A DNA stretch of 64,000 nucleotides, from positions 542,534 through 606,533 of the forward strand of contig JAAOMT010000586.1 in NCBI GenBank assembly GCA_016748015.1. The letters are read 5' to 3'. Made by a program: the position numbers and the translations under genes. Origin of the DNA: Geosiphon pyriformis. Taxonomy: Eukaryota > Glomeromycota > Glomeromycetes > Archaeosporales > Geosiphonaceae. The notes beneath the pieces are model-generated. The model did no database searches and was not told the origin of the DNA. It saw only the letters and a program-made list of their open reading frames with translations. Below, piece by piece: positions 1 through 64,000 of this stretch (position 1 is its first letter; the number at the start of each line of letters is the position of its first letter).

Positions 1-282
1 CTGTAGAAGAGTTGACTTTCACAGCAAAGTAACTACACATTTTTAGTGAGCTTCCAGACGAGCAATTCCTGGGAAAGAGTTGACGTTTACTACAACATAA
101 CTACATAAAGCAACTGGCACGGAATTGGCCATTCCACTTATAAGCCCAGCAGTTCAAATTATAGAAGATAATTTGAAGATAAATTCAGTTACTGGAGGTT
201 CAACCACATCCAGAAAACGTGAATTCACAGTAAATAAGTATCAACAACATTACAGAAAAGAGACCAAAAACCTCCAGTAACA
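1..282 (+). mobile_element. Right-hand 282 bp of an LTR (copy T1), cut by the window edge
   Basis: These 282 bases align without a gap to 19888-20169, the last 282 bases of a complete LTR further on. By hand count there are about 23 mismatches (about 92% identity), mostly C/T and G/A. The LTR ends in CAGTAACA at 282. It interrupts the minus-strand LINE L1 a little before that element's 3' end: L1 coding sequence runs up to 283 and its normal tail is missing. Whether this is a solo LTR or the end of a full element cannot be seen, because the left part is outside the window. Confidence 0.8.
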
Positions 283-3200
283 CCAGCCAAATATTATTTC
301 TAAAAGACAGGCACAAATCATGAACAAACTCAACCATCTTATCAGATGCAGTCTTAAAGTTATCAAAGCAGAAAGCAGCTTCCTAGTACCAATCCACGAG
401 CACAAAACTTTTGCACAGTAAAACAACCAGTTTCAAATCAGCCAAACAATTGAATAACATTTGTGACATATAAGAAAAGGCATGGGATAGACCAGAAATA
501 GCTTTCCAAGCAGAAGCAAAATTAATAAACAATTGAAGCCAAGTAGTTGCATCAAATGCACAAGAAAAAACATGGTTTGACATTTCAACATTGCCACAAT
601 ACAGGCACATCACACTGGAATAACGTTTATCATAGAGATGTTTGTAAACAGCAACAAGTAGTCTATGGTGTAATGCTTTCATAAAATAAGAACAGAAGCC
701 AGCAGAGTGGCAACTTGTAAAACCAGCAGCCATATGGAAGTCAAAATGCCAAACAAGAGACGATTTAAACTAATTAATATCTGTAAGCAGATGACTGTCC
801 ACAATTTTGGCACCAGAGCCTAATTCCCAGCATGCATAATGAATAGACTAAAAAACATCACAAACAAAGTGTTTAGAGTTTCCAAAAACAATACTGCCAT
901 TAGCCAAAACAAAGCATTTTTTGAGCTGGAAAGGGAGGAGCCAGCCTAAATAAGAAGAAACATCAGCAAGCAAGTCAGTCCAATCATTACCCAAAACACC
1001 TAAGTGTCCTTTAATCTTATACCAGCCAACATTCAAATTTCTTTTACGTATGATGCTAACAATGTGCCAATGTTCAATCCAATATTTGTTTCAAAAATCC
1101 AGAGCCAACAACAATAATTTAGCTTTATACACATTCAAAACAGCTTGGCTGTCAGAAAATAGACAGACTAAACTCAAACTAAACACACACTCAAGGGCCA
1201 ACACAATGGCCTGAAGCTCTATCAATATAGAAGGCACCATACCAGTCACTTTTACTCCAAGACCTAAGTTAATGTTCTCAAAGAATGCAGCAGTGCCAGC
1301 TTTTATATTAACACTCCCCAAGCTACAAAGAGAACCATCCATGTACATAGAAAAGCCAGAGGCATCAATGTCAGACAATCAACCACACACTAACCTAAAC
1401 TTATAAGATTCAAGAATGTTCTTTACAGCAGCATCATCCAAAGGGAAAGAGCAGACATCAAGAAAACCAGAATCATAAAGATATCAAATGGCAATAACAA
1501 ACCAGACAGGAACAGGACCATGTGAGTCAAGTCTTTTCTACCACTTAAAAGTCTTCCAGTCAAAGACAGCACCATTTCAGCACCAAAACTGCTCAACAAA
1601 AGCAATTCCATAATAATATAGAAAGGAAAGGCATCTGAAATACATTAACTCACTGAGAATACCAGACAAAAGAGTTCCATACCAGAAGCAAAAAGCATTA
1701 CACATAAGATTGTCCAAAGATAAACCAGAACTGAGAAAGACCCGAATTACACCTGCCAAAAAGTTGTTCAAAGAATTAACACTAGTGTAAACTGGAAAAC
1801 ACAAAGGATACACAGAACACCAACTCAAGATCTGTAAGTTGTGTGACCTATGTGTGAACAATTGGCCCAAAATCCCAACAGAGTTAGCAAAGCATACCAC
1901 AGCAGCAACCTTGCCTTCAGCTTGGATCTGCTCAAAAGTCTTTAAGCCATAAAATAAGGAATAGTGCAAGACATTATTAGGAAAGTCTAGGAGCAGACCC
2001 AATTTTAATTTTAGGCCTTTCTGAATTAAAACATCCTACTTTTGGCACACACTAGCAGAAATGAAGCTAAACTGGGTCCTGTAACCAATGATAAGATGAA
2101 AAACTACTGAAACCAAATAAGAGAACTGTTTGTCTGAAATTGCTTTCTTTAGAACAAGATTGGCAAAAAACTGAACATCCAAATGCACTTTAGCCAAACT
2201 AAGCTTAGATAATTTATCAGAAGAAAGAAAAATACCCAGATATTGGTAAGACACCCTTTTTTTGATGATGGAAATAGAAGCATCACTAATAGATAAAAAA
2301 GAAGCCACCACTTTACAATTAATCAGGATTGCTACAGTTTTGTTGTTGTTGATTGAGATATCATTTATCCTGAAAAATTCACTGGCAACATTGAGAATAT
2401 GTTGTGTAGCCATCTAACTAGAACCAACTCATATAGTATCATCAACAAATGCATCTGCAGTAAGAAAAAAGGTCAAACTATCTTAGGGATCTATGTGACC
2501 AGTCTTGGCAACATAATACAAATTCAGCCTATAACCACACACTGCTTCTTGTTTTTTTACCTTGCACAGCAAAGTGTCATAAAAAATATGCCAAAGGAAA
2601 GGTGAAAACACTTTCCCCTAATCCAAGTCATTATAAACATTATAACCATCAATCAGTCCAAAATTGGTTATTACTTTGTTCATGCAGCCATTGTGAATAC
2701 TCCCAAAAAATTTTATGAATCTACTGCACATTTTGATTCTGACCAAACTTTTCCTCAGATGTTCTCAACCAACCAAGTTATATGCTTTCCTCATGTCTTG
2801 CAAAACTAACCAAAGTTCACAATTTTTTTCTAAAGCATTTTTTACCACTAAACCAATAGCAAAAATAGGAAACTGTGTTGTTATACCTTTATGAACTGAG
2901 AAGTTGTCATTATGAAAAATATTATACTTACTACATGTCACAGAAATTTTATCAGAGAGGATCTTAGAAAAAATTTTATGAGCAGTTTCAATCAGTACTA
3001 TGGATTGGGTGTTTGTAAGAACTCCTTCCCAGTTATAGGATTTAGAAATCATAGACACCCAGGCCTCCTTTCAAGGACCTGGAACAGATTCACAAATCAA
3101 ACAAGAGTTCAAAAGCACCAAAAGTGAATCCAGAACAGACCTGTTACAATGTTTCTATAGCTCATTTGTAATACCAGAAAGGCCAGCAGCTTTATTATCA

Positions 3201-4752
3201 GGCAAACTCAAAATCACACTAAAAAATTCTTCCATCTTAATTGGGTGCATAACATTCAAAAAGGCATCATCAAAGACATATTCCAAGAGTTGAAATTGGC
3301 AATGCCATTTATTTGAAACATTGTCAACCATCACATGTTTTCTGGTCCAGCCCTTTATAATTCTATCGACATAAAATTTAACCAAACCAGGCTCCAAAAT
3401 GAGATCCTTATTTACAATCAGGTGATTCAATGTAACTTTGTGAAATGGCCATTCAAGTACATTTCTAATAGTTTGGCCCTTATTCAATTCAAAGTTTTCT
3501 ATCTTTTTGTCAATTGCTAGCCTGATTTGAGAGTTCCTAGCATGTTTTGATTTTATCATCTTGAGAGAACAATAAAACTTTCTAATTTTTGCCAAGCTGA
3601 TCTAATAGCATCAAAATGAGATCCCAAAAGAAAAAAAGATTTGATAGCAGTAGCATTAACAGAGTCCAAAGACACCCAAACATTTAACAAGAAAACAAAC
3701 TCATTAGATAACACAAAACGTAAAGTCTTCACCAACTTAGAAACCAAAAGTTCCAATCTATAGTAGTGGGAAGAACACTTGGTAAAACCACCATCAAAAT
3801 TTTTAGACCAGGTTTTTGAGAAAACTTCATTTGCTAAGAAACAAATGGCTTTGTAAACAACACTCCATATGCTGTTTAGATCAGACGAACAATAAGAATC
3901 TGTAAACTTATCAGAAAACATGGCAAAATTATCACAAGATGCAGTCCTATACTACTCCCATTTAACCCTATCAGCATTTTTGACATTAAATTTCCACTTG
4001 TTTTTATTGGCTTGAACACAAATAGCCCTTAAGACAGGATCTAAAATTCCACCAAGACCAATTGTAATTTGAACAGAACTATAATCAGTGCTAAAAAACT
4101 CATCCACATCCACAACACACTCATTTACTAAAGCATTACTTAAACTTTGTGAAACAAAAATGTAATCAATGGTCTTCTCAACACTCCTAGAATTCCTCCA
4201 AGTAGAAGTCTTAATGTAAGAACTATTAACTAATATATTGACTAGACCTAGCTCCACACATTTATTAAAACTAAAGCTATGTTTGTTCTCATCCTCATTG
4301 AAATTACCACCTAAAATAACAAAAGTACTTTTATTACAAGCTCTGGCTATAAAAAAATTAATGAGACCAGCCTGGATTATATGCCTATCCAGAAAAGCCT
4401 CTGCATATAAACCCAACACAGAAACAGATTGTTTGTTTTTGAATAGCAAATAGACCATCAAAAATCTACTTGGAATCTCAGAGATTTTTGAAACATGTTT
4501 GGCTAAATTTTCATTCATGATTAAAGTAATACCTGCACCTAAAAACCCAGCATCCAGACCTAAAGTAAACATCCTTACATCAGAAAACTTATTCACAATC
4601 CAAGACTTGACACTGGAGCAAAGCTTAGTCTCAATAACTATTGAAATGTCATTATTCAAAACTATGTGCCATCTAATAATGTTATTCTGCTTAACAGAAA
4701 CATTCATATCTTTAACATTACAAGTAGCAATTTTCCAAGCTAAACTACTTAT
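283..4752 (-). pseudogene. L1 ORF2: endonuclease-reverse transcriptase-RNase H, broken
   Basis: The endonuclease/exonuclease/phosphatase domain is at 3952-4707; its G-G-D-F-N motif reads G-G-N-F-N and the terminal catalytic His of the S-D-H type motif is Tyr. Reverse transcriptase pieces follow at 2036-3595; the catalytic box near 2440 is still F-V-D-D. RNase H pieces are at 848-1378, with D-S-Q-A and G-N-D-W-T-D. A zinc-finger-like C-x2-C-x7-H-x4-C motif is in 383-733. The start codon has decayed to ATA and there are many stops. The LTR at 282 removes the last part of the protein. Confidence 0.85.
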
Positions 4753-6574
4753 TGGGAAAGGGAAGGGGTTACTATACCACTGCCAGAACCAAAAGAGTCC
4801 AATTTATTCAATATCATCTTAACTGAATTCCCTAAAACTGCCAAGTTAGCCTTTAGGCCACCTACTTTCGCAGTTAAAACACAAAAACCACTTGAAGAAA
4901 TGTTCTGGGAGACAGCAGTGACTACATTAGGCACAGAAGAAATAAACAATGGAGCATTAACAGCCATGTCCAGTACTAGATTATGTTTGGAGGTGAGAGA
5001 AACAGTAAAACTTGCCAACAAAACAGCCAGCAATCTGTTCAGTTTACATAAAATGTCAGCCATCTAGTCAGACACATTTTTAAGCAAACACTCAAGAACA
5101 TTAACACATAAAGCCAGAATTATAACCACAGGCATCAAACTGTCAACTGAATCTATGCTCAAATTGTTCTCAATAAGCAGTATAGAATACAAATTTGTAG
5201 GGAAGCCACTTATCACAGAAGCCCAAGTCACACCACCAAAGAAGACTGGATGAAACACGGGAGCTTGTTTTTTGGCATAGATGAACACAAGGCATCTCTT
5301 ATCTGAATTGGAACAAAGTTTTTTTTTTTGAAACTCTGCTCAAAGTTTTTTTTACTATTGTCATATCCAGAAGAAATATGACCAAAATTACCACATACAG
5401 CACACTTAAGAGAAGACAGACCAGCCCAGACAAGGTTGACACCCTTAAACACTGGTGTAAAGCAGATGACAGTCTCTTTGGCAACTTCAGTATCAAAACA
5501 TATAACAGCACAGTAGGCTCGTACATAAAATACCAAGTTCCTAGAAATATAACAAGTCTTCTCACTATATGACTGGATCAGATCCGAAAGATTATAAACA
5601 GTCATGCCCATTGGCAGAGTATATAGGAGAGCATGATAGCTGTCCCTTAAATCCCATATCTGTTTGTTAATATTGGCTTTGGCAATATGTGCCAAGTCCT
5701 TATCCAGCAAAATTAACCATTTGGATGCAACCAGGTCAGTGATCTGAGAACTCTTAAACTTTACTAGTGCTTTCTGCCAGAGACCAATCAGCTGCATTTT
5801 GATTGAAAAAATTTTCCCATACTTGACCAAAGCTGACTCAATTGCCAATTTGGACAGATTGACTAGAATTTTTTTAATAATGATTTCTTGATCCAATCAT
5901 ATACTGATCTTCTTTAGATTAGCATTGACAACAAAATTCTCAGACACAGCCAACTGTTTAACCATAGTGAGACTGGATTCAAATGTGAAAGACACCCTAA
6001 CAATGCCTAGAAATTTTGATGGAGTTGATGCATCCCCAAAACTGTCAATTTTGTAGAATAGCTTTCTAACACCCTTGAGTTTGTCATATAGAGTACTTTC
6101 GAGAACAGCCAACAGACCAATGTCAAGTACAAAAGATTCAGTCAGTTCAAAGCAAAGTTTCTTCTTGACAGAAGCAACTGAATGAAGAGGGGATTCCAAA
6201 AGAACAGGAAAAGATAAGTTCATATTGACATTGTTAATGATAGAGCCAAAATCACAGAAACCTAAAGATAGAGCCTTTATTGCACCAGAATTGAAGCATT
6301 TAGCCTTTGGGGTGTTGATACAAGAGTTCAGTGGCCCATCACTCTTACTGTCAACACTATAACCCAAGTCTTTGTCCATTTCATGCCCTAACTTTTTGTC
6401 AAAAGAGATATCCATGTTTTTCTACTAGCTGGAATCACTTGCAGGTACTTTGAAAGACAAATCAGTTTTGTTACCCAAGTGTTTAACTTTTTCAAGCAAA
6501 ATCTTTGATTTTTGTCTCAGACTACCATTTACAGAGCTTGTAATAGCATTTCTGGCCAATTTTTTTGTGGACAT
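4749..6574 (-). pseudogene. L1 ORF1: gag-like RNA-binding protein, broken
   Basis: The N-terminal part matches ORF1 of L5 (lysine-rich start, then the K-H-L-G-x-x stretch). The middle has the conserved block around 5700-5860 that looks like an RRM-type fold in this family. A CCHC knuckle near 5355-5400 reads C-A-V-C, then G-H, but the last Cys is Tyr. ORF1 proteins of this class bind the element RNA and accompany it to the target. The frame is broken into at least four pieces. The stop (TAA, 4749-4751) overlaps the position of the ORF2 start, which now reads ATA (4750-4752). The start near 6574 is chosen by alignment with the other copies; an upstream in-frame extension exists but looks like leader. 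Confidence 0.7.
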
Positions 6575-6751
6575 AGTGTTGATAGTATTAGATGTCAAAG
6601 AGACAACAAAAGAGTTGGTAAGTTGAGAAATTGTGAAAACCAAGCAAAAATAAAAGATAAAAACAGATATAAAAAACAAAAAACAAAAACTTCTTTAAAA
6701 AATGTGCTATTTCAGAAATTTGGAATATAGGAGAGAAAGAAGTTTTTACAA

Positions 6752-6872
6752 TTGCTTATTGCCAAAATTGTAAAGAAGTTGAACTTAAAAAATCTTTTAG
6801 AATTTGGTTGTTTTGTCAAAACTTGGTTAATTTTTAATAGTGCTAAAACTTCTAAAATTAATGGCATAGTTT
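6752..6872 (+). mobile_element. Old decayed LINE copy L2, segment 1 (start of RT region)
   Basis: Translated on the plus strand this reads like the stretch just after the endonuclease in L4: A-K-I-V-K-K, then C-F-V-K-T-W, matching the C-L-V-K-K-W block of L4 near 12190. The DNA is strongly AT-shifted. It stops at the insertion point of L3 and resumes after 7845. The older LINE's 5' part is not seen here because L1 abuts it on the left. Confidence 0.7.
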
Positions 6873-7844
6873 TTTTTTTTTTACGTTTATTGAGTGAAGT
6901 CCAAATACAACCTAGAACTATACATCATACAAATGATTTAAACTAGGTACGAATCATGCTTTTTCTACATGTGACTAGTCACTCAGACCAATCAAAATGA
7001 CACTATTTATTTATATACACAGAGACTACGTTACTAATACCTAAGAGAAACTGACGAGACTTACATAACCCAAAACTAATACTATGTGCATTGGTAATAC
7101 CCAGTAACCTAACCACACCAGCTGAAAGCATCGAAGGAAAACCAGAGACCAAGATGGGAATGGAGCTATCACGTGGAATCAGCCCATTCTTTTTCATAAA
7201 AGCCTGATGTTTGGCCCGAACCAGCCAAAAGCCTTCCTGGAAAGCAACACATAATTCGCATACAAAATTCACTATATTTAAACTTGCAACTTTGGGATCC
7301 TTAAAAACAGAAACTGACTTATCAAACCACTCACTGAATACAAAGCTCTTACACAGAGCAGCACAAATATCCACATTAACAGCACAATCAAATAGTAACT
7401 AAGACACACATGAAGAAGAACGAGATAACCCAAAGCATACCTCCCAAGCAGAAGCATGAGTATTCATCAACCAAACATGATCAGCAGCATCAAATGGGCA
7501 AGAAAAGACATGATCTGAGACTTCAACATCTCCACAGAACAAACACACCACACTGGAATAAAGTCTACTATAAAGATGCTTATGCACAGCAACTGGAAGC
7601 TAATGATGTAAAGCCTTCATGAAATAAGAACAAAGACCAGCAGTCTGCACACTAGTAAAGCCAGCAGCCAAGTGGGAATCTGGATGCCAAACCAATGATG
7701 ACCTGGGCCAATCAATATCAGCATGCAGACTGGCCGCCATAACATGGAAACCAGAACCAACCTTCCAACGTGCACAATGAATAGAATAGAAAACATCATG
7801 AACAAAATGTCTAGAATTACCAGAAATTGCAATATCACCAGCCT
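6873..7844 (-). mobile_element. LINE copy L3, 5'-truncated minus insertion with target-site duplication
   Basis: A short LINE copy inserted into the old LINE L2. On the plus strand it begins with a poly(T) run (the antisense of its poly(A) tail) followed by the family 3' UTR (6885-7010). It then reads into the end of ORF2 (7003-7847 in pieces), including the RNase H C-terminal region and the C-x2-C-x7-H-x4-C motif near 7540. The sequence CATAGTTT is present at both edges (6865-6872 and 7845-7852), as expected for target-primed reverse transcription. The 5' truncation is typical of LINEs. Confidence 0.85.
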
Positions 7845-9108
7845 CATAGTTTAAAATAATATAAAATTAATAAATATTATTAAATATTTGTCTATAGTTA
7901 GAAAAAAATACAAAAAGTCTAAGTACTATAAATTAAAGCATCTAAAAATATATCTATTAGAAAAACATTTAAATAGTATATAAAAATTTTTTATTTTAAC
8001 AAAGAGCAAATAATAAAGAGTATTTTGAAATGGCTTTTTTACAAAGTTATTTTAAATTATATAGTAATTAGGGAAAATTTGGTTATAAAATCAAATAAAA
8101 TAAAGCTTAAAATCAATAAAATCATAGAAAAATAAATAAAAAAGTCGGTTTATATTCTCAAAAATACTTAATTATTGGTCTTATTAATATATGTTTTTGG
8201 ATTATATAGACAATAATATTTTTTTTAATGTAATAAAAAAGATTAACACAAATAAATTGGTTTTAATAATTAATAATCTATCTAATAATAAAGTTGCTAA
8301 GCTGTTTAGAATATTAAATAAACTTTAAAAGTATTATAGTAAAGTTATTAAAGTGTCTTTTGAATTTATTGAATTCTTGTTTGTTTTCTAATAATATTTT
8401 AGTTTCTTAAAGAAAATATAAGTTTTGATAATTTTCAAGTTTTATAAATAAAATAATATTTTAACAAATATTCAACTTATTGTATTAATTAAAACAACCA
8501 AAAAAAATTTGTTTAAAATTTTTTTTGATTAAATTTTTTTTGTGTATAGCAAATTTAGTATTTTTTAGTATAATAACTTTTTAGTATTAAAAAGTATTTT
8601 AACTTAATCTTCTATTTTTGTTATTGGATCAATAATTAAAGATGATTTGAAAAAAATAGAAAACTATAATTAATTTTATAAGATATATATAAAGCTTATA
8701 ACTTAATTAAATAATATTATCTAAGAGTTAGCATACAGTATATTAAGATATACAGTTAGTTTATTAAGTTTTTTGGCAATATACATAAAAACAGAATTAA
8801 TAAAATAATAATTAATTTTGGGCTTTTAAATAATTACAAAATACATAATAAGTTAAATTAAAATAAAAATTTTTCACTTTTTTTTTGAAGAATTTTTTAT
8901 AATTTTTTCTTGTATAAGATCAAAAAACATAAACATTTATATGAGTACTGAATTAATACCAAGTTTATGGCCAAGACTGACAAAATAAAAGATAATAAAA
9001 AAAAATGTCATTTTTTATTGTGAATACTTTTGTTAACAATATAATTTGGATTAAAAGTTATTAAACTTTTATACAATATATTTTGGATATTGCTAGTAAG
9101 TTTTTTAT
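7845..9108 (+). mobile_element. Old decayed LINE copy L2, segment 2 (reverse transcriptase)
   Basis: AT-rich DNA with no long ORF that nevertheless aligns collinearly with L4 from about 12260 to 13510. Clear anchors are 7895-8040 (aligned to 12295-12470), 8640-8870 (to 13020-13260) and 8880-9108 (to 13280-13510). It ends exactly where L4 inserted. The differences are mostly G/C to A/T. Confidence 0.75.
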
Positions 9109-9257
9109 AATTTAGTCAAAATTAATAAAAAAATACCAAACTTTTTCTTTCTCTCTTACTTTTAAAAACCCCAACGAGTTATTTTTCTGAAGAAAAAGTT
9201 TTTGTTTCTCTCTTTTAGTATTATATCAATATTTCTTTAACTAATAATCCTTTTGTC

Positions 9258-11128
9258 ATGGATTCAAAGGCTGCTTCTAATGACAGCATGTTTAGTAAGA
9301 AGGCATTTAAGGGCGTGTTTCACAGTCCTGCTGGTGGTTCCTTTTCACAAAAAAAGAAGGCTTCTCTTGGTAATATTAAACACTCTGGTAATGAAAAGAT
9401 ATCTCTTTAAAGTCTGGTTCTGGTACTAGTGTATATTCCGATGTAGAAAGCATTTCTGATGATGATGAAGATATCAGTATGTCTGGTGGTTTTGATGGTT
9501 CTTTCTTGGACTCAGCTGTTAACACTCTCAAGGCTAAACATATGAATACTGGTGCAAATTTTGGTTCTCCTATTGGTTCTCTTGACTTTAAGATGGATAA
9601 AGAAGTAGAGCCCCTTCCGCCCCCCCTTATGAAGAAGGTTCCTTTGAATAAGATTTGGATTAATCTCAAAATCATCAAAACTCCTGTAGAGGTGGCAGTT
9701 AAGAAATCTTTTGCCTTAGATATCAATCTTTCAGCTATTGAAGGCAAATCGGCGATGGCAAAAACTCAATTAATCAGGAAGATTTTTTCAAAAATCAATG
9801 GTTTTGGGAGGGCCACTACCTTCTTAAAATTTGAAGGGATCATCTGATTGATGTTTACATCTGAGGAGAACATGAAGAAAGCTGTGTTATTGGCCGAAAA
9901 AGAAGAGATTGTTATAAACAATGATGTGAGGAAACAAGAGCTTCATTCAGATTGGGCTGTGGTAATCAAAGAAATTCCCATGAATACGCCAAAAGAAATG
10001 ATCATTACTGCAGTTTTTGAGTTTGGGCAAATTAAGTCGATCAAAATCCAGTTGGTTGGTATGTGGCAGAAGGCTGTGGTAGAATTTGCCGATTCAAATC
10101 AGACTATGCAATTGGCTTTAAGATGGTTGTTCCTGATTGGGAAAGATTCGGTTCATGTGGCCATAGCCGTGGAAGATCACGATACATGGACTTCCAGAGA
10201 TCAGTTTAGAGCGTTGTTGTTTATTTTGCCGGTGGGAACAATTGCACATGACCTTGGCAATTTTTTAGAAAAGGCCGGTGGAAAAACTTGCATCATCAAT
10301 TGTTCATTGGAAACTGGCAATAAATTTCATTGTGCTGTGGTTGGTTTTGAATCTAACAAAGGGTTGGATTCTGCTTTTCTCACTGAGCCTATTTTCAGTG
10401 GGGTGCATCTCTTATGGGCTAGGTTGAATTTGGTTTGGTGTGGGAAGTATAGGCATATTGGCCATTCTATTCTGGAGTGTGTTGCATCAGTTGAGTCATC
10501 TTCTGGCCTTCCAAATACATTTATGAAGTCTGCTTCTGGTTTTGATTGTCTCCAGTTAGCCAGGTTGTATGCAAAAAAAAATGTTCCTATCTCTTGTCCT
10601 GCTGTATTTGGCAAAAAATCATGGACCCAGATGGTGTCTCTTGCCTCCCCTTCTGATGGCTCTTTTTCTGGTTCTGGTTCACTCTCTAGTGGTAAGCCTC
10701 TCTCTTTCGGTTTTTCTGGCCCTCAGGTCAATGGTTTAGGTGATTGTTTGGCAGTTCTGGAGCATTCTTTGGAAATTTTTTCGGATCAGGTGTTTGTTAT
10801 TCTTAAGAAGTTGAGTTTTGTTGATTTGGTGCCTTTGGTGTCCACTTCTTGTGCTCTTCCTGCGGCTGGTTCGGTGCCTTCAGCTCTGGTTGCGGGTTCG
10901 AATATGGCTCTAGATAATGTGTTGGCTCCGTCCGCTTTCTTTCTGTCTAGTTATAATGAATCTGCTGCTGGTCTTAGTTTGAGTGGTTCTAGAGTGCTTA
11001 CCTCCAAGGTGGGTGGTTTGGAATTCAAATTGTCTGCTCTAGAGGCTTTATTCAGTTCGATCCTGGTGAGACTGGATCTCTTGTGTTCTGGTTTGGGCTC
11101 GTCCTTTCCCCTTCATTTCAATGAGTGA
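9258..11128 (+). pseudogene. L4 ORF1: gag-like protein with RRM-like region and CCHC knuckle, broken
   Basis: The start ATG at 9258 matches the start of L5 ORF1. A one-base shift near 9405 and a TGA at 9847 (CGA, Arg, in L5) break the frame; from 9848 it is open for 426 codons. The conserved block from about residue 30 of that segment (V-V-I-K-E-I-P, F-G-Q-I-K-S-I-K-I-Q) resembles an RRM with the order beta-alpha-beta. The knuckle near 10438-10480 has C-G-K-Y where other copies have Cys in the fourth place, so one zinc ligand is lost. A Ser/Gly-rich linker and a short heptad-like C-terminus follow. The stop TGA (11126-11128) overlaps the ORF2 start ATG (11121-11123). Confidence 0.8.
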
Positions 11129-14100
11129 CTTGGTTTGGAAATTTGCTACATGTAATGTATGGGGTCTCAGTGTTTTTGCTAAGCAAGTGGATGTTTTCCA
11201 TTGGCACATGGATTCTGGCTCTATGGTCTCCTTTTTAACTGAGACAAAATTGAGATTCTCTATTGGTCTATGGATTAAGGATAAATATGAAGGTGTTCAT
11301 ATCTTTACTTCTGGGTTGGACATTGGTTTTCTTGGTGCTGGTGTTGCTATTATCATGAACAATTCTTTGGTTTGTCATGTCTCTAAGGTTGAGGAAGTTC
11401 CTGGTCATGTTGTTGCTGTGTGGTTTCTGTTCAAGAATAAACTTTCAGTTTCTGTTATTAGATTGTATGCTAGTGTGTCCGCTGGTGTTTGTTTTGGTCA
11501 GGCTTCTGAGATAAATTCTCTCATTGCTAAGGCTGTTAACTCCAGCACCTTTGTTGTTTTGGGTGGGAACTTTAACGAAAATGGGTCTGGAAGGAGTGCG
11601 AGCTTCAGGTTCTGCTTGAGTTTGGGTTTGGTTAATTTGTTTTCTGGCCATCCTTTGGTTGAGGCTACTACATAGGGTAATTCTAAGGGAGTCAAAAGGA
11701 CAATTGATTTCATTTTTGTTAGTAAGAATTTGGCTTCTGCTGTGGCTGGCCATAAGATTGGCCCAGTTTTGGACTTTTTTGACACCGATCACAATACTGT
11801 TATGGTCTCTGTTGGTTTGGGAGGGCTCTTGAATGTCCGTTTGAATAGCTTGCACAAGCAGGCTAACAGAGATCACTAGAAGTTTAATATCAAGGATACA
11901 GATGTTACTGGGCAGTCTTGTTTCAAGAACTGCTCCTCTGTTAAGGTTTTAGGTATGAAGGATAATTTTCTTGCCACTGCTGCTAAGCAAGATCTGGATG
12001 CTATGTGGTTTCTGCTGGAAAAGGTGTTGGTAGATTCTGCGGATGAAATTTTTTCTTGGCGTTGGTTCAGTGAATTTCAGTGTTTGAAAAATAAACAATC
12101 CTCTAGGTTTATGGGCTTGGAGTTGCTAATCATCAAAATTGTCAAGAAATTTGGCTCAGCTAATGTCTTTGGTTTTAATTGTCTTGTGAAGAAATGGTCT
12201 ACATTGGATGCTGCCAAGGCTCTCGTGTTGATAGATATGGTTCAATCAGGTCAAAGGAAGGATGTTGTTCTTAAAATTCTTGTCGGTCATCAAAAAAGAG
12301 TACAGAAAGTCCAAGTTATATAAATCAAACTTGGCACAAGAGGCTTCTATCAGGGAAGCTATTGAAAAGCGCATAGGGAAGTTTTGTTCTGACAAGGGTA
12401 ACATGATTAAGAGTGTCTTGAATCGGCCTTTTCGAAAGGTTGTGTTGGATCATTTAGTCATTAACAATGAGCTTATTTTGGAGTCTGAGGAGGTAAAATT
12501 GAAAGTTGACAGTATTATGGAGGATTGGACGAGGAAGCGGATGGTGCCTTTGATGTTGCCTGATTTCTGGGCCCGTTAGTATGCCCTTTTGGCTCATGTT
12601 AAGGATGATACTTTTTCTGGTGTTATGAGTGCTATCACTTTGGATGAATTGCTTTTGGTTGTTGGTGGTTTGCTTGATGGCAAGACTGCTGGTTTGTTTG
12701 GCATTCCTAATAAACTTTGGAAATGGGTTGGTAAGGAAGTATTGGAATGTCTCTTGATCCTGTTGAATTTGTGTCTGTCTGTTGGTTCAGTACCTGCTTT
12801 ATGGAAGAGGGCCTGGGTTTTGATGATCCCAAAGCCTTATGATTGGGATGGAGTTCTGACAAACACTTGCCCTATCGTTTTGTTAGAGACGGCCAGAAAG
12901 ATTCTCTCCAAGATTCTTTCAGATAGAATTTCTTTTGCATGCAGTAGGTTTGGTGTTCTCTGTGATGACAATTTCTCAGTATTAAAGGGTACGTCTACAC
13001 AATCTCCTGTGTTTGCTGTTGGATTAGTGGTTAAGGATGCTCTTGAGAAAAATAGAAAACTTTGGTTAGTTTTACAGGATATGCGCAAGGCATACGATTC
13101 TGTTGGTTGGCACCACTTAAGAGCTAGTCTGCGGCGTATCAAGATGTGTGGCAGATTTATTGACTTTTTTGGTAGCATTCATGAAGACAGGGTTAATAGG
13201 ATGATGACTGATTTTGGTCTTTCAAATGGTTATAAGGTGCATGATGACCTTGATCAGGGTGAAGTTTTCTTGCCTCTCCTTTGGAGAATCTTTTATGACC
13301 CACTCTTGTGTGAAGTTAAAAGGCATGAACATTTGTGTAGTTATCGTATTGATACTAAGTTTGTGGCGAGGACTGGCAGAATTGAGAATAGTGGTAGGAT
13401 GTCTTCATTCTTTGCTATTGGCGCTTTTGTGGATAATACAATTTGGATTGGAGATTGTCAAGCTTCCATGCAGTATGCTTTAAATATCACTAATAAGTTC
13501 TTTTATATCAATGATATTTCCATAAACAATGAGAAAACAGTGGCTATACCTATTAATCAGGGTGTTAAGATTGCTGCGTTAAGTATAAATGGTCAACCAA
13601 TTTCTATTGCCAGGAAAGGCAAAGCTCACAGATATCTGGGAATTTTTCTGTTGACTGAAGAGTTGTCTAAACCAAGTTTGGCCAAGGCTCACTCAGATGT
13701 TTGTTTCTTTGTCAACAGAGTGCTCAGAAAGGCAATCACAAATAAGCAATTTTCATATTTGGTGTCAGCTGTTTTGCAGCCCATTGTTAGTTATCGTACT
13801 CAGTTTAGTTTTGTTTCATCTGGTGTTTGCCGCAAGTGAGATGTTTTAGTTAAGAAGGGCTTCAGATCTAAGGCACATCTATCTTGTGATTTTCCTGATG
13901 CTGCTTTGCATCATCCTTCTTTGTATGGTCTGAAATCTTTTGAGCAGGTGCAATCTAAAGGGAAGATGGCTTCTTTGGTCTCATTTGCTAATGCATTTGG
14001 TATTCTTAGACACTTGTTTGAGCATAGATTTTTGGATTTACAGGTTCTGAGTTGGGCCCCTTTGAATCCATTGCAATATCCTGTTAAGTTGTATGTTAGT

Positions 14101-15745
14101 CTGGTAAACAATTTTTTAGTAAGTGTGATAAAGATTTTTATGAATATTGATTTTTCTTTAGTGAACAATCTTCCCAATGCTTTCTGTCATCCTGGTCACT
14201 TTCCAATGCCTTCGATTCTTGGGAAATCTTTATACTTCGATTTTGTTTGTTCTCTTAAGCATTTTGGTGTTGCTTTCGGTGATCAGCTTTTCAATAAAAA
14301 AGGGTTGTTGTTGGATTGGAAGACATTTCGTCATTGGAAGCATTTGGATTCACAGGGTCCTGTGCCTCTTTGGTTCATGGTTGCTTCTAAGTACTTTTTG
14401 GATCAGGGTCTTTTTTTCTCTCGCCCACCTGTTGTTGTTCGATCTGGTGGTGTAAACATTTTGGAGTCTGATGTGTCAAGTGGTGCTGTTGCGTATTTTC
14501 CAGCTCTGGGATTGGGTGTTGGAATCAAAGTTTGTGGCCTGTTATCTTCCACTGTGGTGGAGTTGCAGGCTGTTGCTCTGGCTTTGGAATGTGTTTTCTT
14601 ATCTAGTTCTGTAGTGTTGTATCTTGACAGCCAAGCTGCTATCGATGCATGCATTTCTGAGATGTTGCTTGAGGTACCAGATTTCTGCAGTTGCTGCTGG
14701 GTCGAGAGGAGACATGTTTTCAACTTGATTAAGGATAAGGATCTTAGGGTAAGTTGGGTCAAAGTCAAAGGTCATGCTGGTGTTCTTGGCAATGTGGAAG
14801 CCAATAAATTTGCTGGTGAGGCTGCCTGCTTCTCTTTTGTTTTGCTGATGAAAATACAGGAGTGTTTTTTGGTGGCTGATAACATGGTGGTTTCAGGCAA
14901 TGCCTGCCACTTTGTCAGAGACGTGTTTAGGTCTATTTGTCGTGCTTGTTGGAAGGCTAGTCCTGGTCAGGATGTGGTTTCAGTTGACATGTTGGGGGAT
15001 TTTGATTGGGCTGCTTCTGCAAAGATCTGGCACCCTGACTCTTACATGCTCACTGGGTTTACTAGCTGCAAGTTAGCAGATCTTCGTACATATTTGATGA
15101 AGACATTACATAAGAGGTTGCCAGTGGCTGTCAGAAAGAGGCTGTATAACAGATGTTACCCAGGTGTTCAGTGTTTGTTGTGTGGTGAGCAATAGCCAGT
15201 AATAAGAATATTTCGAGGTGGAGCTGCTTAACCATGTTTTCACTTGTTCACAGGATGTTCATATCCAGGGGAAGATTTTGCTGGAGGCTTCTGCATAGTG
15301 GATCTCTTTGGTTGGTGTTCATGATCTGTTCGCTTCCTTTGTTCTTTAGGTCCTTGATTCTTGTCATTTGGATGTTGGCAGATATTCAGTTTTATGTAAG
15401 AGTTTTGTGTTGAAGGTTTGGTGTATTGAGGCAGCAGGTGTTTTCAATAATGTTAAAAAGGCTTCCTGTGTTGTGATTGACTTTGTAAGGTTTTTGGCTG
15501 AGTTGTACTGATCTAGGGTCTGGTTGGTTAGATCTAGGTTCAGGGCAGACATAGAGAGAGCTGGCTTAGTCAGTGATGATGGCTTGGTGTCAGATCTGTC
15601 CTGTTGTATGTCTTCTGTGCTTTCTGATAATGTGGTAAGAATGTTTGGTATTACTGAGTCTTTTGCTGTCAGTTTTGGCCATCTTAGGCCTTGCCTTTTT
15701 TTTTCAGGTCTGGATGGTAGACCTCGTGTTAATATTAGTGTGTAG
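11121..15745 (+). pseudogene. L4 ORF2: EEP endonuclease, reverse transcriptase, RNase H, broken
   Basis: The EEP domain (11121-11870) has G-G-N-F-N where Asp is expected, and keeps D-T-D-H near 11790. TAG stops at 11673 and 11877 sit where relatives have Trp. A frameshift lies near 12300 and stops near 12577 and 13837. Reverse transcriptase (12589-13839, 416 open codons) has V-L-Q-D-M-R-K-A-Y-D-S and a catalytic box F-V-D-N in place of F-V-D-D near 13430. RNase H (13906-15195) keeps E-L-Q-A and L-D-S-Q-A-A-I-D but lacks the first catalytic Asp because about 38 codons are deleted near 14460. A 28-base insertion at 15189-15216 shifts the frame before the C-terminal zinc motif. The last stop is at 15743. 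Confidence 0.9.
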
Positions 15746-15881
15746 TGTTGCCTAGATTGGCCTGAATGGCTAGTTACATGTTGTCAATATGTAAATCGCA
15801 TTTAGTTTGGACCATTTAGTTTGGCTCTATGTACAAGATAGTGGTTGGGCTTCACTTATTAAATGCTTAATAAAAAAAAAA
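15746..15881 (+). other. L4 3' UTR and A-rich tail
   Basis: About 100 bases here are clearly shared with L5 (30271-30400) and L6 (40382-40524): a T-G-G-C-T-A-G box, then TTTAGTTTGG and a closing GTGGTTGGGCTTCACT-like segment followed by AATAAAAAA. The antisense of the same tail opens L3, the gag-only element G1 and the relic at 54556. It is therefore the likely recognition tail for the LINE reverse transcriptase. Confidence 0.75.
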
Positions 15882-15893
15882 TAAGTTTTTTAT

Positions 15894-18240
15894 TATTAAT
15901 AATATTTTAATTAACAATAAAAAAACAGTGACTATTTCTATTAACCAGAGTGTTAAAACTGTTTTACTAAAAATCAGTAATTTGCTAATTTTAATTGCTA
16001 AAAAAAGTAAATTACATAAATATTTTGAGATTTTTTTGTTAACTAAGAATTTGTTTAAGTTTAATATAGTTCAAGCTTATTTTAATCTTAGGCTTTTTGC
16101 CAATGTAGTGTTAAAAAAGACAATTATAGATAAGCAGTTCTCTTATTTAATATTAACTGTTTTGTAATTTATAATTAATTATTAGTTGTAATTTAGTTTT
16201 GTTTTGTCAAATATGTATTATAAATAAGACATAATAGTCAAAAAAATTTTAAGGCTAAGACCAATTTGCTGTAAAACTTTTTTAATAAAGTATTATATTA
16301 TTTTTTTTTATATAATTTAAAATTTTTTAAGCAGATGTAATCTAAAAGAAAATTGGCTTTAGTAATCACTTTTTTAAATACTTTTAGTATTTTTAAGTAT
16401 TTATTTGATTACAGATTTTTGGATTTACAAATTTTAAGATTGATTTCTTTGAATTTTTACAATTTTTGTCAGATTGTATGTTAATCTAGTGAAAAATTTT
16501 TGGCTAAAGTAATAAAATTTTTTTGAACAATAATTTATTTTTAATAAATAATTTGTCTAATATATTTTATAATTCTTGTATATTTTTAATGTTAAACATT
16601 TTGGAAAAGTTTTTATATTATAGTTTAGTTTATTTTTTAAAATAATTTAAAGTTGTATTTAATAACAGATTTTTAAACAAAAAAAACAATGTGATAAATT
16701 AAAAAACATTTTATTAATAAAAAAAGTTGAATTTTAGAAGCTCTATATTTTACTGATTTGAACTAATATCTAAATTTTTGTGTAATAAAAATTCTTTAAA
16801 AATTGGTTCTGCTAGTATTAATAAATTATATGGTTTGAATATTTTGAATTCTAAAAAGTTTTCTAATATATAGAGATATTTACATAAAATTTGGTTAAGT
16901 CTTATTAAAATATACACAGTTAGATCTTTAAAAAATGCAAATTTGTTGAAATCACTAATAGAGCTACAACATATTTTTTAGTTATAAATATAAATGTTAA
17001 TATTAAAGTATATAGACTTTTGTTTTTTATAATAACTAAATTATAGATTGTTGTTTTGTCTTAGAGATATATTTTATTTTTTTATACAATAATATTGTAT
17101 CTAAATAGCCAAATTATTTTTAATATATATGTGTCTAAGATTATGTTTGCTGTATTAAACTTTTGTAATTAATACTAAATAGAAAAAAAACATATTGCAA
17201 ATTTTAATAAAAAATAAAAATCTCTTGGTTAGATAAATAAAAATTAAAAATTATTCAGAAGTTTTAAGCAATATTAAAGCTAATATAATAATAAGCAAAA
17301 TCACTTATTCTTTCTTTTTTTGTTAATTAGAGTACATAAACATTTTATAGTAATTAAAACTATAGTTATATCTAATAATACTTGTTATTTTGTTTGTAAT
17401 TTATATGGATTTATTTGTTATATTTATTGAAAAGCTAGTTTTATTGACAGAAGATTTATCAATTTGTATATATATTTAATAAAAGCTATATATAAATGGC
17501 TGTCAGTAGTAATTAGAAAAAAATTGTATAATAAAACATATTTAAGTATATTGTATTTGCTATGTAGTAAGATAGAACTGTCAAATTATGTCTTTATTTG
17601 TGCTGAAAATAGTAGTGTTTACAAAAAAATATTGATAAAAACTTTTAAATAGTGAGTGTTATTAGTAAGTGCTTGTACTTTTTCTTTTTTTCTGCTGTCT
17701 TAAAAATTTTTTCAATGTGTTTATTAGATATAAGCTTGTATATAATGGTTTATAAGAAATTTGTGCTAAAAAATTAATATATAAAAACTGTTGTGGCTCT
17801 TAAAAAAAGAAAAGAAACAGTTTCTGTTGTTGTTAAATTTATTAAACAATTGGTAAAATTATATTATTTAAAAATATAGCTTGTAAGATTTAAATATAAA
17901 GTAAATATAAAAAAAACTGGCTTGATCAAAGATAATAAATTGGTATTAAACTTGTCTTGTAATATAAAAACTGTTTTGTTAAATGAAATGGTTTAATTGT
18001 TTAATATTATTAAATCTTTTGAAGTTGGTTTTAATAAATACAAACTGTGTTCTTTTTTTTCTGGTTTAAATAATAATATATATGTTTATATAAATATGTA
18101 ATATTGTTTTGTCTGATTTAAGTAACTGGTTACATATAATAAAAATATGAATTATATTTAGTTTAAGTTATTTAATCTGGTTTTATATACTAAATAGTGA
18201 TTGAATTTTACTTGTAAAAAATTATAATAAAAAAAAATAT
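15894..18240 (+). mobile_element. Old decayed LINE copy L2, segment 3 (end of RT, RNase H, 3' UTR)
   Basis: This continues L2 exactly where segment 2 stopped at 9108. Anchors: 15910-16160 aligns with L4 13520-13780 (N-N-K-K-T-V, A-I-N-Q-S-V-type segments); 17380-17620 aligns with the RNase H C-terminus and keeps a C-S-K-I-E-L-S-N-Y-V-F-I-C segment; 18110-18235 aligns with the 3' UTR. Many stops, no usable frame. Together the three segments form one old LINE invaded twice. Confidence 0.78.
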
Positions 18241-18539
18241 ATTATATTATTAAGTAATTTTTTTTATTAGTTTTTGTATCTATAATTTGAAAACATTATA
18301 TTGTTTTTATAGTTTTAAATATTAAAAAAAATCTTATATTTACAATTATATTTTTATTTATAGAAAAGATATTTAAAAACAACAAATAATTTTTAAATTG
18401 TCAAATAATTATAAACTATATATACAAAACAAAAAAGTTGTGTTTAATATATTCAAATATTAAATTTTTAATAAAAATAAAAATTTAAATGTAGTTTTTT
18501 AATTAAATTGGCCAAAAAAATAACAATTTTACTTATTAA
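18241..18539. other. AT-rich spacer, nothing recognised
   Basis: About 300 bases of low-complexity AT-rich DNA between the tail of L2 and the target duplication of G1. I see no coding frame, RNA gene or alignable repeat. Confidence 0.5.
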
Positions 18540-19187
18540 ACTATTTTTTATTATTATTATTATGTTTTAACAAAGTGTGCCCAAACACTATCTAATACTA
18601 TGTACCACTAAGAAATTATAAATTAGACGTGAATCACACATTTTCTACATGTGACAAACTACTCGAGTCAGTCAAAGCACTAACTAAGCTGAAACAATAG
18701 GAGGTGGAAATAATCCCAATCCACAAATTTTTTTAATAACACTATTTAGATTCCTAGAATCAAAAATAAACTCACTAAAAAATAATCTAGTAGATTCAAC
18801 ACTATTTCTAACCTTAACACCCAACATCCGCCACAAAGCTATAATACACTCAATAGTGTCTTCACTTAAGAGAGAAGGTTTGACAGCCTGCATATTATTA
18901 TAATTCATGCCACCAAAGTCAATTTTAGATCTAAAACAAGCAATGTCCTTAGACACACCAACCAAAAGATTGGCAAAATTTTTAAAAACATATTTTATAA
19001 AAAGGAGATCTTTCTCAATCTAAACCACTTTAACAGCATTATTATCAAGAAGACAAGATACCAAAACAACCAAAGAGCCAACAGGCTTAACAATAGACTT
19101 TACCAAAGCAGCCAAAACCAAAATCTGCTTTTCCAAAAAGTTCAATCTGAACCCAACAGCAGAATCAACTATAGCCACAGGAGGGGT

Positions 19188-20169
19188 TGTTACCAGACGA
19201 AATTAGAGATATCATTTAGCATGAAACTATCTTATAATTCCTATCATTAATTAGCATATATTATCATTTCAAATTATCACTTATTACATTAACAAAAATG
19301 TCCGAAATTATCATTTAATTAATAATCCAAATTGTACACAACACAAATGTAACCTAATTGCGATAATCAATCATGTAATACCCCAAACTATATAACATTC
19401 AAAAATTCGCTGAAATTTATAGAAATTTGCTGAAATAATTGATAGTTCACCAAAATATCTAATAGTTTACAGAAATAACTTGTAGTTTGCTGAAATGTAT
19501 CTTTAGTTCAGCAAAATTGTAGAAAATAGCAAAGTTCAAGTTCATAAAATAGTGTTACAACAAGTTGTATAAAAGAAGAGCTTCTCTCTTCGAGAAAATG
19601 TATCTTTCTTTAGATTTATCACTTAGAACCATTCCTATACACACAAAAAGAAATAAATATTAAATAATTCAAAAAAACCAAATTCTTTAATTATTGTACT
19701 TGGAAAATCCCCAAAAATCCAACTAACATCTCGAAATTGATTAGCTACCAATTTCAGTAAACTGTTAGTAACTCCAGGCCTGGATAGAAAACGTTTCTCT
19801 TGACAAAAATTCTATTTCTTTTACATTTCTTTTATTTTTCTTTTATTTTCTTATTACATTCATTAGGGTAGTCTACAGACGAGATTCCTGTAGAAAAGTT
19901 GACTTTCACAGCAAAGTAACTACACATTTTTAGTAAGCTTCCAAATGAGCAATTCCTGGGAAAGAGTTGATGTTTACTACAATGTAACTACATAAAGTAA
20001 CTGGCACAGAATTGGCCATTCCACTTATAAGCCCAGCAGTTCAAATTATAGAAGATAATTTGAAGATAAATTCAGTTACTGGAGGTTCAACCACATTCAG
20101 AAAATGTGAATTCACAGCAAACAGACATTAACAACATTTAGAAAAAGAGACCAAAAACCTCTGGTAACA
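19188..20169 (+). mobile_element. Solo LTR (copy T2), 982 bp, with 4-bp duplication
   Basis: It starts TGTTACCAGA and ends TCTGGTAACA, a perfect 10-base inverted terminal repeat of the TG...CA type. GGGT flanks both sides (19184-19187 and 20170-20173). Inside is a TATA box (19568-19575) and, about 80 bases later, an AATAAA (19652-19657), fitting a U3-R-U5 layout on the plus strand. No internal coding region is attached, so it is a solo LTR left by recombination. Removing it with one GGGT restores an open frame in the G1 gag-like gene. Confidence 0.88.
19568..19575 (+). promoter_or_regulatory. TATA box of the LTR promoter
   Basis: TATAAAAG lies roughly 380 bases into the LTR, followed by a short GAAGAG/CTCTTC inverted repeat and then, at 19652, an AATAAA. 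This spacing is what is expected for an LTR promoter and polyadenylation signal. In T3 the region is too decayed to judge. Confidence 0.5.
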
Positions 20170-21839
20170 GGGTGGAAGCCACCAAAAGAGAAAATTCAGA
20201 CATAACAGAGGGAGCAAATGTCTTAGCATAGAACAAAAAACCAACAAAATGTGGTTTGAATATTATGGGAGTCTTAGGAAAGGAAGATGAAGCAACTTCA
20301 CAGTCAGCAACCAAATGGCCCAATTTTTAACACTTAAAACAATGCTGATAACCAGAGGTTTCTTACCAAATATGGCACTTCTTTAGTGTACTAGTTTTGA
20401 CAACAGCAAAATTCAAATCAGCTTGAGAACCAAATGTAATCAGAGCAAACTGGAAACAATGACCAAATTTAAGAAAATAAGAAATAAAGCATGTTCAATC
20501 ACCAACTTGAGAAATCGTATTACTAATCTCAAAAGCTGTGCATCCAGAAGAAAAATTGACCAACTTGGCTTTAAACTTATCACAAGACAAAATAGTCTCA
20601 TTTTGATTCACCAGAAGAAGGATTCTAACACTATCCTTGTCCACCAAGACAGACCAATAATTCAAAATAGACACAGCAGAGTTCAACATTTCAAAATAAA
20701 CCACCACATACTGCTAAACACCAGCAGACTTCAGCACAACATAAGTGATACTACCAAACACACTGAGAGCCATCTTAATATCAACAGCAGACACACTTAA
20801 GGGCACATCACACAGCGCAACAGCAGCAGAAGAGGAACCAGACTCAGAAATCACCAAAGACTTGGCAATTTTGAGAGTGGCCAAATGTACAAAGCTTGTA
20901 AGCTCGACCAAAAATGCAGTTTTCAAAGACACTTGAGAAGCAAACTCCACACAAAACAGCTTCATATTGTCTTTTGACACTGACTTTGCACCCAAGAAAC
21001 CATGTACTGACTGAAAAACAGCCTTAACATGAGCCAATTTGATCTTGAAAATAGCACCAAGCATCAGAGTAGAGGCCACCCACCCAATAAACTTTTAATG
21101 ACTAGTAATAGTTTCTCAAACACCACCAGAAATAGCACCAGAAACTAAAGGAGGAGATGATTCAGTTTCCATTTGATCAGCCCAGTTCTCAAGAACAGAT
21201 AACCCAACAGGAAGAAATTGTTTTGCTTCTAAAACCAGCAATGATCTACTAAAAGACATCACATTTGGCAACACAGCCAGTGATTGATCTTGGCCCATCT
21301 TGGATAATGTGTCAGATGATGCTATGGAGATCTCATCTAAGATCTTATTGGGAACCACAAAGGAGTTCAGTGTAACAATAGCAAAGGCAAGTAACTGCTC
21401 CCACTTTTCTGAACTTTTGGTCTTTTTGATCATTTTCTTTGAAGAGGAGGTGCTAGAAGCACCAAATATTGAAGCTATAGAGGGGAACACCAGCTTATTT
21501 ACTGGTTTATTATTAAAAATTTTTGGGCTCTTTAAAGGAGTTAAGGCAACACTGAGACTAATCCAAATGTGTCTCTTTGAGAGAACTTTGACTGATAAGA
21601 AACCAGCCAAAAATGAAAAAGTTGCTTCAGTGGCTATCAAAGGCAGCTTTTCACAATTACTGGATAAAAAGAAGGCTTCTAAAACGTTTTGTCTAGTTGT
21701 TTTTACAACAGAGACAGCTTTTCTGATTGAAATTTTATTAGATATCTTAGGACAGATATCAGATACAGCTTTTTTACTCTTTGTTCTGATTATGGTCATA
21801 AAATTAAGGAGACAAAGAGTTTTTTTTTACTATTTTTTT

Positions 21840-22199
21840 GATTAATTTATAATTTTTTTAAATATTTTGTCTTATTTTTTTATTATAATATATATTATTT
21901 AATAAAAAAGCTTTAAATAATATTATAAAAGTTTAATAATAGTTGTAATTCTATAAAAAAATGATTTATGTACATATTTTAAAACTATATATTTAACTGT
22001 TTTTTTTGTTTAATTAAATTTATTAAAATAGTTTTATATATTTTTTTAATTGATTATAATAATTAAACAAAATAAAAATTAATAAACAAATAATATAAAA
22101 TATTTTTTTATTTAATTTTATTAAACTTAAACAAGTTAATAAATTTTAAACCAAATTTAAACTTGTTAAAAAGATTTATTTTTGAATTTAAACTGAATC
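21840..22199. other. AT-rich spacer, nothing recognised
   Basis: Low-complexity AT-rich sequence next to the 5' end of G1. No coding frame and no alignment I can support. Confidence 0.4.
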
Positions 22200-22815
22200 T
22201 ACTTTGAAAATTTGGTTTAATTTAATTTAGTTTATTGAATTTTATTTATAAATATTTTGTTTTTGTTATTTTTGGTCTTATAAATTTCTATTTTTGTGTT
22301 TTTAATAATGTTTTGTATATTGTTTTTTATAAAAGTTTTGTTTTTAAAATATAATTTGCCAAAACTGTATTAATTTTCAAAAATATTAAATTAATATATT
22401 TGTATTTAATTATTTATACATAGTAATTAATATTAAATTACAAAAAAAAAGTGTAATTATATAGATTTAAGTATAAAGTTATAATAAAAAAAGTGATTTA
22501 ATTAATAATAATAAGTTTATTATATATAATTTATGTAATTTATTAGATAATTTGTTTGATAAAATTGTTTATATACTTAATATTATTAAATTTTTTACAG
22601 TTGGTTTTAATTACACAATAAATATTTGTTTTTTTTAATCTAAATAATAATATTAATATTTTTATAAATATATAATATAATTTTAATTAGCTCAAATAGT
22701 TAGTCATATATAATAAATTTATAAATTATATTTAATTATAAATACTTAGTTTGTTTATATATACTAGGCAATAATTAAATTATATTTATTAAATATTTAA
22801 TAAAAAACACTTAAT
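22200..22815 (+). mobile_element. Decayed LINE 3' fragment
   Basis: The stretch 22250-22400 aligns with the end of ORF2 of L6 (39960-40110), and 22620-22810 aligns with the shared 3' UTR (TAGTCATATATAA, then TTTAGTTTGT-like and ACTAGGCAATAATTAAA-like segments). It is almost fully converted to A/T. The 5' limit is uncertain. Confidence 0.6.
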
Positions 22816-23616
22816 ATTTTTAAATTATTAAAAAATAAAAAACTTGTTTAAATTTTAATTATATTATAAACAATATTATATTTTTAAATTTAAAGTTTAA
22901 ACTTTTTAAGTATATATAAATTTAAAAAATAAAAAACTTTTTTAAAGTTTATTTAAAACCCAAAATTTTATAAAATAATAGTAAAAAATAAAAGATAACT
23001 TAAATAAATTAATTTTATTTATTACTATAAAATGTAATTTAATAAATATAATTTTTAAATGTTTTTTAAATTTTTATGTGTTTAATTATACGTAAAAGCC
23101 ACCCAAAAAAAATTACAAAAAGTTTACAAACAATATTTAAAGACAATACAAAATCATGTGATTTTTTCAAATTAATATTAAACAGTATTTAAAGACAGTA
23201 TAAAATTATACAATTTTTTTAGATTAGTATTAATAAGTTATATTAATTATAATTAGTTATATATAAATATAATTTATGATTAAAATATCTATCTATATAT
23301 TATAATAATTAGTTTTACAATGATAATTAAAATAATAATAGCATTTAAAATTAGAACAATTGAGAAGAATCAAATATTTTTGCACATTTGAATATTTTTT
23401 ATAATTAAATATTTTTATATAATTAAATTTTTTAATTAAAATAATTAGAATAAAACTTGTTATATTAATAAAATATACAAATATATATACTAAAAAAATT
23501 AGAAAAAGATGTTTTAAATATTATATATAATAAAAAAGTTTTTATTTACAAAATTTTAATTATATTATATTATATTATTTTAATTATATATTAAAATTAA
23601 AATTAAAAAAAAAAAC
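22816..23616. other. AT-rich spacer upstream of LINE L5
   Basis: About 800 bases with no gene that I can support. The only structure I recognise is a short tandem duplication at 23131-23236. The last part grades into the leader of L5. Confidence 0.5.
23131..23236 (+). repeat. Imperfect tandem duplication, about 52-bp unit, two copies
   Basis: CAATATTTAAAGACAATA at 23131 recurs as CAGTATTTAAAGACAGTA at 23183, and the sequence that follows (a T-run and AAATTAATATTA / AGATTAGTATTA) also repeats. The spacing is 52 bases. Probably a local duplication in old repeat DNA. Confidence 0.6.
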
Positions 23617-23727
23617 TTCTTTCTCTCTTATTTCCACAAATTCTCAAAAAGCACTTTTGTGATAAAGAAGTTTTTTATTTTTTCTTATTAGTATTTCACA
23701 ATTTCACTTTCTAATAACCCCTTTTTC

Positions 23728-25596
23728 ATGGACCTAGAGGCTGCCTTTAGTAGCAACATGTCTAAAAAGAAGGCACCAAAGAGTGCTTTTTATGGTCCTA
23801 TTGATGGTTCTTTTTCGCAGAAAAAGAGAGTTGTGCTTGAAAATGTCAAACACTTAGGTGATGAAAAGGATATTTCTCTGAACAGATCTGAGCTTGTTGA
23901 CAGTGTGTTTTCTGATGTGGATAGTGTGTCTGGTGATGAAGAAAGTACTAACATAACCAGCATTAATGTTGAGTCTCTTCTGGATTCAGCCACTAATACT
24001 TCTAAAGCCAAGCATGTCAATACTGATAACATTTTCGGTTCACCTCTTGGTTCTCCTAATTTTGTCATGGATAATGATAAAGATGTCTCTCTTCCTTCTT
24101 GTCTTTCAATCTTTCTGGAAAAGAAATGAATTGACCCTAAAATTCTTAAAACTTAGATTGAGATATCTGTTAAAAAATTTTTTGCTCTTAATATCAATCT
24201 TAGTGCTATGGAAGAGAATTTGACAATGGCAAAAACTCAGTTAATTAGAAAAATTTTTTCATCAGTCAATGGTTTTGGGAGGGCCACTACTCCCTTAAAA
24301 TTTGAAGGGATCATCCGATCTACCTTTACTTCCAAAAAAAGCATAAATATGGCTGTATCTTTGGCCAGAGAAAGAGGGATCATCATAAACACTAATCTCA
24401 AAAAATCAGGAGTGTGTTCAGATCAGACTGTAGTAATCAAAAAAATTCTCATGGATACACCAAAAAAAATGATTGTCACCACAGTTGTTGAATTTGGTAA
24501 TATTAAATCAATCAAAATTCAGTTAATTGATATATGGCAGAAGGCTGTGATAAAATTCACTGAATCAAGTTAAGCCGATCTGTTGGCATCAAGATGATCA
24601 TTTCTGATTGGGAAAGACTCAGTGCATGTGGCAAAAGCTGTGAGAGATCGTGATATCTGGGCATCAAGGGACCATTTTAGGGCATTTTTGTTTACTTTGC
24701 CAGTAGGAACAACTACACATAATCTTGGTACTCTTTTGGATAGGACTGGCAGTAAGACTTGTATCATCAATAGATCTTTGGACACTGGTAATAAGTTTTG
24801 TTGTGCTGTGATTGGCTTTGAATTTAAGAAGAATTTGAATTTAGCATTTCGCACTAAGCCTGTTTTTGGTGATATGCAGCTCTTATGGACTAGATTGGAT
24901 TTGGTTTGGTATGGGAAGTGTGGGCATTTTGGGCATTCAGCTCTTGAGTGTAATGCTTCAGTTGGTTCTATGCCATTGTCATCTTCAGTTAAGTCTTTTA
25001 AAGATTTTGTTTCTGAAGAGAGGCATCTCCAGCTGGCCAAGTTATATAAAAAGAAGGAGGTTTCTATCTCCTGCCCTGTTGCCTTTGGTGGAAAGTCCTG
25101 AACCCAAGTGGTCTTAGTGGCTTCCCCTCTCTCTCGTGGTTTTCTTGCTGGTTCCAGCTCAAATTTTCTTCCTTTTTCTTATCATAACATTGGTGATGTT
25201 TCTTTTTTGAATAAACACTTGGCCTCTTTGGAACACTCGCTTGAGCTTTTTTCTGACCAGATGTTCACTATTGTTAGACATCTTGATAGTGCTGAACTGG
25301 TACCTTTAGTGTCTTCCTCTTTTGTCTCTTTTCCTAATGCTTTTGCATCTTCAGCTTCAGGTTTAGACTCGGATATGGTTTTGGATGGCACTTCAATACT
25401 GTTTGCTCTCTCTTTTTCTACTGTTGATGTTGGTGTGCATGTTTTCAGTTCTAGTAGCTCCAGAATTCTCACTAGCAAAGTGGGTGGCTTAGAGTCTAAG
25501 TTGGCATTTTTGAAGGTTTTTATTGGTTTGGTATTAGCACATTTAGATGACTTGTGCTCTAGTTTGGGTGCTTTTTCGCATTCTTTCTCCAAATAA
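23728..25596 (+). pseudogene. L5 ORF1: gag-like protein, broken
   Basis: The start ATG at 23728 opens 133 codons; stops follow at 24127 and 24151, after 24573, and near 25099. The pieces align end to end with L4 ORF1. The RRM-like block is at 24400-24640. In the knuckle near 24910-24950 the first Cys is Tyr (W-Y-G-K-C-G-H-F-G-H, then C), whereas L4 has lost the second one. The C-terminal part (25108-25596) is Ser-rich with a heptad-like end. The stop TAA is followed at once by ATA where L6 has the ORF2 ATG. Confidence 0.8.
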
Positions 25597-28500
25597 ATAA
25601 CCTAGTTTGGAAGTTCGCTATGTGTAATGTTTGGGGTCTCAATGTTCCAGCCAAATGGACGGATGTTGTTTGTTGGCATGTAAGCTCTGGGAGTATGGTT
25701 TCTTTTGTTACTAAGACAAAGTTGAGGCCTTCCTCTGGGCCATGGATCAAGGATAAATTTGAGGGAGTTCAGATTTTTACTTCTGGTTTGGATGTTGGTT
25801 ATCTTGGTGCTGGTGTTGCTGTGATCATGAACAATTTTTTGGCTTACTATGTTTTTAAGGTTGAGGTGGTTCCTGGTCATGTTATCTCAGTGTGTCTTTT
25901 ATTCAAAAACAAACTTTCAGTAACTATGCTCAGTTTGTATGCTGGTGTCTCTTCTGGCATTTGTTTTGGGCAGGCATCTGAGGTTAATTTTCTCATTGCT
26001 AAGGCTGTTAATACCAGCAATTTTGTTGTTTTGGGTGGAGATTTTAATGAAAATGGGTCTAGGAGGAGTGCAAGTTTCAGGTTTTGCCTGGGTTTTGGTC
26101 TGGTCAATTCATTTGCCAGCTATCAGTTGGCATTGGCTCCTACATGGTACAACTTGAAAGGGATTGAAAAAACTATTGATTATATTTTAGTTAGTAAAAG
26201 TCTGTCATCTGCTGTTGCTAAGCATTGGGTCGGGTCAGTTTTGGATTTTTTTGACATGGATTATAGTGCTGTCATGGTATCAGTTGGTCTGGGTGGGTAT
26301 TTGGATGTTCAGTTGAATAGCTTGCACAGGCAGACTAACAGAGATCATTGGAAGTTCAAGATTAAGAATGCAGATATATCAAAGTGAGATAAGTTTAAGG
26401 ATTGTGTTTTGGCAAGGCTTCTGTTGATTAAAGATGTCTTCGCTGATGCCAAAGCTGGTGGTGATTTGGATACTATGTGGGCAATTTTGGAAAAAAAAAT
26501 AATTGAGTCTGCTGATGAGATTTTTTTCAAACTGTGGTTTAGCAAATTTTGTTGCTCTAGGAACAAACATTCTTTGAAGTTCTTTGGGTTGGAGTTGTTC
26601 ATTGCAAAGATTCTTGGTGCAGTCCACTCTGGCGATATGCTTGAAATTGTCTGTCTCATAAAAAAATGGTCTACTTTGGATGAGAACAAAGCTTGCATGT
26701 TCTTTAATTTGGTTAGATTGGGTAAAAATAGTGGGGTTTTTCTTAAGTATCTGTTTTCATTTTGCAAGGAATACAGAAAATCAAAAATGTTTGAATCAAA
26801 GCTAGCTGAAGAGACTTCTGTTAGAAAAGCTATAAAAAAATGCATGGAAAGTTTCACTTCTAATAAAAGGGGCATGATCAGAAGTATTTTGGACCGGTTT
26901 TTTTGCAAGGTGGTACTTGATCATTTGGTAGTTAATAAAGACTTGGTTCTGAAACCTGGGAAGGTAAAGTCTAAAGTAGATAAGGTCATGACAGGATGGA
27001 CAAGAAAGCAGGTGATACCTACAGTGATGCCTGATCTCTGGGCTCACCAATATGCATCTTTGGATTATGTGTAGAACAATGCTTTTTTTGGGGTAATGTG
27101 TGATATCAGTTTGGATGAGCTGCTTTCAGTGGTTAATAATCTTCCTGATGGCAAGACTGCTGGCTTGTCTGGCATTCCTAATGAATTATAAAAACATGGT
27201 GGTAATGTGGTATTGGGTTGCCTTCTGGAGCTGTTGAATACATGTGTAATTGTTGGTGAGATGTCTACTTTATAGAGGAAGGTGTAAGTGTTGATGATTC
27301 CAAAGTCTTATGACTAGAATGGGGTTCTTACAAACACTTAATCTATTGCATTAATCAAGACTGCCAGGAAGATTCTCTCTGATAGAATTTCATCCACTGC
27401 AGCAAGTTTAGTATTCTTTGTGGTAATAATTTCTCTGTTTTAAAAAGTATGTCTACACAGTTTCCAGTTTTTACTGTTAGCCTAGTGGTTGAGAATGCTT
27501 TGGAGAAGAATTGTAAACTTTGGTTAGTGTTACAAAATATGTGTAAAGCATATGACTCAGTTGGGTGGCATTACTTGGAAGCGAACTTGAAATGTATTAA
27601 GATGTGCAGCAAATTTATTAGTTTCTTCAGAGGCATACATAATGATAAAATTAATAGGGTCATAACAGATTTTGGTCTGTCAAATGGCTATCGTGTACAC
27701 AATGGTTTGGATCAAGGTGAGGTCTTTTCTCCTCTTTTCTGAAGGATCTTCTATGATCCACTCTTGTGTGAGGTTAAGAGGCATAAACATTTGTGTGGAT
27801 ACAGAATTGATACTAATTTTGTGGCAAAAACTGGCAGAATCAAGAATAGTGGTGGGATGTTATCCTTTTTTGCTGCTGGTGCTTTTGTGGATGATATGAT
27901 TTGGGTGGGAGATTGCCAGACTTCTATGCAGTATGCTCTTAATATTGCCAGTGAATTTTTTTCAATCAATGATATTTCTATTAACAATGAGAAAATAGTG
28001 GTTATTTTGATCAATTAGGGTGTCAAGGTTGCCTCTTTGAGTATTAGTGGTCAGCCAATCTCTATAGCAAAAAAGAGTGAAGCTTACAAATACCTGAAAA
28101 TCTTTTTGTCAACTGAGAGGTTGTCCAAATCTAGTTTGGCCAAGGCATATTCAGATGTTCATTTTTTTGTCAATATTGTACTTAGGAAGGCTATCACAGA
28201 TAAGCAGTATTCTTATTTGGTCTCTGCTGTTTTGTAGCCAATTGTTAGCTACAGAATGCAGTTTAGTTTTGTTTCTTCTGGTGTATACTGCAAATGGGAC
28301 ATTTTGGTTAGGAAAGGCCTCAGGTCTAAGGCATGCTTGTCTCATGACTTCCCAAATAAGACTTTGCATCATCTTTTTCTTTATGGCTTGAAGTTTTTTG
28401 ACCAGGTACAATCTGAGAGTAAGATGGCTGTAGTAATATCTTTTTCAAATGCTCTGGGCATTCTTGGTTGGTTGTTTCTTCATTGCTTCTTGGATTTGCA

Positions 28501-30270
28501 GGTTCTTGGATGGACATTTTTGAATCTATTGCAGTTTCCAGTTAAGCTGCTCATTAGTCCTGTGAACAATTTTTTAGCTGGTGTGGTCAAAATTTTTTTG
28601 GATTGTGAGCTGTCTTTGGTGGGCTTTCTACCTAGTGCATTTAGGAACTCTGGTAATTTTTTTATGTCTGAGATTTTGGGAAAATCCTTGTTTTTTAGTT
28701 GTGCTTGCTCTTTGAAGTGTTTTGGAATTGCCTTTGGTAACAGACTCCTTGAAAAAAAAGTGCTGTGATGGATTGGAAGACTTTTTGTCATTGGAAGAGG
28801 CTTGATCTCAGGAGCCCTGTGCTTCACTGGTTCAATGTCACATCGAGGTTTTTGCTGAATAGGAGTTCAGTGCCACCTGCTGCTGTTAAAGCTGGTGGTT
28901 TTTCAGGCTGTAGCATTTTGGATTCTGAACAGTTTGCTTTTGTGTATAATAGTCTGCTTGAAGTTTGGTCTGGCTCTTTTGATGTTTATATTGATGGTTT
29001 GTTGAAATTTGCTGGCTCACCCAGTGTAATTAATGGGGCTGCTGCTTATTTTCTTGCTTTGGATTCAGGAGTTGGTATTGGTGTTCATGGGCTTTTATCT
29101 TCAACTTTATCAAAATTGCAGGCTGTGGCTTTTGCTCTGAAATGTGTTCCTCCCTCCTATGCAGTGGTTTTGCATCTTAACAGCCAAGCTGCCATTAATG
29201 CATGTGTGTCCGAATTAGCTTTTGCTGTTCCTGATTTTTGCAATTATTATTGGATTGAGAGAAAATATATTGCCAATTTGATTAAGGATAAAGATCTTGC
29301 TGTAAATTGGGTTAAGGTCAAGAGTTATTTTGAGGTCTCTGGTAATGATAGAACAGATATGCTGGCTGGTGAGGCTGCTGGCTCTTCTTTTTCTTTGCTG
29401 GCTGGGATTTGTGAGTGTTTTTTGGTGCCTGAGAGTACTGCAATTTTAGGTAACCCTTATCACTTTGTTAGAGATGTTTATAGATCTATTTGTCATGCTC
29501 ATTGGGAGACTGGTCCAAGTCATAATGTGGTTCTAGTTGCTTCATTGCAGAGTTTTAATTGGATTGCTTCTGCACAAGTTTGGCATCCCGACTTGCACAT
29601 GCTTGCTGGGTTTACCAGCCATAAGTCTGTGATTCTTCACATATACTTGATAAAGGCTCTACACAGAAGGCTGCCAGTGGCTGTCCGCAAAAAGTTATAT
29701 GATAAAAGTTATCCTAGCATGCAATGTTTATTGTGTAGTGAAGTGGAATTGCCGGACCATGTCTTCATCTGTTTATGAGATGTTTATATTCAGGGGAACA
29801 TTTTGTTAGAGGTGTCTGTTCATTGAATTTCTCTGGCTGGTGCTTGTGACTTATCTTTTTCCTTTGTCTTGAGGACTCTTGATCTTTGTCATTCAGATGT
29901 CAGCTTGTACTCTGTTATGTGTAAAAGGTTTGTGCTTAAGGATTGGTGTACAGAGGTGGTTGGCATTTTTGGTGATGTTAAGAATGCTACTAGTGTGGTG
30001 GTTGACTTTGTAAGATATTTGGTTAAGTTGTATTAATCCAAGATGTAATTAACAAGATCTAAATTTAGAGTAGATATGTAGAGGGCAGGCTTAGTTGGTG
30101 ATGATGGTTTAGTAGTGGGTCTTTCTTGTTGTGGGTCTTTTATGCTTTCAGATGGAGTGGTCAGATTGCTTGGTATTATAGAGTCTTTTACTGAAAGTTT
30201 TAGCTATTGCAGACCTTGTTTTTTTTTTTCTGGTTTGGATAGTAATCTGCATATTGTTTTAAGTGTGTAG
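25597..30270 (+). pseudogene. L5 ORF2: EEP endonuclease, reverse transcriptase, RNase H, broken
   Basis: The EEP domain (25620-26387) is the best preserved here: it retains G-G-D-F-N-E-N near 26036, but the last catalytic His is Tyr (D-M-D-Y). The pre-RT region is open for 221 codons (26409-27074). Reverse transcriptase is broken by stops near 27190-27330 and 27740, but keeps F-V-D-D near 27890. The connection (28256-28768) and RNase H (28765-29778) follow, with Y-I-D-G, L-N-S-Q-A-A-I-N (two catalytic positions doubtful) and G-N-D-R-T-D. The terminal motif C-L-L-C-x7-H-V-F-I-C is intact near 29730-29770. Confidence 0.88.
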
Positions 30271-30400
30271 TGTTGTCTTGTCTGGCCCGAGTGGCTAGCC
30301 ACATGTAGAGAGTGCGTGAATTGCGCTTAGTTTAAACCACTTAGTTTGGTTCTATGTACTAGGTAGTGGTTGGACTTCACTCATTAAATTGTTTTAATAA

Positions 30401-30950
30401 AAAATTAAAAATTAAAAATAGAATAATATTATTTTAAAAAAAATCTAATTAAATTAAAATCAAATAAATATTATAGTTTTTTTAACTAAATATTATTATT
30501 AATTATAAGAAAAAAATTTATCAAATCTATATATATTAAAGTAAAATCAAGTAAATATATTATAAACATAAAAAAATAAATATTAATATAATACTATAAA
30601 ATCAAAAATAATTTAATTAATTCATATTAAATAATCAATTTTTGCAAAAAAAAAAGTTGAATTTATTAATAATATTAATATAATTATATTATAACCACAA
30701 ATTTCAATAATTAACAGCAAATTTTCAATAGTTAAAAGTTTCAAAAAAGTTATATAATAAAGTTTTAAAACAGCTAACTTTATTTTTAGTGTATTATTAT
30801 CAAAAATATCATGTATTAACAAAATCAATTATATTTTTTTGTTATTTTATAGTATTCAATAAAAAATAATATATAAAAATATTTACAAGATTATTAAAAA
30901 AACTTAAAAAAAAATTTACAAAATATTAAATCTGTTTTGTTATTTTATAA
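30401..30950. other. AT-rich desert, nothing recognised
   Basis: About 550 bases of AT-rich sequence between the L5 tail and LTR relic T3. A 68-codon minus frame (30622-30828) is Ile/Leu-rich, as any AT-rich frame would be, and I do not call it a gene. Confidence 0.5.
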
Positions 30951-31938
30951 TATTAGCAAAGATTTTTTTATTTTTTTTAATGTTATTAATGCTATTTGTT
31001 ATTAATTTTGCTGTTAATAGAAATCAGTAAATTTCTAATAAACTAATATTTTTTTAAAGTATTTTTTATACTTTAAATTATATATGCTATTGGACTTATA
31101 ATAAAATAACCAATTTTATGCCAATTACTTATATAGTTATTTTGCAATGAAAGTTAATTCTTTTACAAAAAATTTTTATCTATAAGCTTTTTAAAAATAT
31201 GTATGATTACTTTACTGTAAAAATTAATTTTTCTACAAAAAGTTTTGATTGTAAATTATTTAATGATATTAAAAAAAATAAATAAATAAAAAATAAACTA
31301 AAGAAAAAAAAAATATGGCAAAAAAGTTATTTTAAATTCAGATCTGAAAGTTATTACTAGTTTATTAAAATTAATAGCTAATTAATTTTAAATTATTAAT
31401 ATAAAATAGTTAATTTTGAAGCAATAATAATTAAGAAATTTTATGTTTTTTAAATAAGTTTTATTGATTAATTTTTAAAAAAAATTATTCTAAAAAAGAG
31501 TATCTAATAAATAATAATTTTAAATTAAGATATATTTTCTTAAAAAAAAATCTTTTTTTATATAATTTATTATAGTACTATTTTATAATTTAACACTTTT
31601 TTTTTTAATATTTTGGTAAACTAAAAATATATTTCATTAAACTACAAGTTATTTTTGTAAATTATAGATTATTTTAGTAAACTATTAAATATTTCATCAA
31701 ATTATTAAATATTTTAATGAATTTTAAATATTATATAGTTTAGTATATTACATAATCTAATTATTATAATTTGGTTATATATGTGTTCTGTACAAATTAG
31801 GTTATTAATTAAATAATAATTCAGATAATTTAATAAAATAATAAGTAATAAATTAAAATAATAATATATATTAATTAATAATAAAAATTATAAAAATAAT
31901 TTTATGCTAATTAATATCTTAAATTTCAATTGATAACA
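30951..31938 (-). mobile_element. Decayed LTR copy T3, about 988 bp
   Basis: Reading the reverse complement of the intact LTR T2 along this region gives an alignment over its whole length: 30951 TATTAGCAAAG against TGTTACCAGAG; 31095-31260 against the segment at 19880-20040; 31630-31930 against 19188-19500; and the end TTGATAACA at 31930-31938 against CTGGTAACA. Length is 988 against 982. Most differences turn G or C into A or T. Flanking 4-mers are ATAA and ATAG, compatible with a mutated duplication. No internal LTR-element coding sequence was found beside it. Confidence 0.75.
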
Positions 31939-33632
31939 ATAGACTGTTTTGAATAAAAATGATAATATTTGAATGATTTAATCTTTTAAAACTTAGTATA
32001 ATTATAAACTTTTTTTTTATCACAAGTTTACTGTTTTTATCAATATTAACTTCTTAATACAGAATAAAAAAAGCTAATTTATATGATGTTTAGAAGTAAA
32101 AAATCAATTAAATTAATTGTTAATACAATACATTAAAAGTATAGTACTATATACACAAAAAATATTATTAATAAACATGGCCAAATTAGAAATACTCTAA
32201 ATAAAAGTTTTAATTATAATATTACTATATAGTTTTTACAAATATTAAAAAATAAATATGTAATTTTTTATATATTATCAAAAGATAATTATATACAAAA
32301 CTTGTTCTTTATAAATATTAAAGTTGTATATCAAATAATTATATATTCCGAAGTGTTTATAATAAATACAACATATAAAACAAACTTATATAAGCTTTTT
32401 TTTGTTAATATTATTGATGTTAATAATATTGACAATACTAAAGTTTTTAATAAATATCAAATTACAATAGCATAGATAATAAATAAACAAAAATTAAGCT
32501 TTTTAAAATATAACAAACAATATTTTTTCAAAAACAAAAAAAATACTCTGTATTTAGCATATGTTTATATAAAACTTATAAACTATATGCTAAAAGTTTT
32601 TTGATTCTAATAAAAATTATAATAAATTTTTGTTATTGGTTTAACAAATTGCTTATGCTAAAAAAATAAATACAGTTAAAAAAATGTTCAATAAAATAAA
32701 ACAAACAACAATAAAAAATAGAAATCTTAATTATATTCAAAATTATTTTAAAAAATAGAAAAAAGATGTAAAAGATTGAATACATATTTATATAAAAAAT
32801 TATTTACATATAAAAATTTAATTAATACAGTAAATAAAAAAAAGCCATAATAATTTAAAAAAGATAATAAAGACAGCAAGTAGCTTAAAACAGATATTGT
32901 TAATAACAATTATAAATAAATAAAACTTTTAATTTAAATATTGTTTCTGTTAATTTATTTATATATAACAATAAAAAATTTGAATAGTTGTTTAAAAAAA
33001 TTTTCAGATAAATAATTAATTAAATAAAAAAAACATGTAAAACTAAAAACAATAATATTTGTAAATACAGTTTAAGATTAAATTTTAAGTTATTATGTTT
33101 TATATATCTTTGTTAACAGAGTCTATTTTACTTTTTTTATATATTTTTACTGTTTTTAAAGCATAATTTAATATTATTATTGTCTTTATTATTATTATTA
33201 ACTAAAATAGCCATCAATAAAACTTTATATTAACTTGAAAAAAAATATGAATTTCTAAATAAATATAAATTAAAAATCATATTCTCGCAAAAAATTAAGG
33301 TTTTAACTGTTAAAAAAAATATAGTTTCAAAAACATTATTGTATATTATACTTAAAAAGCAACTAATATCTACCAAATAAAATTTTTTTCTTAATAAACT
33401 TTAGAATAAAGCTATTATAAAAATTATTACAACTTTTATATTATAATCAAATACTTATTTATATACATAAATATATAAAAATAGTAATAAATATGAATAA
33501 CAATAATAATTGTGAATACAGAGTATTAGTTATATATTTAAAAAAAATAAAAGCAAATAATCAGAAATAAAAAAAAAATTAATTAAAAAAAACAATTCTA
33601 TTAATTATTATTTCTTGTTAATAATAATTATT
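31939..33632. other. AT-rich desert, nothing recognised
   Basis: About 1.7 kb without a gene and with no repeat I could align to the other copies by eye. By analogy with the rest of the window it is probably an unrecognised decayed transposon, but that is a guess. Confidence 0.4.
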
Positions 33633-33771
33633 AGATGATATTTTTTTTTCTCTCGTCAATCCTCTAGCCACAATGAGAGTGTTGGTTTTTTTGCCATAGA
33701 AATAGCTTTCCTTTTACCTCCTACCCCTTGTTTTCACAGTTATTTTTCTTTCTTTGTCTTTATATGTTGCT

Positions 33772-35715
33772 ATAGAACCAGTGGGCTTGTCTGCTGGTGG
33801 TTCTGGTGCTGGTTTGGCTGGATTGGGGACCTGGTCTAGCAGTAAAAAAAAAGCATGTGTTGATAGTATATACTCTCGTGGTTCATTGTTTAAGAAGCTA
33901 AAGAAGCCTGTAGCCGATGAGATAGTTGACTCGTCTGCTGGCCCTCTAAGCCTAGAAGATATTGGTGGTGCTAGTGTTAAGCCTATAGCATCCTGGGAAA
34001 GCAAAGTAAGCAGCGTTTCTAGCAGTGTGAGCAATCTCTCGGATGTTGAAAATATGGCAAACACGGTTGCCAAAGAAACCAGTTATGCAGAATTTGGTAA
34101 GAATGATGACATGAATGAAGATATGTCACAAAAAACTTGTACTTGAACTTACATGCTTGGTAACCTGCTGAAAACCCCATCTTTTGTTAATATAAGTGAT
34201 GATGATAGAGCACCAAGTTTTCCATTTCCGAAGTTTAATGGACCCAATTAGCTGCCATTATCTAAGTCATGTGTCCTGAAGAAACATAGCTTCGAACCAG
34301 TCAAATTGTTCACTTTAGATGTTGAGTTGTCTGCTGTGCCTGGAAGAACAAATAGTGATAAGTTGATTGTTATCAAAAAAATTTTTTATCGAATTGATGG
34401 TTTTGGGGGGGCTTTCACTCTCTCAAAATTTCCAGAAATTATTAGATTTTTGTTTACATCTGAAATGAGTTTGAATAAGACCAAAGAATTGGCAATCTGT
34501 GAAAAAATTTTGGTAAACAATGATGTTAGAAAACCAAACAGCCATTCAGATTGAGAAGTGATAGTTAAGAAGATCCTGGTCAATCTTCCCAAGTTAGCAG
34601 TGGAATCAGCTTTTTCCAAATTTGGTAAAATTGTTTCAGTTAGAATGCAATTAATTGGCTTATAGCAGAAAGCTTTTGTGGAATTTGAGTCAGCTGAGGT
34701 TGCCAGTTTGGTGGCTTCTAAATGGTCAGTATATATGGGAAAGAATTCTGTACATGTGGCATTGGCCATTAATGACAAACAAACATGAGTACTTAAGAAT
34801 CATCATAGAGCTTTGCTTTATACCTTGCCAGTTGACACAACTGCTTATGATTTGTCTGATTTGCTGGAATTATATGGTGGGAAAACTTGTTTTATTGGCC
34901 ATAATTCTAGTTTGTATATGCGTAACAGATGTGCTGTGGTTTGTTTTGCTGATGAAGCATCCAAGTTGGCTGCTATTGGTTCTATTTCTGTCTTTAAGGG
35001 TGTGAACTTGTGCTGGGCTAGTCTTTCTCTGGCCTGTTGTGCCGAATGTGAACAATTTGGTCATATCTCTGATGTATGTTCAGTCAGTGAGAATGCTGGT
35101 GTTCACAGAAAACATGTGGTAACTGATCAGGATAGGGTTTATCTGGCTGGTATTTATAAGAAAAAACAGGCTCCTGTTGCTTGTCCAGTCTCTTTTGGTG
35201 GTAAAACTTGGGTTCAAGTTGCTGGTAGTGTCTCATCTTATTTGGTTTCTTTAACTTCTTTTGGTGCTAGTCAGCTCTCTGATACCAAGACTTTTTCATT
35301 TGCCTCTACTCTCCTTGGTAATTCTGATTTGTATAATTGTGTGGCTTTTTTGGAATGCTCTCTGGAGCTTCTGGCTGACCAGGTTTTTGGTATCCTTAGG
35401 AAATTGAGTTTTGTTGAATTGGTGCTCATAGTGCTGCTGTCTGGTGCTCTTTCTTTGGTTGACTCTGTGCCTGTGGCTTCTGTTTTGGACTTGAATATGG
35501 CTTTGGATGGTGTGTTGGCTTCATTTTTTCCCTCTTCCTCGAATGTTGAGTTGAGTGCTGGTTTTAATTCAAGTAGTTCAAAGGTTTTAATCACCAAAGT
35601 GGGTGGTTTGGAGTCTAAAATGTCAGCTCTGGAGGCTTTGGTCAGTTCTGTTTTGGCAAGATTGGATCTCTTGTGTTCTGGTTCAGGTTCTTCTTTACCT
35701 TTTTCATTCTTATGA
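33772..35715 (+). pseudogene. L6 ORF1: gag-like protein, broken
   Basis: The likely start is ATA (33772) followed by Glu-Pro-Val, which I read as a lost ATG. A Gly/Ser/Lys-rich N-terminus follows and is unlike the N-termini of L4 and L5. Stops occur near 34144 and 34552. The RRM-like block is at 34550-34700. The segment 34813-35715 is open for 300 codons and has the only complete knuckle among the copies, C-A-E-C then G-H then C, near 35038-35080. The stop TGA (35713-35715) overlaps the ORF2 start in ATGA. Confidence 0.8.
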
Positions 35716-38700
35716 GTGGTCTGGTTTGGAAATTTGCTACATGTAATGTTCATGGAATCAATGTCCCTGCTAAGCAGGAGGATGTTGTGTGTTGGCATTA
35801 TAATTTTGGCAATTTGGTCTCATTTATTATGGAGGTTTTCTACTGGGCTATGGATCAAGAATAAATTTAATGGTGTTTGGATTTTTACTTCTGGTTTGAG
35901 TGTTGGTTATCTTGGTGCTGGTGTTGCTGTGATTATGAATAACTCTTTGGCCTGTCATATTTCTAAGGTTGAGGAAATTTCTGATTGGATTATTTCTGTT
36001 TAAAGGCAAGCTGTCGGTGTCTGTGCTCAGTTTGTATGCTGGTGCCTCTTCTAGTGTTCGTTTTGAGCAGGCTTCTGAGGTTAATGCTCTCATTGCTAAG
36101 GCTGTTAACACCAGCACTTTTGTGGTCTTGAGTGAGAATTTTAATGAGAATGGGTTAGAGAGAAGTGTGAATTTCAAATTCTGTTTGGGGCTGGATCTGG
36201 TTAATTCATTTGCTGGCCATCATTTGCCAAATGCTCTGACGTGATATAACTTAAGGGAGGTCAAAAAGACTATTAATTACATATTGATTAGTGAGAATTT
36301 ATCTTCTGCTGTTGCTAAGCACTGGGTTGGGTTAGTTTTAGATTTTCTAGATACAGATCACAGTGCTGTTATGGTGTCAGTTGGTCTGGGTGGGCTTTTA
36401 AATGTTCAGTTGAATAGTTTGCACAAGCAGGCTAACAAAGATTGTTGAAAGTTCAGAATTAAAGATGCAAATGCATCCAAGTAAGTTGAGTTTAGGGATT
36501 GTGTTTTAGCAAAGCTTTTGTTGGCCAAGGGCTTCTTCTCTGATGCCAAAGCTGGATGTAATTTAGATACTATGTGGGTGATTTTGAAAAAGGAAATAGT
36601 TGAGTCTGCTGACAAAACTTTTTTTAAACAATGGTTTAGTGAGATTCAGTACTTTAGGAATAAGCATTCTTCAAAGTTCTTTGAATTGGAATTACTTGTT
36701 GCCAAAATTGTTGGTATGGTCTACTCTAGTGACAAGCTTGGGGTTAATTGTCTTGTAAAAAAATGGTCCACTTTGGATGAGGCCAAAGCTTGAGCATTCT
36801 CTAATTTGGTTCGATTGGGCGAAAGTAGTATGGCTCTTCTCAAGTGCCTGTTGTCTATTTGCAAGGGATACAGAAAATCAAAAATGTTTGAATTAAGGCT
36901 AGCTGAAAAAACTTCTATTAGGAAAGCTATAGAAAAACACATAGAGAGTTTTGCTTCTGATAAAAAGGGCATGATCAGAAGTGTTTTAGACTGGCCTTTT
37001 CACAGGGTGGTTCTTGATCATTTGGTTGTTAATGATGACTTGGTTCTGGAATCTGTGGAGGTGATGTTTAAAGTAGATAAGATTATGGTGGAATGGACGA
37101 GGAAGTGGGCAGTGTCTATAGTAATGCCTGATTTCTGGGCTTGTCAATATGCACCTTTGGATTACATGTGAGATAATGCTTTTTTTGGGGTAATGCATAA
37201 GATTGGTTTGGGTGAGCTGTTCTTAGTTGTTGGGAGTCTGCCTGATGGCAAGGCTGCTGACTTGTTTGGCATTCCTAATGAACTGTGGAAACATAATAAT
37301 GATGTGGTATTGGGTTACCTTCTGGAGCTGTTGAATGCATGTTTGATTACTGGTGGGGTGCCTACTTTATGGAGGAGGACGTGGGTTTCAATGATTCTGA
37401 AATCTTATGACTGGAATGGAGTTCTTATAAACACTCGGCTTATTGTATTAATCGAGACTGCCAGGAAGATTTTCTTCAAGATTCTGTCTAACCAGATTTC
37501 ATCCACTTGCAGCAGGTTTGATGTTCTTCAAGGTGATAACTTCTTTGTTTTGAAAGGTATGTCTACACAGTCTCTGGTATTTGCAGTTGGCTTAGTAGTT
37601 GAGGATGCTTTGAAAAAAAATCAAGAATTTTGGCTGATGTTACAGAACATGTATAAGGCATATGATTCAGTTGGATGGCATCACTTAGAAACAAGCTTGA
37701 AGTGCATCAAGATGTGCAGTAGGTTTATCAGTTTCTTTGGTAGTATACATAATGGTAGAATTAATAGAGTCATAATGGATTTTGGTCTGTCAGATGGCTA
37801 TCAGATACATGATGGTTTAGATTAAGATGAGATTTTCTCCCCCTTTCTTTGGAGGATCTTCTATGATCCACTCTTGTGTGAGATTAAGAGACATGAACAT
37901 TTGTGTGAATACAGAATTAATACTAAGTTTGTGGCAAGGACTGAAAAAATTGAGAATAATAGTAGGATGTCCTTCTTTTTTACTGCTGGTGCTTTTGTGG
38001 ATAATACAATTTGGGTAGGGGATTGTTAGGCTTCAATACAGTATGCTCTCAATATTGCCAGTAAATTTTTTTCTATCAATAATATTTCTATTAATAATAA
38101 GAAGACAGTGGCCATTCCAATCAATTAGGGTGTTAAAGTTGCTTCCTTAAGTATTAGTGGTTAGTTAATCTCTATAGCAAAGAAAGGCAAAACTCACAGA
38201 TACCTGGGAATCTTTCTGTTGACTAAGGGGTTGTTCAAAACTAGTTTGGCCAAGGCAAATTTGGATGTTTGTTTCTTTGTTAATGTTGTGCTCAGGAAGA
38301 TCATTATGGACAAACAGTTTTCTTATTTGGTCTCTGCTGTTTTGCAGCTAATTGTTAATTACAAGACACAGTTTAGTTTTGTCTTCTCTGGTGTGTATTA
38401 CAAGTGGGACATTTTGGTTAGGAAAGACCTCAAGTCTAAGACATGCTTGTCTCGTGACTTTCCGAATAAAGCTTTGCATCATCTTTCTCTTTATGGCTTG
38501 AAGCCCTTTGACCAGGTTCAATCCGAGAGTAAGATTGCTGTTGTAGTCTTCTTTTCAAATGCTCCAGGCATTTTTGGTCGGTTGTTCTTTCATCACTTCT
38601 TGAATTTGCAGGTTCTTGGATGGACACTCTTGAATTTATTGCAGTTTCCAGTCAAGCTGTTTGTTAGTCCTGTGAACAATTTTTTAGCTGGTATAATCAA

Positions 38701-40381
38701 GATTCTTTTGGATTGTGAGTTGTCCTTAACAAACATTCTGTCCAGTGCTTTTAGGGATCTTGGTGTCTTTCTTATGTCTGAGATTTTAGGAAGGTCCTTG
38801 TTTCTCAGTTGTGTTCGTTTTTTAAAGTGTTTTGGAGTTGCCTTTAGTGACTGACTCCTTGACAAAAGAGGTGCTGTAATAGACTGGAAGACTTTTTGTC
38901 ATTAAAAAAGGCTTGATCTCAGAAGCTCTGTGCCTTATTGGTTCAGAGTTATGTCAAGGTTTTTGCTGGATAGGAATTTAGTGCCACTTACTACTGTTGG
39001 AGCTAGTAATTTTTTGGGCTGTAGTGTTTTGGATTCTGAGCAGTTTGCTATGATACATGATGGTCTGCTTGAGGTTTGGTTTGGCTCTGTCAATGTTTAC
39101 ACTGATAGTTTGTTAAAATTTGCTGGCTCCTCTAGTGTAATTAGTGAGACCGCTGCTTATTTTCCTGCTTTGAATTCAGGAGTTGGCATTGGTGTTCATG
39201 GGCTTCTGTTTTTGACTTTATCAGAATTGCAGGCTGTGGCTCTTGCTCTGAAATGCATTCCTTCTTTTTGTTCAGTGGTTGTTCATCTTGACAGCCAAGC
39301 TGTTATTGATGCGTGTGTATTTGAATTAGCTTTAGCTGTCCCTGATTTTTGCAATTGTTATTGGGTTAAGAGAAAACATATTGTCAATTTGATTAAGGAT
39401 AAGGATCTCACAGTGAGTTGGGTTAAGGTCAAAGGTTATTCTGGAGTTTCTGGCAATGATCGTGCTGATGCACTGGCTGGAGAGGCTGCTAGATCTCTCT
39501 TTTTTTTGCCAGCTGAAATTTGCAAGTGTTTTTTGTTGGCTGAAAATACTGTGGTTTCAGATAATGCTTGTTACTTTGTCAGAGATATTTTTAGATCTGT
39601 TTGTTGTGCTTGCTGGGAGGCTGGTCCAGATTGTAACATGATTTTGGTTGTTCTATTGCAAAATTTTGATTGGGTTGTTTCCACACGGGTTTGGCATCCT
39701 GACTTGCATATGTTTGCTGGGTTTACCAGCAGGAAATCTGTGATTCTTTGTACATACTTAATAAAAGCTTTACACAAAAGACTGTCAGTAGCTGTTCACA
39801 AAAGATTGTATGATAAAAGTTATCCTGGCATTTGGTGTTTATTGTGTGGTGAAGTGGAGTTGCTGGACCATGTTTTCATCTACTCATGGGATGTTTATGT
39901 TTGGGAGGATATTTTGTCAGAAACATCTATGTATTGGATCTCTCTGGCTGGTGCTTGTGATTTGTTTTCTTTCTCTGTTTTAAAGACTCTTGATTTTTGT
40001 CATTTGGATGTTGGCTTATATTTAGTTTTGTGTAAAGAGTTTGTGTTTAAGAATTGGTGTGTAGAAGCAGTTGGTGTTTTTGATAATGTTAAGAGTGCTT
40101 CTAGTGTAATTATTGACTTTGTTAGATATTTGGTTGAGTTGTATTGATCTAAGATGTAGTTAGTGAGGTCCAAATTTAGAATGGACATAAAGAGGGTGGG
40201 TTTGGTTGGTAATGACGGTTTGGTGTTAGGTTTGTCACATTGTGTATCTTCTATACTATCTAATAAAATAATCAGACTGCTTGGCATTATGGAGTTATTT
40301 GATGTAAGTTTTGGCTGTTACAGGCTTTGTCATTTCTTTTCTGGTTTGGATGGTTCTCCATGTGTTGATTTGGGTGTATAG
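35712..40381 (+). pseudogene. L6 ORF2: EEP endonuclease, reverse transcriptase, RNase H, broken
   Basis: The start ATG at 35712 is in the ATGA overlap. The EEP domain is frameshifted near 35840 and 36000; the G-G-D-F-N box reads S-E-N-F-N, while D-T-D-H is kept near 36350. The RT part (37193-37825, then 37827-38200) has V-L-K-G-M-S-T-Q and a catalytic box F-V-D-N near 38000. The connection region is 38219-38854. RNase H is open from 38930 to 40147 (405 codons) with Y-T-D, E-L-Q-A, L-D-S-Q-A-V-I-D and G-N-D-R-A-D, so all four catalytic acids appear present. The terminal C-L-L-C-x7-H-V-F-I motif has its last Cys changed. Confidence 0.9.
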
Positions 40382-40531
40382 TGTTGCTTTGTCTGGCCTA
40401 AGTGGCTAGCCATATATAAAAAGTGCGTGAATCATGTTTAGTTTGAACCACTTAGTTTGGTTCTATGTACTAGATAGTAATTGGACTTTGCTTATTAATT
40501 GCTTTAATAAAAAAATAAAATATAAGATGAT

Positions 40532-41309
40532 TAAAAAAAAAATTTTTGAATAAACAGTCTTTGTATGTTCAAATACTAAATAAAAATACTATTAATAAGA
40601 GATGTTATAATAAATATTTATCAAAAATTATTATACTTTTTCTTATTATAAACAAATCTTATCTTTCTTTTGTATTATTATTTATTAAACTAAAATAAAG
40701 CTTTTGTAATGGTTTTTGTTAACAATAATTATTATGAAGTCATAATAGTAAAATTTGGTGTTTCTGTATTATCAATTATTAATCAATAAATATAATTTGT
40801 TATCTTGATAATAACAAAATAGAAATTACTAATTTAAAATTATATTGCTTAATTTTTTTTTGCAAGTAATTCAGCCAGTGAAACAGTCTAAACAGACAAA
40901 AAAAAATAGAGTAATGCAATAATAATTACTTCACAAATGATAACCCTATTAGCATTTTTTATAGAGAACATGAAATAAAGATTTTATAAAGTATGTATGT
41001 GTGTGTAATTTAAAAATGAAGTTTGTTCGTTACATCATCAATAATCATGTGATCTATAAACCCAGGCAGTGGTCCGGAAATATCACATGATTTTGCACTG
41101 TCCCTAAGCGCTGTCCGTAGACTTCCCGAAAAAATTATACATTTTTGTTTACTTTGATCCTTGCACATGCGCGAACTCAAAATTTTAATAGCTTTCAATT
41201 ACCTAAATGACTTTATCTCGCTTTACCAGCTGAATATCAAGATTAAACCTAAAATTGCCGGTTTACACCATTAATTACTTTTTCACAATTGAAAGCCAAG
41301 TTTTGCAAA
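40532..41309. other. AT-rich spacer and 5' flank of the ELMO gene
   Basis: The first part (to about 40860) is AT-rich with nothing recognised. From about 41030 the base composition becomes mixed, with CG-containing words, as in the gene island, so the ELMO promoter and leader probably lie at 41050-41309. I see no certain TATA box. Confidence 0.4.
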
Positions 41310-44141
41310 ATGATTGTACAGGTTACTGTTCAATACGAAAAGACCCAGGTTACTTGTGGTATTGATGTGTCACAGCCTATTGCTACAGTGATTAAATCCT
41401 TATGCCTCGAACATTTTAACATCCAAGAACCTGCAGCCCTTTACGCTTTAAGATTACAGGACACTCAAGAACTAATAACCGAAGAGGTAATAATAAATTA
41501 TTCTGAAATAATTAGATTTTCATTACTGAATAACTTTTAATTCTTATCTTTAATAGAATTTAAGGCGGAAGGTGACGGAAAAGGAGCGGCTAAAACTAGT
41601 TTCATCCCCAATAATTGAAGCAGCCGAAATTTGTGAAAAAATGGGATCAAATGATGATAAAACCTTGAAGCAAACCACGTTTGATCTTCAAAAATTTATT
41701 AGGGTATTTAAAATTAATGCATGTGGGATTATGTACGATTCGTTTAATTCATATAGCTATTCTTAAAACTTAAAATGATTTTACATAGGAAGTCGAATTT
41801 ATGGATGAGTTTTTAAGAAGAGGTGGTCTAAAATCTTTAATGGAGACTATTAACACTACTGGTGGAAACACATTAGCTTACGCATTAACTTCCATGCAAA
41901 ATCTCATGGAGCATGATCACGGTTGGGATAATCTTGATTCATTTTTTATAAATAAGGTGATTTTATGAATTAAATTTGGTCTTGGAAAGTAATTCATTGT
42001 TAGTTATCTAAATCTTTCTTGTACAATCAAAGGTTATTAAGATCCTTGTGAGGCAAACTCTCGTTAATATTTGTCGCCCTGCCACAGCTATAATTATTAA
42101 ACTTGTGACCGCTGATAAAAACTCAACCACCTCCCCAATTCGATGTTATGGTTTCGATGTGTTACATGATGCGATGGTTTTACAACCAAATTTTTTGGCG
42201 ACCTTAGTACAACGCTTTGCCTCTGCTGATTATGTATTATGCTTGAACAGTTTATGTTTGATTAATGCTTTAATGCGACATGTAACTGATCAGTATTGGG
42301 AATCTTTCATGAATATGTTAGATAAGTTATCCGTTAGGAAAGCTGTTGCGGTAAGGTTTTTTCACAACTTAATTAAAGAATCAAACAAATCTCAATTTCC
42401 AAGATTTAATTCTATATTTAGCTCCTTATGAATGGCCATCCAAGCGAAGAATTGTCCAAACATCTTCTAGAATTTCAATCACTTTTTGTTAGGCAGGCAT
42501 ATCGATGGAAACGCACACAAGTTTCTCTACATATTCCCTCGCATAAAGCTATGTTGGAAGAATTATGGACTTCTGCCAATTTACCCGAAGATGGAACTAA
42601 ATGGAGGAAAATTGGTTTTGGTGTATGATTTTTCTAATTGAGCTTGTAATTGGAGGAGTTATTGATATTTTAACCGATTTAATTATGGTACAGACCGAAG
42701 CTCCGAAATGGGAAATTCAACGTGTTGGTTACTTAGGCTTAGATAATATGCACGGCTTCATGAAACGAGATACTGAATATTATCAAAAGGTTACTTTAAA
42801 AAATTTTCAAATTTTAACGTAATCAAGAGTATTAACGATCATATCAATATCTCTCATTAGACGATTCTAGAACAAATAAACCGCCCTGTTGAAAGGCGAT
42901 GTCCTTTTGCAAAAACATCTATCGAGGTCACTGAGCTTTTATGTGATTATTGGGACATCAGCACAGGCTGTTAGTGGTTGCTTCAATTTGTTTAGAATGG
43001 GCTATAAGTTTATCTATTAATTCACTTTTTTTGCCTTTATCAAGATACAACTTCTACGTCTTTCCAACCTTTACTTTTATCATTCGAGAAAATCCATTAT
43101 ATTACCATAAAATCTTTCTTCCGTATGTGGCATGAAATGGAAGCAACATTAGAAGATTTTCCAAAAGTATCTGCTCTTGTTCGCAGTCAACTCAAATTCG
43201 CTTTGCGTGATGAGGCTACTAAACAACTTTATGAGTTTGAGAAAGATATGCTAGAAGCCGAATATAAAGTGATCAGGGATCGTCAACTAAAAGAATTGGA
43301 ACTCGGCGACGATCTCCTAAGCAAAACTCCAGTTAGGTATTTAATGAGGCTTTTCCTTTCTGCGTTGATTAATTTTCCTTTTACTCTACATTAATTTAAA
43401 TAATATTATAGAAATTTACGCGGAAGACTTTATACCGAATCTTATGAATTCGTGAAATCTCAGCGTATTAGATGCCTCTTATTAGGCGCTTGGTTTCAAA
43501 TACTAACTCCTGCTCCCCTCTCAACAGGTGCACCAAACTATGGTCGTCGTTCTTATTCAAACAAGAAGTGGCGATTTTATCGATTGAGTCCCAACATCAA
43601 ATTTCTCCATTATGGAGACTTTATGGAAAAGGGAGATATTAAAAATGGTGTTGAAGATTTACCTGAGCGCAGTGAGTCCAAAAAAGTTTAAATAGTTTGA
43701 TATCATGAATTCAACCCTAATATTAATATTTTTTTATTAGTTGATCTTACTCTAGTCACAGATATAATGACTGGTGGATATTCGAACCAATTAGCAATGT
43801 TATCTGGCTCACCTCCCCGCACTAAATCAAATACCGGTTCTCAGGATTTAACTTTTTCATTAATGTCAGGAGCCGAAACATCCCTTGCAGATTTCGTCGC
43901 CCCTAATCATACCCAGTACTCGGAATGGACAGATGGATTTAATATGCTTTTCGATAAAAACATTGGCAGCAAAGATACTGCTGAATACATTCATGTATTG
44001 ACTGAGATCGGAGTAAAAGTCAAATTATTGGATCTGAGCGGGGAATGTGTCGAGATCCCACAAACTGTCCAAGTTCCTAGTGAATTACCTGTGATAGGAC
44101 CGAATGGTCATGGGTTTTTTTATGACGATCCATTTGCATAA
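41310..44141 (+). CDS. ELMO/CED-12 family protein (DOCK-type GEF partner), 10 exons
   Basis: ELMO proteins bind DOCK-family exchange factors and help activate Rac for actin-driven processes. My exon model is 41310-41486, 41557-41703, 41789-41956, 42033-42350, 42422-42622, 42694-42789, 42861-42966, 43045-43336, 43412-43671 and 43741-44141. It gives 721 aa, close to animal ELMO1 (about 727). The N-terminal half is helical/armadillo-like. The ELMO core lies at about 290-460 (W-R-K-I-G-F-G-T-E-A-P near 331, then R-V-G-Y-L-G-L). A PH domain at about 510-650 contains K-W-R-F-Y-R-L. The seventh intron (42967-43044) needs a GC donor (CAG|GC) to keep the frame; the others are GT-AG. The start is the first in-frame ATG. 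No DOCK gene is visible here. Confidence 0.88.
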
Positions 44142-44440
44142 ATTTATATTATTATTTTGGTAGATAGAGGAAACATAGATGTATTATTTAATTCCCCGGG
44201 ATATCAGATTTTTGACCTAGTGTCATTTTAAAATAATCTAGAATAAATCATTAATACCAACATCTCTGCGTAATATATTCATTTGAATGGATACGAAATT
44301 GTGTAAATTAAGAGGTTACAGATGTATATACATATATGTACAATGCAGAATTACATTATCATAAAAGAACGTATTAAATCTACAAGTCTATAAACTCAAT
44401 AAGTATGAACATTCGAATTATAGGAAGGCACATAGGTAAG
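44142..44440. other. Convergent intergenic region
   Basis: About 300 bases between the stops of the ELMO gene (+) and the RING-RRM gene (-). It should hold both 3' UTRs. AATAAA-like words occur (AATAAATCA near 44243), but no site can be assigned firmly. Confidence 0.4.
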
Positions 44441-47400
44441 TTATTGCCAAGTTTTCCTTTGATGGTCATCATCCACCAAGAAAGGGTTGTTGCCAGTATC
44501 AAAGTAAAGACGAGCTTCTGGAAACAATTGTTGTATCGAAGGGAGTAAAGAGAATTTTTGGGTCTTGTCTCCTTGACTGATCATTTCATTTTTAATTTCT
44601 TTGAAGGCACGAAAAAATATAAACGTGGAAAATAAACGGTTTCGAACACACCTCTCTGATGATGATTTTTTAATTGGTTGCTCCTCCAAATCACTCCATT
44701 TTAGAGGGTTGCTAAGTTCAGTTAGTGGATAAAATGGTTGAAAAGACCTGTATTGAAATGATGGCGGTGGAGGCAAGCGAGAGGCTGCAGATGTTTTCGT
44801 CTGAGCTACTTTCACTGAATTGAATTTGAAGGAATAAAACCATGATAAAAATACATGAATAAGACGCCATGATATAAACATACACGTGTCGCGAATGAAA
44901 TTGTTTCGCATTTCGTGATCATCTCGGAAAGGATCGAAATCCCCCTGATATCGTGGAGCAATTTCGGATGGAGACTTGGAAAAGATCAATGAGGGTAGGT
45001 ATTGTTCATCTTCGGAAGGCGTGGCATTTGAGGTCGTTTTCATCTATTTATTTAACCATTTAGTAACTTTATGTTGAATTTAATTATATGGGATTGAAAC
45101 TCACCAGGGTCGCTTCAGAAACTTGTCCATTATCCTCTTCTTTCTTAATGGGTGCCAACAAGTCTTGAAGGTCAGGAGGAAGTTTCAAGCCTGTTACTTG
45201 TAATATCATCATCTTTTGACGTTCAGTGAATACAGGGGTCAAGATTCCAGCATGCAACTATAAAGGAATTTAGATTAATTGCAGATAAAAATGCATCAAA
45301 AATAAAGATTCTAACCATTCTTTCGAGTAACGTTTCTTCTATACGATGATACTCCTTGCTAAGGTGAATCTTTAGTGATTCAATCGCCACTTTAAATTTA
45401 GAAATATTTAGTATGATGATTATAATTTTAAATAACCGGAAGATTTAAGCAAAAAATATTATTCTCACACTTCAGCATCTCAAACAAAAGATCACGCTGT
45501 AAAGTAGTGTAAAGATCGCTTTGATGAAACGGGAACTAAGAGAAAAATAATTAAATTCTTGCTTGGCTTATGAGTAATTGTTGATGTTAGTACCTTGACA
45601 AGAACAGTGATGATATTCTCGAAAGGACGTTCGGCACATTTGCGTGAGAAATGAAGCTTTAAGTTTTCCAAGATGTGAAAAATTTTTTAATATAAATTAC
45701 ACGGCAAATCCTAGCAAGATTCAGTAATTTCACACCTTGTAATTACGGCAAACCACTAGTAATGCGTTCATTTCTTCTCTTGTAACTAGAGGAATATTGG
45801 GCACAGTGACGGATGTTGTCTCCTTCATCTCGGCAGTAATCACAGCGTTGCATCCGTTAAAACTCCCCTTCCATTTAGGAAAAATCGTTTTCATTAGATC
45901 TTCTTGGGAAGATCGCGTGCACGAAATAAGCCGCCCTTTTAAAGGTTTCATATTTCGCATCTCGACTGCTCGATGGGCATCGGCAGGTGTCACAAGTTCA
46001 ATAAACGCTTCCGAAAGAGTTTTTCCAGTTGTTCTATTTGCCCATATAAAGATCAATCATAGTTACACATCTTTGAAAAAAAATTTATACTGGGAGGCAT
46101 TTACTCACCGATCCATGATAATATGAATACATTGTGCATAGGTGCATGGATCAGGCATTTGAAAATTGGAGAAGAAAGTCTTAATGTCCTTCAATGAAAC
46201 ATCCCAGGGTATCTTCGACATGAAATTCGGGTGAGAATCTTTTATGCAAAATCCGTAGAAAAACTTGACAAATTACATTGCTAATTTTCACCACGGGCCA
46301 GTTGTGCGGTGTGGCCAGTTTGCTCAATTCAGTGAACGCAACTTGCTGCGACCGATTCCCAATTACCGTTGATTGAACCGGAGGAATGAGTGGTGGTGTA
46401 TAGCCAGGAAAGGCCCAAGTTATTGGGCATGAAATCTCTTCCTCTAGACGTTTTAAAACGACCTGTACTTTTTCGTCTGAGCTTGGTGGTGTCGGATAAG
46501 GATTGCTCACAGATTTTTGGCTTAAGGCAACGTCAGATTGCGTTGGATTCACAGAATCTTTTTTTGGATTTTGTGTAGCTTGAGAGGATTCCTCAGGATG
46601 CCGCGGAGTTCGATAAGAAACATTCACTTCAGTTTCGTTTGTTAAGATTTTCTTAAATTCTACAATTGACTTTATAGAGAATGTAGAATTTAGTCCACTT
46701 AAGGCTTAAATTTACATATGATAATATTTTACTCACAGTCGTACAGAAGGGGCATTCAGAGTAAGTCCTGGATAAACTTTTGACGGTGCTCGTACGTAAT
46801 TTGTGAGCGCAAGCTTCGCACATCCTTCCACACATATCAAACACAAAAAGACCAAAATGTAAAGTGTTTTATGCAACTTGTATTTTCAATAAAGGCTCTA
46901 ATGACTACCTATGTCCGCAGGGTTTAAGTAGAACGCATCCAATTTTGCACAAAATACAAGATGCTGTCTGCTTTTGAAGGCATGCAGAGGGTTGAAGTGA
47001 GTGTGGAAAGACTAAATGAGATGTTGTTTGGAATGCTCGAGGTCTAATTGAATAGATTCCATCGTGTTGGTTGACAGCTGAGGAATTCTCATCAATATAG
47101 CTAAACGTTGGTTTTTCATTCGCCTATAAATATAATAGACAATAAAAATTAACCAAAACATATCGCAACACTCAGATCTCCGAATAACGAGAACTTTAGA
47201 CTTGATTGTACCTTGTCTCTAACGTAATACAAAGGGACTTTTCCTTTAGTATCACGATTGTTAAAGACATGATGGCTAGAAGGGTAGACAGTGGATGGTA
47301 TAATAGTAGAGCTTAAATTGGTCGATGGAGAATCTTGGAATTCACGATAATTGTTTTGCACAACCCTATCTCGAAGATTTGTGTTTCCAAGAGTAGGTGG

Positions 47401-47695
47401 GCGTGAGATTTTGGCGGCTTCTACTTTTGTCGAGATAACCGATTGATCTACATTCAAACGAGCATTTTCCTGAAGTTTTTTCCTGTTATCTTTTCCTTCG
47501 AGAGCAACTATATCATTCAATCAACACCAAGATATTTTATTCCAAACCCAACTCTGAGGATCAAATAGGTGTTAAACAATGAATATGCCAACCTTCGGCT
47601 AGCCTTTCACATATTTCTTCAACAGAAGCCTTGTTGGGTCTTTTGACGTTCAAGATTTCTTCCGAGTTCAGAAGAGAGCTGCTATGGGACTCCAT
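44441..47695 (-). CDS. RING finger plus RRM protein, 12 or more exons
   Basis: Exons (high to low): 47695-47593, 47507-47212, 47123-46909, 46824-46737, 46651-46277, 46212-46109, 46033-45736, 45656-45594, 45535-45469, 45389-45316, 45257-45105 and 45043-44441, all joining in frame; about 812 aa if the last exon is unspliced. Two further introns are possible in it (donor near 44870; donor near 44653 with acceptor near 44580). A C3HC4 RING spans about 189-232 (C-I-L-C, C-G-H, C-E-A-C, C-P-F-C). An RRM spans about 354-437 (V-K-I-S-N-I-P-W-D-V; G-K-T-L-S-E-A-F-I-E-L). The RING suggests E3 ubiquitin ligase activity and the RRM RNA or protein binding, an arrangement reminiscent of CNOT4 but with a different RING type. 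The rest is low-complexity. I do not recognise the family. The first ATG at 47695 is the likely start; an untranslated 5' exon is possible. Confidence 0.78.
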
Positions 47696-48294
47696 ATAAG
47701 TCGAAGTGTCTTGAGTTGTTCTTTGAAAATTTTGACCTTGAGGCCTGAAGACTAGCAAAAGCTCTGCTCTAGTCAAAACAAGAACGATGGGTAAGTCAAA
47801 AACTTAATGTTTGAAATTACAGTATTTGGTAACCTTCCAAGAACTCTTTGACCTTCAACTTTAAGTGAAAAAAAACTACTTGTTTTTGGTGAAAGAGCAA
47901 GAAGGAAACTAACCTTGAGAAGAATGATTGAATAGAAGGTTAAACTACCCAATGACTCTGGGGAGCCTTATTTATCAAGGAAACAACTGGTCAGAAAATC
48001 CGAAAAGGGTTAAGGTAAGAACGCGAAGAATCGCGTGTTTTATAGAATTCTACGCGTCCGATGAGTATCTTTCAACGAATCAAGTTGCAATACGTCATAC
48101 AAGAAAAAATGACGTCACGTTGGAGAAACGTAGCTGCGACAAGTATGACTAAAACTAATCTTTATTTTAGTTATTCGCGAATCATTCCTGGATCCTTATT
48201 AATAAAAATACAAAGGCGAATCTTGAAGGAAATTGAGGATATTATAATATTCTCCAGAAAAAAATTTTTCTCAGTAAATGTTTACTATGCACAC
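47696..48294. other. Intergenic region between two minus-strand genes
   Basis: About 600 bases holding the 3' end of the upstream gene (48295-50109) and the promoter/leader of the RING-RRM gene. Short plus-strand frames exist (47928-48152) but lack any sign of coding. CG-containing words are frequent, as in other host-gene DNA of the window. Confidence 0.4.
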
Positions 48295-50109
48295 CTACAT
48301 ACATTTTTGCTCAAATTTATAACAAGGTTCAATATTTGATGCCAATTTCCGAGTCCTTCCACTTTCTAACCTACAATCGCTACCACTCCCACGACTGACA
48401 AAGTTTTTAGACTTTGTTGAGCTTGAAGTAGGTGTCCAAGGTTTCTTGGTTGTTGTTGTGGCAATAAACGATTTAGCCCTTTTTCCATGACAAGATAATG
48501 AATCTTGATGCTTCGATGTTGAATTGCGAGCTGTTTCCCTTTCAACAAAAGGGAAAAACCCCAGATCAGAGAATGTTAGATGATTTCCGAAAGGTAGATA
48601 GCATGAATCGTATGTATAACGATTCTCCCCGGTTCCAGTAATAACAGAGGTCAAACCACTAAAGTGAGGATTAGAGGATCCAAAAGGAACAGAGATGCCT
48701 GGCGAAAGATCGTTAGATAATTCAACGTCTGAATTGATGATGTTCCAAGTGAATCGGCGGAAAGAGGTCCAGATAGTAGAGAGAAGAGATGAAGTATCAT
48801 TGAGAGGTTGGGGTGTTCGAACCGAAAATGCATTTGAGGATTCTTCAGAACTTTAAGAAAAGATCAGAATTAATACATTTCTGTAAAAAACTAGGGTTAC
48901 TAAATTTTCTATTTTTACCTTGAATTATCTCTTTGTTCCGATTCATTTGACAACATTTGATTGAGATTATCTTTGGGTATTGTAGGTGAAAATTTAATTG
49001 ACATTGGATCGCTCGACATTAATTCATTATTTTTAGAGCGAGATATACGGATAGATCTATCATCTGACAAGTTAATACCATCAATTGTTTTTTCACACAC
49101 AGATAAAGAGGGAAAAGGGGATATGTTGAATAATCGGGATAATGATGAAGGGTTCGACTTTTCTTTGTGTTCCAAGTTGCTAATCTGATTTGGAGTATTT
49201 TTGAAATCATTTGGCGACAAACTCTCAGCTTGATTGAGAAGAATATTGGGAAGTTGATGCGAAACAGAACTTCTATTCTTCGTCTATTATTGAAATAACA
49301 AAAATTAAAAACAAAGAATAAAGTTAGATGCATTCAATTATAAGAGAAATGAATTCCTCTGCTAAATAATTTTGAATTTCCCTTACCTCGGAACTATCAC
49401 TAACATCAAACTCACTAGGAGCTTGATTCAGTATAGCAGAGTCTTTCACATCAGTCCTGATTCCGGTCAGGATATTGGAAGCTTCAGAAGAAAGTAATTT
49501 TTTTTCGAAGCTGTTGGCCTGCCCTGATTTAGCTTGCCGGGATATATTAGGGTCTTCTAAGACACGTAACGTGAGTTTTGTCAATTCATTTTTAAAGTTC
49601 AGGGTTTTTTTTTGATTCCTTGTATTTTCTAAAAGACCTAAAGTCAATACTTTTCCAGGGATCTTTTCTTGGTGTAAGAGCTTGGGTGGAGGATTGATGC
49701 CGGAAAAACCTTGAGGTTCGGGTAAATAATTATTGTTTGAACTCTCACCGTAGTCGTGGTTGAAAAAGTTACCAGCTCCATCATGTGAAGGCATTAGTCT
49801 TATAAACCCTTTATTCTTTGAAAACATTTGAGAATTGACATCTTGATCAGCTTCAGAATTGAAGCCACTTGAAATTTCAGAGATGCTTTCAAGTGCAGAA
49901 GCGTTCTCGTCTATTCGGCTTGCATTATCGCTAACATAATGCCAATCGTCATCTTCGCTAGCATTTTGTGAAGATGTAGATACCCGCGTTTCTTTATTGT
50001 CTCGAGGACCAAAAACCATCCATTCTTTTTCCGAAGCGGAGGTTTCTTCCGAATCACTGGCATATTCCTGCCTTGGAATTCTAATCGATTTCTGTTTGTA
50101 GGTGGCCAT
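48295..50109 (-). CDS. Unknown protein, 547 aa, mostly disordered, with a LIR/AIM-like motif
   Basis: Three exons: 50109-49387, 49283-48919 and 48850-48295, with GT-AG introns (49284-49386, 48851-48918) that join in frame. The ATG at 50109 is the first in the frame. The N-terminal 130 residues are acidic and Ser/Asn-rich. D-D-D-W-H-Y-V at 53-59 fits the LIR/AIM consensus (acidic residues, then W-x-x-V) that binds Atg8-family proteins; a second Trp motif, E-W-M-V-F, is at 29-33. The rest is Ser/Thr/Asn-rich and polar, with a short basic C-terminus. There is no signal peptide, membrane span or enzyme motif. I do not recognise a family. A link to selective autophagy is only a hypothesis from the motif. 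Confidence 0.75.
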
Positions 50110-50280
50110 AAGTGGAAAGAATATTCACGCGACTATAGTTTTTAAAAGGGCTGAAGGAAGTTTGGGGGCTCAAATAGTAGCAACAAAACCAATTGTCATA
50201 ACGCATACATTCGGAGTTTAACTGTTAAAAGAATGTATCATCATAGATCAGTCAATCAGTGACCCAAAATTCCGTAAATT
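50110..50280. promoter_or_regulatory. Probable promoter region of the 48295-50109 gene
   Basis: A short stretch of mixed composition upstream of the minus-strand ATG, which could also serve a plus-strand frame at 50281. No specific box is certain. Confidence 0.3.
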
Positions 50281-50496
50281 ATGCAAATCAAGGCTTTCCA
50301 GGATAAAGATCCCACACTTATATTTAAGGCTTTAGTTGCTCATAATCATCGTTGCATCATATCAGATATTACTAATTTAGCGCCGTATTATTTAAAAAAC
50401 ACGCCAAGCAAAATCAAAGGATTTGCAAGCTTTTTTTTCGACACGTTAATTAATTTGGATTTTTTGAGGTTTTATTACGTGGAATTCAATTGTTAA
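50281..50496 (+). CDS. Hypothetical small ORF, 71 aa
   Basis: The ATG at 50281 opens 71 codons with mixed amino-acid use (one His-x-His-x-Arg-Cys stretch, C-terminal Phe-rich tail) in DNA less AT-rich than the desert that follows. It could be a real small protein, the first exon of a gene truncated by the transposon next to it, or chance. No family recognised. Confidence 0.25.
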   Translation: MQIKAFQDKDPTLIFKALVAHNHRCIISDITNLAPYYLKNTPSKIKGFASFFFDTLINLDFLRFYYVEFNC

Positions 50497-50509
50497 TTTA
50501 GAAAATCAA

Positions 50510-53500
50510 TAATAAAAAGAGATTCACTAAAATTTTTAAATTATTTAGCTTGTTAACATTATAAGTATTGATTAATTTATATTTCTTGAAAAGTAATTTA
50601 TTTTTGTTTATGTAATTTGTAAAATGATAAGTTTTTTAAATTTGATACAAATTAATAATAATAGTTTTATTAAATTAATATATATTAATATGTGCAGTCA
50701 TTTAAAAAAAGATTTGATTGGGTTAATTTTCAGATCAGCATTTCTTAAAAGATCAAAAACCTTTTTGTAAATATTTAAGATATTTATTTCAGATTTTTGA
50801 ATATACTATTATGTTATCTAAATAGACTAAAACAAAGTTTCTGTTAACTGGTTTAAATACTTTATCCATTAATTATTAAAAGATGGAAAAAATATTGGTT
50901 AATTTAAAAGACATAACTGTAAATTTATATGTGTTATATTTTGTAATGAAAACAGTTTTCTTGTAACTCTGGATTTATTTTCACTTGTCAAAATTCAGCA
51001 GTTAAGTCAATAGTTAAAAAAAAACAGCACTATAGAACTTTTTTAGCATTGTATTAATTTTGAAAAGTAAGTATATATCTCTTTTACTAATAATATTTAA
51101 TTGGTAATAGTTAATACAAAATTATGGAGTTTTATTTTTCTTGAAGACCACTATTATTAAAAAAATTTATTTACTTTTGGTTTTTTGTATAAATTTAAGT
51201 TTTTTTATTTATTCAATTTTTTTTTAATAAATTTATCATTACAATAATTAAATTGGTATGATTTCAAATAGATAAGGCAATTTTTTTTAGCAATAATAAT
51301 ATGTTGTATTATATTAGTTTGTCCAAAAATATTACTTTTTTTAAGTTTACTGGATTATTTCTGACCAATAAATTCTCAATGCCTGTTTTTTTTCTTTTAA
51401 GAAAGATTTTTTTTGTTTTATAATTAATAATTGTATTTTTAAAAGTTTATTTTCAAATAATTTTGTATTTTTTTTATTTTTTCCAAAAATATTAAGCTAA
51501 TAGATTTCTAATTTTTGTAATATATTTAACAAAACATATATTTATTACAAAAAAAATATAATAGTTTATTATACTAATACTGAATACAAAAATTATACTA
51601 TCAATAATTATATTTGGCTTTCTTACCAGTTTTTTTGCTAAAAGTTTTCCAAAGAATGTTATAGTAAGACCAGCAAATTATTTTGCCATTAATTATAATT
51701 TTTTTTGTTAGTTTTAATATTGTTTAAAGATTTTTTATTGCTTAAAAAAATAGTACAGATAAGTTTAATAGTCTTTTTTTATTTTTATTTTCATTACTTT
51801 TTTTGTTTTCTGATTTTTTTAATTGTTTTTTTTTTTGTTTTTGTTTTGATTTTGGGAAAGTTGATTAGTAATAGCACTTAATTATAATAAATTTTTTATC
51901 ATATTTAATAATTAATTTACAGAGTTTATAATCAAATAAAGCTTTAGTTTTTTTGAATTATTAATTATCAACAATAATAATATATTCTTGGTTTTTAAAA
52001 CTTTTATATCAATTTTAATACAGATACTATTGATTTAAATAGAAACAACTTTGACTATACTAAGATATTTTTTTTGTTATTATGTATATTAATCATTAGT
52101 TTGGTTGAAAGTTTATTGATTTTTTTTTAATAGCTTTTAAAAAGTGTTTAGTAATAATACTAATAAATAATTTATTGTTTAAGATCAAATTAATAAAATA
52201 ATCAATCATTTGTATTTTACAAATCAATAAAATAATATTACTATTATTAGTAAGTTCTATTTAACAAGAATATTTATTAATCTTTGGAGTTTTTTCTTTA
52301 AAATTAAAGATTTGTAAAAAAATTTTTTGAACTGTAAATAGATTATTGGCCAAAATTAATATGTGTTGAAATTTATATAAGATTTTTTACAATAGAATAA
52401 GATTCAGAAAATTGTACAATTTCTGAAAATTTTAATTTAAAAAAATTTTTAAAGATTTTTGCTTTTGAAAATTTATTGTTATTAATTGTAGATATTAATG
52501 CTTTGTTAAAGTTTAGAGCAAATTTAACTTTAGCTTTTTTTTTTGTAAAGATAGAAAAATTAATAGCTAATTTATTTATGTTATAATTATTATAAATTAA
52601 ATTGAAAAAATAAAAGAAATTTTTTTCTGGTTAACATGTATTCTTATTTTTTAGAAGTGTACCTAATAGTTTAAAAACTAATAAATAGTAACTTTAATTA
52701 AAAGATTTTCTTTAAAAAAATTCAGATTGGTAAAATTTGGGCTTTAATTTGAAGTATTGTTATTGTTAAATTTGTTATTTTGGTTATTATTGTTTTTAAG
52801 AACTGAAAAAGACAAAAAAAATTGTTGTAATTTTTTAAAAAGTGTTTGATTAATCCACAGCAATAACACATAAGTAGATTATAATTTTGCTGTCTTTAAT
52901 TATAGAATAGCTATTAAAGCTAATTATAATAAGATTTAAATTTGAATCTTTAAAGCTATTAATTTTTTTTATTGTTTAATCTAAAAATTCTAATAATTAA
53001 ACAAAGTTAATTGTAAGCCTGTTTATAAGTTGTTTATTTGGAGTTTTAAGTTTGATTAATAAAAAAAGTAGTAATTATTTGAAAAACTAAAGCCAAAACA
53101 AAAATAAAAACAAAAATTAGAAATATAAATCTCATATGTATTCTTTGGTTGTCTTTAATTCTTTGGACAAATTTAATAGTTATATCTATTGTAAGATTGT
53201 TTTTTAGAGCCAAAAGAGACCAAAAAACATATAATAAATCAGTTTTTAATTTTTTGGTAAAGAAATAAATTTTTTGTTTTTTAGTTTAATTTTTTTTAAT
53301 ATTTACTTATTTAATTAACTTTTTAATAACTTTGACACACTTAATTATAATTTTACCAAAGTTTTGAGTTCTTTTTTTTTAATTTTATATGCTATTTGAA
53401 AATTAAAATTGGGATTTTGAATTTAAGTTTAAACCAAATAGTAAAAGAAGTATTGTTTTTTTTAGCTTGTATTAATATTTATCTTATAATTTTTTGTTGT

Positions 53501-54540
53501 GTATTAGCATTAGTTTTTTATGAAAACCATGTAATAAAAAAGTTTTGGAAATAGCCACCAATAATTTGAAATTTGTATTCTGTATTGTATTAATTAGTTG
53601 TTGTTGCTCTTTTATAATTTTTTAGTTATTTAATTGAATTTTGTATATTATTTCTAAATAAAAGTAGTAAAAATATTGTTTTTTTATTTTAAAGCAGTTT
53701 GTATGTTTTAAAAAATAACCAGAATGTTTGCTTATATTGGGTTATTAGTTATTAATTTAGAAATAACTGTTTTTGTAAAAAAATTTGATTTATTTGAAAA
53801 AAAATTAAAAACAAAAGTAATTTAATTGCTTTTTTTTTCTGTTTTAAGAGAGTTTTTAATTAACTAATAAACAGCTATTTAAATATAAATTTGGTAATTC
53901 AAATATTCGAAATTAAAAAGTTGTTATTCAAAAATAACAAAGTATAAAAATTGAGTAATATTGTTATTTTATTTTAAATAAGTCTTTAAAGTAAGCTTAG
54001 TTAAAAAAATATATAGTGTAAACAATATAAGTTTTAGCTAAATATTTGTTTAAAAATTAGTTTTAAAAGTCTTGGAATTGTTTGTTAAATTGAACAAAAA
54101 AGTAAATCAAGCAGAAAAGCAAGAGATTGAGTTTAATAAAGTCTAAATTATTTTTGTTGTAAACTTTAAAGTATTCTTTTAATTATTATAATAAGTATAA
54201 ATAATCATCCATATAATAAGAAACAAAGTAAAATTTGACAATTTTACAAAAACACTATTTTTATGTTACAAGTTAAAATAACAAACTAACAGATAGTAAA
54301 AAAGAACAAAATTATATAATAAAAAAAATAATAATAAAAAATTTAACTTTAAAGAACAAATTAAATTGGTATAAATTTAATGTGTAAAATTAATTTTATA
54401 TATATTTTAGTCACTATTTTTTCTAAAAATAACAAAAAAATCTGAAGATAGAAAAATAATCTGTACTGTTAACAAAAAATAATACACTAGTATAATTTTA
54501 TGCTTTATATTAGTGTTTTTAAAATTCAATATTAGGTATT
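50510..54540 (-). mobile_element. Decayed Ty3/gypsy gag-pol relic
   Basis: No long ORF remains, but the minus strand of 50697-51174 translates to a recognisable Ty3/gypsy reverse transcriptase: the W-S-S and V-L-T-I-T-N block, T-A-E-F-type D-L-T-A segment, K-T-V-F-I-T-K-Y, then V-Y-L-D-N-I-I-V-Y-S-K at about 50800-50830 (D-D changed to D-N). A gag knuckle at 52827-52868 reads C-Y-C-C-G, H, then Tyr where the last Cys should be. In minus-strand order knuckle precedes RT, as in gag-pol. RNase H and integrase are not found: the relic stops about where host DNA begins at 50.5 kb. Boundaries are approximate. Confidence 0.7.
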
Positions 54541-54555
54541 AATTATACTTTTTAA

Positions 54556-54720
54556 TAATATTTTTTTTTTAACATTTAACGAATGAAGCCCAAAAGCCAC
54601 CTAGTACAATACATTAAACTAAGTAATTTAAACTAGATATAAATCATGTATTTTTTATATATAATCAGTTACTAATAATATTTATTTAATAATCTTTAAA
54701 ACTAACAATTATAAATAAAT
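54556..54720 (-). mobile_element. Decayed LINE-type 3' tail
   Basis: The plus strand begins with a T-run and AACGAATGAAGCCCAAA..., then TTTAAACTAGATATAAATCATG and TAATCAGTTACTAA. These align with the antisense 3' UTR of L3 (6873-7000). The element body that should follow at higher coordinates is not recognisable, so it may be 5'-truncated or a gag-only copy. Confidence 0.6.
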
Positions 54721-55499
54721 ATTAACAAGTAATTTTTTATTACAAAAATGTTTAAATACTTAAGAAAATTGGAAAAAAGAAATAAGTAAATTAGAAAAGA
54801 TTGGATATTTTTAAGAAATAATTTTTATTATTTTAATTTATATATATCTTATATATATAAACATGTTTTTTTAAAACTAAAAAATACATTACTTATATAG
54901 CTATTCAAATTGGTCAACAATCAAATTAGTAATTAGATTAACAATCAAATTATTAATTAAGTTAACAAGCAAATTATTAATTAAGTTAATAATTAGATTA
55001 ATTACTTTCTAAAAATATAATGGTTAATATATGTAATAATTAATAAAAACTATGGTTTTTAATCATAATAACATTAAAGATTGTTTTGTAAAAAACACAA
55101 AAAATAATATAAAAAATAATCAAAAAACTAAAATTACTTATTAAAAATATAAAAAACACCAAATAAATTAATTATTATATTAAAAATATTAAATACCAAA
55201 TGTTATTTATTATTATTATTAAATTTTTGTTTATTATATAAAAAAGTCTATTATTAAATATTTTTAAATAAACTAAAGTCTTCAAATTATAATTAAAACT
55301 AAAAACATTAACTTATAAAATAATAATACAATTAGTTATTTATAATAATATTTTTTAAAACAAATTAAAATTAAATATTAATTATATTAGTATATATAAT
55401 ATTTTTTGGCAATTTATTACTAGTTTTAAAAACAAATTAGTTTATTAAATTACTTGATCTTAAAGATTAAATTAATCAAATAGAAATCAAATTAACTTT
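54721..55499. other. AT-rich desert, nothing recognised
   Basis: Includes a short array of related words (AATTAGTAATTAGATTAACAATCAAATT and variants at 54915-55005), perhaps a degenerate tandem repeat of about 28 bases. No gene. Confidence 0.4.
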
Positions 55500-56600
55500 T
55501 TTTTTTTTTTAGTATTATCTTTAATAATATTTAAAAAACAATTTTTATTTATTAAAAATTTTTTGAATAAATGATTTTTATTTTTGTGTTTGATACTATG
55601 TTTAAAATCAAATTGGTTTTGATTAATTTTTATTTAAGTTGTTATTTAATTTTGTTAAATTCAAATTAATTTTAAAAAATAATATTAAATTGTATTATAT
55701 AAAGTTTTTTTTTGAGATTTTTTTAATTGTTGTTATCAAAATTTTTATTGGTAAATTTTTTTAATTATATTTAATATTGTAAAATCTTTTGTAATAATTT
55801 TTGCTTTTTTTTTTCTACTTTTATTATATTTTATGATATTTTTTTTAACATATCTATTAATAATATTAAAACTATTTTTGGTGTTTTTGGTATTGTTATT
55901 TTAATTAAATTAAAGTTTGTTAACTTATAACAATATATTATTATTAATTTAAAAACTTATTTTTTGCTATTGTTATTTTTAATAACTGGTTTATAGTAAT
56001 CAAAAAAAATAGTATTAGAATTTTTTTTTGTTTAACCAAAAAGAAATTATTATCTTAAAAAATATTTTTAAAACCAAATTGGTTAATTTTTTTTTGACTG
56101 TACTGTTTTTAAAATCAATAATTTGATTTTTTAAGTTGATAATTATACTTGTTTATTTTATTTTATTTTATTTTTATTATTATTAATGCTTTGCTGTTGT
56201 GACTTTTAAGTTTTTAGAAATTTTTAATCTTGCTATTTTAAAAACTGGTATTTTATATAAAAATTATATATTAATAAGAGACTTTTAAATATTATTGTTT
56301 TTACAAATATTAGAATTTAAATTATTTGACTGTAAATTATAAAATGGTTTTATTTATTTTTTTAAGTTTGTTTTTAAGTTTATAATTTTAATGTTTTTAA
56401 TTTATTTTTATTAATATAAAGTTTTATGTTAAAGTTGCTGTTTTTTTAATTTTTTTTGCTATTGTGTTATTAGTTGTTCTATTACTAATTTTGTATTTAA
56501 TTTAAGATTGAATTCTTTAAAGTTTCAAGTTTTTAATTTAACTGTATTAATTAAGTTTATTATTAAACTTATTAGTTTTTTAAATATTTTGGTTATTGTT
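55500..56600 (+). mobile_element. Gag-only element copy G2, decayed
   Basis: The plus strand aligns with the sense strand of G1: 55595-55720 matches the segment before the RRM (I-F-K-I-K-L block), 55857-56030 matches the RRM (I-x-M-A-L-S-V-F-G-S-I block and D-K-D-S-V-R-I-L-L), and 56030-56160 matches the T-I-L-S-x-D-K-F-K-A-K-L-V-N-F block. Heavily AT-shifted, no frame. The 5' and 3' limits are rough, and no LINE tail could be picked out. Confidence 0.65.
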
Positions 56601-56879
56601 TTTTTGGTTAACAATACACATAAAAATCTTAAAATAAAAAAAATTTAATTATTATAATAAATATTATTAAAAGTTATGTTTATTATTTAACTAATTTGTT
56701 TAAAAATTTTGTTAATCTTAAAACTAAGATAAAATTTAATAATATAGATAAGAATAAACTTACATAAAAACCAAATATATTAATGTTATTATAGTTATAT
56801 TTAGCTTTAATATAATTATTTCTTGTTTTAACTTACTAATAGCCTTATTAAAGACTTTCATATATAGTAAAACTTTATT

Positions 56880-57652
56880 AACTTTAAGATTAAAACACTG
56901 CTTAAAATAAGATCTTTTTTAATAAATTGTTTAAAAACAATAACTAAAAAACCAACAGACTTAGTAATAAATCTAACCAATATAGTTAATTTGACCAAAT
57001 TAGCTTCTAAAGAGGTCAACTATAAGAAAACCAAAAAATCACTAACAATTACAAAAAAGAAAACAAAAGTTATTAGAAGTAAAAACTTAAAAAAGCTCAA
57101 AAAAGCAGAAGTTTTAACATAAAACTTAGCACTTATAAAACATGATATAAATATTTTAGAAACCTTAAAAGATGAAAATAAAAATACTTTATAGTTTATA
57201 ATTAAATAATCTATTTTTTAATATTTAAAACAATATTAACAACTAAGAGTTTTTTATAAAATATAATATTTTTTTAGTATATTAGTTTTGAATACTATAG
57301 TATTTAAATCAACTTAAGATTCAAATATAATTAGAGCAAACTAAAAATAATAATTAAAATTAAAAAAGCAAAAAATAAAACATGTCTAATTATTAACTTA
57401 AGAAATTATATTACTAATCTTAAAAACAATATAGCCAAAAAAAAGATTAATTAATTTGGCTTTAAACTTATTATGAGACAAAATAATCTCATTTTGATGA
57501 TTAAAAAAAAAATTCTAATACTATTTTTATTTACCAATATTAATCAATAATTTAAAGCAGATACAATAGTATTTAGTTTTTTAAAATAAACAACAACATA
57601 TTACTAAACACTAGCAGATTTCAATATAATATAAATAATCTTATTAAACTTA
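56880..57652 (-). mobile_element. Gag-only element copy G3, 3' part, decayed
   Basis: The minus strand aligns with G1. 57240-57650 matches 20330-20750 (RRM end to knuckle), and 56930-57060 matches 19040-19187. G3 has no LTR at the site where G1 carries T2, so it preserves the empty site. The Tc1/mariner element starts at 57653; G3 resumes at 59010. Confidence 0.72.
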
Positions 57653-59007
57653 CAGAGAGGTATAAAAAGTATTGGACACTTAATATAATATATAAAAAAG
57701 GCTATATATAATAATATTATTACCAATTTAAGCCATAATTTTTTTTATAATTACTTATAGTTATAATCTACAAATCAACATAAATTGCGTCCTTATAAAA
57801 CACAACAGTGGATCATATGCATATATATAAAATATTAAATATTCTTGTCATAAAAAAATTTACTACATCAAATGTGTCTTGAAAAAAAACTTTCTGAATA
57901 CCAAAAAGAAGAAATTATTTCAACAATAAAGTTAGGACATACAAACAGTAAGATTTTTATAACTATTGAATGTTTATATTCTTCTGTAATATGTATATGA
58001 AAGTTATATAAGCTAAAAAAACTTCCTAAAAAATGAATGGGCTGACCACAAATTCTTGACAAATGTGTATATAAACAACTCAAATATTCAATAATAGAGA
58101 ATAAAAAAACCTGCCACCAAATTTTTTCTTAAATATGATTAAATTTTATTAAAGATACTAACAAATCTATTTCTATACAAACTATTCAAAATGAATTAGC
58201 TCAAGAAGGACTTTGCTCATACATTTCTTATCTCAAGCCATTAATTTTCAGATTAAATAAAGAAAAATGTTTACAATAGGCTTATACTTATGAAAATTGG
58301 ACAGTAGAAGATTTTAAATGAGTTGTTTGGTCAGATGAATCTACATATACACAATTTAGGACTACAGAATTTGGATGTGTATGGCATAAACTTTCCAAAA
58401 AGTTTCATAAGAATTGTATTACAGCCATAATTAGAAAAAGCTTTGGTCATATGTTTTGAAAATGTTTTTTATGGATTGGTTTGGGTTCTTTAGTTCTTTT
58501 GGTTGATCATATTACTGGAGTTATACACTATGAAACCTTGGCTAATTATGCAATTCCTATGGTAAAACTTTATGCAAAAAAAACTAAAAAAAAGTTTTTT
58601 TTTCAGAAAAACAATGCACCAATCCATACATCAAAAGTTGCGCATTTTTTTCTTATCTCTTTAAATGTTGAATTACTTCTTTGACCAGTACAAAGTCCTG
58701 ATATTACTTTAATAGAAAATTTTTGGTCATATATTGAAGTTAAAATTTATCAATGTAATTCACAACTCTCAAATATTGTATAATTGGAACAGTAGATTAA
58801 GGAAGAATGGAATGTGATATCTGTAAATTACTATTGTAATTTGATCAAGTCTATGCCATGTCAAGTTCAAGCTATTTTTAAAGCAAATGGGGGTCAAACA
58901 AAATACTAACATGTATTTTAATATAATAATAAAAAATTAATAATTCATAAGTTAGTTTTTTTATATAACATATTATAAAAGTATCCAATACTTTTTATAC
59001 CCCTCTG
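57653..59007 (+). mobile_element. Tc1/mariner element, 1355 bp, with TIRs and TA duplication
   Basis: Terminal inverted repeats of about 30 bases: CAGAGAGGTATAAAAAGTAT at 57653 and its near-exact reverse complement ending CCCTCTG at 59007. TA is present at 57651-57652 and 59008-59009. It encodes a transposase remnant on the plus strand and sits inside the decayed gag-only copy G3, so it arrived after G3. Confidence 0.9.
57872..58909 (+). pseudogene. Tc1/mariner transposase remnant (DDE), broken
   Basis: From ATG 57872 to TAA 58907-58909 is 346 codons, the usual Tc1 length, but with stops and frameshifts. The N-terminus (L-S-E-Y-Q-K-E-E-I) fits a helix-turn-helix DNA-binding region. V-W-S-D-E-S near 58325 holds the first catalytic Asp. 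The second should be in F-Q-x-D-N-A-P but reads F-Q-K-N-N-A-P (codon AAC at 58610-58612), so Asp is lost. Q-S-P-D-I-T-L-I-E-N-F-W near 58690-58725 holds the last acidic residue. The end G-G-Q-T-K-Y is typical. Not able to transpose by itself. Confidence 0.85.
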
Positions 59008-59009
59008 TA

Positions 59010-60030
59010 CTAAATACTGTTTTAATATTAGCAGCAAACATATCTAAAAACATATTATGTAGCATAATAACAGCAAAAGAGAAACCAGTTTTAAAAATTA
59101 CCAAAAACTTGGCAATTTTAAGAGTATTTAAACAAACAAAGCTTATAAACTCAACCAAAAAAGCAGTTTCTAAAAACTTTTAAAAAGCAAATTTTATATA
59201 AAAAAGCTTTATATTGTTTTTTAATACTAATTTCACATTCAAAAAACCATGCACAAACTTGAAAACAGTTTTAATATAAGCTAATTTAATCTTAAAAATT
59301 GCATTAAACACCAAAGTAGAAGTCATTTATCTAGAAAACTTTTAATAATCAATAATAATTTTTTAAGCACCATTAACAACAGCATTAAAAACCAAAGAAG
59401 CCAATGATAAATTAGTTTCTATTTGGTTAATCCAATTCTTAAAAACAGATAACTTAACAAGAGACTGTTGTTTTGCTTCTAAAATAAGCAAAAATCCGCT
59501 AAAAAATATTATATTTGGCAATACAACTAGCAGTTAATTTTGGTCTATCTTAAATAATATGTTAAATAATATATTAAAAATTTTATTCAAGATTTTATCT
59601 AAAATCACAAAAGAGTTTAATATAATAATAGCAAAAACAAATAGTTGTTCTTATTTTTTGAAATTTTTAGTCTTTTTGGCTATTTTTAAAGAAGTAGTAT
59701 AGTTAGGAAAAAGAGCTTATTAACTAGTCTACTATTAAAAACTTTTAGGCTTTTAGTAGAAGTAAAGACAATATTAGGACTAATTTAAGTATGTTTTTTT
59801 GGGAGAACTTTAATTAGTAAAAAACTAGTTAAAGATAAAAAAAATATTTTAGCAGTTACCAAAAACAGTTTTTTACTATTATTATTTAAAAAAAAGCTTC
59901 TAAAACATTTTGTTTAACTGTTTTTACAACAGAAAAAACTTTTTTAATTGAAACTTTATTAAATATCTTAAAAGAAATATTAGATACAGCTTTTTTGTTT
60001 TAATTATAGTTATAAAATTAAAAAAACAAA
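59010..60030 (-). mobile_element. Gag-only element copy G3, 5' part, decayed
   Basis: The minus strand aligns with G1 from 20760 to 21830. 59590-60030 matches 21360-21830 base by base over long stretches, including the ORF start region and the 5' A/T-rich leader. It is the continuation of 56880-57652 across the Tc1 insertion. Confidence 0.75.
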
Positions 60031-60221
60031 AATTTTTTTTTTAAGTAATAATATTATTAATTGTTTAAAAATATGTGGTCTTAATATTAGAAATAGTATT
60101 AAGAAAACTAAATTATTTTTTAGTAAATTTATTTTTATTAGTTAAAATTTAAATAATATTATAAAAAAACTTAGTAGACTAAATTTATTTTTAATCTTTT
60201 TTAATTTAATTTAATTAATAT

Positions 60222-60350
60222 TTTAATTAATTCAAATAGTTGATTACATATAAAAATATGTTTAATTTAAGTTATTTAATTAACATATTATATTAAATAG
60301 TATTTGGATATATTTTGTTAAAACTTAATAAAAAAAACAATAATATTAAT
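60222..60350 (+). mobile_element. Decayed LINE 3' UTR fragment
   Basis: CAAATAGTTGATTACATATAAAAATATG, TTTAATTTAAGTTATTTAATT and TAAATAGTATTTGGATA match the order of the shared LINE 3' UTR (30290-30380). The rest of the copy is not clear upstream. Confidence 0.55.
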
Positions 60351-60955
60351 TTTAAGAAAAATTTTATTGTTTTTAAATTTTTTATTAATTATATAATATA
60401 AATACTTAATAATATTAGATTATATAAATAGTTTATTAAGATGGTTTTTTTAAAATATTTAATAATACTGTTATTATTTTTTTAATTTAAATTTAAATAT
60501 AAATATTAATATATTCAATATTTTGTTTTTATTTTAATTAAATTTTAGATTATTGTTTTGGTCTTAAATTATATAATTAAATTTAATTATATTTAAATAG
60601 TTAATAATATTTAAATAATTAAGTAATTTTAAATTTTTATAAGATTATAATAAAAAACATTTTAATTTTTAAAAATATTAAATTAAACATAATTATATTG
60701 TTAATATTATTAAAAAAAAATTTTTTGTTAATTAATTTAAATTTAAAAATATTTTAACATTGTTAAAAATATAATTGTTAACAACTTAATTAATAAAATA
60801 ACCAAATTTAAGTATTATTTATTGGTGTATATTAATAAAAAATTTATTAAGAAAAATAATATAAAAATGTTTAATAATATTTATTGTCTTATTAATACAT
60901 TGGATAATATTGTAAATTATTCTTAATGAAAAGTTTTAAGTATATAAATAAAAAT
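60351..60955. other. AT-rich desert
   Basis: About 600 bases of very AT-rich sequence, possibly the RNase H part of the LINE relic that follows; I cannot support an alignment here. Confidence 0.35.
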
Positions 60956-61240
60956 TTAATTTAAAATATCAACTGGTTTAAATTTGCAATTGTTAAATAT
61001 TTTAATAAAAAACTTAAATTAGATTTTATTAACCAAAAAACAGCTGGTTTATGCACATATTTAATAAAAACTTTATACAAAAAACTGTTAATCATGATTA
61101 AAAAAAAATTGTATAAATCTAAATATCCAAGTATTATAAAAAAAAAGAATTTAAATCATGTATTTTTGTATATATCTGACTTAACTAAAAAATTACTTGT
61201 TAATAAATGTGCACATAAATAAAGATTATTGTTCAAAGCT
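60956..61240 (+). mobile_element. Decayed LINE fragment (end of RNase H and zinc-like motif)
   Basis: The segment C-T-Y-L-I-K-T-L-Y-K-K-L (61053-61095) and K-K-K-L-Y-K-S-K-Y-P-S-I after it match L6 near 39745-39830, followed by N-H-V-F-L. The relic ends near 61240 or shortly after. Confidence 0.65.
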
Positions 61241-61410
61241 TTGATAACATTGTTTTTGGTCTTGCAATTATTAAATCAAACTAAAGACAATAATGGTGTT
61301 TATATAATATTAATTAAAGATATATAGTTCAAGACCTAATATGTAAAATCTGTTGAGTGTGTAGTTTTGCAATTAATCATTAAGACCAAATTTGGGTTCC
61401 AAATGCAAAA

Positions 61411-61593
61411 TTGAGATCAAAGTGCAAAAGGTTGGATTTGATTATTAGCAATAGCTTTGTGATTTCGGATGTTGGTAGTAGACCATGCATATTTGATAAA
61501 GGGAAAGTTCGCAAAAATGGTTTCACCAGGGATTTGCTTGTTCATTTTGATATGTGTAATGTTAATTGCTGGTCACATGTAGCAAAAACATGA
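61411..61593 (+). CDS. Hypothetical ORF, 60 aa
   Basis: A 60-codon frame in DNA with more G and C than its surroundings (for example V-G-S-R-P-C-I-F-D-K and H-F-D-M-C-N-V-N-C-W). It may be a remnant of a gene or of another repeat. No family recognised, and no start context that decides it. Confidence 0.2.
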   Translation: MRSKCKRLDLIISNSFVISDVGSRPCIFDKGKVRKNGFTRDLLVHFDMCNVNCWSHVAKT

Positions 61594-61829
61594 GTCGAGC
61601 CTAATTTATGACATATATGTTGTATTTTTAATAATGATTTAATTAATAAGTCAATAATTAATTTTTAAACATACAAAATTAAACATAAAATATAATTAAT
61701 TTAATTAATATTGACGTGGTGGGTTGGTAATAAAGAGGATATCCCAAAAACCTTGGCCTAAACAACAAACGCAAGATTCGCAATTCCTAAAAGGCTTCGT
61801 CTGCTATAATTCCTTAACTTAGGTTTATT
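61594..61829. other. Intergenic, no gene seen
   Basis: Moves from AT-rich desert to mixed-composition DNA at about 61710, which marks the left edge of the second host-gene region. Confidence 0.4.
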
Positions 61830-61958
61830 ATGTCCAAGAAAGGGCGGCGAGTAAAAAAATCAACGCGAGTGGAAACGACAAGCAAACAGGAAGGAACTGA
61901 AAATATCCACGTCGCAAGTGAAATGGCAGAAAATGATCTTAGCTCTTGGTGGTCATAA
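61830..61958 (+). CDS. Hypothetical small ORF, 42 aa, basic start
   Basis: The ATG at 61830 gives 42 codons: a Lys/Arg-rich start (M-S-K-K-G-R-R-V-K-K), then an acidic/polar middle and an end S-S-W-W-S before TAA. Base composition is that of host genes. Too short to classify; it could be a small nuclear protein, a first exon, or chance. Confidence 0.25.
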   Translation: MSKKGRRVKKSTRVETTSKQEGTENIHVASEMAENDLSSWWS

Positions 61959-62230
61959 ACATTAAGCAGGTTGAGTACAGCAAGCACCCGAGCGAAAGGA
62001 ACAAAATCCAACGGGACGCGTGTTTTGTACTTATTTGTTACAGGTAAAAAGTGAGTACCTCATGAAAAATGAGTTCGTAAAATATACTTGTTTTCAAGTT
62101 GTCGACATAATTTTACGACAAAGTATGATGATGTTAAATTCTATTCAAGAAATCGATAATCAGTGTAACGTAATGCCCTCAAAATTCTAGAGTTTTCCAT
62201 AGAATCAATTATATAACTCTGACACATATC
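61959..62230. other. Intergenic region downstream of the zinc transporter
   Basis: About 270 bases, the likely 3' UTR of the minus-strand transporter and nothing else I can support. Confidence 0.4.

Positions 62231-64000
<1,770 letters not shown>

What the first reader, a model, noticed from the sequence alone, without database searches (positions are those of the whole stretch)
18550..21828. A gag-only retroelement that carries an RRM-CCHC protein and the LINE 3' tail
The unit encodes an RNA-binding gag-like protein but no endonuclease, RT or RNase H, and ends in the same 3' UTR as the autonomous LINEs nearby. Its 5' end also has a LINE-like pyrimidine tract. A 10-bp duplication (ACTATTTTTT at 18540-18549 and 21829-21838) shows that the whole unit inserted in one event. 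Non-autonomous elements parasitising LINE tails are known (SINEs; ORF1-only elements such as HAL1), but an element with a different gag-like protein joined to a borrowed tail is unusual. It could be a trans-mobilised element that supplies its own RNA-binding protein. At least three copies are in this window.
Basis: partly seen in the sequence, partly recalled or inferred. Interest (0 to 1): 0.75.

Follow-up and report, generated by a model that had tools for sequence, protein, structure and literature searches.

The report
Gag-only retroelement with swappable LINE tails
A 2.3-kb jumping gene, present in hundreds of copies in this genome, makes only an RNA-binding protein and ends in a folded RNA tail shared with the genome's complete LINE elements, and its copies have traded such tails at the end of their gene.

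Summary
Largely confirmed, with corrections. The window unit (minus strand, 21828-18550, 10-bp target duplication) is a decayed copy of a ~2.29-kb retroelement, lengthened by a foreign 980-bp insert. Its 5' terminus has 434 genome matches, control 0. Intact copies carry one 701-708-aa ORF with RRM and CCHC domains over nearly the whole unit, so the LINE-type tail is only ~140 nt. In 21 of 21 copies read to the end, gag runs straight into the tail without RT. The gag is a distant homologue of local LINE ORF1s (23-30% identity). The tail fits a covarying four-way RNA junction shared by both LINE clades sampled and all element types; the stop TAG of gag and of LINE ORF2 lies in its base stem. Tails are exchangeable: T3-type gag carries T3 (11) or T1 (8) tails, T1/T4-type carries T1 (8) or T4 (6), switching within ~20 nt of the stop in five chimeras inspected. 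Between T1, T2 and T4 subtypes gag is under purifying selection. Most likely it packages its own RNA and is mobilised in trans by LINE ORF2.

The parts
18550..21828 (-). Whole unit in this window (gag-only element copy W1, T4 tail type) including a foreign insert; element sequence about 2.3 kb
21829..21838 (.). Target-site duplication, 5' side of the element (ACTATTTTTT)
   Evidence: read directly
18540..18549 (.). Target-site duplication, 3' side of the element (ACTATTTTTT)
   Evidence: read directly
21800..21828 (-). 5' UTR: A-run, then ACTCTTTGTCTCCTTAATTTT; a 27-nt pattern of this terminus has 434 genome matches at up to 3 mismatches (control 0)
20169..21799 (-). gag coding region, first part: N-terminus, RRM-like domains, CCHC knuckle; open to 21116, then broken by several stop codons in this copy
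19189..20168 (.). Foreign 980-bp insert with inverted terminal GTTACCAGA, not part of the element; similar DNA at window 1-282 and 31091-31939
18684..19188 (-). gag coding region, second part (C-terminus), ending in stop TAG at 18684-18686 (minus strand)
18567..18692 (-). 3' four-way-junction tail shared with LINEs (model R1, E 7e-23); includes the gag stop codon near its 5' edge
18550..18566 (-). 3' terminal TAA/AAT repeats
56822..60043 (-). Second, older copy of the element, with an insert at about 57660-59021
60017..60308 (+). Third, decayed fragment: gag C-terminus (60017-60178) and a weak tail match (60221-60308, E 0.048)
30262..30387 (+). LINE B (clade I) tail, same fold (E 3e-29)
40373..40498 (+). 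LINE C (clade I) tail, same fold (E 2e-26)
15737..15862 (+). LINE A (clade I) tail, same fold (E 3e-23)
6887..7011 (-). LINE E (clade II) tail, same fold (E 3e-25)

Best explanation
This is a gag-only relative of LINEs: a 2.3-kb non-LTR retroelement whose only gene is an ORF1-type RNA-binding protein (RRM-like domains plus CCHC). Shown: many copies with constant ends, flanking repeats in part of them, intact ORFs in some, purifying selection on gag between the T1, T2 and T4 subtypes, a folded 3' tail shared with two autonomous LINE clades, and exchange of tails at the gag stop codon. Inferred: the gag coats the RNA that encodes it; a LINE ORF2 protein (endonuclease, RT, RNase H) recognises the folded tail, nicks AT-rich DNA and copies the RNA in from its 3' end (target-primed reverse transcription). 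Also inferred: template jumping near the stop codon makes chimeras with a new tail, which could let one gag lineage use another LINE's machinery.
For: One ORF spans about nt 30-2153 of a 2.25-2.32-kb unit and is uninterrupted in L066, L067 (708 aa) and L068 (701 aa). Pfam RRM_1 and zf-CCHC are above cut-off in L066. Homology to 14 of 14 LINE ORF1s compared, E 4e-12 to 2e-25, collinear; a low-confidence model (pLDDT 46.7) whose top Foldseek matches are tandem-RRM proteins. gag runs straight into the tail in 21 of 21 copies read to the end. The 40-pair tail fold: 87.3% of cells paired against 31.5-41.0% for slid versions and 81.0% for shuffles, 171 double-change cells against a shuffled mean of 75.5 (0 of 500 as high for both); elements 83.3%, LINE I 93.9%, LINE II 85.5% separately. 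dN/dS in five pairs between T1, T2, T4 and T4b types 0.40-0.47 against neutral simulation 0.69-0.74. gag C-terminus x tail table over 52 loci: T3-T3 11, T3-T1 8, T1/T4-T1 8, T1/T4-T4 6, T2-T2 9, T4b-T4 1; the switch lies within about 20 nt of the stop codon in five T3-T1 chimeras inspected. Four loci with a tail end but no gag or LINE upstream (L087, L088, L096, L100) read best as 5'-truncated copies, as copying from the 3' end would give.
Against: No mobilisation was observed; use of LINE ORF2 is inferred from shared tails. Flanking repeats are weak in this AT-rich DNA: 7 of 18 copies have an exact repeat of 9 bp or more with at least 3 letters, against 17 of 306 mismatched pairs (p 0.012), and one of the seven (L071) is a homopolymer artefact. 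Ten of 15 dN/dS pairs show no clear constraint (within-type pairs, pairs with T3, the window copy). The fold was drawn from these same sequences, which favours it over slid controls, and two of five measures (pairs with a double change 23 vs 21.5, further pair types 61 vs 60.2) do not exceed the shuffles. Copies were chosen by similarity and searches score only the best candidates (40 of 1034, 40 of 458), so an RT-bearing relative with a diverged gag could be missed. Of the 37 T1 tails none is known to sit on a LINE, so no LINE donor for T1 is identified.
Confidence: 0.8

Rival explanations
1. HAL1-like deletion product: an unsampled autonomous LINE clade carries this gag plus EN-RT, and the 2.3-kb unit is its internal-deletion derivative.
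For: HAL1 arose from L1 several times (PMC5753468, passage). The LINE survey covers only part of the candidates (103 of 6005, 150 of 4452 and 150 of 4162 scored), so a further clade is possible; L089 is a diverged LINE 3' end (38% to clade I) whose tail is nearest T3.
Against: 21 of 21 copies read to the end lack ORF2. All 14 LINE ORF1s compared (ten fetched LINEs, window LINEs A-D) are only 22.6-30.3% identical to the gag. gag evolved under constraint between several subtypes that, as far as sampled, lack ORF2.
Confidence: 0.25
2. The gag-tail chimeras arose by DNA-level gene conversion or ectopic recombination between copies, not by template jumping of the reverse transcriptase.
For: Copies are abundant and 77-92% identical over nt 1-1200, so conversion tracts in the body are plausible.
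Against: Around the junction the two parents are dissimilar: the chimeras are 35-62% identical to T1 in the 400 to 20 nt upstream (apart from 55-57% in the first bin of some) and 53-80% to T3 downstream, poor substrate for homologous recombination. Template jumps are proposed for R2 (PMC3414825, abstract).
Confidence: 0.25
3. A domesticated or effector-like gene family derived from LINE ORF1, like EKA genes of Blumeria, spread passively as retrocopies.
For: EKA has more than 1350 homologues derived from LINE ORF1, and an RT-RH region was found downstream in one of 34 fragments searched there (PMC4641428, abstract and passages).
Against: The unit has constant 5' and 3' ends and a conserved folded tail and retains CCHC, which the EKA effectors lost; copies of one type diverge without sign of constraint.
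Confidence: 0.06
4. The gag serves LINEs as a helper protein (a mutualist) rather than mainly its own RNA.
For: The shared tail fold means that gag and LINE particles could mix; not tested.
Against: All ten fetched LINEs carry an ORF1 of their own, intact in L016.
Confidence: 0.08

Closest known systems
HAL1 (half-L1) elements of mammals
   Same: Non-autonomous, encodes only ORF1p (PMC5753468, passage seen).
   Different: HAL1 is a derivative of L1; here gag is only 23-30% identical to the LINE ORF1s sampled. L1 is thought to recognise 3' poly(A) (PMC3747384, passages seen); here there is a folded tail followed by TAA/A repeats. Tail exchange is not a HAL1 feature I know of (recalled).
HeT-A of Drosophila telomeres
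   Same: Abundant non-LTR element with a Gag that does not encode an RT, so RT must come from elsewhere (PMC5537684, passages seen).
   Different: HeT-A transposes to chromosome ends; the window copy is inside a contig (about 561-564 kb, of 1,048,006 bp) and flanked by a target duplication.
SINEs with LINE tails (stringent-type LINE/SINE pairs)
   Same: Recruit LINE machinery through a shared 3' end, with a stem-loop in stringent types (PMC3747384, abstract and passages seen).
   Different: SINEs are short and non-coding (recalled); this element encodes a 708-aa protein under selection between subtypes.
R2 and R2/R1 hybrid SIDEs of Drosophila
   Same: Non-autonomous elements that join a 5' module to another element's 3' end; template jumps proposed (PMC3414825, abstract seen).
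   Different: SIDEs are described there as a 5' ribozyme plus a 3' end in rDNA, without a gene.
EKA family of Blumeria (from LINE ORF1)
   Same: Very large family derived from a fungal LINE ORF1 (PMC4641428, abstract and passages seen).
   Different: EKA effectors lost the half with the CCHC domain; shared folded tails and module exchange are not described in the parts I saw.
Reticulate ORF1 evolution in the Jockey superfamily
   Same: ORF1s are modular and evolve reticulately (PMC4120745, abstract and outline seen).
   Different: That concerns ORF1 types of LINEs; here 3' modules, including tails cut at the stop codon, are exchanged between gag-only elements.

Membership tests
HAL1-like ORF1-only LINE derivative | Encodes an ORF1p-type protein and no EN/RT | tested here: met
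   701-708-aa RRM/CCHC ORF, gag runs into the tail in 21 of 21 copies read to the end
HAL1-like ORF1-only LINE derivative | ORF1 closely derived from an autonomous LINE of the same genome | tested here: not met
   22.6-30.3% identity to 14 of 14 LINE ORF1s compared; LINE census incomplete
HeT-A | gag-only non-LTR element | tested here: met
HeT-A | Insertion at chromosome ends | tested here: not met
   window copy is internal to its contig with a 10-bp duplication; other copies not mapped to chromosome ends
SINE | 3' end homologous to a LINE tail | tested here: met
SINE | Short and non-coding, with a pol III promoter | tested here: not met
   2.3 kb with a 708-aa ORF; pol III boxes were not searched
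LINE ORF1 family (RRM-CCHC type) | RRM followed by CCHC, collinear with LINE ORF1 | tested here: met
Autonomous LINE | EN-RT ORF2 | tested here: not met
R2/R1 SIDE-like tail hybrid | 5' module joined to the tail of another element | tested here: met
   tails exchanged between element types; a LINE donor is not shown
EKA effector family | Loss of the part with the CCHC domain | tested here: not met
   zf-CCHC retained
Trans-mobilised element | Mobilised by LINE ORF2 in trans | not testable with these tools
   needs a retrotransposition assay

The most novel reading that the evidence does not exclude
A coding parasite that shops for LINE machinery: one gag lineage persists by repeatedly exchanging a detachable recognition cassette (stop codon plus folded RNA) that plugs into the RTs of different LINE clades. 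Translation termination of gag and recognition by the RT share the same nucleotides (TAG in the base stem), so gene and tail are separable exactly there.
Probability: 0.4. Interest if true: 0.8.

Novelty: new variant of a known kind. Interest (0 to 1): 0.62.

Why it matters
Among the papers seen here, only HAL1 and HeT-A are comparable gag-only LINE relatives. This one keeps an ORF1-type gene under selection between subtypes although, as far as sampled, every enzyme must come from elsewhere, so it is a natural test of what ORF1 does for its own RNA. The shared, covarying 3' junction gives a concrete RNA target for LINE RT recognition, and the natural set of tail chimeras (same body, different tails) is a ready panel for asking whether the tail alone decides which LINE mobilises an RNA. 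The host species was not identified; if it belongs to a group with many unclassified repeats (as in R. irregularis, where 32% of the genome was unclassified repeats; PMC8647823, passages), elements of this kind may explain part of them.

Tried and rejected
Rejected: that 19189-20168 is part of the element (absent from 13 of 15 fetched copies, the two others being uninformative there); that the 640-nt 3' region is a LINE tail (mostly gag C-terminus); that the gag is unrelated to LINE ORF1; that the '2092-aa open frame' listed at C117 is a longer RT-bearing version (the stretch begins in a run of N); that L018:1-770 is another gag family (reads as a decayed copy of the same element); that T1 tails were clearly taken from LINE clade II (they group there at 90/92, unstarred; one origin of all element tails is not rejected, AU p 0.43 with 72 rows and p 0.13 with 81 rows, although none of 200 bootstrap trees has one origin). 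Rfam gave nothing for five tail-bearing loci at E up to 1. The ten literature searches listed no gag-only LINE with exchanged tails in fungi; I saw listings of 0 to 25 titles each, one search returned none, one search was badly phrased and returned mostly mathematics, and subscription papers are not in the library.

Rows dropped or chosen before counts: E_L009 and the window fragment at 60323 from the tail trees (deletion, decay); the L004 tail from the trees and A1 (cut by my fetch); L087, L088, L096, L100 from the last tree (5'-truncated). For the structure alignment A1 I gave 43 of 67 tails available as loci (all 19 element tails, every second LINE: 14 clade I, 10 clade II); no window sequence was in it. 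LINE stretches were hand-picked from the hit lists; 'clade I' and 'clade II' are named by which query found them and by tail type, not by an RT tree. In one search the tail references held no LINE, so the LINE ends L089 and L093 were labelled T3 and T1 there; L093 is nearest LINE I (82%) and L089 nearest T3 (79%, LINE I 74%).
Full report
What is there. The unit at 18550-21828 lies on the minus strand and is flanked by the 10-bp repeat ACTATTTTTT. Comparison with 15 copies fetched from the same genome (10 chosen by the ORF, 5 by the 3' region) shows an element of about 2.29 kb (2246-2321 nt in the 14 whose ends I set). The window copy is longer because of a foreign 980-bp insert (19189-20168) with inverted ends GTTACCAGA. 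The first searches reported 1034 candidate places for the ORF and 458 for the 3' region, of which 40 each were scored. A 27-nt pattern of the 5' terminus has 434 matches at up to 3 mismatches and none when reversed.

Coding content. The gag frame is recognisable in the fetched copies, broken by stops or frameshifts in most. It is uninterrupted in L066 and L067 (708 aa from ATG) and L068 (701 aa), running from about nt 30 to nt 2153 of the unit. Only ~28 nt of 5' UTR and ~140 nt of 3' UTR remain. RRM_1 and zf-CCHC pass Pfam cut-offs in L066 and fall just below in L067. The C-terminus looks coiled-coil; that was not tested. Of 23 fetched copies gag runs straight into the tail in all 21 that could be read that far; L004 and L070 were cut by my fetch windows. 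By Pfam the LINE L016 has endonuclease, RT and RNase H domains, and its proteins match window LINEs A-D.

The gag is a LINE ORF1 homologue. tblastn of the gag finds the ORF1 of all ten fetched LINEs and of window LINEs A-D at 22.6-30.3% identity, E 4e-12 to 2e-25; the alignment is collinear through the RRM-like region and the CCHC. A clade II ORF1 (window LINE D) matches the clade I LINEs L016-L019 and L024 at 53-56%, so the gag lineage is more distant from both than they are from each other. An AlphaFold model from window sequences is poor (pLDDT 46.7) but shows an RRM-like order of strands and helices twice, and the top Foldseek matches are tandem-RRM proteins.

Selection. dN/dS (NG86, 12 simulations a pair, 15 pairs). 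Between subtypes: L067-L003 0.40, L067-L012 0.40, L067-L010 0.47, L067-L001 0.44, L003-L010 0.43, against neutral simulations of 0.69-0.74 (sd 0.04-0.08). Within types it is not below neutral: 0.71, 0.61, 0.86, 0.88, 0.67 against 0.64-0.67. L067-L006 (0.90 vs 0.82) and L067-L072 (0.88 vs 0.90) show no constraint; L006-L003 is 0.58 vs 0.82 (sd 0.11), L006-L010 0.71 vs 0.81, L067-W1 0.51 vs 0.65 (sd 0.10). So copies of one type diverge about neutrally, while the lineages leading to T1, T2 and T4 kept the gag; for T3 this is not shown.

The tail. 3' UTRs of 31 clade I and 21 clade II LINE copies and of all element types align over ~118-140 nt. A 40-pair four-way junction fits 87.3% of cells on 43 tails, against 31.5-41.0% when slid and 81.0% in shuffles; 171 cells are double changes against 75.5 in shuffles, and the covariation score is 0.412 against 0.303 (0 of 500 shuffles reach any of the three). 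Two other measures, pairs with a double change (23 vs 21.5) and further pair types (61 vs 60.2), do not exceed the shuffles. By group: elements 83.3%, LINE I 93.9%, LINE II 85.5%, slid about 36-38%. A covariance model from these 43 tails, none from the window, recovers the window copy and four LINE ends at E below 1e-22. Columns 8-10 of the alignment are TAG (T and A invariant, G nearly so). This TAG is the gag stop (L006 2624-2626) and the ORF2 stop of LINE I (L018 7620-7622) and LINE II (L022/L046), by comparing. The cassette therefore starts at the stop codon, and its base stem contains it.

Tail exchange. Along the element, all types are 77-92% identical over nt 1-1200. Over nt 1650-2160 T1 and T4 are 87-88% identical, T2 78-82% to either, T3 only 33-59% to the others. 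In the UTR T1 and T4 drop to 63%, while T4 and T4b (L010) are 83% although their C-termini are about 70%; within types the UTR is 86-88%. Synonymous divergence agrees: L067-L003 dS is 0.18 in the N-terminus, 1.20 in the linker-CCHC part and 0.52 in the C-terminus. A genome pattern for the T1 tail gives 37 hits, control 0. By position, 23 of them belong to elements (one of these, on C346, only by a 5' end 3.1 kb upstream). I fetched the other 14: 8 carry T3-like gag C-termini (76-80% to L006), 5 carry T1/T4-type, and L087 shows neither gag nor LINE. In five chimeras inspected, identity switches from T3-like (83-93% against 55-62% to T1 at -50 to -20) to T1-like (85-90% against 55-70% to T3 at 0 to +20) around the stop codon; further down they stay nearer T1 except L082 at +110 to +150 (T3 77, T1 69), with L080 undecided at +20 to +60 (80, 82). 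The T3 pattern gives 47 hits, control 0. Of 14 fetched, 7 carry T3 gag, 4 are LINE 3' ends with related tails (L089, L091-L093) and 3 show neither and read as 5'-truncated. Over 52 loci the gag-by-tail table is T1/T4-T1 8, T1/T4-T4 6, T2-T2 9, T3-T1 8, T3-T3 11, T4b-T4 1, T2-none 1 (cut), no gag 8. All four combinations of two gag types with T1 or other tails occur, which needs exchange.

Origin of tails. In the last tree T1 tails fall with LINE II (90/92, not starred), and the element label needs four changes, but one origin of all element tails is not rejected (AU p 0.43, 0.13). Of the 37 T1 tails none is known to be on a LINE. So exchange among elements is shown; borrowing from LINEs is not.

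Integration. Repeats of 9-14 bp flank several copies. A control with mismatched flanks gives 7 of 18 against 17 of 306 at 9 bp or more with at least three letters, p 0.012, one of the seven being a homopolymer artefact; AT-only repeats such as L006's 14 bp were excluded by that filter. LINE B, L020 and L024 show 12-13-bp repeats near their ends, uncertain in such AT-rich DNA.

Comparison. HAL1 encodes only ORF1p (PMC5753468, passages). HeT-A has no RT (PMC5537684, passages). SINEs use LINE tails in stringent systems (PMC3747384, abstract and passages). R2/R1 SIDEs are tail hybrids and R2 may jump templates (PMC3414825, abstract). EKA derives from LINE ORF1 (PMC4641428, abstract and passages). 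The present element combines a gag gene under selection with a detachable LINE-type tail, which I did not find in the listings of the ten searches made. I file it as a new variant of a known kind. The host species was not identified.

Noticed in passing
19189-20168: 980-bp element with inverted ends GTTACCAGA inserted in the gag; similar DNA at 1-282 (92%) and 31091-31939 (70%, inverted).
   Followed up: partly
15880-18218 (+) and 22260-22831 (+): Strongly AT-decayed LINE stretches with recognisable tails (18093-18218, 22667-22792).
   Followed up: partly
54576-54680 (-) and 61553-61654 (+): Further matches of the tail model (E 4e-8 and 8e-4); the second follows a LINE ORF2 fragment, the first has no identified body.
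   Followed up: no
L018:1-770: Very old, AT-decayed copy of the same element next to a LINE, so the element seems to have been active over a long time.
   Followed up: yes
L089 (G000:C358:659857-660637): Diverged LINE 3' end (38% to clade I) whose tail is nearest the element's T3 tail (79%; LINE I 74%): a possible further LINE clade or tail donor.
   Followed up: partly
L070: Copy with a partial internal duplication near the 5' end (about nt 91-346).
   Followed up: no
L004: Copy with a ~0.9-kb insert inside the gag that contains a repetitive reading frame.
   Followed up: no
L087: Last ~60 nt of a T1 tail joined to an unrelated, partly open reading frame; a truncated insertion or a template jump.
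   Followed up: partly
44441-45043 (-), 49324-50109 (-), 63381-63995 (-): Open reading frames that look like host genes rather than repeats.
   Followed up: no
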